Source of the DNA: Akebia trifoliata
Taxonomy: Eukaryota > Streptophyta > Magnoliopsida > Ranunculales > Lardizabalaceae
Length of the DNA: 64,000 bases
Assembly: GCA_017979445.1 (NCBI GenBank)
Contig: JADQWC010000333.1
Coordinates: 62,001-126,000, forward strand
Direction: 5' to 3'
Shown piece by piece: positions 1-64,000 of this stretch (positions within the stretch are counted from its first letter, which is position 1; each line of letters opens with the position of its first letter). The translations under genes were made by a program, and so were the position numbers. The notes under the pieces were generated by a model. The model saw only the letters and a program-made list of their open reading frames with translations. It had not been told where the DNA came from and ran no database searches.

Positions 1-290
1 GATGAGATCTACATTTTATTAATAGGTTCCCAGACTTAATTCTCACTAAAATATTCTGTAAAAATGTTTTAACATTGCTGTCCCAACTTTCATTCAGAAA
101 TAATTCCAGATTTACAGATTGAACTTGCATCGATGATATCTAAGGCTTCCGATAACGAAATTGAGTGAACTCAGATTCTAAATTAATCTACTCGATGAGA
201 TCTATGTTTTATTAATAGGTTCTTAGACTTAATTCTCACTAGAATATTCTCTAAAATTATTTTAATATTTCTATCCAACCTTCATCATTC
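1..290. repeat. Diverged direct repeat, about 194-bp period
   Basis: The segment beginning GATGAGATCTACATTTTATT at position 1 recurs as GATGAGATCTATGTTTTATT at position 195. The match is good for about 70 bp, then weakens. The repeat lies inside the T0 leader. Only two copies are visible because the window starts here, so a longer array to the left is possible. Confidence 0.7.
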
Positions 291-513
291 CATCATTTTC
301 ATAGGTCAATTCGAATCTTTCATTATTTAGGGGTCATCAAAAAGTGATCCTTAATTGGAAAAAAAATGCAATGCCCAAAATCATCTACAATCAAGTCATA
401 AAAATAAATAAATAGGAAAAATAAATAAAATAAATCGAACTAAATAATAAAAAAACTTGGTCATCTTGGCAATGCTCACATACTTGGGGTTTTTCAAGTT
501 TGATCCTTAATAG
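1..513 (-). other. 5' leader of element T0 (left edge)
   Basis: This non-coding stretch lies just downstream (on the minus strand) of the primer binding site at 514-531. It therefore reads as the start of the internal region of an Ogre-like element, T0, that continues off the left edge. The part nearest the primer site (about 470-513, TACTTGGGG and TTTTCAAG) matches the same place in T3 (25355-25391) and T1 (41995-42037). The part further left is AT-rich and not clearly shared. No coding sequence was recognised. Confidence 0.75.
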
Positions 514-531
514 TCCCCAGTAGAGTCGCCA
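514..531 (-). other. Primer binding site of T0 (tRNA-Arg type)
   Basis: On the minus strand this reads TGGCGACTCTACTGGGGA, one nucleotide after the LTR end. It is one base different from the complement of the 3' end of plant tRNA-Arg including CCA, which is the primer described for Ogre elements. Its presence shows that the LTR at 533-2103 is a 5' LTR of an element extending to the left. Confidence 0.9.
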
Positions 532-532
532 C

Positions 533-2103
533 TGAAAGCGCCCTCGATCCACGGGGTGTGCGGATCCACTTTTAACCCTTGAGATTTGGGAGTCGCCACC
601 TAGTTATTATGGTCCAGGAACCAAAATGACTCTAAAATGGATAATGAACTAATCTACTACAGAAAATCTGAATTCAGGGATCATGTTACGGGGTTGGAAG
701 GTGTTAGGCACTAACCCCGCCCAGCCATTGCCGGTCTCTACTTATCCCAAATAAATCTACATCGCTAATGACAAACCTAGATTAAAAAATAATGAAAAAA
801 ACTTACCTTCGATCTGCAAAAGTGCTATTCCCTCAGATCTGGTGAAAACGACTTCTTATATCGTATTCCTAACTTCGTTCTATCTCCGGATCTAATTTCT
901 GATCTCCGAGGTAAGGTATCTTCTTCTTCGATTTGGATACTTTGAATTTGTTGTGGATTTTTGGAGTGTTTTTGAAATGTTTCTATGTGTTTTTTAGGCT
1001 AAAATCGAAGTAGGGGTGTTAGGGAAGGAGTTGGGGCTCCAAAATTAGGGTTTTGAGGAGATTGTGGAGGCTTCTTCACCTACTTTTTCTAGGATTTTTT
1101 CTTTGATACGAAAATAGGGTATGGAGGCTCTTTTTTATAACGTTTCTTAGAAGCATTAGGGTTTTATTAGGGTTTCTTTTAGGGTTTCAATTAGGGTTTA
1201 AACTTTTGTCTCATGAGATGGACTTAGTCTTTAGGGTTTTAATTTAGGGTTTTGACTTTTAGTCTAATGAGATTGACTTGATTAGTTTACATTAGGGTTT
1301 TGATTTAGGGTTTTGACTTTTAGTCTTATGAGATTGACTTGATTAGTATTTTGATTTAGGATTTTGACTTTAGTCTTATGAGATTGACTTTAACACTTTG
1401 ACTTTAGTCTTTCTTGGTTGACTTTAATGTTTTGACTTTAGCCTTACTTGACTTTGGTCTTACTTGATTGACTTTAATGTTTCACTTGACATTTTTTAAT
1501 GATTTATTTATTAATTTTGAAATTTTTAATTATTAAAGTTGTAAAATTACTATTTTGCCCTCGGAGAGGATTTTTTACGTTTTAAGTCATTTTTCAATGT
1601 TCTAGGATGTTTTGGAATCAGTTTTTCGTAAGGAATTCAATGAGAATGTTAGTTTTTGTCATTTATGAAATTTTTGTGTGAAATGATTATGAATTTTATG
1701 AGGGGTATTTTCGTAATTTTGTCATTTTTAGTGAAAATTGGCGAAGTGGTTTATTTGATTTCGATTTGTGGTTTTATGTGTTTGAATGGGTTTTCCTAAG
1801 CGTAACGTAGGTTCTAGAGTTGTTTTGATGTTTGGGGTATTTTGGTAATTTGATTATTTTTAGTGATTTTTATCGTGAAGCTTCTTTTTGGTCTGCAAGA
1901 TGATGATTTCTATGTTCCTGGGGTCATATTTTCCTAGCGTAGCGTGGTTTCTAAGTTTTGTCAGTTCGAGATACCTCATCCGAATTTCTGAAACATATCT
2001 GGTAACAAAATAAAGTATTGGAATAAACATCCATCATTGGGAACCGTTGCGATCGGGCTGACGAGTTGATTAATCAAGCGAGTGCAAAAATGGGGTGTCT
2101 ACA
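533..2103 (-). repeat. 5' LTR of element T0 (Ogre-type)
   Basis: This LTR is bounded by TGTA...TTCA on the minus strand, with a primer site next to its inner end. It is homologous along its length to the LTRs at 15517, 25411, 42057, 47443 and 57789, but lacks the GGACCCC...GGGGTCC palindrome seen in those. It carries a U5 hairpin near 545-565, the conserved stem-loop at 689-719, many TTAGGGTTT motifs at about 1150-1320 and TTGACT motifs at about 1255-1480. The TATA box found in sister LTRs is degenerate here (near 1130). Its outer end at 2103 abuts the T1 3' UTR, so T0 appears to be inserted in T1; the matching target duplication would lie left of the window. Confidence 0.92.
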
Positions 2104-2500
2104 TAAGCTTATGACTGGGTATAAAAAGAAAGGAATTTTGAGGCTCAAAAACCCAAATGCCCTTTGTGTGGCATTTCATTTAAAAAATTTTCTTCCCCAT
2201 TTTGGATGATATTTCTTTTTCTTTTAAATTTTTTCTTTTAGATTTTTTTTCTTTGTCGGGGAATCTATTCTTTTATTTTGATGTGGTCGGGCCTGAAGTA
2301 ACTTCTCAAGTTGCCTAAGTACCCCAGAATTTTGGGATTAGACCAAAACGTAGTTCAAATTTTTTTCACCCCTGAGTTAGGTAAGCAGGCTAAGAAGTAA
2401 AATGCATAATTTTTCTTTTTTTGAACAGGCTGCAAAGGGGTTGTGAAAGGAGATAATGAACTAGGTAGTAGGAAAATTGATTCGGTCAAAAATGACCTCT
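2104..2500 (-). other. 3' UTR segment of T1
   Basis: This is non-coding sequence after the integrase stop codon. It matches T3 at about 19755-20100 and T4 at about 51060-51470. It includes a hairpin AAATGCC/GGCATTT with an 8-nt loop near 2156-2178 that is kept in all three elements. The remaining 3' UTR with tandem arrays is absent because the T0 LTR interrupts it at 2103/2104. Confidence 0.8.
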
Positions 2501-3780
2501 TTAAATGTAGTACCGTTTGATTTGGTCAAGGTTGATTGGTTCTGGTAACTCGATTCCATCATGATCTTGAAGCCTGACAGCTTTTCCTGGTAATATTTCC
2601 TTGATGATGAACGGATCTTTCCAATTTGGTTTGAACTTCCCTCTAGGGTCGAAGATAGGTGTCCGATTCTCTTTGAGTACTAAATCCCCGACTTGTAAGT
2701 GACAGGCCTTGATCTTTTTGTCAAATGCACAGGCGACTCTTCTTTGATAAGCTTGCACGTGATACAAAGCTCTCAGTCGTTTTTCTTCGATCAAATTCAA
2801 TTCTTCATACCGCTGGCGAACCCAATCTGTTTTTGACAACTGACTTTCCAACAAGACCCTGAGAGATAGAATTTTCATTTCAACTGGCAAGACCGTTTCC
2901 ATGCCATACACTAAGGAGTAGGGAGTAGCTCCAGTAGAGGATCGAATTGAAGTTCGATATGCGCATAGTACAAATGGCAGTTTTTCAGATCAATCTCGAT
3001 GTGATTGACACATTTGCCTGATGATAGTCTTAAAATTCTTATTAGCTGCTTCGACTGCTCCATTAGTCTAAGGGTGGTAAGGAGATGATTTGTGGTATGA
3101 TATTTTGAACTTTGAACACAAAGTAATAACCTCAACTTTGAAATGTGACCCGTTATTAGAAATCAGTTCCGAAGGTACCCCGTACCGACTGATGATGTTC
3201 GTTTAGATAAACTTTGCAACTTGAAACGCAGTGAAGACAACATAAGAGGCAGCTTCGACCCACTTAGTAAAATAATCGATAGCAACTAAAATGTATTCAT
3301 ACCCGTTTGATGCTTTAGGCGATATTTTACCAATGATGTCAATTCCCTAAACTGAGAATGGCCATAGTGACGTCAGACCAACTAATCGAGATGGTGGCAC
3401 ATGTATGAGATTTGCATGTATTTGACATTTGTGGCAAGTCTTGACCATGTGATGACAATTTGTTTTCATCGTAGGCCAGTAGTACCCTTGTCTCATAATT
3501 TTCTTAACTAACATTTTCCCACTAATGTGAGGGCCGCATTCTCCTAAATGTAGTTCAACCATTATCTGTTCAGCTTGATTTTCATTGACGCATGACAAAT
3601 GAATCCCATCATAAGACCTTTTGTATAAACTTCCTACGCATAGGATGAATTGAGATGTTAATCTTAGTATGGCTTGTCGTTCCTTCCTCGATGCTTCTTC
3701 TGGAAATTCTTGTTTTTACAACACCTTTTTAATGTTTGTGTACCACGATTTTCCATCAGGTAGTCGAGTAGCAATGTTGA
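2501..3780 (-). pseudogene. pol: T1 integrase (pol C-terminal part), broken
   Basis: Integrase inserts the cDNA into the genome. The zinc-binding part is visible as HHMVKTCHKC near 3440-3470. The first core aspartate is in GIDIIG (about 3345), the catalytic glutamate region in NGAVEAANKN (about 3050), and the C-terminal part has the GPY/F-like motif GKFKPNWKDPFII in the piece 2501-2911. The second core aspartate is replaced: the sequence reads ELISNNGSHF (about 3150) where T4 has ELISDNGSHF. Several in-frame stops and shifts split the gene into pieces at 2501-2911, 2911-3135 and 3347-3598. The product cannot be functional as it stands. Confidence 0.88.
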
Positions 3781-3781
3781 T

Positions 3782-4217
3782 TTAGCAACAATATGCAGGT
3801 TTATCTTTGACTTCGACAGTGATCGGCCTCAATTCCATGCTAGGGGGCAAATGGATCATTGAAGATAGAGTAGCTAATGAGTCAACAAATCTATTATCTT
3901 CCCTTGACACATGTTGGAACATAATAGCTTTAAACTTACTCACTAGGTTTAACAAATACTCATGGTTAGGCTTCAACTTTTCGTCCCTAGCCTTCCATTC
4001 TTCCAATGATCAAGGCTGAATCCCCAAAAATTTCAATTTCTGTAATGCCTAAATTTAAAGCAGGTTCAAGTCCTGCGATGCATGCCTCATATTCGACTGT
4101 GTTATTGGTGTTAGAGAAGGCTAATATAATAGCGATCGGAATGTGGCATCCTTCCAGAGAAAACATGACTGCCCCTATTCCATGCCCATTCCGATTGGCG
4201 GCTCCATCAAAATACAA
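3782..4217 (-). pseudogene. pol: T1 second (archaeal-type) RNase H and tether, broken
   Basis: The piece 3987-4217 begins MYFDGAANRNGHGIGAV and contains EYEACIAGL and FGDSALII, the usual signature of the additional archaeal-like RNase H domain known from the Tat lineage. It lies between the ordinary Gypsy RNase H and integrase, as expected. The following piece (3782-4006) is the tether region with SREDNRFVDSLATLSSM. Stops separate the pieces. The expected role is cutting the RNA strand of RNA:DNA hybrids during reverse transcription. Confidence 0.82.
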
Positions 4218-4220
4218 CTG

Positions 4221-5560
4221 TTATGTTTGGTTCTGAGGCTCTTCTTCAACATGCAAGATATTCTCATCTCGGAACTGATTAACAGGCCTTATTCCTTCTA
4301 CAACCGGGTGATCTGTCAAGTATTCTGCTACAGCTCTCAATTTGATAGATTTCTGTGTAACGTGCATGATGTCAAACTCTAATAACAACAATAACCATCG
4401 TGTAGTTCTCCCTATCAGTGCCAATTTCCCGAAAAGATACGTAAGAGGATCCATCCGAGATAACAAGATGATTGAATGAGATAGTATATAGTGTCGAAGT
4501 CTCTGAGTAGCCCATACTAGTACCAAGCAAGTTTTTTCCAGGGCTGAATACTTTCGTTCATACTCTAACATCTTCTTACTGATGTAGCAGATAGTCCTTT
4601 CTTTACGAGTATCTTTGTCATACTATGCAAGCATGCATCCCATAGCTTCTTCTATGACTGACAGATAAAGAAGAAGTGGTTCACCCGTTGTAGGTGGAAC
4701 CAAAATAGACGGGTTCAAGAGATACTCCTTGACTTGGTTGAAGGCCTTTTGACATTGCCCATTCCAAACTGTTGGTTCATTCTTCTTGAGAAGCTTGAAA
4801 ATAGGTTCGTAAATGTTGGTGAGTTGAGCGATGAATCTGCTGACATACTGGATTCTGCCTAAAAAATCTTGAATTTGCTTTTCCGCTTCCGGCGGTGGCA
4901 TCTCTTGGATAGTTGTAATCGTCACAAGGCCAACTTCGACCCTTCTTTGACTGACCACAAATCCCAATAAATTTCTAGAAGTTACTCCAAATACATATTT
5001 CTGCGGGTTGAGGTGAAGTTTGAACTTTTGAATCATTGTGAGAAATTTTTCTAACGCAGCAACATGCCCCAGTTGTTCTTTGGATTTGACTATCATATCA
5101 TCTACATAAACTTCGACTTCCTTGTGTATCATGTCATGTAGTAGAGTCGTGGCTGATCATTGATAGGTGGTTCCGGCATTCTTCAAATCAAAAGGCATAA
5201 TCTTGTAGCAAAAGGTTCCCCACTGTGTGATGAACGACATTTTTTGCATATCCCGAGGATCCATTTTTATCTGATTGTACCCCGAAAAACTATCCATGAA
5301 GGACAGCAAAGCGTGCCCTACCGTACTATCTACTAGAACATCTATGTGTGGTAAAGGAAAACTATCTTTTGGGCTTGCTTTGTTTAGGTCTCTAAAGTCT
5401 ACACACATTCTGACTTTCCATCCTTTTTAGGCACCGAGACGACATTGGCAATCCATCAGGGTATTCTACTACTTCCAAAAATCCAGCGTTAATCTGCTTC
5501 GTAACTTCTTCTTTAATTTTCAGAGTCCATTCCGACTTCATACGTTGAAGTTTCTATTTA
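4221..5560 (-). pseudogene. pol: T1 reverse transcriptase and Gypsy RNase H, broken
   Basis: Reverse transcriptase is seen in pieces 5157-5408 (MCVDFRDLNKASPKD, SFSGYNQIKMDP) and 4623-5132 (catalytic box YVDDMIVKS, then FLGRIQYVSRFIAQLT). RNase H starts near 4740 (LLLYLSVIEEAMGCMLA) and continues in 4221-4571 (SALEKTCLVLVWATQRLRHY). A stop occurs just before the MIHKEVEVYVDD stretch (near 5158), where T4 reads through with Arg, and another after MGCMLA near 4623. Domain order and spacing match Ty3/Gypsy pol of the Tat type. Confidence 0.92.
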
Positions 5561-6235
5561 ATGGGTCGAGCATCCGGATATAACGGAATCCAATGTTGAA
5601 CAATGTCTGTGCTTATTCCCGACATATCCTCGCAAAACCACGTGAACTTGTCTTTGAACTTTCTCAGCAAGTCTACTATCCCTTTGCATTCATCGGGGGA
5701 TAATGTGATCCCAATCCGAATCTCTTGAGGACTTTCTTTTGTTCCGAGGTTGATAACCTCTACTTCATCCATTAAAGGTTGAGCCCGATTTTCATTTTCT
5801 TGTTCAAGTAATTTGATTATTTCAGGGGGAGGTTCTTCGTCAGAAGACTCTCCATCCGAAGCCAGATTATTAGTTAAATTACTATTACACTCGGGGTAAT
5901 CGAAATTTTTTTTCATTTCATTAAAAGGAGATGGGGGTAACAGGACTCATTGCAGATTTAACAGACTCACTTGACTTAGCAAAAATAATGGACTTACTTG
6001 ACTCAGCAGAAACAAATGATTCATCTGGAATGTCAGACTGAATAGGACTAAGAGGACTGATAGACCCGGTCTTGACATGCAACACAAGACTAATTACATG
6101 ATAGCTAGAGAGACCCCCCTATAGCAGGTTTGATTATAAACTGAGGATTTGGGATCCCTTTCTCAAATGACAACACCAGGACACTGTGATCTTCAATGAA
6201 TAACTGGTCAATGTTGAGGGAGTCTAGATTGAGCT
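5554..6235 (-). pseudogene. pol: T1 protease-RT linker and RT N-terminus
   Basis: The piece 5554-5916 carries an acidic stretch (DGESSDEEPPPEIIKLLEQE) and the conserved RT entry segment (ITLSPDECKGIVDLLRKFKDKF, ending PLYPDARPIK). It matches the longer open stretch in T4 at 54029-55189. The part from 5920 to 6235 is Ser-rich in translation and broken. It links protease to RT in the polyprotein and probably has no enzymatic role. Confidence 0.78.
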
Positions 6236-6236
6236 A

Positions 6237-7846
6237 TCAGTCTTCAATTTTCTTCTTTTCAGCTTCTGTACTTGCTTCCTTTTCAGGACAATCCATACCA
6301 AAGAAAATCTCAAACCCCGACAGACGAGTACCTGTGATGTGGTCAATGAACGGCTCTAGGAACCCACAGTAATGAAAATATTTTCCTTCCTTCATGAAAT
6401 AGCCATTAAGGGTCTTACTATAGGACTTCATTTTGATGAGATTCATAGTGCGTCTTTACCTTTTTGCGATTATCTTGTCCCATTTTGTCTTCCAGTATTG
6501 GGCCCAATCTTCATTAGTAGGCTTAATCCTAGTCCGAATGTGCCGATAACCTCTTTAATCACTGGTGCCTCTTTAATACCTTACTGCTTGCGACTTAAGC
6601 CCATACTAGGAAAAAATCTTATTTTCCTGAATATATTGGCCATGTAACAGTTAGAAGTATTTTTCATTAGAAAGTATTCTTTCATGGCTGGATCCCATTG
6701 GACTGAGCATATCTTCTCAAACTCGAACCCACTGAGTTCTACTCCCTGTTGTTCTGGCTGAATCTCAAGCAATGGCTCATCCTTAGCTTCAGTACTGTTT
6801 ATAATCCCTACAATTTCAGCATCTCCATGGAGAGTAATCACTAGCCCATCCTTGATAAACTTGACCTTTTGGTGCAGCGTGGAAGAGATAGCTTTGATCT
6901 GGTGTAACCATGGCCTCCCTAACAATAAATTGAAAGAATACTAGATATCGATAACCTGAAATTCCACAAGAAATTCAACTATGCCTGTGGATAATCGAAG
7001 GTGTAAAATTCCTAGTACATCCCTTTTGGTGTTATCATAGGCCCTAACCCCTTGATTAGTGGGCTTGAGATCTTCAGTTTGAAACCCAAGGCAAGTGGCG
7101 ATCTCCAAAGGGCAAACATTTAATGCACTCCCATTATCGATCAATACCAGAGGTACCCTCATCTCATTACAGTCAACTGTGATGTGCAATGGCTTAGTGT
7201 GGCTTGCTCCTTCTTTTGGGAGTTCTGAGTCTGAGAAGGATAAGATATTCTCCACATAAGTCGCCCTTACTATGTTGGCCAGCTGATCTAGAAAAGTATC
7301 AAGGGAGACTTGGGCTGTACTTAATGCTTTGAGAATAGCCTCCCTATGGGCAGTGGAAGCCATAAGTAAACCCCAAACCGAGATATTAGCTCCTAATTTC
7401 TTCAATTGCTTGATCACGGAGTTATCTTCTTTGATATTTTCTTTGATAGGATCTTCTCTTTCTTTTCTTGCTAGGATTGTCGGATTATCAACACAGAGTT
7501 CTTGTGGCTTAAAAACTCTTCCTCCTCGACTCATATGTCTAACTTCATCACAAGAGAGGGAGAAAGGCTCATCTTTTTCAGTTAACAAGTATGGGTTTTC
7601 ATTTGTCAAAAATACTGGGCTTTTTGGGTTCATCTGAGCCAATAGGTAACTAGTGAATGCAGGGCTACTATAGCGAGGCGGGGATAAATAATACGTATCA
7701 TTTGAGGTTAAATCAAATGGTTCATAGTTTGTGGTGAAAATCTCATCAGTGAAGGCTATCCCGGCAAAGGGGTAACTAGGCGACTTGACTTGGATGGGAT
7801 GGATAAGAGAGACAGGATCGAATGACAATGGTGTGTGAGAAACCAT
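6237..7846 (-). pseudogene. pol: T1 protease region with G-patch-like tail, broken
   Basis: The aspartic protease of the retroviral type processes Gag-Pol. The piece 6941-7846 holds the active-site motif VLIDNGSALNVCPL and is intact there. The flap end LLGRPWLH follows only after a stop near 6940, where T4 has Gln, consistent with CAG changed to TAG. The piece 6581-6925 ends in the G-patch-like FFPSMGLSRKQ, and 6237-6446 is the downstream linker. The N-terminal third (about 7450-7846) resembles the gag-protease linker of T4. Confidence 0.88.
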
Positions 7847-7867
7847 GTTTAGGGTTAGTGGAGGTTG

Positions 7868-9222
7868 CTAGGTAGGTAGTTGATTAGTGGTGACATTTGG
7901 TGGGCTAGGGATTGTGATCTTTTTGTTGTCAATCAAGTTTTGAATGGCATGACACAAGGTAATACATCGATCCGTGTGATGGCCAGGGTTTTGATGGAAC
8001 TCGCAGAACAAGTTAGAATTGTGTCTAGCTGGCAAGGGATTAGGTAAAGATCGGGGTTGGATAGGGGTAAGAAGCCCTTTTTTCACTAATTTGTGAAGAG
8101 CTACAGTGAGACTCATCCCTAGATTAGTAAATTGACGCGGAGTTCGAGGTTGACTTGGGTGAGCCTGGTTATTAGTTCGGACTGGGGGTTGAGCTGGGGT
8201 AGCTGTCATGTTGGCTATGTAGACATGGTTGGTACTAGGTTTAGAAACATAAGGTTTCTTAGACTTGTTATTCGAGGGGTTAGAGAGAACCCTAGAGGCA
8301 AAAGTGTCATTGAGTTGACTTCCGACTTGTATCAAAGACTCAAAAGTAAGGAGATATTGAGCTACTAGGTGTTAAGCATATCCTTGTGAGAGGTTCTTTA
8401 GGATAATCACTACTTGTTCCTTCTCTGAAGGTCTATCCTACATTTGAGCAGTCTTGGCCCTCCAGCGACCAATGAAATCAGTGAATGTATCCCCATTCTT
8501 CTGTTTAATTAATTCCAAATCTCTTCTTGAGGTCTCAATCTTGGTACTGTACTTAAAATGATGCCAGAAAGGCTTTAACATGTTCTCCCATGTACCCACA
8601 GTAACTAGATCTTGAGACATCAGCCAACGTAGTACTGATCCTGACAAAGTTCTCTGAAACAATAACGTCATCTGTTCGTCGCTTAGCCCCATAGTGCATA
8701 TGTTAGTAACATACACCTTAAGATGTGTTTTTGCACACCTTATACCACTAAACTTGTCCATTTCCGGCATCACAAACTTCTCAGGTAAATAAATTCTAAG
8801 GATGCGATTCAGAGCTTCAATGCCTGCTGCAATTTCATCAATACCCTTTATACTCTTCATAGTCGACTCTAATTGAGACATTCTGTTAGCTAACACCGGA
8901 TTTTCATCAACATACTCTTCATCTCCGTTGAGTTCGAAAACTTCACATGGACGTCTCTCTTCTGCCTTCTTTCCTTTTGGGTAATCTAGGGGATTGCCCA
9001 TTGATTCCGAGGTCTGTTCTAATACTTCCACTTTGCCTTTTATACTGTTGATATCATTGGTAAAAGTTGCCAACATCTTACGGATCTCTATGAGTTCAGA
9101 TTCTGAGCCATCTCTGCTTGTTGACTTGGTATTGTAGCTCGTTCTAACCGACTGGACTTACGACTCCAACTAGGAGGTGGACGCTTGAGTTTGGGCGCAA
9201 TGATTATCTTATATGACCCCAT
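7868..9222 (-). pseudogene. gag: T1 gag, broken
   Basis: Gag forms the particle that packages element RNA. The central piece 8438-9076 has the Retrotrans_gag-type stretch FVMPEMDKFSG..., LFQRTLSGSVLRWLM and FTDFIGRWRAKTAQM. The C-terminal piece 7868-8335 has a Cys/His knuckle CEFHQNPGHHTDRC. The N-terminus is shifted out of frame near 9107, where one A present in T4 is missing. Further stops separate the two large pieces near 8437 and 8360. Confidence 0.88.
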
Positions 9223-9430
9223 CAAAGGTAAATTTAGTCAATTTCGGTATTACCCTCTTGATAACATTTTAAGGAATCATTTTATTGAGGTTAGTGCACC
9301 AATCCATTAATTAATCCATTCACACAATGAACATTCAAAGAAGAAATAAATATTTATTTGAAAGAAAAATAGCTTTATTGAACATGATTGACAAATAAAT
9401 GTTCTTATTAAAAATATCTTTCAACAAATT
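9223..9430 (-). other. Spacer between extra ORF and gag in T1
   Basis: This is AT-rich non-coding sequence matching T4 at about 59990-60190 and T3 at about 21570-21730. No motif was recognised beyond the shared sequence. Confidence 0.6.
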
Positions 9431-10560
9431 TGACTTGAACTATTTTTACATGGACGCTTGGCTTTGTCTTGATAGTCATCAGGATTGATCTCAGGCTTGA
9501 CCCTATTGGCTCTAACAACTGGCTCTTTGATTCTGCTGGTCCATCTGGATACCCTAAGGTGCGCTTGCTCCAAGCCTTCTAAATGAGATGTACTAACTTT
9601 TCAGTCAAAGACTCGGGGGGAAAGAAAGCTTTGTGCTGAGATAAAGATAACTCTATGAGTACGTCGTACTGTTCTGGGATCAAATTAGGATGGTAAAAAG
9701 ATGTTTCTTCTAAATCGATCAGATGAACATAGTAGGATCCTTTGGTTCCTAGAACAGGGGGATCAGTCATCCACCAAGGGCACCTTAAATTGATATGACG
9801 TGCAAGGCGAGAGTCTAACCATTTGCTCCAAGCCTTGACTGAGTTGTGATGCATTAACAGGTTTCTCTTGGAAAAGTGTTCTGGTCCATATTCGAGGTTT
9901 GAAAGAACATCTACAATTTTGAGATGGTCACAAAGTCACGTATAAAGTAAGTAGGGTCAGAAAGTTTCAGCAAGTATGAGAGGTACCAGGTTGGCTTTCC
10001 TTGAGAGTTGAGAAGCTATATCTATGAAGGACTAAGGGATAGTTTGGCCATCACTATTAGAGGTCAGTATGTATTGGGCTAGGATTCCTGGACACAATCG
10101 ATAGTCTCTAGTGGCTCGCCAGGCTTCTAATTTTACATTGATGAGATGACTGCGGGAGCGATACGGGCCCAATAAAAATACTAAGTCCAATCTCCCGTTA
10201 TAAACTAAGGCCTTGGCTTCTTCCTTGAAAATGTTCAGTCCTGTGGCGAAGTCACCAAAATAACCGGTCTTCAATGAGGGCCTGACTAAAGGCCCTGAAG
10301 TAGATATCCCCATGATGTCACAATAATCCTCGTGAGTGGGGCACAAGTGCATATGCCCAATATGAAACATATGAAGGTAGGGGTTTCATCGCTTAGCCAT
10401 AGCACATAAGAGGTTCTAGTCTATCTCAAACTCGTGGAAGTAAAAAGTACTCCTCAACATGAATCTTCCAAAATTAATCTTTTCTACTGGGTGCATCCCT
10501 ATGATGGTTGTTTTGACTAACTGATCGATTGCGTTATCGCCTGCGACTAGCATCCTAGTT
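9430..10560 (-). pseudogene. T1 extra ORF upstream of gag, broken
   Basis: This encodes a protein upstream of gag, as in Ogre elements (ORF1). Pieces 10032-10370 (HMHLCPTHEDYCDIMGIS) and 9579-9854 (CPWWMTDPPVLGTKGSYYV) match the better-kept T4 copy at 60354-61376. T1 lacks about 50 nt near 9960 that T4 has (60725-60775), and also carries stops. The CPTHEDY-type motif resembles the plant transposon-associated DUF7745 or mobile-domain-like proteins; I infer this from memory of those motifs and it needs a profile search. The function is unknown. Confidence 0.72.
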
Positions 10561-10569
10561 TGACACAAA

Positions 10570-11470
10570 AGGGTATTTTAGTACTCTTCCAAGGTCCATG
10601 TAAAATATCAATTTTCTTTTTATTTAGAAAATATTTTCCTTTCAGAAAATCTTGTTCTTATGAAAAATATTTTTTCTTGGAAAATATTTTTCTAGAGAAC
10701 ACTTCTTTTGGAAAACATTCTTTTCTGGAAAATATTTTTCTTTTGTAAACCATTTTTCTTCTTTGAAAATTTGATTTCCATTCTGATTCAAATGGCCCGG
10801 TCTATCATGATTGTTAGATCGAAATGGACTGGGTCATTATTGTAAAAGGATGGATTCTTTATTGGGTCGGTGCACCTATTTTAATTTCTAAAAATAAATT
10901 TTTTGATTTTTGAGGCCAGTCATACACTCTGATCTCATCATTCACATCATTCACATACACTCATCAATCAAAAGGTTCCATTTAATAAACAACCTAGGAA
11001 CACCCACGATAAGTTCGAGTCGTGACCTATAGGGAAGGTTTCTAGATTCTAAACTTACTACGTGCAATGCATTTTTATCTGGCCACCCTTGCCCAAGCAC
11101 ACATATATACCTCTCGATACGTGGTGACTTGGTTTGATATACCGCATAGGTGATAATCTCAAACCTCAACTCACTTCTCTAAAGCCAAAAACAGCCAGTT
11201 TGATCCCCAGTTGAGAGGTGGCGCACAATGCTGAGTAAGGGCCCACTTAAATACCTCTCGTCTAGAATAGACGTAGTCTAACCCCCTCATACAGTAGGGT
11301 ACAGCGGGACAGGATCTTGGATTATCTTTTATGTACCTACGGGTACGAGTCAAGAGTTGTAGCTTTCATAAATGATTTGGCATCCCACAAGGGGACCGAC
11401 CAGGTACTAGTACTACGTTGACAATCGGGACATGTGACTGTGTGGCTCACAATAGGTCAAAGGCTCAGGT
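10570..11470 (-). other. 5' leader of T1, ORF1-proximal part
   Basis: This non-coding leader matches T3 (about 21790-22893) and T4 (about 61380-62320). The part 10600-10760 is rich in repeated GAAAATATTTTT-like words. A perfect 6-bp hairpin CGTCTA-GAA-TAGACG lies near 11259-11273. Homology to the other leaders stops abruptly at 11470 after GGTCAAAGGCTCAGG, which marks the left edge of the T2-related insertion. Confidence 0.8.
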
Positions 11471-12470
11471 TTATTTCTTAGTTTATTTTTATTACTAACA
11501 TATTTGTTGGTTGATTCACTTTGTTGTGTTTATGATTTTCTCTTCTATGTTGGAATGCATGTAATATTTATTTTATTATCTTGTTGTGATTCAAAGTTGT
11601 AAGGGTTGATATATATTGTAACGCACTTGTGCACATTCGATTCATATCTCATTGTACAAACCACCTTCTCCTATTTTAAAAATCTAACCCCGGATGCCAG
11701 TACTCTCAAGCCCCCTAGATCATTCATTTGGGGAGGCGGGGAGGAGAACATCAACCTCAATCACCAACCTAAGAAGTGTACATTTCAATGTGCATGGAGC
11801 TTTAAAGATTAAGTAACCTCAAACCACCTATAGCCGCATGCATCAAACTATGATTAGAGGCATAGGACACAAATGTCAAGATGTATCAACCCTTGGATAT
11901 CTTGTAATCTTCTTTTTTTTTAGCCCTTGAAGGCAAGGTTGTAATGTCAAAGGGGCAAAGTTGTATAGATTTTAGGCTTTTTTTTCTTTATTTCCTTACA
12001 TGTCCCCCTAGGTAAAGGGGGAAATCTGTATATATTTTTATGCTTTGCATCATAAAAAATAAAAAATAAAAAATAAAAAATTGTACCCCAAGCCAAAAAA
12101 CAGAGGCTATGTACCTCAAATCTTTAAAAAAAAAAATTGCAAAAATTAAGGTTCTGGTCCGTTTTTAAATAGCGGACCAATACAAAAACTCTTCGGTCCG
12201 TTCATTAAAAACGGACCCTAAAAAAAAAAAAAAAAAATTTTTTGCTCATTTTGTCTCTTACATCAGTCTTGACAACTTTTCTTTTGGACTTTATTTTTCT
12301 TTTAAGTTTTAAGGCTTGAAAATGATTAAATAAGTCATTTCTTAGTTAAACTTAGGGTCTACCCCTCGCCACTTTGTATTTGACCCAAATGGAGCTCGCC
12401 TCCACTCTACCTATCAAAGTTGATCCGGACCCAATGTGACACACTATCAACCTTACCCATAACTACTCTG
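11471..12470. other. Unassigned AT-rich sequence between T1 leader and tandem array
   Basis: This stretch lies inside the insertion that separates the two parts of the T1 leader. It does not match the T2 3' LTR by eye. It contains AAAAAT-type tandem repeats (about 12053-12080) and two small hairpins with arms GGTCCG/CGGACC (12156-12178 and 12195-12217). It may be the T2 5' leader, or filler left after loss of the T2 5' LTR. No supported gene was found; a 68-codon open frame at 11606-11812 has no recognisable features. Confidence 0.5.
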
Positions 12471-13865
12471 AATCGGGTCTGTGACTCGTATCCACACCAA
12501 AATGGGTCCACGACTCATATCCATTTCCAAATGGGTCTATAACCCATACCCACTTCGAACTAGGTTTACGACCCATATCTACTTCTAGATGGGTCCACGA
12601 CCCATACCATATCCAATTGGGTCCATAACCCACATCCACTTCCAATTGGGTCCACGACCCATACCATATCCAAATGGGTCCATAACCCATATCCATTTCC
12701 AATTGGGTCCACGACCCATATCTACTTCCAAATGGGTCCACGACCTGTATCCACTTCTAATTGGATTCACGACCCATACCATATCCAAATGGGTCCACAA
12801 CCCATATCCACTTCCAATTGGATCTACGACCCATACCACTTCTAAATGGGTCCACAACCCATATCCACTTCAAATTGGGTCTACGACCCATACCACTTCT
12901 AAATGGGTCCACGACTCATACCATATCCAAATGGGTCCACAACCCATATTCACTTCCAATTGGGTCCATGACCATATCCACTTCTAGATGGGTCCACGAC
13001 CCATACCATATCCAAATGGGTCCATCACCCATATCCACTTCCAATTGGATCCACGATCCATATCCACTTCCAAATAGGTCCACCATCCGTATCCACTTCT
13101 AATGGATTCACGACCCATACCATATCCAAATGGGTCCACAACCCATATCCACTTCCAATTGGATCTACGACCCATACCACTTCTAAATGGGTCCACAACC
13201 CATATCCACTTCAAATTGGGTCTACGACCCATACCACTTCTAAATGGGTCCACGACTCATACCATATCCAAATGGGTCCACAACCCATATTCACTTCCAA
13301 TTGGGTCCATGACCCATATCCACTTCTAGATGGGTCCACGACCCATACCATATCCAAATGGGTCCATCACCCATATCCACTTCCAATTGGATCCACGATC
13401 CATATCCACTTCCAAATAGGTCCACCATCCGTATCCACTTCTAATTGGGTCTACGACTCATATCCACTTCTAAATGGGTCCACGACCCACACCACTTCCA
13501 AATGGGTCCACCACTCGTATCCACTTCTAATTGGGTCCACGACCCATATCCACTTCTAAATGGCTCCACGACCCACACCACTTCTAAATGGGTCCACGAC
13601 CCATATCCACTTCTAAATGGGTCCACGACCCATACCATATTCAAATGGGTCCATGACCCATATCCACTTCCAATTAGGTTAACGACCCATATCTATACCC
13701 AAATGGATCCACAACCTATATCCATTCCAAATGGGTTCACGACCCATATCCACTTCAAATGATTCTACGACCCATATCCATTTCCAAATGACTCCATAAC
13801 CCATATTTATTTCAAGCGAGGTCTACGACTCATACCCACTTTCAGATGGGTCCATGGCCCACATA
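12470..13865. repeat. Tandem array, about 29-bp monomer (GGGTCCACGACCCATATCC)
   Basis: About 45 diverged copies of a 27-31 bp unit with the core TGGGTCCACGACCCA, followed by TATCCACTTC-like sequence. The core is itself a hairpin (TGGGTC, 3-nt loop, GACCCA). A block of about 341 bp (12762-13102) is repeated almost exactly at 13103-13442, so the array has a second, higher-order period. Open frames on both strands here (up to 132 codons) are a by-product of the repeat and not genes. Confidence 0.93.
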
Positions 13866-13946
13866 TGTTTCGAGTCAAGATCACAACTCATACCCAACCC
13901 AACTCAGAGCTATCAGTTAATCTACCTTTTACAAAATGCCTTTTTA

Positions 13947-14310
13947 GATCCGTGCTGATAAACCTTCGGCTTCGTGCCGATAAACCACCAGCTCCGTGCT
14001 GATAACCTTCGGCTCCGCGCCGATAAACCTCCTGCTCCGTGCCGATAAACCTCCGGCTCCGTGCCGATGAACTTCCAGCTCCGTACTTACAAACCTCCGA
14101 CTCCGTGCTGACAAACCTCTGGCTCCGTGCTGATGAACCTTCGGCTCCGTGCCGATAAACCCCCAGCTCAGTGCTGACAACCTTCGGCTCCACGCCGATA
14201 AACCTCCGACTCCGTGCCGATAAACCTCCGGCTCCGTGCCGATGAACCTCCAGTTCCGTGCTGACAAACCTTCGATCCATGCCAATGAACCCTAACTCCG
14301 TGCTGACAAA
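13947..14310. repeat. Tandem array, 22-bp monomer (CCTCCGGCTCCGTGCCGATAAA)
   Basis: About 16 copies of a 21-22 bp GC-rich unit. The middle of the unit, CGGCTCCGTGCCG, can fold with arms CGGC/GCCG. The array lies between the 29-bp array and T2 gag. Open frames on the minus strand (113 and 146 codons) come from the absence of stops in the unit and are not convincing genes. Confidence 0.92.
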
Positions 14311-14439
14311 AAATCCAACCTCAACCAAATTCAGGATTTTCTTAATGCAACTTTACCAATTAAACCGATCTGACCTAATAAATCATCATGCATCTTTATT
14401 ATGTAAACGATATATTAACGCCTAACCTCTTAACCACAG
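14311..14439 (+). other. Spacer before T2 gag
   Basis: Short AT-rich sequence without a recognised feature. It ends CTCTTAACCACAG directly before the gag reading frame, which resembles a 3' splice site, but the pyrimidine tract is weak. Confidence 0.4.
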
Positions 14440-15516
14440 GTGGCCAAACGACCTAGAAAAAAGTACTTACCACCTGACAATCCTCCATATTTTCTATGCT
14501 TGCAACCAATCATGAATACTTCAGAGCAACCTCAACAAACAGTGACAGAAGTAATAACAGATCTCACCTCGAAGCTAGATATAGTAGTGAAGGCATTGGA
14601 AAAATATGATAAAATTTTAGATCTACTAATGGAAAATCCAAGCATCATTCAAGCTATACAACATCAGGCATCCGGTTCGAATCAGGCTATACCCGAACAA
14701 CTGTAACAACAACTTCTACAAGCACTGAATACCTTACCACCCACCGTCTCTACCAATCAAGAACCACCAATTCACATTCACTGCAATCCACCACGACATG
14801 AGGTCATTCAAGAGGAAGAATGTGAATTCAGGGCAGCTGAAGTAAGGAGTACCACAGAAGAGAAACTTACCAACAAGCTCGAGATAGTCGAGGAGGAGAT
14901 TAGAAAGATGAAGGGCAAGGACTCCGTAAGTGGAATGAGGTTCAGAGACTTCTGCCTATACCCCAATGCACCATTACCACCAAAGTTCAAGTGTCCTGAT
15001 TTCGAGAAGTATAACGGCATTGGATGTCCTCTATCACACTTGAAGCTTTATTATGGATCCATGTGCCAATTTGGGGATGACGATAGGTTGTTGGTTCAAC
15101 TCTTTCAAAGAAGTCTAACAGGGGTGGCCCTTTCATGATTTTCGCAATTGGATCACTCTCGAATCAAGAGCTGGCAGGATCTGACTACGATTTTCTCAGA
15201 AGAGAACAAATTCAATACAGATATGGGATTGGACAGGAATGACATGGCCAAGATGACTCGAAAACCAAAGGAAAGTGTGAAAGAATATGCCAAAAGGTGG
15301 CGGGAATCGACCTCCAAAGTAAAACCATCAATGACTGAACAAGAGATGAATACCATATTCATTTCAACTATGGGCCACTCATTTTATACGCACCTAGTGG
15401 GTCATACAACTGCAAGCTTCTCGTCATTGGTCCAAGTGGCGGATCGAGTTGAGGACGATATTCGATCAGGTCTGATCTACGACTTGTCCAGTCTAGGGGC
15501 ACCAACAGGGGGGTCT
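14440..15516 (+). pseudogene. gag: T2 gag, N-terminal and capsid part, broken and cut by T3
   Basis: The frame starts MAKRPRKKYLPPDNPPY and passes two stops: one near 14704, and one near 15137 where a conserved Trp position of the capsid motif (LTGVALS-stop) has become TGA. The capsid part continues in 15148-15516 with SRIKSWQDL, ESVKEYAKRWRES and SLVQVADRVEDDI, typical of Retrotrans_gag. The frame runs straight into the T3 LTR at 15517. The nucleocapsid knuckle is not found on the far side, so sequence was lost at this junction. Confidence 0.88.
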
Positions 15517-17276
15517 TGAAAGCGCCCTCGATCCGCGGGGTGCGCGGATCCGCTTTTGACCCTTAAGGTTTGGGAGTCGCCACCTAGTTATTACGGTCTA
15601 GGAACCAATTTGACCCTACAATGGATAAAAAGAACTAATCTACTATAGAAATCTGAATCCGGGGATCATGTTACGGGGTTAGAAGGTGTTAGGCACTAAC
15701 CCCGCCCGGCCAATGCCGGTCTCTACTTATCCCAAATAGATCTACATTGCTAATGATAAAACCTAGATAAAAAAATAATAAAAAACCTTACCTTCGATCT
15801 ACAAAAGCACTATTCCTCAGATCTAAAAAACAGTTCCTTGTACCGTACTCCTTGCTTCGTTTTGTCTCCGGATCTGATTTCTGATCTCCGAGGCAAGGTG
15901 TGTCTCCTTCTTGGATCTGAATGCTTTGAATTTTGGTGGATTTTTGGGATTGTTTTTGGGTGTTTTTTAGGCTTAAAATAGGAGTAGGGGTGTTAGGGAA
16001 TGAGTTGGGGCTCCAAAATTAGGGTTTTGGAAGGGTTGTGGAGGCTTCTTCACCTACTTTTTCTAGGGTTTTTTCTTTTATACGAAAATAGGGTGTGGAG
16101 GCTCCTATTTATAAAGTTTTTAGAAGCATTAGGGTTTGATTAGGGTTTCTTTTAGGGTTTCAATTAGGGTTTTGACTTAGTCTTTAGGGTTTTAGGGTTT
16201 TGACTTTAGTCTTATGAGATTGACTTGATTAGTTTAGATTAGGGTTTGGATTTAGGGTTTTGACCTTAGTCTTATGAGATTGACTTGATTAGTTTAGATT
16301 AGGGTTTTGATTTAGGGTTTTGACTTTAGTCTTATGAGATTGACTTTAATTTTGACTTCAGTCTTGCTTGATTGACTTTAATTTTGACTTCAGTCTCACT
16401 TGATTGACCTTGACTTCAGTCTTGCTTGATTTACTTTTATTTTGACTTTGGTCTTATTGATTGACTTTAATATCTTGACTTTAGTCTTGCTTGATTGATT
16501 TTAAATTTTGGAGAACCCCTTTCTATTATATCTTTAATTCTTTGGACCCCCAAATGGAGGGGTCCTTAAAGAAATATCCCACGAACCCTCAACAATTTTG
16601 CTTGAGAGTCCAATTAATCGATTTTTTAGGTTCAACTTTTTAAATTAATTTCATTAATGTTTCACTTTAATTATTTAATATTTTATTTACTAATTTCGAA
16701 TTTTTTAATTATGAAAATTATGAAATTACCGTTTTGCCTTCGGAGAGGATTTTTTACGTTTTAAGTCGTTTTTCAATGTTCCAAGATGTTTTGAAATCAG
16801 TTTTTCGTAAGGAATTCAATGGGAATGTTGGTTTTTATCATTTATGAATTTTTTTTCGTGAAATGGTCGTGAATTTTATGAGGGGTATTTTCGTAATTTT
16901 GTCAAATTTTGTGAAATTTGTGAAATGATTTATTTGGTTTCGATTTGTCGTTTTATGTATTTGAGTGGGTTTTCCTAAGGTAATGTAGGCTCTAGGGTTA
17001 TTTTGATGTTAGGGGTATTTTGGTAATTTGGTCATTTTTTAGTGATTTTTATCGTGAAGCTTCTTTTTGGTTTGCAGGATGATGATTTTCTGTTTCTGGG
17101 GTAGTATTTCCTAACGTAGCGTGGTTTCTAAGTTGTTAGTTCGAGATACCTCATCCGGATTTCTGAAACATATCTGGTAACAAAATAAAGCTTGAATAAA
17201 CATCTATCATTGGGAACCTTTGCGATCGGGTTGACGAGTTGATTAATCAGGCGGATGCAAAAATGGGGTGTCTACA
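15517..17276 (-). repeat. 3' LTR of T3
   Basis: TGTAGACACCCC...GGGCGCTTTCA on the minus strand, 1760 bp. It is nearly identical to 25411-27189; differences include a short indel near 15900 and a paired G/A with C/T change in the LTR stem-loop (15674-15704). The polypurine tract adjoins it at 17277. On its other side lies T2 gag, not a primer site, so this is a 3' LTR. A GGACCCC...GGGGTCC palindrome lies near 16548-16569. Confidence 0.95.
16106..16113 (-). promoter_or_regulatory. TATA box of the T3 3' LTR
   Basis: TATAAATA on the minus strand, embedded in CTTTATAAATAGGAGCC. Directly upstream (16130-16320) are several AAACCCTAA motifs and AGTCAA words. Transcription would start about 30 nt further, near 16075. 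Confidence 0.8.
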
Positions 17277-17291
17277 GATGCCCCTCTTTGG
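17277..17291 (-). other. Polypurine tract of T3
   Basis: On the minus strand CCAAAGAGGGGCATC ends exactly at the start of the 3' LTR (TGTAGACACC). A purine-rich run at this place primes plus-strand DNA synthesis in LTR retrotransposons. The same sequence is found at 27190 and, with small changes, at 49116 (T4) and 37521 (T2, AAAGAGGGGCAGC). Confidence 0.88.
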
Positions 17292-17620
17292 CAGAGGGTT
17301 GAAGCAAACTAGATAGCAAATCTATTTTGGTAGAAAATGCGATATCCGAATGCCAAAGCTAGTGACAGTTCATTTTGTAGCCTGATTTAGCAATTCGTCG
17401 GGGTGTTCGGATCCTTGAAAGTTAAACTCTCCCCGAACTAAAAGGTTGTCAGGTCCTCGAGCGAGAGCTCTCACTGATGGCGTCAGATCCTTGAATTTTA
17501 AAGAATTCTCCCTGACTAAAAGAACAAGTGTGCAAGTGTGTGCACTGTGTGAAACTGAGTAAAATCTGAGCATAAACTAAACATAACTGAGCATAAATTG
17601 AGCATAAAAAAATGAATGTC

Positions 17621-18220
17621 TTACTTTACCTACTCTGGGTGAAAGAGTAATAAACAATTTTTTTTGGAAAGTTTTACTCTACCTACTCGGAGTGAAAGAG
17701 TAATGAACTATTTTTCTAGGAGTCCTACTCTACCTACTCGGGGTGAAAGAGTAATGAATTCTTTTTCGGGAGTTCTACTCTACCTACTCGGGGTGAAAGA
17801 GTAATGAACTATTTTTTCTGGGAGTTTTACTCTACATACTCGGGGGTGAAAGAGTAATGGACTTATTTTCTGAGAGTTTTACTCTACCTACTCGGGGTGA
17901 AAGAGTAATGAACTATTTTCGGGAGTTCTACTCTACCTACTCGGGGTGAAAGAGTAATGAACTATTTTCGGGAGTTCTACTCTACCTACTCGGGATGAAA
18001 GAGTAATGAACTATTTTTGGGAGTTCTACTCTACCTACTCAGGGTGTGAAAAAGTAATGAACTATTTTTTCTGGGAGTTTTACTCTACCTACTCGGGGTG
18101 AAAGAGTAATGAACTACTTTTTTCTGGGAGTCCTACTCTACCTACTCGGGGTGAAAGAGTAATGGACTAATTTCCTGGAGTTCTACTCTACATACTCGGG
18201 GTGAAAGAGTAATGAACTAT
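17621..18220 (-). repeat. 50-bp tandem array in T3 3' UTR
   Basis: About 12 copies of a 48-53 bp unit with the core CTACTCTACCTACTCGGGG followed by TGAAAGAGTAATGAACTA. Each unit has inverted arms TACTCT/AGAGTA about 16 nt apart. The same array recurs at 27532-28132. Confidence 0.94.
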
Positions 18221-18224
18221 CTAA

Positions 18225-18878
18225 GTATAATCTGAGAAAAAACCCTCGGCGATATCTGACTAAGCATAATCCGAGAAAGTCCTCGGTGGCAACTGGCTGA
18301 GCATAATCTGAGCAAACCCTCGATGACATCTGGCTGAGCATAGTTCGAGCAAACCCTCGGCGGCATCTGAACATAGTTCCGAGAAAGCCCTCGACGGCAT
18401 CTGAGCATAATTCCAAGAAAGCCTCGGCGACATCTGAGCATAATTCTGAGAAAGTCCTCGGCGGCAACTGAGCATAATTCCAAGAAAACCCTTGGCGGCA
18501 TCTGAGCATAATTCCGAGAAAACCCTCGGCGGCATCTGAGCATAATTCCAAGAAAATCCTTGGCGGTATCTGAGCATAATTCCGAGAAAACCCTCGGCGG
18601 CATCTGAGCATAGTTCCGAGAAAGCCCTCGGCGGCATCTGAACATAATTCCGAGAAAGCCCTCGGCGACATCTGAGCATAATTCCGAGAAAAACCCTCGG
18701 CGGCATCTGAGCATAATTCCAAGAAAACCCTTGGCGGATCTGAGCATAATTCCGAGAAAACCCTCGGCGGCATCTGAGCATAGTTCCGAGAAAGCCCTCG
18801 GCGGCATCTGAGCATAATTCCTAGAAAACCCTCGACGGCATCTGAGCATAATTCCAAGAAAATCCTTGGCGGTATCTA
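18225..18878 (-). repeat. 34-bp tandem array in T3 3' UTR
   Basis: About 19 copies of a unit reading GGCGGCATCTGAGCATAATT then CCGAGAAAACCCTC on the plus strand. Arms CCGAG/CTCGG or CCAAG/CTTGG fold in most copies. Because the unit is 34 bp and lacks stops on the minus strand, all three minus frames are open; the resulting 170-225 codon frames are repeat artefacts. Confidence 0.94.
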
Positions 18879-19359
18879 TCAAGAGGGTAACCTTAGGTTT
18901 GGAGTTCTCATTTTAGGATTAACATTGCTCAAAAACAAAATGTCCCTAGTTTGACAATAAACATGGCATTGAAAATAATTGAACACATCATTAAAAATGC
19001 CCCTAGTATAAAGGGGGGAAATTACATATCTAGAGGAGAAAGAAAAAAATGCCCCTTGTATGAAGGTTTGAAATATTTGATTACCACAAGCGCAATAAAG
19101 ATCCAACTTTTAATTTTATTAAAGATTTTGAGTCAGGCTCAAGAGAACAAAATATTTCCTTTTGAGACTCATCATAGAATTCACCATTCTCTCCATTGGT
19201 TCACTTGGGGAAGTAAGAATTTTCAGATCGATCGTAGACAAGATACTTGTGACTTCTGAATCTATGCCTGGTTTAAGCTGAGCATTGAACTTGATTATTC
19301 AGATTTCTGACGTTTTAGCTCGAACTGCTCTCAGCTTGAGATTTTCTTCTGTGTTTTTT

Positions 19360-19640
19360 TTTATTGCTCTAACTTTTGCCTAGATTGCCTTTCCAGGTTT
19401 TCAATCTATCGAGCTTGCTCTAACTTTTGCCTAGATCGCCTTTTCAGGTTTTCAATCTAGCGAGCTTGCTCTAACTTTTGCCTAGATCGCCTTTTCAGGT
19501 TTTCAATCTAGCGAGCTTTTTCTTTTTTCTTGGCTCTGATTGTTGCCAAAGTTGTCCTTTCAGATTTTCAACTTTGCGAGCTTGCCTTAATTTTTGCCTA
19601 AGTCGCCCTTTTCGGATTTTCAACTTAGCAGGCTTCATCA
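19360..19640 (-). repeat. 51-bp hairpin array in T3 3' UTR
   Basis: Five units of about 51 bp containing TTTTGCCTAGATCGCC and TTTTCAATCTAG or equivalents. Each unit has inverted arms: TAGATTG/CAATCTA, CTAGAT/ATCTAG (twice), CAAAGTTG/CAACTTTG and CTAAGT/ACTTAG. The arm sequences differ between units but still pair. A matching set is present in T4 at about 50720-50945. Confidence 0.9.
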
Positions 19641-20095
19641 TTTTTTTTTATCTTTTCCTTTTCCTCTGACCTTCTAGAATCACTGTCTGATTATGTTCTA
19701 CTACCCTCCTTGACTTTTTCACACGGTACTTAGGAGGACTTTTGTAGGTAGGCTTGGGACTAGGCATAAAATGAAAGAGATTTTGAGGCTCAAAAACCCA
19801 AATGCCCCTTGTGTGGCATTTCATTTAAACTTTTTCTTGAATTTTCTTCCCCATTCTTTTGAATTTTTTCTTTTTAGATTTTTCTTCATCGGGGAATCTA
19901 TTTTTTTATTTTGGTGTGGTCGGGCCTGAAGTAACTTCTCAGGTTGCCTACGTACCCCAAATTTTTGGGATCAGACCAAAACGTAGTTCGGATTTTTCCC
20001 TCCCCTAGGTTAGGTGATCAGGTTAAGAAATAAAAGGCACAATTTTTCTCAGGCTACAAAGGGGTTGAGAAAGGAGATAAAGATTAGGTAATAGG

Positions 20096-20870
20096 AAAAT
20101 TGATTCGGCCAAAAATGGCCTCCTTAATGTAGTACCGTTTGATTTGGTCAAGGTTGGTTGGTTCTGGTAACCTCGATTCCATCATGATCTTGAAGTCTGA
20201 CGATTTTTCCAGACAGTATTTCCTTAATGAATGAATTTCTCCAATTAGGTTCAGACTTTCTCCTATAGTTGAGGAGGAGTGTTCAATTTTCTTTGAAGTC
20301 TGATACTTAAATCCTTGACTTGTAAATGATGAGCTTTGACCTTTTTGTCAAATGCACGGGTGACTCTTCTTAAATAAGCTTGCACATGGTATAGGGCTTT
20401 AACTCGTTTTCTTCGATCAAGTTTAATTCTTCATACTGCTGACGAACCCAATCTATTTCTAACAAATGATTTTCCAACAAGACCCTGAGAGACGAAATTT
20501 CCATTTCAACTGGCAAGACTGCTTTCATGCCATACACTAAGGAGTAAGGAGTAGCTCCAGTAGAGGATCGAATTAGAGTTCGATATGTCCACAGCGTGAA
20601 TGATAATTTTTCTGACCAATCTCGATGTTATTAACTCATTTTCCTGATGATAGTCTTGATACTCTTACTAACTGCTTCAACCGTTCCATTGATCTGAGGA
20701 CGGTAGGAGGATGATTTGTGATTCCGGATCTTCAACTTTGAACACAGAGTAATGATTTATGCTTTGAAGTACGACCCATTATTAGAGATCAATTCAAAAG
20801 GTACCCCCATATCGACTGATAATATATGATTTGAAAATTAAGATGTTGTGAGGATAGCACTGATACATTT
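20096..20870 (-). pseudogene. pol: T3 integrase remnant
   Basis: Nucleotide similarity to T1 2480-3240 and T4 51450-52210 shows the C-terminal part of integrase, from the catalytic-Glu region to the end, in strongly decayed form. No useful frame remains. Near 20870 the similarity jumps to the RT entry region, so a large internal deletion removed the rest of integrase, RNase H and RT. Confidence 0.75.
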
Positions 20871-21480
20871 TTATAACATCTTCTTTGATTCCATTGATAT
20901 AGACGAGTATCCATTCCATGTTGAACAACACCCAAGCTTGTACCTAGCATACCCTCATATGATCACACGAACAAGTCTTTTGAAATTTCTGAGTCAATTC
21001 ATTATCCCCTTGTGTTCCTTTAGGGATAAGATGGTTTCTATTTGAATCTCTTTAGGAATTATTTTTTGTTTCGAGGTCAAAGACCTTTCCTTTCTCAATT
21101 AAAGGTTGAGCTTGACTCTTATCTTCTTGTTCAAAAACAAAATCTATCAAATTATTAGTTAATTCGTTAATGCGCTCGAGGTATTCAAAAATTTCTTTTA
21201 TCCGATCAATTTCAGATGGGGCAACAGACACCTCTATAGACTCGATGAACTAACTTGACTCAATAGGAAAGAGTATACTCAATTAAAAGAAGACATGACC
21301 TTGCTGGAAAAAAGGACTCGAACTAACCCGAATGACTTATGAAAATTCAAGGTAAGTACATACATGAGTTTGATTAGGACTAAGGACTGAGATATTACTT
21401 ACAACCGGTAGGATTGAAGCACTATGATCTTTAGGGAACAACTGGGCGATGTTGAGAAATTCTGAGGTCATTTCTGACTA
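20870..21480 (-). pseudogene. pol: T3 protease-RT linker remnant
   Basis: Decayed match to T4 54540-55230 and T1 5570-6230. Words such as CATGTTGAACAACA, GGGATAAGATGG and GGTATTCAAAAATTTC are recognisable. Protease and gag proper are missing after this piece; near 21455-21490 the match jumps to the gag N-terminus region. Confidence 0.65.
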
Positions 21481-21740
21481 TTGACTTAATATTGACGTTT
21501 ACTCTAACTGACCAGATTTACAACACTAGCTAAACGATGGACGATTGAGCTTAGATACAATGATAACCCTTAAACCTCTTTGAAGGTGAATTTAACCAAT
21601 TTTAGTGTCACCCCCTTAATAACATTTTAAATGAACTCTGAGATTTTATTGAATTTTGTGCACCAATCCATTAAAAAATTCATCCATTCAATGATTATTC
21701 AGAAGGAAAAAATTTTATTGCACTCTTGAAAAATATGGAA
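21480..21740 (-). pseudogene. gag: T3 gag 5' end remnant
   Basis: Short decayed match to the region around the gag start and upstream spacer of T1 (9110-9370) and T4 (59860-60110). The extra ORF is missing between here and 21790. No open frame is left. Confidence 0.6.
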
Positions 21741-23904
21741 AATAATATTTTTATTTCACACAAATCTGATTATTTTTTGCAACATTTTTTTGATAGTTTT
21801 CCAAGGTCCATAAAAACTTTTCATGCAAAAATAGATCTTTGCAAATTATTTTTCCTTCTTTTTCTTTTCTTTTGGAAAACATTTTCTTCTGAAAAATATT
21901 TTTTTTTCTGAAAAATAGTTTTTTATTTGGAAAGTATCTTCTCTTGGAAAATCTTATTTTTACGAAAAATATTTTTTGGAAAACGTTTTTTCTTAGAAAA
22001 CATTTTTTTTTAGAGAATAACACTTTTTTTGGAAAACACTTCTTTTGGAAAATATTTTTTCTGGAAAATACTTTACCTTTGTAAACTATTTTTCTTCTTT
22101 CAAAATTTGATTTCTATTTCAATTTAAATGGCCCGGTCCATCAGGATTGTTGGATCGAGTTGGGCTGGGTCATTTGCAAGAGATGGATTTTTTATTGGGT
22201 CGGTGCACCCATTTTGATTTTCAAAAATAACATTTTTTATCCTTAAAGACAATCATACACTCTGATCTCATCATTCACATACATCCATTTCATCATTCAC
22301 ATGCATTCTGATCTCATCATTCACATACATTCATATCAATCACAAAGTCTCATAAAATTCCATTCAATGAACAACCCGGAAACACCCACGATAAGTTCGA
22401 GTCATGACCTACTGGGAAGGTTTCTAGACTTTAAGCTTACTACGTGCAATGCATTTTTATTTGGCCACCCTTGCCCAAGAACACCTATATACCTTTCGAT
22501 ACGTGGTGATTTGGTTTGATATACCGTATAGGTGATAATCTAAAATCTCAATTCACTTCTTTGAAGCCAAAAACAGCCAGTTTGATCTCCAGTTGAGAGG
22601 TGGCGCACAAAGCTGAGCAAGGGCCCACTTAAATACCTCTCGTCTAGAATAGACGTAGTCTATCCCCCTCGTACAGTAGGGTACAGCGGGGCAAGATCTT
22701 ACTTAGGCACCGATTTTGACCAAGAAGTGCAATTGATATACTTAGACTATCTTTTATACCTACGGGTACAAGTTAAGAGTTGTAGCTTTCATAAATGGTT
22801 TGGCATCCCACGAGGGGACCGACCACGTACTAGTACTACGTTGGCAATCGGGACATGTGACTGTGTGGCTCACAATAGGTCAAAGGCTCAGGTCACTCCA
22901 GCCTGGGTGCATTAATATATCTCTCAGAATAACCTGATCAGATGGTATTAATGCCCCCAGTTTGATATACCTTATGGTACGTGACTGGAGTTGTGGGTTT
23001 CATGAATGACGTCGCATCTCCGAAGAGACCGGGCCACGCACTAGTGCCACGTTGGCTAAATAGGACGTGTAAGTGCACAAAATAGTAAACGTGCATGTGG
23101 TGTGTGCAAAACAGGGTGGGGTTTGCCCGGGGCCTTTTCAAACACATGGGTCCAATGAGTCCATATCAAACCAATCAACATTGATATCATAAAGATATTG
23201 ATTAAGAAAATAACACAAAACCCATCACATCGAAATTAAGATGAAAGCAAACACATCACAAATATATCTGTAGAGATCATGGCACATTATATGGGCATAT
23301 AACACAAAGAATAATTAATTTGATCCAACATTGAAAAAGCCCACAAATTTATTATCTATGGCCCAATCAAGGGTTACTTTGGGCGATCCAAACAAAATCA
23401 AGACTTTAACGAATATTGCCTTGAGGATAGAATGGTAATTGTTGATGTAAGGAGTGATGAACACATTTTTTTTTTTTCTTTTTTTTTCTTTTTTTTGAAA
23501 AACATGCATGACAAATCTTTTGAAAACATAGGCTAGCGTGACCAACTCATAAGGTTACAAATTTTACTAAGGGTCATTAGGCCACGTGATTCATCATGTA
23601 GGCAATCCAATGTCGCAACTTTCTAGATTTAATGGAAAAGCTTGGATCCAAAAATGAAATTCACATTTTTTACTTTGATCCGATTTTTTTTTTTTAAATG
23701 AGCGGCTATGAAGTCAAATTTTTAATCAAATTTCAAAATGAAAATTAATTTTTAAGAAATTTTTTTTTTGAATATTCTTTTTTAAAATTCTCAGAATCTC
23801 ATCCGCCATAAACAAGTGATATTGGATCATTTTTTTTTTTTTGGTGCCACGTGACGAGGTCAATGATTCTTAGTAAGAAAAGAAACATTATTAAGTTAGT
23901 AAGG

Positions 23905-24095
23905 CTAGCCCCTTAAAAAAAATTTAAGAGAGAAACAGAACTTTTAAGTTGCTGCCAGCAACACTCACTATTTGCCCTCTTATTATCATATTAAAAAAAA
24001 ATTAAGAGAGAAAAAAAACAAAAAAAAAACTGCAAACAGAACTTTGAAGTTGCTACCAGCAACACTTACTATTTGCCCTCTTATTATCATGTTGC
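23905..24095 (-). repeat. Two-copy direct repeat in T3 leader
   Basis: A unit of about 95-100 bp (AATTTAAGAGAGAAA ... GCAACACTCACTATTTGCCC ... CTTATTATCAT) occurs twice in a row. Each copy has GTTGCTG-C-CAGCAAC or a close variant, a near-perfect 7-bp hairpin. Confidence 0.8.
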
Positions 24096-24628
24096 TGTCA
24101 ACATGCAACATGTTGCCAACAACACAACGCTCAACACTGCAACCCTTCTTTTTTTTTTATCATCACGTTACTAGTTGCGAACCAACTGTCCTTGCTATTG
24201 CTAACAGCACAAATGTTGGCAACACCCATTTATTCTCTTGTTTTGCTGCCAGCACATAGCTACAATTTTTTTGTTACCACCACCCCCACGTAACTTTCAC
24301 TCACAAGTTTCATGCTACTGCCACCACCTCAATCAATTTTTTTTCATATATTGTGTTGCTGGCAGCAACACAATCACACCTCTATTTTTTTATTTTTTTC
24401 AAAAGGGAAAAAAAAAAATTAAATTAAATAACAAACAACAAAAGGGACGTTTAGATGTTGAAGCAATGCTACCAAAGTATATGGACACATTGCTTGGGTA
24501 AAGCATGCCTTTATGCTCATTCTTCAACGTGAAATCCTTTATGAACTATCTCTCCATCAATCTTTGCTGCCCCAATTGCCACAGCGTGGAACTCTACAAG
24601 CAAAGCATATTGTCCCACTTTCATAGTA

Positions 24629-24648
24629 GAGAGAGAGAGAGAGAGAGA
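24629..24648. repeat. (GA)n microsatellite
   Basis: An uninterrupted GA run in the T3 leader; on the element strand it is a CT tract. A similar tract lies at the equivalent place in T1 (41159-41186). Confidence 0.95.
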
Positions 24649-25391
24649 ACATTATCTCTCTGTTGTTTCCATTGGAGAAGAAGATGGAAAAAATAAAAAC
24701 CGTTTTTTGATTATTGCACACCAGCCATTCTTTGTAAAAACGTTGCTGTCCCCTTAATAGAAAAAAAAAATATATACATATTTTTTTTACCACCAGCCCC
24801 TTATTTTGTTAATCGTTGCTGCCCTTGCCCCTTTAACAGCACAAATTTTAAAACAAAAAAAAAATATTGCTGCCCCTTGGCAGCACATTAAAAACCCCTT
24901 TTTTTTTTTTAAAACGTGGCCGTCCATTGGCAGCACATTAAAATTTTTTTTTTAAAACGTGGCTGCCTGTTTTTTTTCTTAAAGAAAAATGTAATGCCAA
25001 AGGGCAAACTGACTGAAAAATAAAATAAAAAATAAAAAATGTCAAAGGACAGATCGATTCCTGAAATAATAAATAAGAAACTAAAAAATCTATATAGTGT
25101 AACAACTATCACTCCATCCTTAATGCAATCATCCTTTAAAATCCTAAATTATTTAGGGTTGTTCCAAATGGCCCTCAATTGAACCGCAAAAGTAATGCTT
25201 GATTGAACCATAAAAATAATATGTCGAGATATCTAATACTCAAAAATACATGCTCAATAATCGAATCAAAACACAAAAATGCAAATAAAATAATAAATAA
25301 ACAAATAAATCAACAAATAAATAAAAAACATTCTAGCTAATTTTAGCAATGCTCCCATACTTGGGGTTTTTCAAGTCTAATCCTCAAAAGG

Positions 25392-25409
25392 TCCCCAGTG
25401 GAGTCGCCA
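25392..25409 (-). other. Primer binding site of T3 (tRNA-Arg)
   Basis: Minus strand TGGCGACTCCACTGGGGA, one nucleotide from the LTR end. It matches 18 of 18 bases of the complement of the 3' end of plant tRNA-Arg (with CCA). This marks 25411-27189 as a 5' LTR for the unit to its left. Confidence 0.93.
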
Positions 25410-25423
25410 CTGAAAGCGCCCTC

Positions 25424-25444
25424 GATCCGCGGGGTGCGCGGATC
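25424..25444 (-). promoter_or_regulatory. U5 terminal hairpin
   Basis: GATCCGCG, loop GGGTG, CGCGGATC: a perfect 8-bp GC-rich stem 13 nt from the LTR end. It is perfect also at 15530-15550, in the solo LTR and in the T4 LTR (loop GGGTA), and imperfect in the LTRs at 533 and 42057. Confidence 0.8.
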
Positions 25445-25567
25445 CGCTTTTGACCCTTGAGGTTTGGGAGTCGCCACCTAGTTATTACGGTCTAGGAACC
25501 AATTTGACCCTACAATGGATAAAAAGAACTAATCTACTATAGAAATCTGAATCCGGGGATCATGTTA

Positions 25568-25598
25568 CGGGGTTGGAAGGTGTTAGGCACCAACCCCG
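25568..25598 (-). promoter_or_regulatory. Conserved LTR stem-loop with CCTAACACCTT loop
   Basis: CGGGGTTGG / CCAACCCCG stem (9 bp) around the 13-nt loop AAGGTGTTAGGCA; on the element strand the loop is TGCCTAACACCTT. The T3 3' LTR has the paired change CGGGGTTAG / CTAACCCCG (15674-15704). T2 has an unrelated 11-bp stem around TACCTAACACCTT (39458-39492). Confidence 0.8.
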
Positions 25599-26009
25599 CC
25601 CGGCCAATGCCGGTCTCTACTTATCCCAAATAGATCTACATTGCTAATGATAAAACCTAGATTAAAAAAATAATAAAAAACCTTACCTTCGATCTACAAA
25701 AGCACTATTCCCTCAGATCTAAAAAACAGTTCCTTGTACCGTACTCCTTGCTTCGTTTTGTCTCCGGATCTGATTTCTGATCTCCGAGGCAAGGTGTCTC
25801 CTTCTTGGATCTGAATGCTTTGAATTTGTGGTGGATTTTTGGGATGTTTTTGGGAGGTTTTTGGGTGTTTTTTAGGCTAAAATAGGAGTAGGGGTGTTAG
25901 GGAATGAGTTGGGGCTCCAAAATTAGGGTTTTGGAAGGGTTGTGGAGGCTTCTTCACCTACTTTTTCTAGGGTTTTTTCTTTTATACGAAAATAGGGTGT
26001 GGAGGCTCC

Positions 26010-26017
26010 TATTTATA
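26010..26017 (-). promoter_or_regulatory. TATA box of the T3 5' LTR
   Basis: TATAAATA on the minus strand in the context CTTTATAAATAGGAGCC. Nine TTAGGGTTT (AAACCCTAA on the element strand) motifs lie upstream between 26032 and 26223, and about 15 TTGACT or TTGACC words between 26070 and 26400. Confidence 0.82.
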
Positions 26018-27531
26018 AAGTTTTTAGAAGCATTAGGGTTTGATTAGGGTTTCTTTTAGGGTTTCAATTAGGGTTTTGACTTAGTCTTTAGGGTTTTAGG
26101 GTTTTGACTTTAGTCTTATGAGATTGACTTGATTAGTTTAGATTAGGGTTTGGATTTAAGGTTTTGACCTTAGTCTTATGAGATTGACTTGATTAGTTTA
26201 GATTAGGGTTTTGATTTAGGGTTTTGACTTTAGTCTTATGAGATTGACTTTAATTTTGACTTCAATCTTGCTTGATTGACTTTAATTTTGACTTCAGTCT
26301 CACTTGATTGACCTTGACTTCAGTCTTGCTTGATTTACTTTTATTTTGACTTTGGTCTTATTTGATTGACTTTAATATCTTGACTTTAGTCTTGCTTGAT
26401 TGATTTTAAATTTTTGGAGAACCCCTTTCTATTATATCTTTAATTCTTTGGACCCCCCAAATGGAGGGGTCCTTAAAGAAATATCCCACGAACCCTCAAC
26501 AATTTTGCCTGAGAGTCCAATTAATCGATTTTTTAGGTTCAACTTTTTAAATTAATTTCATTAATGTTTCACTTTAATTATTTAATATTTTATTTACTAA
26601 TTTCGAATTTTTTAATTATGAAAATTATGAAATTACCGTTTTGCCTTCGGAGAGGATTTTTTACGTTTTAAGTCGTTTTTCAATGTTCCAAGATGTTTTG
26701 AAATCAGTTTTTCGTAAGGAATTCAATGGGAATGTTGGTTTTTATCATTTATGAAATTTTTTGCGTGAAATGGTCGTGAATTTTATGAGGGGTATTTTCG
26801 TAATTTTGTCAAATTTTGTGAAAATTTGTGAAATGATTTATTTGGTTTCGATTTGTCGTTTTATGTATTTGAGTGGGTTTTCCTAAGGTAATGTAGGCTC
26901 TAGGGTTATTTTGATGTTAGGGGTATTTTGGTAATTTGGTCAATTTTTAGTGATTTTTATCGTGAAGCTTCTTTTTGGTTTGCAGGATGATGATTTCTAT
27001 GTTTCTGGGGTAGTATTTTCCTAACGTAGCGTGGTTTCTAAGTTTTGTTAGTTCGAGATACCTCATCCGGATTTCTGAAACATATCTGGTAACAAAATAA
27101 AGCTTGGAATAAACATCTATCATTGGGAACCTTTGCGATCGGGTTGACGAGTTGATTAATCAGGCGGATGCAAAAATGGGGTGTCTACAGATGCCCCTCT
27201 TGGCAGAGGGTTGAAGCAAACTAGATAGCAAATCTATTTTGGTAGAAAATGCGATATCCGAATGCCAAAGCTAGTGACAGTTCATTTTGTAGCCTGATTT
27301 AGCAATTCGTCGGGGTGTTCGGATCCTTGAAGGTTAAACTCTCCCCGAACTAAAAGGTTGTCAGGTCCTCGAGCGAGAGCTCTCACTGATGGCGTCAGAT
27401 CCTTGAATTTTAAAGAATTCTCCCTGACTAAAAGAATAAGTGTGCAAGTGTGTGCACTGTGTGAAACTGAGTAAAATCTGAGCATAAACTAAGCATAACT
27501 GAGCATAAATTGAGCATAAAAAAAATGAATG

Positions 27532-28132
27532 TCTTACTTTACCTACTCTGGGTGAAAGAGTAATAAACAATTTTTTTTTGGAAAGTTTTACTCTACCTAC
27601 TCGGAGTGAAAGAGTAATGAACTATTTTTTCTAGGAGTCCTACTCTACCTACTCGGGGTGAAAGAGTAATGAATTCTTTTTCGGGAGTTCTACTCTACCT
27701 ACTCGGGGTGAAAGAGTAATGAACTATTTTTTCTGGGAGTTTTACTCTACATACTCGAGGTGAAAGAGTAATGGACTTATTTTCTGGGAGTTTTACTCTA
27801 CCTACTCGGGGTGAAAGAGTAATGAACTATTTTCGGGAGTTCTACTCTACCTACTCGGGGTGAAAGAGTAATGAACTATTTTCGGGAGTTCTACTCTACC
27901 TACTCGGGATGAAAGAGTAATGAACTATTTTTGGGAGTTCTACTCTACCTACTCAGGGTGAAAAAGTAATGAACTATTTTTTCTAGGAGTTTTACTCTAC
28001 CTACTCGGGGTGAAAGAGTAATGAACTACTTTTTTCTGGGAGTCCTACTCTACCTACTCGGGGTGAAAGAGTAATGGACTAATTTCCTGGAGTTCTACTC
28101 TACATACTCGGGGTGAAAGAGTAATGAACTAT
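27532..28132 (-). repeat. 50-bp tandem array, second copy
   Basis: About 12 units nearly identical, unit by unit, to 17621-18220, with the same TACTCT/AGAGTA arms. The unit-by-unit match supports duplication of the whole 3' UTR rather than independent array growth. Confidence 0.94.
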
Positions 28133-28134
28133 CT

Positions 28135-29040
28135 AAGTATAATCTGAGAAAACCCTCGGCGATATCTGACTAAGCATAATCCGAGAAAGTCCTCGGTGGC
28201 AACTGGCTGAGCATAATCTGAGCAAACCCTCGATGACATCTGGCTGAGCATAGTTCAAGCAAACCCTCGGCGGCATCTGAACATAGTTCCGAGAAAGCCC
28301 TCGACGGCATCTGAGCATAATTCCAAGAAAGCCCTCGGCGACATCTGAGCATAATTCTGAGAAAGTCCTCGGCGGCAACTGAGCATAATTCCAAGAAAAC
28401 CCTTGGCGGCATCTGAGCATAATTCCGAGAAAACCCTCGACGGCATCTGAGCATAATTCCAAGAAAATCCTTGGCGGTATCTGAGCATAATTCCGAGAAA
28501 ACCCTCGGCGGCATCTGAGCATAGTTCCGAGAAAGCCCTCGGCGGCATCTGAACATAATTCCGAGAAAGCCCTCGGCGACATCTGAGCATAATTCCGAGA
28601 AAACCCTCGGCGGCATCTGAGCATAATTCCAAGAAAACCCTTGGCGGTATCTGAGCATAATTCCGAGAAAACCCTCGGCGGCATCTGAGCATAGTTCCGA
28701 GAAAGCCCTCGGCGGCATCTGAGCATAATTCCGAGAAAACCCTCGACGGCATCTGAGCATAATTCCAAGAAAATCCTTGGCGGTATCTGAGCATAATTCC
28801 AAGAAAACCCTTGGCGGCATCTGAGCATAGTTCCGAGAAAACCCTCGGCGGCATCTGAGCATAATTCCAAGAAAACCCTTGGCGGCATCTGAGCATAGTT
28901 CCGAGAAAACCCTCGGCGGCATCTGAGCATAATACCAAGAAAACCCTTGGCGGTATCTGAGCATAATTCCAAGAAAACCCTTGGCTGCATCTGAGCATAA
29001 TTCCGAGAAAACCCTCGGCGGCATCTGACTAAGCATAATC
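28135..29040 (-). repeat. 34-bp tandem array, second copy (longer)
   Basis: About 27 units. The first part follows 18225-18878 closely; the extra units are absent from the first copy. Most units pair as CCGAG/CTCGG or CCAAG/CTTGG. Confidence 0.94.
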
Positions 29041-29592
29041 CGACAAAGCCCTCGGCGGAAACTGAGCAAAATCCAAGATAACCCTTGGCGGAAACTGAGC
29101 AAAATCCAAGATAACCCTTGGCAGCATCTGAGCAAAATCCAAGTTAACCCTTGGCGGCATCTGAGCAAAATCCAAGATAACCCTTGGCGGCAACTGAGCA
29201 AAATCCAAGATAACCCTTGGCGGAAACTGAGCAAAATCCAAGATAATCCTTGGCGGCATCTGAGCAAAATCCAAGATAACCCTTGGCGGCAACTGAGCAA
29301 AATCCAAGATAACCCTTGGCGGCAACTGAGCAAAATCCAAGATAACCCTTTGCGGAGACTGAGCAAAATCCAAGATAACCCTTGGCGGCAACTGAGCAAA
29401 ATCCAAGATAACCCTTGGCGGAGACTGAGCAAAATCCAAGATAACCCTTGGCGGAGACTGAGCAAAATCCAATATAACCCTTGGCGGCAACTGAGCAAGG
29501 TCCAAGATAACCCTTGGCGGAGACTGAGCAAAATCCAAGATAACCCTTGGCGGCAACTGAGCAAAATCCAAGATAACCCTTGGTAGAGACTG
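29041..29592 (-). repeat. 33-bp tandem array
   Basis: About 16 units of CGGCAACTGAGCAAAATCC followed by AAGATAACCCTTGG. The unit is related to the 34-bp unit but one base shorter, so each minus frame encodes a constant 11-residue repeat (for example ILDFAQLPPRV). Arms CCAAG/CTTGG are kept in nearly all units. A shorter array of the same type is in T4 (49540-49890). Confidence 0.93.
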
Positions 29593-29948
29593 ACTGAGTA
29601 AAACTGAGAACAAAGAAATAAATCTGGGAGAGAAACGATCGAAAATGAGTCTGGAGAAGAGTGGTTGAATCTGGGCATGAATAGATTTGGGACAGAATGG
29701 ATGTCCTATCTCCTATGTGAGATTCAGAATGCATTTGTTTGAACCTCAAGGTTTTATCAAAAAAGTTTTGTAAATTTAAAACATGAGTTTGAACCTTAAG
29801 AGTTTTTGAAAAACTGCTATCAAGAAGGTAACCTTAGGTTTGGAGTTCTCATTTTAGGATTAACATTGCTCAAAAACAAAATGTCCCTAGTTTGACAATA
29901 AACATGGCATTGAAAATAATTGAACACATCATTAAAAAATGCCCCTAG

Positions 29949-30278
29949 ACCATTCCAATACCGCTCAAGTCAAACCATCCCATGGAGTTATGAGACGATG
30001 ATTGTGACATCCGCTGGAGTTGAGAAGCCAAAAGAGGCAATGATCACGGACATTGGTCATATGACTAGATCAGGGAGGTGCTACAAAATACTAAAAAAAT
30101 AACAAAAAGACAGAACGAGAAAGAGGACAAGAGAAAAGAAAAAGGAAAATGAAAGTTGGTAGAGGAGGAACAAACACCTCAAGGGGAACCAGAGAAGAAG
30201 AAGAGCAGGGTAACTGACAAAAAGGTAACTGACCTCCTCAAACTCATTCGAAAGAGTGAGTACAAAATAGTATAGCAG
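29949..30278 (+). pseudogene. pol: T2 gag-protease linker
   Basis: T2 resumes here with PFQYRSSQTIPWSYETMIV and MTRSGRCYK, a stretch usual just before the protease in this lineage, then VTDLLKLIRKSEYKIV and a TAG stop near 30276 where Gln is usual. Frames shift in the Lys/Glu-rich middle. It is the continuation of the gene cut at 15516, minus the nucleocapsid region. Confidence 0.75.
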
Positions 30279-31211
30279 TTGAACAGAATACCAGCTCAAA
30301 TCAGTATGTTTGACCTACTTTTAAACTCAGAGCATCATCGGGAAGCATTAATCAAAGTCCTTAGTAATGCGTATATACCTGAGACCACCTCGCCAGAAGA
30401 GTTGGAAAAGACAGTAGGTCAGATCATGGCCTCCAATCCGATCACCTTCACCGATGATGAACTTATTAGCGGAGGATATGGACACATTGAACCACTGCAC
30501 ATTATGATAATGTGCAAAGGTATGATGGTAGCAAGGGTACTGATCGACAATGGTTCGACTCTTAATGTTTGTCCTATACAAACTGTGCACAAGTTAAACG
30601 CGGATTTATCTTACCTCAGGCCAACTAGAAGGACCGTAATGGCTTTTGATAGTAGAAAAACTGAGTCGTTAGGGGAACTGGATCTCCTAGTCACTATTGG
30701 ATCATGCACGTTTGAAGTGACATTTGAGATTCTGGACATACCCTCAGCATTCAATCTCCTTCTAGGAAGACCCTGGATCCATACCGCAGGGGCAGTCCCC
30801 TCTTCCTTGTATCAACGAGTCAAATTCATCATGGGACAGAGGATGATATCGGTCCTCACAGAAAATCTCATACCAGTTGATCGATCGCCGAATGTGCCTT
30901 ATATCGATGTGAAAATGACTGGAGACAGAGAGGGATTTCACGCCTTCCAGTTCACATCTATCAATCATATCCAAAGGGGAAAAGAGAAAACAAGGGCAAG
31001 GTGGTCAAAAACAAACTTGATGATCAGACGAGTGATGAAGAAGGCGGGATATCGTCTGAGACAAGGGTTAGGGTCAAAAGGAAAGGGCAAGGCCACTTTG
31101 ATCAGCATGCGAAAACACACTCCCTACTTTGGTCTTGGATTCAAGCTTACGAGGAAAGATATCTCTGATATGAAAGACAAAAAGAGGGAGCTTCGACTTG
31201 CACGAAGATAG
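30279..31211 (+). CDS. pol: T2 protease with G-patch-like tail
   Basis: Open for 310 codons. Aspartic protease active site VLIDNGSTLNVCPI (residues about 97-110), flap and end motif LLGRPWIH (about 160-168), then a glycine-rich G-patch-like tail GYRLRQGLGSKGKGK (about 256-270). This is the best preserved T2 domain; the catalytic DNG is intact. It is part of a polyprotein, so the first Met shown is only the start of the open stretch after a stop at about 30276. Role: cleavage of Gag-Pol. Confidence 0.88.
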   Translation: MNRIPAQISMFDLLLNSEHHREALIKVLSNAYIPETTSPEELEKTVGQIMASNPITFTDDELISGGYGHIEPLHIMIMCKGMMVARVLIDNGSTLNVCPIQTVHKLNADLSYLRPTRRTVMAFDSRKTESLGELDLLVTIGSCTFEVTFEILDIPSAFNLLLGRPWIHTAGAVPSSLYQRVKFIMGQRMISVLTENLIPVDRSPNVPYIDVKMTGDREGFHAFQFTSINHIQRGKEKTRARWSKTNLMIRRVMKKAGYRLRQGLGSKGKGKATLISMRKHTPYFGLGFKLTRKDISDMKDKKRELRLARR

Positions 31212-32053
31212 AATCGAGAGCCTAATGTATGGAATTTGGGCAAAGTACAACACATCAGCATCAGCTTCCCACCATCCTTGAAGAAGTCAGATGACTCATC
31301 AGAACTGCCACCGGTAAATCGCACCAGAGAACCAAGTGTCGTAAGTATTGAGCCCATTCAATCGCTAGAAGACTCATTTGTTGAGTCCCCGCATTCCTTT
31401 ATAGATGGCATGACATCTTGTTTGGAAGGAATTCCGAATGGAGTCAAAAGGAGGAAGAAGGAGAGCCCGTCAAGGCGGAAGTCGCAATATGCGAAGGAGA
31501 AAAGCCATTGTTCCCTTTTCAAATCGACTGGGGATCTGTTGTAATTCCACCCACCCTACAAATTCCTGCACCCGGATTTGACGATAGTCATCCGAAAGTG
31601 ATAGTCATATCTGAACCATCAAGGGAGTCACTCTCCCGAATATCTACCCTATAGAAAAAGGACAAATTTTCAAGAATTGAGAGGAATACCCAATCACTTA
31701 TGAGGCCGCCATGGGGTCCAAGATCCCTACGGCCTCCAAAAAAAATGTCATTAGTGGAATCTCATTTGCTCGAGGACCGTAATGAGCCCTCTTCCTCGGA
31801 ACAAGACTGTTTTGGGGGTTCACTTTTGTTGCTAATGAATTTGCATGATTTTTCTTTATCTTGTTTCAGGAATACGGATAGTCCACAAAATCCAAAAAAA
31901 TAAAAAAGTTTTCAAAATCCAAAAAAATAAAAAATCTTTCAAAATTCAAAAAAATTAAAAACTCTACAAAATTCAAAAAAATCAAATATTTTTAAAAATT
32001 CAAAAAAATTAGAAATCTTCAAAATACCTAAGGTTTTCAAAGATTTACCTCAG
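31212..32053 (+). other. T2 protease-RT spacer with putative intron
   Basis: Low-similarity linker with Ser/Pro-rich translations (PPSLKKSDDSSELPP). It contains a candidate intron at 31779-31869 and, at about 31895-32030, four or five A-rich units of about 34 bp (TTCAAAATCCAAAAAAATAA). Frames change across it, so it cannot be read through without splicing or shifting. Confidence 0.65.
31779..31869 (+). other. Putative 91-nt intron in T2
   Basis: 5' site GACC/GTAATG, branch-like CTAAT at 31832-31836, then a T-rich tract TTTTTCTTTATCTTGTTTCAG ending at 31869. Length and T-richness suit a plant intron. An intron between protease and RT is known in Ogre elements. The exact 5' site is inferred. 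Confidence 0.55.
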
Positions 32054-33277
32054 TTGAATGAGCCTTGTGACAAAACAGAGTATGAAAAAGATGAATACGA
32101 TTTTGACCTCGAGCTCGACTTTGATCTCATGGGGATCGAAGAAGAGTCAGAGGAAGAGATTGAGTATCCTCCAAAAGAAATCAAAGAACTCATGGAACGT
32201 CACGAGAAGGGTGTTCAGCTAAATATAGAGGATACAAACTCAATGAACCTAGGCACCGAAGATGACCCACGGATTGTTAAAATCAGAGCCCTATTAACGA
32301 TTGAGCAGAAAGATGAGATGACAAAGTTCTTACAACAGTACCAAGATGTATTCGCATGGTCCTATCAAGACATGCCTGGTTTAGACATGGATCTAGTCAT
32401 CCACAAGTTACCTATCAAATTGGGAAGTAAGCCAGTCAAGCAGAAATTACGAAGATTGAAACCAGAATGAACACTTAAGGTCAATGATGAAGTAATGAAG
32501 CAGTTCCAAGCAAGATTTCTCGCAGTATCCACCTACCCTGAGTGGCTCGCTAATATTGTTCTTGTACCAAAGAAAGATGGAAAGGTACGCATGTGTGTGG
32601 ATTACCGTGATCTGAATAAAGCCAGTCCTAAAGATGACTTTTCATTACCGCACATCGACACTCTGGTCGATAATACAACTGGGCACGGCATGTTCTCGTT
32701 CATGGATGGATTCTCGGGTTACAATCAAATAAAAATGACGGAAGAAGATCAAGAGAAGACTGCATTCATTACACCTTGGGGTACCTTTCACTATAAGGTC
32801 ATGCCATTCGGTCTCAAGAACGCCGGGACAACTTACCAACGAGCCATGACTGCCTTATTTCATGACATGATCCACAAAGAGATAGAAGTATATATGGACG
32901 ACATGATAGCTAAATCTAACCTCGACGAGGATCATCTGGTAAACTTGAAGAAACTGTTTGATCGATTAAGGAAGTACAGCTTAAGGTTCAATCCGACAAA
33001 GTGTGTATTTGGGGCCACGTCAAGAAAGCTATTGGGGTTCATTATTAGTAGAAAAGGCATCGAAATCGATCCAACTAAAATGAAGTACATCATAAATATG
33101 GAGCCACCCAAGTCGGAGAAAGAGATCAGGGGATTCCTAGGGAGAATTTAGTACATTAGTCGGTTCATCGCACAACTAACTCCGATCTGTGAGCCAGTAT
33201 TCAAACTACTGAAGAAGAATGAGCCGAAAGAATGGAATGAAGACTGTCAATAAGCTTTTGAAAAGATTAAGAGATAC
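32054..33277 (+). pseudogene. pol: T2 reverse transcriptase, broken
   Basis: Piece 32054-32470 has an acidic linker and the RT entry (FLQQYQDVFAWSYQDMPGLD), stopping at TGA where Trp is expected. Piece 32495-33151 contains RMCVDYRDLNKASPKDDF, SFMDGFSGYNQIKM, VMPFGLKNAGTTYQ and the catalytic YMDDMIAKS (near 32890). A TAG then interrupts FLGRI at 33149, and another stop lies near 33252 (after EDCQ). The catalytic residues are intact, but at least three stops inactivate it. Confidence 0.92.
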
Positions 33278-33740
33278 TTGCTTAATCCGCCTGTTCTAGT
33301 TCCTCCTACATCGGGTCGACCTCTATTGATGTATCTTTCCGTGCAAGAAAACTCCATGGGTTGCGTACTGGGGCAACATGATGAAACAGGTCGAAAAGAG
33401 CGAGCCATCTATTACCTTAGCAAGAAGTTCACAAGTTATGAAGTGAACTATTCGACTCTCGAGAAGACATGTTGTGCCCTCGTCTGGGCATCACAACGAC
33501 TACGCCACTACTTGCTTAGTTATTCGACTATGCTCATTGCTCGAATGGATCCCTTGAAGTATCTCTTCGAGAAGCCGACACTAACAGGACGCACCGCAAA
33601 ATGGCAGCTACTATTATTTGAGTTCGACATCACTTATGTCATTCAAAAAGTCATCAAAGGACAAGCCATTGCTGACCACTTAGCGGAACACCCTCTGCCC
33701 GACTATAAGCCGCTAAAGACAAATTTTCCTGATGAAGCCA
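33278..33740 (+). pseudogene. pol: T2 Gypsy-type RNase H
   Basis: Open stretch starting in the RT-RNase H connection: PPTSGRPLLMYLSVQENSMG, YSTLEKTCCALVWASQRLRHY, ARMDPLKYLFEKP and QAIADHLAEHPLP. The domain is uninterrupted here, but it lies behind stops in RT and can only be part of a broken polyprotein. Confidence 0.88.
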
Positions 33741-33782
33741 TCTTGTTTGCTGAAGCCGAGAGCGATAATAAAGAGTCTAGCT

Positions 33783-34018
33783 GGAAAATGTACTTCGACG
33801 GAGTAGTAAATCAAAAGGGAAATGGAATTGGGGCAGTTCTGGTTAAGCCAGACGGGACCCATATCCCCATTGCGGTTAGACTGAGGTTCCAATGTTTGAA
33901 CAACGAAGCCGAGTACGAAGCATGCATTGTGGGGTTGAAAGCAGCGATCGACCTCGAAGTGGATGAAATAGATGTATTTGGAGACTCAAGTCTGGTAGTC
34001 TACCAGACAACGGGATAA
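33783..34018 (+). pseudogene. pol: T2 archaeal-type RNase H
   Basis: WKMYFDGVVNQKGNGIGAVL, EYEACIVGLKAAIDL and FGDSSLVVYQTTG identify the second RNase H of the Tat lineage, directly after the Gypsy RNase H. The usual Asp, Glu and Asp positions are visible in FDG, EYEA and GDS. A TAA ends the stretch at 34016. Confidence 0.85.
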
Positions 34019-35511
34019 TGGAAAACTCGAGAGTAGAGACTGATTCCGTATCACGAGTATCTCGAAGATCTAAGTTCAAACTTCACCTGAATCTCATTTA
34101 CTTATATGCCGAGGGCTAAGAACCAATTTGTAGATGCATTGGCTACTCTGGCCTCAATGATCAGCATCTCCGAAGATACCATAGTCGACCCTCTTGAGAT
34201 TGGTATTCAAGACGAGCCTGCGTATTGCTTACCTATGGAGATCGAAGAACCAGAGGAAAAACCATGGTACGCAGACATCAAGGCATTCTTAGAGGATCGA
34301 GCTTTTCCACCCGATGCTACGACAACAGACCGAAAGACTATTCAAAAATTGGCAGGACAATTCTTCTTGAGTAGTGGAGTCTTATACAAAAAGTCGCATC
34401 ACGAGGTCCTCCTCAGGTGTGTAACACAGACAGAAGCTCAACGCTTAATCGAGACCGTGCATGGAGGAGTATGTGGACCTCACATGAATAGACATATGCT
34501 AGCAAAGAAGATTATGAGAATGGGTTACTACTGGATGACTATGGAGAGCGATGGGTACCAACATGTTCGGAAGTGTCATTTGTGTCAAATCTATGCCAAC
34601 AAAATCAATGCACCACCTTCAGAATTGTACAATATGACTTCTCCTTGGCCCTTCTCACTCTGGTGCATAGATGTCATCGGTCAGATCAATCCTCAAGCTT
34701 CCAATGGGCATCGCTTCATCTTAGTCGCCATCGACTACTTTACAAAATGGGTAGAAGCTGCGTCATACGCCAATGTTACAAGGGGTAATGTCTTGAAGTT
34801 TGTGAAGAACAACATCATATGTCGGTATGGCCTTCCAAGGGGGATAGTAACCGATAACGCCAAAAATCTCAAGAACAAAGACATGTCCAAAATGTATGAG
34901 AATTTTCAGATCACCCATCACAACTCAGTCATCTACAGACCAAAGATGAATGGAGCAGTTGAAGCCGCTAATAAAAACATCAAGAAGATCATCGAGAAAA
35001 TGACCATTACTTACAAGGATTGGCACAAGATGTTACCCTTCGCCCTACATGCTTATCGAACGTCAATCCGAACTTCGACTGAGGCAACTCCTTATTCATT
35101 GGTTTATGGAATGGAAGCAGTCATGCCTGTTGAGGTCGAGATTCCCTCCCTTCGGATATTAAAAGAAGTTGAATTGGATGAGGCAGAATGGATCCAAGCC
35201 TGGTTCGACCAGTTAAACTTAATAGAGGGGAAACGACTTTTAGCAATCTGTAATAGGTAAACTTATTAACGGAGGATAGCACGAGCTTATAACAAGAAGG
35301 TTCGACCTAGAGAGTTCTCGCCAGGAGATCTTGTTTTAAAGAAGATTTTGCCAATACAAGAAGATGGAAGAGGAAAGTTTCGTCCGAATTACGATGGGCC
35401 ATTCATCGTCCAAAAGGTATTGTCCGGAGGGACGCTAATCCTTACAGAGATGGATGGGGAAGTTTTTTCACAACCGATCAACGGTGATACCGTAAAAAAA
35501 TATTACGCCTA
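34019..35511 (+). pseudogene. pol: T2 integrase, broken only near its end
   Basis: The first 90 bases (34019-34105) hold stops. From 34106 the frame is open for 384 codons: MPRAKNQFVDALATLASM tether, zinc-binding HGGVCGPHMN...KCHLCQ, core CIDVIG, IVTDNAKNL and NGAVEAANKN (the three acidic residues present). Two or more stops near 35258-35270 follow, then the C-terminal part KKVRPREFSPGDLVLK and GKFRPNYDGPFIV (GPY/F-like) up to KKYYA and the stop at 35511. Confidence 0.9.
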
Positions 35512-37520
35512 AAATCGTTCCTTGAAATGAAGAGAGGCCATCTTTCTACTACCTGAACAATTATCTACCCTTAGTTAACCCTTTTTTTAACCATCACATT
35601 CATTTCTTAACCTAGGACCGGGGCAAGTCACCACAATAAAAAAAACAAAAAAAAAACATCGAAAGTCAAAGCAAAAATACCAAAGCATACTCCTAGCCCG
35701 CATGAGGATAAACTGTGAACAGCTAAAAGTACAAAAAAATCAAAAAGTAAAAATCCCCGAATGTCTGATCTCAAGCTCGACCCAAGTCTCCTACCTAAAC
35801 AAGTTCATGTGACAATGAGAGGAGACATAGATCATATTTTCAACAAAAAAAAAGATAAACCCCGTGTCCATTTTATCCTTAAATAAATCCATATTCACCA
35901 TTTCTTATCCTTTCGCAACCACAGCCTAATCCTACGTTTCGTCCTATTTAAAGTCCTCTCAGATCAGGGAATGGTTCAAGGCATCTCAATCACAGTGAAG
36001 GCACGTCATAAAAAACATCGTCATTGCGGTCTATCTTGCCACTTAAATCGGGTTTCAAGCTGCCAAAGTTGTTGGAAGATCCGAGAGGGGAGACCAGGTC
36101 AAATATTTGAAAAAAAAAGAGCGACTTGAAGTGTAGAGTCATTGATCTCGAAGCTCAACTTGAGTCACTGCACCATGAAAATCGTCGGAGGAACTCGAGA
36201 GGGGAGTCCAGATCTGTAACTCAAGAAAGAGCGCCACTAGAAGAGTAGACTATTTGATCTCGCAGCTCAACTTGAGTCACCAAGCCACGAGGGGCACAAA
36301 GAAGCCGAGAAAGGTATTCAAGGTAAAAATCTATAAAGCGAGTATAGACTGAAAGGGCATAGTGAAAACCCACAAGGACGTTGTGAGTAAAAAATTCAGT
36401 TTATGACAATATCAAAACCACCGGCATGATGAAAACCCAAAAAGGGTGTCGATGCGCAAAAATGTGAAAATCGGGTCTGGTGAAAACCGTAACTGGCACC
36501 AGGGGCAAGAATGAAAAAAAAAAAAAAAAACTCCTGGCCCGCAAGAGTATAAACTGTGAACGGTAAAAATCTCGAAATCCTCAATGTTCCAACGGATACA
36601 ACGAAGATAACTCAGTCAAAATTCTCAGTCTCGGGGATGACTCTAAAGAGACGAAGGATCAACTGACACTTGTATCCTTGACATTTAGCAAAGGCACCAT
36701 GATCGTTGACATTTAGAGTCATCAAACACTAGTCTGTCACAGATTATTCGACAAAGGCAATCTTTTAAAACCTAAAAAAATAAAAAATAAATAAAAATAT
36801 AAACAAAAAATGCATCATCAAAATTACTATTTTGGTCTATGACGAAGAATCTAGGACTTTTTTTAAAATCAAGAGTTTTCGAAATCAGTAGATATATCTG
36901 AGGCCACTACATAAAAAACCTATTTCATTCATTTCAAATAGTGTTACATCATTATCATTAAAAGCAGGGTACAAGAAGGAATAACGGGCAAAGAACCACT
37001 CAAGCATTTCTCTAGCAAGCGTAGAAGGCAACAAGTCATCCTCTAGGGCTTGATATGAACAGCTTGATCAACGATGATTCTCTTCACATCCGAGGCATAA
37101 TGATACACCAAATATTCAAATATCATACCATCATGCAAGTCTCTCTCAAGGATGGTCACGCTACACTAAGCTCTCTCAAGATGATCCTATAACTTCTATG
37201 AAGGGGAAACTAAGTTCGAAATTCAAAATCAATGAGGGAAAAAGAAAAAAATATCTCAAAATTGCATTGTATGGTTCAAAACGTTAATCACTTTCAAAAA
37301 TCATAAAAAAATGGTATCTAAGATTTCAAACGAGCTCCGTGCCACGAAATCAAGGGTTTCAAAAAGGCTAATCCTGTCAGATCACGTGCTTGGGTAGCCA
37401 CATTTTACAAAAAATTCCTCAATCTATCTGACGTTTTTAATCATCATGCAATAAATTATTTCGGATTCGTACAAATAAAAGGTCTAAATTATTCTTTGTA
37501 GTTCCTTGCAAGCAACTCCT
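35512..37520 (+). other. T2 3' UTR
   Basis: Non-coding region from the integrase stop to the polypurine tract. It holds a direct repeat of about 115 bp (36068-36175 and 36184-36290, with GAGCTCAACTTGAGTCAC-like words) and two copies of CCCGCA-GAG-ATAAACTGTGAAC (about 35697 and 36538). A-rich tracts are frequent. No gene was recognised. Confidence 0.75.
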
Positions 37521-37535
37521 ACAAAGAGGGGCAGC
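37521..37535 (+). other. Polypurine tract of T2
   Basis: ACAAAGAGGGGCAGC directly before the LTR start TGTAAACACC. Same motif as T3 and T4 on the other strand. Confidence 0.9.
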
Positions 37536-38721
37536 TGTAAACACCCCAATTTGCACGAACCCGTTAGGAAGATCCAAATTTCTTCGAATTGATTTAGATT
37601 TAAAACTCAAGATTTTCGACGGACATTGCTATTTTGCATCATTTTCATGCATACATGCATCATGTCATATAGTTTGTATGCTCAACCTTATCCCTAACCC
37701 ACTCCAAATTTGTATTCATTCTCCATTAACCGATCCATATCCATACCCTCATCATGGTCCACTCCCTAACCAAATCTAAGCCCAAAACAAAATCCATATT
37801 TTAACCTAAATTCAAACCCATTCTCTAAGTCCTAAACCCAATTACCCAAATCCATTACCTAGCCAACCTAAGCCCAAAACCCAACGCCATCCTAAACCCA
37901 ATGACCCAAATCCATTACCTAACCAACCTAAGTCCAAAACCCAATGCCATCATAAACCCATAACCTAAGTCCATATCCTAATCCTAACCCAAATCCAAGC
38001 CCAACACCAAGCCCACTCCAAGTCCATTCTCTTACCCCTTTATAAGATGACACATGTTGATACCTCATAAGCCTCCAATACCCAATGCATCATCTAATTG
38101 GAGGGTCAACTTCCCTTTTGTAAAAACTCAAGAATGCCCTTCTCAAAAAGTTTAGTCAAACCAAAAAGGTTATTTGGTCTTTGATAATAATCTATAAAGG
38201 TGAGGGAACTTCCCATTATGCCCTCAAAAGGTGAAAATCTTCAAGTACATACATAGAGTTCTTCCATTGGTCCATTTCAAAATTATACTTCCACCCTTGC
38301 TTTATTTGTTATTTACAAATGAACCAAGATCTACTTTTCACCTACTACTTCACCTTTACACATGTCATTCTCCTATTCACCCTCCCAAAAGTACTTTTGT
38401 TCTTCCATTGGTCCATTTCAAAATTATACTTTTACCCTTGCTTTATTTGTTATTTACAAATAAACCAAGATCTACTTTTTACCTACCACTCCACCTTTAC
38501 ACATGTCACTCCCTTATTCACCCTCCCAAAAATATTTTTGTCCTCTCACCTCTATTTACCAAAAAACCAATGATCAAATAATGCTTTTAGGATTTCTTCA
38601 CAAATGTCATCTTTGCCCTCATACAAATGGAAAATCTAAAAAGAAACAACCTAAATCTCATGTCCATTTTCGTTATTTTTAGGGTTTGACCACTTTATCC
38701 CCAAAAGTTCTCTAAAAACTC

Positions 38722-38729
38722 TATAAATA
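38722..38729 (+). promoter_or_regulatory. TATA box of the T2 LTR
   Basis: TATAAATA in the context AACTCTATAAATACCCTC. A transcript would start about 30 nt downstream near 38755, giving U3 of about 1.2 kb. Confidence 0.8.
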
Positions 38730-39457
38730 CCCTCATTTTTTATGAGCAATTTATGCTCTCAAGCCCCCATCTCTCAACCTAAAACTCTACCAAAATTTCT
38801 ACTCATTCTCTCATCTTCTAAACTTCAACCCAACCTTCAACCATCTCACTCAACTCTCAAGTTTTCTTTTCAAGGTTCAAGTTCATCAAAGGACAAGGTG
38901 GGGTTTAACATGTAGATTTTATTTCAAAGCTTGCATATCCTTCTTCTAACCCTCTATTTTATTTTCTTTTTAGAAATCCTATAGGATGTGATGAATACCC
39001 TCTCACATCCCCGGTAGATTAGACTAAGGTTCGATCGAAAGGATGGGGGTTGAAGCCATTTTAACCTTAGTTTCATGCATCATATTGTACACAATGCACA
39101 CACTCACTCATGCATGGCAATAATGAAGAAATGTGTCACCCTCTTGATGGGGTAAAACACTAAGTTTCTAGCCATGCATACATGCATCAAGGTTGTGGCT
39201 TCAAGGGAACTCCATCATGGAGTCTCTCTAAGAGCTTAAACCAACATTCATTTCATGAATGCAATGTGATTACATGGGTCATTCTCTTCCATAGAATGCC
39301 CCTTAATGTCATTTTGAAATCAAAACCCTTTTGAAAAGGGAACATTTCATTTTAATGCACACACCACCCTTGTCATGCATTCTCATGCATTTTTAATGTT
39401 TGTTTTCTCAAGTTTTTACAAAATAAAATGGCCAAGCAAGGTAACCACATTTGGTGG

Positions 39458-39492
39458 AGAGGATGGGGTACCTAACACCTTCCCCATCCTCT
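39458..39492 (+). promoter_or_regulatory. Conserved LTR stem-loop (T2 version)
   Basis: AGAGGATGGGG / CCCCATCCTCT, a perfect 11-bp stem around the 13-nt loop TACCTAACACCTT. The loop differs from that of T0, T1 and T3 LTRs by one base, while the stem sequence is unrelated. Confidence 0.85.
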
Positions 39493-39684
39493 AACCGAAC
39501 CTCCTTACCTAGATCTTAGGTAGACTTTGCCCTTTCCAACAAATGAGAGTCACTACAATGCCATGAAAAAAATAATTTTCAAAAAATCAATTCAGGTGCC
39601 CATTCACACCCATTTTCAAAAAAGAATGGTGGCGACTCCAAACAAAGTAGCATTGAGGTTCATTATGAACATTTCATGTCTACA

Positions 39685-41153
39685 ACGTCGCATCTCCGAA
39701 GAGACCGGGCCACGCACTAGTGCCACGTTGGCTATATAGGACGTGTAAGTGTGCAAAACAGTAAACGTGTATGTGATGTGTGCAAAACAGGGTGGGGTGT
39801 GCCCGGGGTCTTTTTCAAACAAATGGGCTTGTGGGCCTGATCATATCATCATACATTGGATCACATGAATATTTAATCAAGACCAACACCATTCTAATCA
39901 TATGAATATTTAATTAAGATCAACACCATTCTAATCACATGATTAAAGACAAGTATAATCAAGCATATATCAGTGGTAAATCCATCAATGAATATAACAT
40001 GGAATAACTAATCCATTCCAAAATTCTTTTATATCCAAATCAAATGGATCTTTTTTTTATGATCCAATCAAAGGGTTATTTTGGGTATCCCAAAATAATT
40101 TAAAACCCCAAAAGTTTTAAATTGAAGACGAAACGATGATTGTTAAGATAAGGAACGATAATTCTCTTTTGACAAATTGAAAGTTTTTTTTTTTTTTAAT
40201 TTTTCCAAGGAAAACCAAAAACTATCTTCTTTTTTTTATTTAAAAAGATGATTTCAAAAACCCAAAAAAAAAAAAACTATTGCTAAAAAGAAGAAAAAAA
40301 AATTAAAAAATTCAACCTAAAAAGATTATTTATTACCACACCAAATTGTACTTTCACTATCAAAGAAATATTGATCGACATCGTGAGAGATGTGCTCCAA
40401 GTACGAGTTGGTGTGACAATAGATAACAGATTATTACACACATCTCTCGAGAAAGGGCTGCCATCGAATCACTTCTCGATCAGTCTTATTCTTTTTTCTA
40501 TGATTAACAAGGAATTTAAGTTTCTGCATATTTTAAAAAAAAAAAAAAACTACAGCAAAGTCTCATATAAAACGTTCCAATAGGTTCAAACAAATCCAGA
40601 ATTTTGGTTATTCTATCGGGAAAAAAATCAGATTCAAAAATCGAACCATCATAAATCACCATTAAACTTCACAAACATCTCATACAACAGAACGCTTCTC
40701 TGATGGCCTCTGGCAGAACGGATTAAATTATTCAAATTAAAATAAACCAATTTTCCTTCAACTTTAATAATCAAACCGGCCTGTGATCTTATAAAGGAAA
40801 GAAAAATCATTGGTTGAAGTTTCTCAAAAATCTGAAATTTTAATGGAGCTTCAATGAATAACACAAACCAGGGAAGAAAACAACGTTTTTCTTGAATCAC
40901 ATGGGACGCTAAATCGTGTGGAAAAGAAAACTAAAAGAGTTTAAGGCTTCGAAAGGTTTCCTATATCGACCATTGAATATGGATTGATGGATCATCTCAC
41001 ACTGTTCAACGACTCCAAAATCGTGATGATTCATGGTTTCCGATCCTTTATCTCTCTCTCTACCCATAACCAAACAACGCTCATAGTCGTTACTGAGATT
41101 TATGCTTCGAAGTATATTTCCATTGCCACAATTTCCCCTCTTAAAAGAGGTAC

Positions 41154-41195
<42 letters not shown>

Positions 41196-42037
41196 CAAAG
41201 AAGAAGGGTGCGTTCCTTGTACGTGCTGTTTTCTTCTTTCTCTTTTGAGAAGAAGATGGAAAATAAAAAGAACAGCTTTCTGCTAACGACACACCGCTCA
41301 GCCATATAAAAAACGTTAAGGATTTAACATGTACATTTTTGCTAGGGGCACACCAACGCTTACCAGCACTTTAAAAAACCATTTTTTTTCTTGTTGCCAA
41401 TGGACAGCACGTTACCAAAATTTTTTTTTTTCTAGTTTGTTAAACGTCTTTTTGCTGTCAATGGATAGCACACATAAAAAAATTAAAAAAAAAAAAACAA
41501 ATATAAAAACGTTGTCGAAGAATGCATCGCACCTTTAAATAAGAATTTTTTTTATTTTAAAACAACGGTGCTTAAAACAAAATAAAGTCCTATAAAAGAA
41601 GAAAAAAATAAAAAAATAATAATAAAACTTCAATATTAATCATCGTTCCCTCCTCAATTAAACTTCATGATCTCTTTAATTACTTAGGGTCATTCTCAAT
41701 AACCCTCGATTGAATCATAAGAACATTACGTGCCAAATAAAAATATTCAAAATTGAATCAATAGAGGATAACATAAAAAGGATAAGATATCCCAATAAAT
41801 AAAAATAGGCTATCAACCATTCTCATGTCCTTAACCTCCCGATATCATGCTTTATTTGGGATTATCCCAAATGTCCCTTAAACCAATCATATCAGTTAAT
41901 CCAAACAACGCCGAGAGAATGCAATAGTCCTAACAAATAATCGAATCAAGTAAACTAAAACAAAAATAATAATAAAAAACTAAGTCTAAATGGCAATATT
42001 CCCAAACTTGGGACTTTTCAAGTCTGATCCTTAATAG
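39685..42037 (-). other. 5' leader of T1, LTR-proximal part
   Basis: Continues the T1 leader after the T2 insertion: 39685-39840 matches T3 from about 23007 and T4 from about 62439. The rest is AT-rich with poly-A/T tracts, a (GA)n run (41159-41186), and a final part (41990-42037) shared with the T0 and T3 leaders. No gene was recognised. Confidence 0.8.
41159..41186. repeat. (GA)n microsatellite
   Basis: GA repeats, with one interruption just downstream, in the T1 leader; on the element strand a CT tract, at the same relative place as in T3. Confidence 0.95.
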
Positions 42038-42055
42038 TCCCCAGTGGAGTCGTCA
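42038..42055 (-). other. Primer binding site of T1 (tRNA-Arg type)
   Basis: Minus strand TGACGACTCCACTGGGGA, one base different from the T3 primer site, one nucleotide from the LTR end at 42057. It shows that 42057-43723 is the 5' LTR of T1. Confidence 0.9.
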
Positions 42056-42056
42056 C

Positions 42057-43723
42057 TAAAAGCGCCCTCGATCCGCGGGGTGCGCGAATCCGCTTTTGAC
42101 CCTTGAGATTTGGGAGTCGCCACCTAGTTATTACGGTTTAGGAACCGAATACTGAATCTAAACGGATAAAGAAACTAATCTACTAAAGAAAAACTGAATC
42201 CGGGGATCATATTACGGGGTTGGAAGGTGTTAGGCACCAACCCCGTCTAGTCAATGCCGGTCTCTACTTATCCCAAATAAGACTATATTGCTAACAAAAA
42301 CTTAGATAGAAAAAATAAAAGAGATTTTACATTCGAACGCAACGGTTTTATTCCCTCAGATTTGATAAAACTACTCCTTGTACCGTACTCCTTACTTCGT
42401 TCTGTCTCCGGATCTGATTTCAGATCTCCGAGGTAAGGTATCTCTTCCTTAGATCTGAATTCTTCGAATTTTATTATTAATTTTAGAGTATTTTTGAAGG
42501 ATTTCTAGGTGTTTTTCAGGCTAAAATCGAAGTATGGGTGTTAAGTAAGGAGTTGGGATTTCAAAATTAGGGTTTGTGGGAGGTTAGGGAAGCTTTTTGA
42601 CCTACTTCTCTTAGGATTTTTGATTTGATACGAAAATAGGGTGTGGAAACTCCTATTTATAAAGTTTTTTTTAGAAGAATTAGGATTTGATTAGGGTTTC
42701 TTTTAGGATTTTAATTAGGATTTTGACTTTAGTCTTATGAGATTGACTTAGCTTTTACGGTTTTAATTTAGGATTTTGACTTTAGTCTTATGAGATTGAC
42801 TTGATTAGTTTAGATTAGGGTTTTGGTTTAGGGTTTTGACTTTAGTCTTATGAGATTGACTTGATTAGTTTAAATTAGGGTTTTGACTTTAGTCTTATGA
42901 GATTGACTTAATACTTTGACTTTAGTCTTACTGATTGACTTTAATTTTTGGAGAACCCCCTTTTATTATATCTTTAACTCTTTGGGCCCCCAGATGAAGG
43001 GGTCCTTGAATAAATATCCTGGCAACCATCAATAATTTTGCTTGGAAGCCTGATTGATCGATTTTTTGGTTTAAAATTTTAAATTAATTTTATTAATATT
43101 TCACTTTACATTATTTAATAGTTTATTTATTAATTTCAAAATTTTTAATTATTAAAACTGTAAAATTATCGTTTTACCCTCGGAGAGAATTTTTTGCGTT
43201 TTAAGTCGTTTTTCAATGTTTCATGATGTTTTGGAATCAATTTTTCATAAGGAATTCAATGGGAATGTTGGTTTTTGTCATTTATGAAATTTTTTGTATG
43301 AAATGGTCTTGAACTTTATGAAGGGCATTTTCATAATTTTGTCGAATTTTGTGAAAATTGACAAAATAATATATTTGATTTTGATTTGTTATTTTATGTC
43401 TTTGAATGAGTTTTCCTAATCGTAACGTAGGCTCTAGGGTTATTTTGATGTTAGGGGTATTTTGGTAATTTGATTAATTTAGTGATTTTTATCGTGAAGC
43501 TTCTTTTTGATCTGCAAGATGATGATTTCTATGTTTCTAGGGTCGTTTTTTCCTAGCGTAACGTGGTTTCTAAGGTTTTGTCAGTTCAAGATACCTCATC
43601 CAGATTTCTAAAACATATCTGGTAACAAAATAAAGCATTGGAATAAACATCCATCATTGGGAACCGTTGCGATCAGGTTGACGAGTTGATTAATCAGGCG
43701 AGTGCAAAAATGGGGTGTTTACA
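42057..43723 (-). repeat. 5' LTR of T1
   Basis: 1667-bp LTR of the same family, TGTAAACACCCC start on the minus strand and an end in TTTTA instead of TTTCA. TATA box at 42654-42661 (minus), stem-loop at 42215-42245 (perfect), U5 hairpin with one mismatch, palindrome GG-CCCC/GGGGTCC near 42984. Its outer end at 43723 abuts the Athila-like RT. Confidence 0.93.
42654..42661 (-). promoter_or_regulatory. TATA box of the T1 5' LTR
   Basis: TATAAATA on the minus strand, in the same context as in T3. Upstream lie TTAGGGTTT and TTGACT words, fewer than in T3. Confidence 0.78.
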
Positions 43724-44800
43724 CATAGGGGTTTGAAAATATTTCCAAAATCCTTAATAAAGTGCCTGTAAAAGCCTGAGTGCCTTAAGAAAGAACAAAC
43801 TTCTTTTACAGTTTTAAGGAGAGGTAGATTAAAGATAAGGTCCATTTTTGCCTTATCTACCTCAATCGCTTATGGGATACGATATGTCCCAACACAATCT
43901 CAGAAGTGGCCAAGAAATGGTATTTTTTCCAATTTAGCATAAGATTTTTCTCTTAACATCTAGCTTAGACTAACTTTAAGTAATTTAAACAGTCATAAAA
44001 GCTAGATCCAAAGACTGAAAAGGCATCCATAAAGACTTCAAGAAAATTTTCTACCATATCGAAAAAAATGCTTAACATGCATCGTTGAAAAGTTCTAGGA
44101 ACATTGCAAAACCCAAAGGACATGTGCCAATAGGCAAAAGTCCCAAAAAGCCACGTGAACATGATTTTTTCTTGGTCTTCAGGGGTGATCGAGATCTGAT
44201 TATATCCCGAGTATCCATAAAGAAAATAATAATAGGTATGTTCAACCAAGCATTCTAACATTTGATCTATTAACGGCAGAGGGAAGTGATCTTTTTGTGT
44301 CATTAAGTTCAACTTCCTGTAGTCGATACAAACTCGTCATCTTATTTGGATACGAGTAGGTATGAGTTCAGTAACTTTATTGGTCACAACGATGACGCCA
44401 AATTTCTTTGGGACTATCTAAATTGGACTAACCCATTTACTATTTGAGATGGGGTATATAATACCTGCATCTAACAATTTGATGACTTTTCCTCAAGCTA
44501 TCTCCTTTAAGATTGGATTCAATCTTCTCTGTAATTCTCTCGAAGGTTTAAAAATTTTCTTGAGGTGTATTTGGTGCATGAACATAAAGGGACTAATGCC
44601 CTTGATATCCACTATGGTCTAACCAATAGCTTATTTGTGTTCACGTAGAACGTCTAGTAACTATTTTTCTTGTGACTTTTCTAAGTCAGGCGAGATGATA
44701 ATGGGGAAGGTCTCATCCTTCCCCAAAAATGCATCTTTTAGCCTGTCGGGCAACTATTTTAATTCAGGCTTAGGAGTCTCTCCAACTAAAGGTGGAAATG
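43724..44800 (-). pseudogene. pol: Athila-like reverse transcriptase, truncated
   Basis: The piece 43965-44312 reads HFPLPLIDQMLECLVEHTYY, FLYGYSGYNQISITPEDQEK and FLEVFMDAFSVFG, where the catalytic box is FMDAFSVFG and its second Asp is Ala. Upstream frames give WVSPIQIVPKKFG; downstream, after stops, SFLRHSGFYRHFIKDF and the cut at 43724. The family is recognised from the HFPLPFIDQML and SVFGDSF-type motifs typical of Athila RT. Confidence 0.88.
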
Positions 44801-45560
44801 ACTAGGTGGAGAGACTCTCTATTTTAGGTTGCCAATTTGAAAAATCCATCTCAGTGACAGATTCTAGGAAAGCATTTACCTTCATGATTGACTATTCTTC
44901 AATGAAATCAATGCCAAATTGGCCTAAGTACTCTTCTAGTAGGTCAATGTCCTTTGCTTCCTTGAATATGTTGTTTACCAAAGTGTCGATCATATTAACC
45001 TCTTCCAGATCATCCATGTCAATAGATTGAAACTTATTATGGCCGACATTCATTTTCACTTTCATGTCTCTAAAAGCTAAGGTCATAATCCCATTTTGAC
45101 ATCTAATAATAACATCAGATGTGATCAAGAAGGGTCGGCCCAAGATGACCGGAACATGATTATTTGGGTTTATGACAGGTTCGGTGTCAAGAAACAAAAA
45201 ATCTACAAGGAAACAAAAGTCTTTTACTTTGATGATCACATCCACCACTATTCCAATGAAAACCTTAACTGATCTGTCTGTTAAGCTTAAAGTGATATCT
45301 GTAGGTTTGAGTTCCCCTAAACCTAATTATTTGTAGACAAAAAAGGGAAGAAGTTCACACTGGTTCCTAGATCTAACAAACATTTCTCGATCATTGTTTC
45401 TCTTATATGCACAAAAATTGTAGGACAGCCAGGGTCCTTGAATTTAGGCACAATTGTCTGTTGGATCAGACACGAAGATTGGACTATCATCACAACCTCT
45501 CTTAGCACAAGGGTTTTCTTTTTCACTGTAGTGAAATCTTTGATAAATTTAACATAAGAA
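44800..45560 (-). pseudogene. pol: Athila-like protease, broken
   Basis: Piece 45323-45526 has PKFKDPGCPTIFVHIRETMI and the active-site stretch LLDLGTSVNFFP. Piece 44892-45248 has DVIIKVKDFCFLVDFLFLDT and VILGRPFL. The Asp is retained. A stop or shift separates the two pieces near 45325. Confidence 0.83.
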
Positions 45561-45593
45561 AGGATTTGACGGATTGTGTCCAGGAAATGAATG

Positions 45594-47442
45594 TTAATCT
45601 GAACATTCTTGAAGACTTGGAGAATCCCTTCTAATTTTTTTCTTTTTTTTATTGTCTGCTAGTTTATGTGAAAATGGGGACTTTGGAATTTTAATTTGAT
45701 TTTCCAATGGTGGAACAATTTCTTTTTGTTGGTCTTCTTCTTCGATGGGCAGTGCATTTTGGATTTTCCCTTGTATTGGGATCTTATTGGGCATGTGCAC
45801 TTGGTTATCTACTAAGCTACCAGAATGTAGTGTGTAGACTGCTTGTATAGAGTCATTAAAAGGACCAGGTTGACTCTCTATTTCATAATGCCCTTTCGGA
45901 GCAATTCCTCTTAGGTTGGACACGGTTTGACTTGAAAATTACCCTTTATTTTTCTCCTCTAGAGATAAGACTATTTGACCTCATTGAACCTCAAATTTGT
46001 TAATTGCTTGCATATTAACTTGATTTATTTGTGCTTGACTCTGGTTGGTCTATAATTGTTACTGCATGATTTGATGTATTTATTGTTGTTGCTTTAACAT
46101 CTCTACCATTATTAACTCTAATGGAGAGTTTGTTTGTGTAACTAAGGGAGAATAATTGTTCATAGGATCGACAACAATCATCCTTTGATCAAAAGTATGA
46201 GGTGAAAAGTAAGATGATTGTAGAACCAAAGATAGGTTCGCATTGGACTGAGGTTGTCTGTTGTAGCTCTTTTGGAAACCAGGAGTACTACCCTGTTGAA
46301 TAGGTTCATTCTGACAATAAGAAAATTTTGGATGAAACCTATTGTCTGGATGGTATGTCTGACTATAAGAATTGGGAGTGAATTTCCTAAAAATGCTATA
46401 TGACCCAATAGCATTGGTTTGTTCTACCTTGAATATGGGTAGATTGGGACAGCTCTCTTAGCACAAGGGTGGTCGAAACTTTTGCATAAGAGACATGCGA
46501 AAGGTATCTCTGTTGTAACTTGTAATATTAGGTTAACCTCTTGTTGGTAGTTTTAATACTAAAATCACCAAACTTCTAGTTCAAGTTTTGCATAGTACTA
46601 ACTAGACTAATCATTATATTTTTTTAGATCAGGATTACTTTTGATCTCGTACATGCCTGTTTTATTGGCTCATAAGTCACCTCTATTAAAGTCTCCTAAA
46701 TTTGTGCTCCAATTTCGAGTATTTTCAATGAGTTCTATGAGGAACTCATAAATTTGATTCAGAGTCTGACTCATGAATTTTCCTTTATGCATAGACTCCA
46801 AGAGAATACGCAGAGCTGTATTAAGATCACGATAGAAGAAATTAACCAGTTGGACTTTATCAATCCCATGATGTGGGCATTTTATAAGCAGGTCTTAAAA
46901 CTTTCCTAGGTTTGAAAAAATTCTTCATCAGATTTTCCCTTGAAGTTCCTAATGGCATTTTTGAATTATTCCATTTTTGCCATTGAAAATAACTTGGCCA
47001 TGAATTTTCTTGATAACTCGTCCCATGTAGTGATCGAGTTAAAGGCCAAAAAATTTAACTATGTTACAGTATGATCTTCTTATGATAGAGGGAACAGTCT
47101 CAACTTAACATTTTCTACGTTGAGGTAACCATTTTGAAAAGTTTGACACAAGGTCAAAAATTTGTTAAGATGATTATAGGGTTGTTCACTCTCGAAACCA
47201 TAAAACTTAGGAAGCATGTTGATAGTAGTTGTCCTAATTTCAAATTATACCGCATTAGTTGTTAACAAGGCAATACATGAAAGGGGAGTAGCTGTAGTAG
47301 GGGCGAATAACTCATTTAGAATTCGTTGATCTTCTCGGACAACTTGAGGTGGGGCAATTGGTTGAGTCATCTCGGGTGTCTGAAGGATAGGTGAGGAATC
47401 AAATTCTCTTCTAATCCATTGAAGTGGGTGAGATCTTGTGAT
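45594..47442 (-). pseudogene. gag: Athila-like gag, broken and truncated at its start
   Basis: The frame nearest T4 (47245-47442) reads SITRSHPLQWIRREFDSSPI and REDQRILNELFAPTTATP. Downstream, in broken frames, WDELSRKFMAKLFSM, CPHHGIDKVQLVNFFYRDL and SNLRGIAPKGHYEIESQPG are seen, the usual Athila gag landmarks. The apparent upstream residues MATPKPQGQKRIRVPRGSR come from the LTR at 47443, not from gag. Confidence 0.82.
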
Positions 47443-49115
47443 TGAAAGTGCCCTCGATCCGCGGGGTACGCGGATCCGCTTTTGACCTTGAGGTTTGGGA
47501 GTCGCCACCTAGTTATTACGGTCTAGGAACCGATCAATGATTCTAAACGGATAAAAAACTAATCTATAACAGAAAAAAACTGAATTCAGGGATCACATTA
47601 CGGGGTTGGAAGGTGGCCAAAGCTGGTCTCTACTAACTTCCCAAATAAGTTACATTGCTAAAAAAAACCTAGATAAAAAAAAAATTATACATTTCCGATA
47701 GCAAAGACCTTGTTCCCTCAGATCCGACAAAAATTGCTCCTTGTACCGTACTTCTTGCTTCGTTCTGTCTCCGAGGCAAGGTATCTCCTTTCTTCCGATC
47801 TAGATTCTTCAAGTTTATTATGGATTTTGAGGTATTTTTGAAGGGTTTTTAGGTATTTTTTAGGCTAAAATTGAAGAAGGGATGTTAAGTAAGGAGTTAG
47901 GGCTCCAAAACTAAGGTTTATGGGAGGCTATGGGGGCTTTTTGACCTACTTCTCTTAGATTTATGATTTGATACGAAAATAGGGTGTGAGGACCTCTATT
48001 TATAGATTTTTTTTAGGGGTTGATTTAGATAGAATTAGTGTTTGATTATAATTCTTTTAGTTAGAGTTGTGTTTTAGTTAAACTTGTTTAAAGTAGAGTT
48101 GTGTTTTAATTAGAATTGTTTTAGTTAGAACTCTATTAGATAGAGTTATTATTTAATTAGAACTCTATTATGATTTTGACTTTTTGTCTTATTTGATTGA
48201 CTTTTAATATTTTGACTTTAGTTTTAATTGATTGACTTTTAATATCTTGACTTCAGTCTTGCTTAATTGACTTTAATTTTGACTTTAGTCTCACTTGATT
48301 GATTTTAAGACCTTGACCTTAGTCTTTCTTGATTGGCTTTAAATTTTTGGAGAACCCCCCTCTATTATATCTTTAATTCTTTGGACCCCCAAATAGAGGG
48401 GTCCTTAAAGAAATATCTCACAAACCCTCAATAATTTTGCCTGAGAGTCCGATTGATCGATTTCTTTAGTTCAAAATTTTAAATTAATTTCATTAATGTC
48501 TTACTTTAATTATTTAATATTTTATTTATTAATTTCAAAATTTTTAATTATAAAAATTGTGAAATTACCATTTTGCCCCCAAAGAGGACTTTTCACGTTT
48601 TAAGTCGGTTTTTAATGTTCTAGGATGTTTTAGAATCGATTTTTCATAAGGAATTCAATGGAAATATTAGCTTGTGTCATTTATGAAATTTTTTGTGTGA
48701 AATGATCATGAACTTTATGAGGGGCATTTTCATAATTTTGTCAAATTCTATTAAAATTGACGAAATGATTTACTTAATTTCGATTTGTTGTTTTATGTGT
48801 TTGAGAGAGTTTTCCTAAGCGTAACGTAGGCTCTAGGGTCGTTTTGATGTTAGGGGTATTTTGGTAATTTGGTCATTTTTAGTGATTTTTATCGTAAAGG
48901 TTCTTTTTGTCTGAAAAATGATGATTTCTAAACTTCTGAGGTTATATTTTCCTTGCGTAGTATGGTTTCTACAGTTTTGTCAGTTCTAGATACCTCATCC
49001 GGATTTCTGAAACATATCTAGTTAAAGCATTGGAATAAACATCCATCATGGGGAACCATTGCGATCGGGTTGATGAGTTGATTAATCAGGTGGATGCAAA
49101 AATTGGGTGTCTACA
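47443..49115 (-). repeat. 3' LTR of T4
   Basis: 1673 bp, TGTAGACACCC start and CACTTTCA end on the minus strand, polypurine tract adjoining at 49116. Its conserved stem-loop is destroyed: after GGGGTTGGAAGGTG about 24-26 bp present in the solo LTR are missing. TATA box at 47997-48004 (minus). It belongs with the solo LTR at 57789 to a sub-group sharing AGAGTTGTGTTTTAGTT repeats in U3. Confidence 0.93.
47997..48004 (-). promoter_or_regulatory. TATA box of the T4 3' LTR
   Basis: TATAAATA on the minus strand (plus TATTTATA), in the context CTATAAATAGAGGTCC. Confidence 0.75.
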
Positions 49116-49130
49116 GATACCCCTCTTTAG
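49116..49130 (-). other. Polypurine tract of T4
   Basis: Minus strand CTAAAGAGGGGTATC ends at the LTR start. It differs from T3 by two bases. Confidence 0.85.
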
Positions 49131-49539
49131 CAGAGGGTTGAAGCAAACTAGATAGTAAATCTATTTTAGTAGATAGTGCGATATCCGAATGCTAAAGCTA
49201 ATGACAGTTTATTTTGCAGCCTGATTTAGCAATTCGTCGCGGTGTTCAAATCCTTGAGGGTAAAGCTCTCCCCGAACTAAAAAAATGTCAGGTCCTTGAG
49301 CGCAAACTCTCATTGACGGTGTCAGATCCTTGAATTTTAGAAAATTCTCCTTAACTGATGTAACAACTGTGCAAGTGTGTAGACTTACAATCTGAGATAA
49401 ATTTGAGTAAAATCTGAGCACAAATTAGGCATAAATTGAGCATAAACTGAGCATAACTGAGCATAGACTGAGTATAATTGAACATAATTTGATCATAAAC
49501 TGAGTATAAACTGAGCATAAACTGAGCATAATTCCGAGA

Positions 49540-49890
49540 AAACCTTCGGCGGCAACTGAGCAAAATCCAAGATAACCCTCGACGGCAACTAAACAAAATC
49601 CAAGATAACCCTTGGCGACATCTGAGCAAAATCCAAGATAATCCTTGGCGGCAACTGAGCAAAATCCAAGATAACCCTTGACGGCAACTGAGCAAAATCC
49701 AAGATAACCCTTGGCGGCATCTGAGCAAAATCCAAGTTAACCCTAGGCGGCAACTGAGCAAAATCCAAGATAACCTTTGGCGGCATTTGAGCAAAATCCA
49801 AGATAATCTTTGGCGGTATTTGAGCAAAATCCAAGATAACCCTTGGCAGTAACTGAGCAAAATCCAAGATAACCCTTGGCAGTAACTAAG
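49540..49890 (-). repeat. 33-bp tandem array in T4 3' UTR
   Basis: About 10 units of GGCAACTGAGCAAAATCCA followed by AGATAACCCTTGGC, the same unit as 29041-29592 but more diverged. CCAAG/CTTGG arms are present in most units. Confidence 0.92.
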
Positions 49891-50719
49891 CAAAACTGAC
49901 AGAGGAATGAAGGAATTTTGAGAAAAATGAATGAATTTGGAGAAGACTAATTAAAATGAATCGGAGGACAAATAAATCTGGAAGATAATGAATCTAGAAA
50001 AGAAATGATCGAATCCAAGAATGATTGGATCTGAAAAAGAAACTGGGAATGAAAGAATGTCATATTTCCTAATGAGTTATTAGTTGATCTCTGGACACAG
50101 TCAAATGTGAGATCCGAAGTACTTTTGTTTGAACCTCAATGTTTTATCCAAAAAATTTCATGAATTTAAAACCTGAGTTTTTATTTCTTTTGAACCTCAA
50201 GGGTTCTTCGAAAAACTGTTATCAAGAGGGTAACCTTAAATTTGGGGTTCTCATTATCTTTTAGGATTAACATTGCTCAAAAACAAAATGCCCCAAGTTT
50301 GACAATGAATATGGCCTTGAAAATAATTGAACACATCATGCAAAAAAAAAAAAATGCCCTTAGTATAAGGGGTAAAAGTTACATTACAGAAGAAAGAAAA
50401 TGCCCCTTGTATGAAGGTTTGAAATATTTGATTGCCACAAGCGCAATAAAAATCAAACTTTTAATTTTGATTAATTTTATTGAAGATTTTGAGTCAGGCT
50501 CAAGAGAACAAAATATTTCCTTTTGGGACTCATCATAGAATTCACCATTTTCTCCATTGGTTCACTCGGGGAAGTAAACATTTTCAGATCTATCGTAGAC
50601 AAGATACTATTGGCTTATGAGCCTATGCCTGGTTTAAGCTAAGTATTGAACTTGATTATTCAGATTTCTGATGTTTCAGCTTAGACCGCTCTCAGCTTGG
50701 GATCTTCTTCTATTTTTAT

Positions 50720-50945
50720 TTGTTGCTCTAACTTTTGCCTAGATCGCCTTTTCAGGTTTTCAATCTATCGAGCTTGCTCTAGCTTTTGCCTAGATCGCAT
50801 TTTCAGGTTTTCTATCTAACGAGCTTTTCTTTTTTTTCTTAGCTCTGATTGTTGCCAAAGTTATCCTTTCAGATTTTCAACCTTGCGGCTTACCTTAATT
50901 TTTGTCTAAGTCGCCCTTTTCGAATTTTCAACTTAGTAGGCTTCA
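50720..50945 (-). repeat. 51-bp hairpin array in T4 3' UTR
   Basis: Four units related to T3 19360-19640. Arms: CTAGAT/ATCTAT, TAGAT/ATCTA, CAAAGTTA/CAACCTTG (partly paired) and CTAAGT/ACTTAG. One unit fewer than in T3. Confidence 0.85.
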
Positions 50946-51470
50946 TCATTATTTTATCTTTCTCTTCTCCTCTGAACTTCTAAAGTTACTGTCTGATCAT
51001 GCTTTGCTATCTTCCTTAACTTTTCGTACGGTACTTAGGAGGACTTTTATAGGTAAGCTTAGGATTGGATATTAAAAAAAAGGAATTTTGAGGCTCAAAA
51101 ACCCAAATGCCCATTGTGTGGCATTTTCTTTTAAATTGTTTTCTTTTTCCTTAAATTTTCTATCCCATTTTGGATTTCTTTTTCTTTTGAATTTTTTTCT
51201 TGATTTTTTATTGTGTGGGAAAATAGATTTTTTTTTATTTTGATGTGGTCGGGCCTGAAGTAACTTCTCAGGTTACCTACATATCCCATAACTTTTGGGA
51301 TCAGACCAAAACGTAGTTCGAAGCTTCCCTTCCCAAAGTTAGGTGATCGGGCTGAGAAAGAAAAAAGGCATAATTTTTCTTTTTGAAAATACTGCAAAGG
51401 AGTTGAGAAAGGATATGTTGAACCAAGTAGCTGGGTAATATGTGGATTGATTCGGCCAAAGATGTCCTCC

Positions 51471-52945
51471 TTAAATGTAGTACCGTTTAATTTGGTCAAG
51501 GTTGGTTGGTTCTGGTAATTTGATTCCATCATGATCTTGAAGTCTGACAGCTTTTCCTAGTAATATTTCCTTGACGATGAACGGACCTCCCCAATTTGGT
51601 TTGAACTTCCCTCTAGGGTCAAAGATAGGTGTCCGATTCTCTTTGAGTACTAAGTCCCCGACTTGTAAGTGACGGGCCTTGATTTTTTTGTCAAATGCAC
51701 GAGCGACTCTTCTTTGATAAGCTTGCACGTGGTACAACGTTCTTAGTCATTTTTCTTCGATCAAATTCAATTCTTCATACCGTTGGCGAATCCAATCTGC
51801 TTTTGACAACTGACTTTTTAATAAGACCCTGAGAGACGGAATTTTCATTTCAACTGGCAAGACTGCTTCCATGCCATACACTAAGGAGTAGGGAGTAACT
51901 CCAGTGGAGGATCAAATTGAGGTTCGATATGCCCATAATGCAAATGATAGTTTTTCTGACCAATCTCAATGTGATTGACACATTTTCCTGAGGATAGTCT
52001 TAATATTCTTATTAGCTGCTTCGACTGCTCCATTAGTCTGAGGGCGGTAAGGAGATGATTTATGGTGTGAGATTTTGAACTTTGAACACAATTTGATAAC
52101 CTCAGCTTTGAAGTGTGACCCGTTATCAGAGATCAACTCCGAAGGTACCCCGTATCGACTGATGATGTTTGTTTGAATGAACTTTGCAACTCAAGACGCA
52201 GTGAGGATAACATAAGAGACAGCTTCGACCCATTTGGTAAAATAATCGATGACAACTAGAATGTATTCATACCCGTTTGATGCCTGAAGCGATATTTTAC
52301 CAATAATGTCAATTCCCCAAACTGAGAATGGCCATGGTGAAGTTAGACCAACTAGTTGAGATGGTGGCACATGTATAAGGTTCGCATGTACTTGACATTT
52401 ATGACAGGTCTTGACATGTGGTGATAATCTGTTTCCATCGTGGTCCAGTAGTACCCTTGTCTCATAATTTTCTTAGCTAACATTTTCCCATTCATGTGAG
52501 GGCCGCATTCTCCTGAATGTAGTTCAATCATTATTTGTTCAACTTGATCTTCATCAACACACGATAAATGAATCCCATCATAAGACCTTTTGTATAAACT
52601 TCATGCGCATAAGATGAATTGAGATGCTAATCTTAGTACGGTTTGTCGTTCCTTCCTCGATGCGTCTTCCGGGAATTCTTGTTTTTCTAACACTCTCTTT
52701 ATATCTGTGTACCATGGCTTTCTATCGGGTAGTCGAGTAGCAATATTGATCTGATGACAGTATGTAGGTTTGTCTTTTACTTCAACAGAGATCGGCCTCA
52801 ATTCCATACCAGGGGGTAAATGGATCATTGAAGATAGAGTTGTTAAGGAGTCAGCAAATCTGTTATCCTCTCTTGACAAGTGTTGGAACAAGATAACTTT
52901 AAACTTACTGACTAAGTTTAACAAATACTCATGATAAGGTTTCAA
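51471..52945 (-). pseudogene. pol: T4 integrase with tether, frameshifted
   Basis: Tether 52601-52945 (SREDNRFADSLTTLSSM). Zinc region: one base is missing near 52415 compared with T1, shifting the frame inside HHM...KTCHKCQ. Core motifs are intact at nucleotide level: GIDII (about 52310), ELISDNGSHF (about 52120) and NGAVEAA (about 52015). The C-terminal piece 51471-51737 has GKFKPNWGGPFIV and ends KRYYI. Better kept than T1, but not readable as one frame. Confidence 0.88.
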
Positions 52946-52963
52946 TTTTTCATCCCTAGTCTT

Positions 52964-53197
52964 CTATTCTTCTAATGACTGATGTATGACTAGGGCTGAA
53001 TCCCCAAAAACTTCAATTTCTATAATGCCCAGGTTCAAAGTAGCTTCAAGCCCCGCGATGCATGCCTCGTATTCAGCCGTGTTATTAGTATTTGAAAAGG
53101 CTAATTTAATAGCGATAGGAATGTGGCATCCTTCCGGAGAAAACAGGACTGCCCCTATTCCATACCCATTTTGATTGGCGGCTCCATCAAAGTACAA
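52964..53197 (-). pseudogene. pol: T4 archaeal-type RNase H
   Basis: MYFDGAANQNGYGIGAVLFS, EYEACIAGLEATLNL and FGDSALVIHQ, uninterrupted. A stop just before it (near 53212, where Gln is expected) separates it from the Gypsy RNase H. Acidic residues at FDG, EYEA and GDS are intact. Confidence 0.85.
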
Positions 53198-53212
53198 CTG
53201 CCATGTTAGGTT

Positions 53213-54560
53213 CTACGGTTCTTCTTTAACGTGCAAGATGTTCTCATCTGGGAACTGATCGACAGGCCTTATTCCTTCTACTACAGGGTGATCTGCCAAG
53301 TATTCTGCTACAGCTCTCCCTTTGATAGACTTCTGTGTAACATGCGTGATGTCAAACTCTGATAGCAACAATAACCATCGCGCGGTTCTCCCTGTCAACG
53401 CCGACTTCTCGAAAAGATACTTGAAAGGATCCATCCGAGATAACAGGATAATTGAATGAGACAGCATATAGTGCCAGAGTCTCTGAGTAGTCCATACCAA
53501 TGCTAAGCAAGTTTTTTCGAGAGTCGAATATTTTCGTTCATATTCTAACATCTTTTTACTGATGTAGTATATAGCCCTCTTTTTGCGAGTATCTTTGTCA
53601 TATTGTGCAAGCATGCATCCCATAGCTTCTTCTATGACTGACAGATAAAGAAGAAATGGTTCACCCGGTGTAGGTAGAACCAAAATAGGTGGGTTTAAGA
53701 AATACTCCTTGACTTGATCGAAAGCCTTTTGACATTGTTCATTCCAAACTGTTGGTTCATTCTTTTTGAGAAGCTTGAAAATAGGTTCACAGACGTTGGT
53801 GAGTTGAGCGATGAATCTGCTAACATACTGGATTCTACCCAGAAAACCTTGAATCTGTTTTTCAGTCTCAGGCGGTGGCATATCTTAGATAGCTTTAATC
53901 TTCACAGGGTCCACTTCGATCCCTCTTTGACTGATCACAAATCCCAACAACTTCCCAGAAGTTACTCCAAATACACATTTATGTGGGTTAAGGCGGAGTT
54001 GATATTTTTGAATTCTTGTGAGAAACTTTTATAACGCAACAACGTGCCCCAGTCGTTCATTAGATTTGACTATCATATCATCAACATAGACTTCAACTTC
54101 CTTGTGTATCATGTCATGTAGTAAAGTTGTGACTGCTCTTTGATAGGTGGCTCCAGCGTTCTTCAAACCAAAAGGCATGACCTTGTAGCAGAAGGTCCCC
54201 CATTGTGTGATGAACAACGTTTTTTGCATATCCCCAGGATTCATTTTTATCTGATTGTACCCCGAAAAACCATCCATGAAGGACAACAACCCGTGTCCTG
54301 CTGTACTGTCCACTAGAACATCTATTTGTGGTAAAGGGAAACTATCCTTTGGACTTGCTTTATTTAAGTCTCTGAAATCCACACACATTCTAACTTTTCC
54401 ATCTTTTTTCGACACTGGGACGACATTAGCAATCCACTCAAGGTATTCTACTACTTCGAAAAATCCAACGTTAATCTGCTTCGTAACTTCTTCTTTAATT
54501 TTTAGAGTCCATTCTGGCTTCATAAGTCGAAGTTTCTGTTTGCTTGGTCGAGCATCAGGA
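53213..54560 (-). pseudogene. pol: T4 reverse transcriptase and Gypsy RNase H, two stops
   Basis: RT motifs: RMCVDFRDLNKASPKDSF, SFMDGFSGYNQIKM, VMPFGLKNAGATYQ and YVDDMIVKS (all in the frame 54029-55189). A TAA follows VVAL at about 54028, then the thumb (LRLNPHKCVFGVTSGKLLGF), a second TAA near 53884, and RNase H in 53213-53881 (LLYLSVIEEAMGCMLAQYDK, STLEKTCLALVW). Catalytic residues are present. Confidence 0.92.
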
Positions 54561-55396
54561 TATAACGGAATCTGATGTTGAACAATATCTGTGCTTACCC
54601 CCGACATATCCTCGTAAGACCAAGCGAACATGTTTTTGAACTTTCTGAGTAAGTTTACTATCCCTTTGCGTTCGTCGGGAGATAAAGTGATCCCTATCCG
54701 AATTTCTTGAGGACTTTCTTTTATTTCGAGGTTGATAACCTCTACTTCCTCTATTAGAGGTTGAGCCCGATGTTCCTCTTCTTGTTCAAGTAATTTGATT
54801 ATTTCAGGGGGAGGTTCATCGTCAGAAGATTCTCCCTCCAAAGCAAGATTATTAGTTAAATTATTATTGCGCTCGAGGTAATCAAAAATTTCTTTCATTT
54901 CATTAAAAAGAGATGGGGTAACAGGACTCATTGCAGACTTAATAGACTCACTTGACTCATAAGGAAAAACAGACTCACTAGAAACAGACTCAGCAGAAAC
55001 AACTAACTTACTTGACTCAACAGAAATAAAGGATTCAACTGGCATGTCAGACTGAACAGGATTAATGGGACCAACAGACCTAGCCTTGGCATGCAACACA
55101 GGACTAACTACATGATAATTTGATAGACACCCAACAGCGGGTTTGATTACAGACTGAGGATTTGGGATCCCTTTCTCAACTGACAACACTAAGATATTAT
55201 GATCTTCAATGAATAGCTGATCGATGTTGAGGGAGTCCAGATCGAGCTGCCAGTCTTCAACTTTCTTCTCTTTAACTTCTGTGCTTGCTTCCTTTTCAGG
55301 CTATTCCATGCCAAAGAAGATTTCAAACCCCGGCAGACGAGTACTAGTGATGTGATCAATGAACGGCTCTGGGAACCCACAGTAACGAAAGTCTTC
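54561..55396 (-). pseudogene. pol: T4 protease-RT linker
   Basis: The open frame ending upstream at 55189 has a Ser/Val-rich stretch (SVESSKLVVSAESVSSESVF), an acidic stretch (EGESSDDEPPPEIIKLLEQE) and the RT entry (LSPDERKGIVNLLRKFKNMF, FAWSYEDMSG). Two or three stops lie between 55189 and 55396. Unlike T2, no intron-like signal was seen here. Confidence 0.75.
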
Positions 55397-56970
55397 TCAT
55401 TCTTTTACAAAATAACCATTGGGGGTCTTTCGATAAGACTTCATTTTAATGAGATCCGTGGTGCGCCTTTGCCTTTTAACAATGGCCTTATCCCGTTTTG
55501 TCTTCCAGTATTGGTCCCAATCTTCCTTAGTAGGCTTATATCCTAGTCCGAATGTGCCGATGACCTCTTTAATCACTGGTGTCTCTTTAATACCTTGCTG
55601 CTTGCGTCCTAAACCCATGCTAGGGAAAAATCTCATTTTCTTGAATATATTGGCCATGTAGCAATTAGAGGTATTTTCCATTGGAAAATATTCTTTCATG
55701 GCTTGATCCCATTGGACTGAGCATATCTTTTCAAACTCGAACCCACTGAGCTCTACTTCCTGTTGTTCTGGTTGAATTTCAAGCAACGGCTCATCCTTAG
55801 CTTCAGTACTATTCATAATCCCTATAATTTCAGCATCTCCATGAAGAGTAATCACTAGCCCATCCTTGATAAACTTGACCTTCTGGTGTAACGTAGAAGG
55901 GATGGCTTCAATTTGGTGTAACCATGGTCTCCCTAACAGTAAATTGAAAGAAGACTGGATGTCAATAACCTGAAATTCCACAGGAAATTCAGTTATGCCT
56001 GTGGACAATCGAAGGTGCAAGATTCCCAGTACATCCCTCTTGGTGTTATCATAGGCCCTAACACCTTAATTAGTGGGCTTGAGATCTTCAACCTTAAACC
56101 CAAGACAAGTAGCCGTTTTCAGCGGGCAAACGTTCAGTGCACTCCCGTTGTGGATCAAGACCAGAGGTACCCTCATCCCATTACAGTCAACTATAATGTG
56201 CAACGGCTTAGTGTGGCTTGCCCCTTCTTTTGGACGATCTGAGTCTGAGAAGGATAGGATATTCTCCACATAAGTTATCCCTACTATACTGGCCAGCTGA
56301 TCTGGAGAAGTATCAAGGGAAACTTGGGCTGTGTTTAATACTTTGAGAACAGCCTCCCTATGAGCAGTGGAAGCCATGAGTAAATCCCATACTGAGATAT
56401 TGGCACCTAATTTTTTCAACTACTTGATCACGGATTTATCTTCTTCGATGCTCTCCTTGGTGGATCTTCTCTTTCTTTTCTTGCTAGGGCTGCAGAATTA
56501 TCAACATAGAGTTCTTGTGGCTTAAAAATTCTTTCCGCTTGAGTCATATGTTTAACTTCATCATAGGAGAGAGGGAATGGCTCATCTACTTCAGTCAACA
56601 AGTATGGATCTTCGTCTGTCAAAGGTACAGGGCTTTTCATATTCATTTGGGCCAACAGGTAACTAGTGAATGCAGGATTATCATAACGAGGCGGGGATAA
56701 ACAATATGTGTCATCCGAGGTTAGATCAAATGGTTCATAGTTCGTAGTGAAAACCTCATCACTGAAAGCTATCCCGGCAAGGGGGTAACTAGGCGGTTTG
56801 ACTTGGATTGGATGGATAAGAGAGGCGGGATCAAATGGTAATGAGGCGTGAGAAACCATATTTAGGGTTGGTGGAGGTTGATAGGTAGGTAGTGGATTAA
56901 TGGTGACATTTGGTGGGCTAGGGATTGTGATCTTTTTGTTATCAATGAGGTTTTGAATGGCATGGCGCAA
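55397..56970 (-). pseudogene. pol: T4 protease region, active-site Asp lost
   Basis: Piece 56066-56419 reads VLIHNGSALNVCPL: the catalytic Asp of T1 (VLIDNGSALN) is His. A TAA at about 56066 follows LKPTN where T1 has Gln. Piece 55397-56020 has SSFNLLLGRPWLH and the G-patch-like FFPSMGLGRKQQG. The upstream piece 56428-56970 is the gag-protease linker. A processed protease could not be active. Confidence 0.88.
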
Positions 56971-57783
56971 AGTGATTCATCGATCCATGTGATGACTAGG
57001 ATTTTGATGAAATTCACAGAATAAGTTGGGGTTGTGTCCAGCTGGCAAGGGATTTGGTAAAGGTCGAGGTTGAATCGGGGTAAGCAACCATTTTTTCAAC
57101 ATTTTTTGCAAAGCTACGGTAAGGGTCATCCCTAAATTGGTAAATTGACGCGGAGTTCGATGTTGACTTGGGTGAACCTAGTTATTAGTCCGGGCTGGGG
57201 ATTGAGCTGGGGTAACGGAGGTATTGGTAATGTAAGTATGGTTGATATTGGGTTTGGGAACATATGGTTTCTTAGGCTTGTTATCTGAGGGGTTGGAAAG
57301 AATCCCAGAGGCAAATACATCATCGAGTTGGCTTCCGACTTGTTGTAAGGATTCAAAAGTAGGGAGGTATTGGGCCACTAGGTGCTGAACATATCTTTGA
57401 GAGAGGTTCTTTAGGATAATTGCTACTTGTTCCTTCTCCGAAGGTCTATCCCACATTTGAGTGGCTTTGGCCTTTCATCGTCCAATGAAATCAGTGAACG
57501 TCTCCCCATTTTTTTATTTAATTGCTTCCAAATTCCTTCTTGAGGTCCCAATCTCAGTACTGTATTTATACTGATGCCAGAAGGCCTTTGACATGTTCTC
57601 CCATGTACCCACAGTAACTGGATCTTGAGACATTAGCCAACGTAGTGCTGATCCTGATAAAGTTCTTTGGAACAATAATGTCATATGTTCGTCGCTGAGT
57701 CCCATAGTGCGCATGTTGGTAACGTACACCTTAAGATGTGTTTTCGCACACCCTGTCCCACTGAATTTATCCATTTCAGGCAT
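56900..57783 (-). pseudogene. gag: T4 gag, C-terminal part
   Basis: Capsid piece 57514-57783 (PEMDKFSGTGCAKTHLKVYV, LFQRTLSGSALRWLMSQDPV), then 57178-57456 (RPSEKEQVAIILKNLSQRY) and a knuckle CEFHQNPSHHMDR followed by a stop. The apparent start MATPKPQGSKADPRTPRIEG belongs to the solo LTR. Several stops are present. Confidence 0.86.
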
Positions 57784-57788
57784 CACAA
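57784..57788. repeat. Target site duplication, left copy (CACAA)
   Basis: CACAA directly before the solo LTR and repeated at 59530-59534 directly after it. The uninterrupted T1 gag has a single CACAA at the same place (about 8770). It proves insertion into T4 gag. Confidence 0.93.
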
Positions 57789-59529
57789 TAAAAGTGCCCT
57801 CGATCCGCGGGGTGCGCGGATCCGCTTTTGACCCTTGAGGTTTGGGAGTCGCCACCTAGTTATTATGGTCTAGGAACCGATCAATGACTCTAAATGGATA
57901 AAAACTAATCTAAAACCAAAAAAACTGAATTCGGGGATCATGTTACAGGATTGGAAGGTGTTAGGCACCAACCCCGCCCGGTCAAAGCCGATCTCTACTA
58001 AATTCCCGAAGATATCACATTGCTAAAAACCTAGATTAAAATAAAAATAAAAATTTCATACCTTTCCGATAGCAAGGATTTTGCTCCCTCAGATCTGACA
58101 AAAAGAGCTCCTTGTACTGTACTCCCTTACTTCGTTATATCTCCGGATTTGACTTCAAATCTCCTTAATCAAGGTATCTCTTTATTTCTGAATCTGAACT
58201 CTTCAAGTTTGTTACAGATTTAATGGTATTTTTAGAGGGATTTTAGATGTTTTCTAGACTAAAATTGAAGGGGGGATGTTAGGTAAGGAGTTGGGGCTCC
58301 AAAACTAGGGTTTATGGGGGGCTAAGGGAGCTTCTAGACCTACTTCTCCTAGGGTTTATGATTTTATACGAAAATAGGGTGTGAGCACCTCTATTTATAG
58401 ATTTTTTTAGGGGTTGATTTGGATAGAGTCAGTGTTTAATTAGAGATCTTTTAATTAGAGTTGTGTTTTAGTTAAAATTGTTTTAGGTAGAATTGTGTTT
58501 TAATTAGAATTGTTTTAGGTAGAATTGTTTTTAAGTTAGAACTCTATTAGATAGAGTTATTATTTAATTGGATCTCTATTATGACTTTTGGTCTTATTTA
58601 ATTGACTTTTAATGTTTTGACTTTAGTCTTAATTGATTGACTTTTAATATCTTGACTTCAGTCTTGCTTAATTGACTTTAATTTTGACTTCAGTCTCACT
58701 TAATTGACTTTAATACCTTGACTTCAGTCTTGCTTGATTTACTTTTAATTTTTGGAGAACCCCCTTCCATTATTTCTTTAATTCTTTGGACCCCCAAATG
58801 GAGGGGTCCGTAAAGAAATATCTCATGAACCCTCAACAATTTTGCTTGAGAGCCCGATTGATCGATTTCTTTGGTTCAAAATTTTAAATTAATTTCATTA
58901 ATGTTTAATTTTAATTATTTAATATTTTATTTATTAATTTCAAATTTTTTAATTATGAAAATTGTGAAATTACCGTTTTGCCCCCGGATAGGACTTTTCA
59001 TGTTTCAAGTCGGTTTTTAATGTTTTAGGATGTTTTAGAATCGATTTTTCGTAAGGAATTCAATGAGAATGTTGGTTTGTGTCATTTATGAAAATTTTTA
59101 TGTGAAATGATTGTGAACTTTATGAGGGGCATTTTCGTAATTTTGTCAAATTCTGTTAAAATTGGTGAAATAATTTATTTGATTCTGATTTATCATTTTA
59201 TATGTTCGAATGGGTTTTCCTAAGCGTAGCGTAGGCTCTAACGTTGTTTTGAGGTTAGGGGTATTTTGGTAATTTGGTCAATTTTTAGTGATTTTTATCG
59301 TGAAGCTTCTTTTTGGTTTGCAAGATGATGATTTCTATGTTTCTAGGGTCGTATTTTCCTAGCGTAGCGTGGTTTCTAAGGTTTTGTCAATTCGAGATAC
59401 CTCATCCGGATTTCTGAAACACATCTGGTAACAAAATAAAGCAATGGAATACACATCCATCATTGGGAATCATTGCGATCAGGTTGACGAGTTGATTAAT
59501 CAGGCGGACGCAAAAATGGGGTGTCTACA
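57789..59529 (-). repeat. Solo LTR inserted in T4 gag
   Basis: 1741-bp LTR of the T1/T3/T4 family (minus strand TGTAGACACCCC...GGCACTTTTA), no internal region, flanked by the 5-bp duplication CACAA. U5 hairpin perfect near 57802-57822; conserved stem-loop weakened by two mismatches (57946-57976); TATA box at 58392-58399 (minus). It most likely arose by recombination between the two LTRs of a full element. Confidence 0.95.
58392..58399 (-). promoter_or_regulatory. TATA box of the solo LTR
   Basis: TATAAATA on the minus strand (plus CTATTTATAG). It could still drive transcription toward T4 gag and protease. Confidence 0.7.
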
Positions 59530-59985
59530 CACAAACTTCTCTGACAAATAGATTTTAGGGATGCGATTCAGTACTTCAATGCCTGTTGCAATTTCATCAA
59601 TACCCTTTATACTTTTCATAGCTGACTCCAATTGAGACATTTTGTTAGAAAACGTCGGATTTTCGTCAACATACTCTTCGTCTCCGTCGAGTTCGAAGAT
59701 TTCACGTAGACATTTCTCTTCTACCTTTTTTCCTTTTTGGTCATCTAGAGGATTTCCCGTCGATTTCGAGGTCTGTTCTAACATTTCAACTTTGCCTTTT
59801 ATATTGTTGATATCATTAGCAAAGGCTGCCAAGATCTTATGGATCTCTATGAGCTTAGATTCTGAAGCCATCTCTACTTGTTGACTTGGTACTGTGGTTT
59901 TTTCTAACCGACTGGACTTACGACTCCAACTAGGAAGTGGACGCTTGAGTTTGGGCACAATGATAATCCTATATGACCCCATCAA
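59530..59985 (-). pseudogene. gag: T4 gag, N-terminal part
   Basis: Open frame MGSYRIIIVPKLKRPLPSWS ... IHKILAAFANDINNIKGKVE ... GIDEIATGIEVLNRI ... IYLSEKF, cut by the solo LTR. Joined in order with 57783 downward it corresponds to T1 gag (9222-8438). The frame is intact over this part. Confidence 0.88.
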
Positions 59986-60200
59986 AGGTAGATTTAGTCA
60001 ATTTCAGTATTACCCCCTTGATAACATTTTAAGGAATCATTTTATTGAGGTTTGTGCACCAACCCATTAATTAATTCATTCACACAATGAGTATTCGAAA
60101 AGGAAATAAATATTTATTTAAAAGAAAGATAGTTTTATTGACAATGATTGACAAAGAAATATTCTTATTAAAACATCTTTCAACAAATTTGATTTGAACT
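59986..60200 (-). other. Spacer between extra ORF and gag in T4
   Basis: AT-rich sequence matching T1 at 9223-9430. No recognised feature. Confidence 0.55.
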
Positions 60201-61376
60201 ATTTTTACATGGACGCTTGACTTTGTCTTGATGGTCATCAGGATTGCTGTCAGGCTTGACCCTCTTGGCTCTAACAACCGGCTCTTTGAATTCTGCTGGT
60301 CCATCTGGATATCCTAAGGTGCGCTTGTTCCAAGCTTTCTCAATGAGGTGTACTCACTTTTTAGTCAAAGGCTCGGGGGAAAAGAAAGCTTTGTACTGAG
60401 GTAAGGATAACTCTGTAGGTACATCGTACTGTTCTAGGATCAGATTAGGATGGTAAAAAGATGTTTCTTCTAAACCAATCAGACGAACATAGTAGGATCC
60501 TCTGGTTCCTAGAATAGGGGGATCAGTCATCCACCAAGGGCACCTAAAATTGATATGACAAGCGAGGTGAGTGTCTAACCATTTGCTCCAAGCTTTGACT
60601 GAGTTGTGACGCACTAATAGATTTCTCTTAGAAAAGTGTTCTGGTCCATATTCGAGGTTTGAGGGAACATCTACAATTTTGAGACAATCACAAAGCCACA
60701 TATAGAGTAAGTAGGGGCTTCCTTTGAAGCTTTCCCGCTCACCGTTTTTTATGGCATCTAAACCTGAGAAAGTTTCAGCTAGGATGAGAGGTACCGGGTT
60801 GGCTTTCCTTGAGAGTTGAGAGGCTATATCTATGAAGGACTCAGGGATAGTTTGGCCATCACTATTGGAGGTCAGTATGTATTGAGCTAGGATTCCTAAG
60901 CACAATCGATAATCTCTAGTGCCTCGTCAGGCTTCGGGTTTTACATTAATAGGGTGACTGCGGGAGCGATACGAGCCTAGTAAAGGTACTAAGTTCAATT
61001 TCCCATCATGGACTAAGGCCTTAGCTTCTTCTTTGGGAATGTTTAGTCCTGTGGCCAGGTCACCAGAATATCCGATCTTCAATGAGGGTCTGACTAGAGG
61101 TCCTGAAGTGGATATCCTCATGATGCCACAATAATCCTCGTGAGTGAGGCACAAGTGCATATACCCCATATGGAATATGTGAAGATAAGGGTTCCATCGC
61201 TTAGCCATAGCATGTAAGAGGTTCCAGTCTATCTCAAACTCGTGGAAGTAAAGAGCACTCCTCAACATGAATCTTCCAAAATTGATCTTCTCTACAGGGT
61301 GCATTCCTATGACGGTTGTTTTGACTAACCGATCGATTGGGTTATCGCCTGCGACTAACATCCTGGTTCGACACAA
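60200..61376 (-). pseudogene. T4 extra ORF upstream of gag (Ogre ORF1-like)
   Basis: Starts MCRTRMLVAGDNPIDRLVKT (61376) and runs about 390 codons with only two or three stops (near 60927 and 60356). Landmarks: GRFMLRSALYFHEFEIDWNL, HLCLTHEDYCGIM, LGSYRSRSHPINV, SQLSRKANPVPLILAETFSG, CPWWMTDPPILGTRGSYYV, ending with a basic tail (RAKRVKPDSNPDDHQDKVK). An extra protein before gag is known in Ogre; the CxTHEDY motif suggests a DUF7745-like fold (inference). Function unknown. Confidence 0.78.
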
Positions 61377-64000
61377 AAGGGTATTTTAGTACTCTTCCAA
61401 GGTCCATGTAAAATATCAACTTTTTTTTATTTAGAAAATACTTTCCTTTCAGAAAATCTTGTTCTTATGGAAAATATTTTTTGGAAAATATTTTTTCTTG
61501 GAAAATATTTTTCTAGCGAACACTTCTTTTGAAAAACATTCTTTTCTGGAAAATATTTTCCTATTCTTCTTTGAAAATTTGATTTCCCTTTTGATTTAAA
61601 TGGCCCGGTCCATCATGATTGTTGGATCGAGATGGATTGGGTCATTGTTGTAAAAGAATGGATTCTTTATTGGGTCGGTACACCCATTTTAATTTTCAAA
61701 AATGACAATTTTGATTCTTGAGAACAATCATATACTCTGATCTCACCATTCACATCACTTACATACATTCATCAATTAACAGGTTCCATTCAATAAAAAA
61801 TCCGGGAACACCCATGGTAAGTTCGAGTCGTGACTTACTGGGAAGGTTTTTAGACTCTAAGCTTACTACGTGCAATGCATTTTTATCTGGCCACCCTTGC
61901 CCAAGCAACCTATATACCTTTCGATACGTGGTGACTTTGTTTGATATACCGTATAGGTGATAATCTACAACCTCAATTCACTTCTCTGAAGTCAAAAACA
62001 GTCAATTCGATCTCCAGTTGAGAGGGGGCGTACGATGCTGAGCAAGGGCCCACTTAAATACCTCTCGTCTAGAATAGAAGTAGTCTATCCCCCTCGTACA
62101 GTAGGGTACAGCGGGGCAAGATCTTGCTTAGGCACTGGTTTTGACCAAGAAGTGCAATTGATATACTTAGATTATCTTTTAGATACCTATGGGTACGAGT
62201 CAAGAGTTGTAGCTTTCATAAATGGTTTGGCATCCCACGAGGGGACCGACCACGTACTAGTATTACGTTGGCAATCGGGACGTGCGACTGTGTGGCTCAC
62301 AATAGGTCAAAGGCTCAGGTTGCTCCAGCCTGGGTGCAATCAATATACCTCTCAGAATCACCTAATCAGACGGTATTGATGCCCCAGTTTGATATACCCT
62401 AAGGTACGTGACTGGAGTTGTGGTTTTCATGAATGACGTCGCATCTCCGAGGAGACCGGGCCACGCACTAGTGCCACATTGGCTATATGGGACGTGTAAG
62501 TGAGTAAAACAGTAAACATGCATGTGGTGTGTGCAAAATAGGGTGAAGTGTGCCCGGGGCCTTTTCCAAACAAATGGGCCCGTAGGCCAGATCATATCAT
62601 TATACATTGGATTACATGAAAATTAAACACCAATCCGATCACATCAACATTATGATCAACATCAAATATGTATCTCAAACAAGATTATGGCATGTTAGAT
62701 AGGCAATTAACAGAAACTAATAATATGGTCCGAATCATTGAAATAAGCCCATAATTTTTAATCCAAACCAAAAATATACCTTTCTTATATGGTTCAATCA
62801 AAGTCATTTTGGGTTGACCACAAACATGTTGATATTCAAAGGATATTAGATTAAGAATAGAATGGCAATCATTGGGATAAGAGATTATGATAATCTCTAA
62901 ACAAATTGAATGAAAGAAGAAGAGAAAAGAGAAAAAAAAAATTTAGAAAACAAATCAACCTTTAGCAAGCAATAAAAGATTGGATTTTTTTTATTTTTAC
63001 AATTTTTTCTCAAAAACTTAAAAAGAACACCTTTTTTTTTTTACAAAACCACCCACTTATAATCGTTTTCTTTCTGCATCTTTTTGACTTTGTCGCCAAA
63101 GGATGGACCACACACCTATAACTATCACTCAAGGTAGCAACCTTGATGGATGATAATTTGGTTCTATTTTTGGGGAGTTTGAGGAATCGAAGACGAGAGG
63201 AAGTAAAGATGAGGGATGTCTGGCAGTTATAATTTGTTCCAAGAATGTAGCTTCAAAGATGAATTTGGCGCCATTAATAGAAAATCAGCAAAGAAGAAAT
63301 CGAAACTGTGAGAGAGAGAATTTTTTTATTATTATTCTTCACCACACATGGCGGCCAACACGTTCATGATCCAAGCCTCAAACATTCCCTTTATCACATT
63401 TGATCAATTTTGAAACTTTTGGGATGGAAATCCCTTTAGAAAGGACAATATCTCACTTTGATTTTCATCGGCTCAATCGAACATGGATTAGATGAATCCA
63501 CGGATTAGTTGCAGTCCCTGCAACTTCAATGGTGGAGCTTTTAAGCGCCATTTTTTTCAGCAAAATTCAACTAAACCTCTCTTTTTCTTACTGGTAGCCA
63601 CTTTGATACCAGATCCTTGACGTTTTCATCTTTCCTCAAGTGCAAACAATAATTATCAAGGGAACCCAGTAAAAAATAAATACACCCAGTAAACCGAAAT
63701 AAGCACAAACGTTCCCAAAAATTCGTTTTCTCAAGCTAGAAATCAAGAAAAAACTGAATAGATTGAGATTAATCCTTCAACTTCCAAGTGAATCAAACAC
63801 ATATCGATTAAAAGAGTGAAGTGCGATCAGATTTTCTTGCTGGTTCATTTGGGCTTCAATGAAGCCTTTCCATGGAGCTTTTGGTGTTTGAACAGGGTTC
63901 GTTAAAGATATTTGGCGTCATAGTTGCAGATGGGAAGACTTATGATTTGATTGGAAGAGATAGGAATAAGAGAGAGATTCATTGGTGTTTTCATTCATCA
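61377..64000 (-). other. 5' leader of T4 (to window edge)
   Basis: Matches T1 and T3 leaders up to about 62600 (GAAAATATTTTT words 61430-61560; TCTAGAATAGA hairpin near 62067 with one arm changed; two-fold GATATACC repeat). From 62600 to 64000 it is AT-rich with T tracts and little shared sequence. No primer site or LTR was found before 64000, so the 5' LTR lies outside. No gene was recognised. Confidence 0.8.

Follow-up and report, generated by a model that had tools for sequence, protein, structure and literature searches.

Do the long terminal repeats (LTRs) at this locus encode an RNA hairpin whose loop is held nearly constant while its stem changes freely, and if they do, what might the element use it for? 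In the whole stretch of DNA that was analysed (64,000 nucleotides, the window), an earlier note had described a perfect 11-bp stem with a 13-nt loop in the LTR of element T2, and a common 9-bp stem in the LTRs of elements T0, T1 and T3. The hairpins found there, which we call SL1, are as follows:

39458..39492, + strand: SL1 of T2, 11-bp stem AGAGGATGGGG/CCCCATCCTCT (11/11 pairs) with the 13-nt loop TACCTAACACCTT
42215..42245, - strand: SL1 of T1 (A family), 9/9 pairs around TGCCTAACACCTT
25568..25598, - strand: SL1 of the T3 right LTR (A family), 9/9 pairs around TGCCTAACACCTT
15674..15704, - strand: SL1 of the T3 left LTR, 9/9 pairs around TGCCTAACACCTT, differing from the right LTR by a paired change
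689..719, - strand: SL1 of T0 (A family), 8/9 pairs with one A-C mismatch
57946..57976, - strand: SL1 of an additional A-family LTR, 9/9 pairs including G-T pairs

The T2 hairpin is correct in both sequence and coordinates. The perfect 9-bp stem holds for T1 and both T3 LTRs but not for T0. The paired change GG/CC to AG/CT between the two T3 LTRs is present as claimed, and the T0 stem is its half-changed state, with the 5' change alone giving the A-C mismatch. The stem of T2 is indeed unrelated to those of the five LTRs of the other lineage, and the loop is 13 nt long in all of them. Folded as RNA together with SL0 (a small adjoining hairpin, below), SL1 of T2 has an energy of -25.2 kcal/mol (z -4.37); the five window hairpins that were folded range in z from -4.37 (T2) to -1.78 (T0), and of four other copies three lie at -3.5 to -4.8 and one (L028) at -1.32.

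Where the hairpin lies in the LTR, and what else the two lineages have in common there, can be seen from the following features:

37536..39684, + strand: LTR of T2 (TGTAAACACCCC ... TGTCTACA), interpreted as its 3' LTR (element on the + strand), with a TATA box at 38722
25411-27189, - strand: right LTR of T3, with a TATA box at 26017
25391..25410, - strand: T3 primer-binding site, complementary over 18 nt to the tRNA-Arg 3' end
39628..39639, + strand: U5 motif GGTGGCGACTCC of T2
42113-42124 and 25467-25478, - strand: U5 motif GGTGGCGACTCC of T1 and of the T3 right LTR
15573-15584, 589-600, 57845-57856 and 47498-47509, - strand: U5 motif GGTGGCGACTCC of other copies

The T2 and T3 right LTRs (2.1 and 1.8 kb) have six identical stretches of at least 11 nt in common, four of which consist largely of A or do not keep the same order. 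Only the SL1 loop CCTAACACCTTCC and the U5 motif GGTGGCGACTCC are collinear, and these are the two blocks common to otherwise unalignable Tat-type LTRs. The U5 motif includes TGGCGACTCC, the 10 nt with which the tRNA-Arg primer-binding site begins. The 3' edge of SL1 is 192 nt (T2) and 157 nt (T3 right) from the LTR end, inside the 150-220 nt proposed before. The exact 11-mer CCTAACACCTT of the loop occurs seven times in the window, six times in LTRs and once in a coding region (56057), and with up to one mismatch it occurs nine times against 1.16 expected, a count reached by 0/100 shuffles. In one further LTR (47442-49115, - strand) a small deletion has removed the 5' arm of SL1 and most of the loop, and the U5 motif is intact.

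Both blocks are abundant in the host genome (652.5 Mb), where the reversed pattern served as control. The loop CCTAACACCTTCC has 16,321 sites (8,137 and 8,184 on the two strands; reversed pattern 26, that is 12 and 14), and the U5 motif has 15,663 exact sites (7,726 and 7,937; control 23 and 16). Spacing was measured on the first 100 listed places each of loop and U5 anchor on contig C1: the exact 13-mer lies upstream in 64/100 anchors and the anchor downstream in 64/100 loops, at a distance of 104-113 or 151-163 nt in 63 of the 64 pairs and 74 nt in one. Because selection by the loop makes the loop seem invariant, copies were then sampled by the 3' anchor instead. Among the 36 anchor places that lack the exact 13-mer, 32 copies (L119-L150) were retrieved and four left out. 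In 27 of the 32 a loop with at most three mismatches lies 107-164 nt upstream, and in five it does not, which brings the loop (0-3 mismatches) to 91 of 96 anchor places in total. Across copies it has the form U(G/A)CCUAACACCUU. As a control, a loop 16-mer matched 39 chance loci, 14 in viral and 25 in prokaryotic contigs; none of these has a comparable stem (the best, L167, pairs at 8 of the first 9 positions and is broken in the middle), and TGGCGACTCC was not found within 600 nt of any of them in the flanking sequence covered. Some host-genome copies (for example L080, L081 and L085) are stemless and resemble the chance loop matches.

The loop is thus carried by many copies, but is the stem around it kept by pairing? 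Stems among the copies include CGGGGTTGG/CCAACCCCG, AGAGGATGGGG/CCCCATCCTCT, ATGGAGTAGGG/CCCTACTCCAT, GGAGAAAAGGG/CCCTTTTCTCC, GAGGGACAAGG/CCTTGTCCCTC and GTGAGACAAGG/CCTTGTCTCAC, as well as the A' stem CGGGTTCGG/CCGAAACCCG with one bulged A. Two alignments were built, one for each spacing class: B (loop-anchor spacing about 155; 35 of 37 non-redundant copies plus T2, 36 sequences, L023 and L111 having been left out by eye as misassigned) and A (A plus A', spacing about 110; 36 of 39 copies, with L089, L090 and L099 left out as misassigned). RNAalifold recovers SL1 in both. In B, 90.6% of cells are paired (74.0% when shuffled), 88 cells carry double changes (32.0) and the covariation score is 0.617 (0.301), with both-side changes in 9 of the 11 stem pairs; the corresponding values in A are 94.4% (87.6%), 21 (7.2) and 0.352 (0.228), and 0/500 shuffles reach any of these six values. 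When the partner arm is slid out of register, pairing drops to 53-67% and 24-71% in the two alignments. Two other counts are not outstanding: shuffles reach the number of pairs changed on both sides in 140/500 and 73/500 cases, and the number of further pair types in 84/500 and 45/500.

Descent was taken into account with trees built from the sequence 3' of SL1 (B, 76 tips; A, 63 tips with A' excluded). Against a tree-aware simulated null, stem pairs take the first six ranks among the 231 column pairs of B, three of them with E<0.05; the A family has no significant pair under this null, which would reflect its little between-family divergence. Where B copies change away from a paired state, pairing is kept in 39/51 cases on internal branches and in 45/117 at tips (Fisher p 9e-6), and changes to G-U versus A-C number 13:6 on internal branches, a small excess but one that points the right way, and 28:28 at tips. 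The internal/tip contrast in B indicates that proliferating lineages retain the pairing and that dead copies lose it; the contrast is absent from the A family (6/16 versus 39/73). The earlier suggestion that the pairing is under selection is supported by covariation against shuffles in A and B, and in B only by the tree-aware null and the internal/tip contrast. The fixed-loop hairpin is confirmed, in stronger form than first described, and matched-pair changes such as those of its stem are characteristic of an RNA structure on which the element depends.

The same matched changes bear on whether the loop could be a DNA-binding site, for example one like the MYB AC element, the inverted repeat being incidental or forming a cruciform. 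The T2 loop does contain ACCTAAC, which we take to resemble an AC element, and the site is strongly conserved. However, most other loops have GCCTAAC, the site in the majority of A and B copies is hundreds of bases 3' of the TATA-like box, and a protein that binds duplex DNA has no need of matched changes in the stem arms. A DNA site without pairing, which the earlier note had set against its own proposal, does not account for these matched changes, and we consider the whole reading very improbable.

A TATA-like box is found 411-438 nt before the loop in 26/32 A copies, and in B 434-757 nt before it in 14/22 copies and 156-197 nt before it in three more; only 1/28 A' copies has one. As SL1 lies downstream of this box and upstream of the LTR end, it is probably part of the transcribed leader. 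To what kind of element does the leader belong? Ogre, a subclade of Tat, has a tRNA-Arg primer-binding site and an extra ORF before gag. The 18 nt of the T3 primer-binding site are complementary to three of four tRNA-Arg genes found in the same genome (3' ends compared with CCA added), and to the fourth with one mismatch, so that its primer makes T3 a candidate Ogre element. T2 has on the + strand, in order, ORFs for RT, RNase H, RVT_3 and integrase, and then the LTR; its RVT_3 is taken as an additional RNase H (aRH). Passages of Neumann et al. 2019 (PMC6317226) give the aRH as the criterion of the Tat lineage, place it after RH and before INT in Ogre and Retand, list tRNA-Arg among the non-chromovirus primers and describe an intron between two polyprotein ORFs in Ogre. 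Judged by its ORFs, T2 would therefore be a Tat element of Ty3/gypsy. For the A-family elements a scan of four ORFs gave RT and RNase H only, and they are assigned to Tat by their likeness to T2. RT of the two lineages is 70% identical over 159 residues.

SL1 has the following neighbours in T2, the first two of them taken from folds:

39445..39457, + strand: SL0, a small hairpin (CCAC..GTGG) adjoining the 5' side of SL1
39506..39522, + strand: SL2, a weaker hairpin (TACCTA..TAGGTA)
39545..39556, + strand: GAGAGTCACTAC, the complement of the U5 motif

SL0 covaries across the B copies. Its stem occurs as CCACC/GGTGG, CCGCC/GGCGG, CCACT/AGTGG, CCATC/GATGG and CCACA/TGTGG, and forms a mean of 4.22 of 5 pairs in 67 B copies (3.84 shuffled, 0/500 as high) and 3.67 in 79 A copies (3.43 shuffled, top shuffle 3.61). 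In SL2, 68.1% of cells are paired (60.7% shuffled), with a covariation score that 1/500 shuffles reach.

The surroundings of SL0 and SL1 are consistent with a role in forming the RNA 3' end. A T-rich tract spans -90 to -60 in the A copies (fraction of T in 10-nt bins 0.53-0.77; weaker in A') and -80 to -50 in B (0.56-0.63), where an A-rich block follows at -50 to -40 (0.57); these blocks, 40-90 nt upstream, look like a plant poly(A) signal. SL0-SL1 might then be an element that loops out the distance between this signal and the cleavage site, which is the main rival of the reading preferred below but, we think, rather doubtful; an equally tentative detail is that cleavage would fall at the AA directly after the SL1 stem, making it the R/U5 border. 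The T-rich tracts, the A-rich block of B and the AA, which is invariant in both alignments, all favour it. So does one LTR fragment (L238, G000 C12:12904710) that contains about 1 kb of upstream sequence including U3, stops just past the 3' arm (CCAACCCC, then T) and continues with 13 A, possibly the trace of a natural RNA 3' end. It is, however, a single fragment of its kind, and the same trace would be left by recombination into an A-rich stretch; a wider search gave a few other LTR matches with A runs, at different offsets, and a search for A-tailed copies by an upstream pattern found none. Furthermore, the T tract is weaker in A' copies, the loop does not contain AAUAAA, and bringing two sites together does not need a specific 13-nt loop.

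What, then, could the loop pair with? Against tRNA-Arg it does no better than against shuffled tRNAs, 0.70 and 0.71 of which pair equally well, and this partner was rejected. An antisense match to the loop is present in the pol region of A-family elements in the window (56057, exact; 7043, one mismatch), where the peptide NQGVRAYDNTKRD, in the likely coding frame, is open in the 7043 copy and has one stop in the 56057 copy. The counterpart of this peptide in T2 (30615-30686, 46% identity) has different residues at the spot of the loop match, and the closest stretch to the loop complement in the T2 internal region has 3 mismatches of 11. A partner in pol was rejected as well: T2 lacks the match, which is a coding coincidence of A-family elements.

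Within the leader, the loop could kiss or make a tertiary contact with the U5 motif (CACC/GGTG, GCC/GGC) or SL2, as a switch at the primer-binding site. The U5 motif is the best loop-pairing leader segment in at least 73/92 A copies and at least 28/76 B copies, but shuffled leaders are on average equal or better in 27% (A) and 38% (B) of cases. The U5 motif also has its complement in the leader: the energy fold of the T2 leader pairs GAGAGTCACTAC with it, 89.5% of cells in the GAGAGTCACTAC/GTGGCGACTC helix are paired, its covariation score is reached by 5/500 shuffles, and copy L028 has one compensated pair. Shuffled sequences nevertheless give 88.8% pairing (the observed value is reached by 74/500), and with so little variation this pairing is unproven. 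We regard the kissing contact as decidedly unlikely. Somewhat less unlikely, though still a long shot, is that the loop and the U5 copy of the primer site form a single leader switch, in which the copy would act as a decoy primer site that times tRNA-Arg placement; such a layout is not described in the titles and abstract starts among the literature matches listed.

The reading that we prefer, and to which we would give an even chance, is that SL1 is a conserved leader RNA hairpin of Tat-type Ty3/gypsy elements, with a loop that is recognised in trans and serves packaging or primer placement. SL1 would lie in the 5' leader (the R/U5 part) of the genomic RNA, beside SL0 and upstream of the U5 stretch that repeats the initial 10 nt of the primer-binding site, and would be transcribed and fold in the cell. 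There a helix of free sequence would present the nearly fixed, single-stranded loop, and a partner in trans (Gag nucleocapsid, a host protein or another RNA) may recognise the letters held by this clamp; recognition in trans is suggested by a fixed loop on an arbitrary helix. In our judgement the module would mark or fold the full-length RNA for packaging and primer placement. We favour this role because the hairpin is near the primer-binding site and has a copy of it in U5, and the packaging and primer signals of other LTR elements are in the leader, close to that site. The poly(A)-like surroundings favour the 3'-end role, which an upstream plant-like poly(A) signal suits equally. Also against the leader-element reading, no loop partner was found in tRNA-Arg, the T2 internal region or the leaders, and all of the evidence for it comes from one genome. 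What marks a structured LTR leader element, a covarying helix in the leader, is found here, its transcription being read from the TATA-like box and the LTR structure.

LTR leader hairpins are already known as a kind, and we class SL1 with its U5 copy of the primer-binding site as a new form within that kind. The lentiviral poly(A) hairpin in R has AAUAAA in its loop and stems that vary between lineages. SL1 of plant Ty3/gypsy elements resembles this HIV/SIV hairpin in being in the R/U5 leader with fixed loop content and lineage-variable stems, and differs from it in having no AAUAAA in the loop and only a putative 3'-end function. Primer activation signals and the tRNA contact boxes of Ty1 and Ty3 are in or near U5 and are related to the primer tRNA, as is the U5 motif; unlike them, the U5 motif repeats 10 nt of the primer-binding site itself, and the SL1 loop has no tRNA match. 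The packaging and dimerization stem-loops of retroviruses (psi, DIS), which are recognised by Gag or another RNA, are likewise in the leader near the primer-binding site, whereas SL1 has a non-palindromic loop, is inside the LTR and has only putative Gag binding. Passages of Benachenhou et al. 2013 (PMC3601003) describe LTR models and link conservation in long R regions to stem-loops, and thus seek conserved LTR structure as we do; the two plant clades in those passages are Ty1/copia (Sire, Retrofit), however, and their Table 1 has no plant Ty3/gypsy clade.

Rfam 15 covariance models gave 0 matches at E up to 1 in window positions 39300-39800 and 25400-26050. The hairpin is not named in titles and abstract starts among the open-literature matches listed, nor in the passages of PMC3601003, PMC6317226, PMC12786077 and PMC11963269 that were searched. 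When the loop 11-mer and the loop and U5 strings were looked for in papers, no transposon paper was recognisable by title among the matches listed, and the string match in a passage of PMC3419647 is a gene primer. Little work seems to have been done on cis-acting RNA signals in plant LTR retrotransposons; in its main text, a 2025 review of host factors in their life cycle (PMC12786077) does not use the terms packaging signal, dimerization, hairpin or stem-loop. The SL1 loop, present about 16,000 times in one genome and carried on covarying stems, can serve as a defined bait with which to look for a binding partner, mark the R/U5 part of Tat-type LTRs and help to detect LTRs that have decayed.

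Two observations concern repeated LTR parts. Window positions 15517-18877 and 25411-28788 match at 98.3% over 3,388 columns that span the LTR and the adjoining tandem arrays, so the T3 right LTR may be common to a neighbouring tandem copy; such arrays, whose repeat units measure about 22 to 57 bp, are at 12489-13861, 13949-14310, 17622-18877, 27535-29580 and 49520-49895. Elsewhere in the genome, at G000 C1:5886254-5896939, seven U5 motifs lie on the same strand within about 10.7 kb, spaced 0.8-3.3 kb apart as if LTR parts were in tandem, and the three copies fetched from this run (L135, L136 and L150) have one loop change in common.
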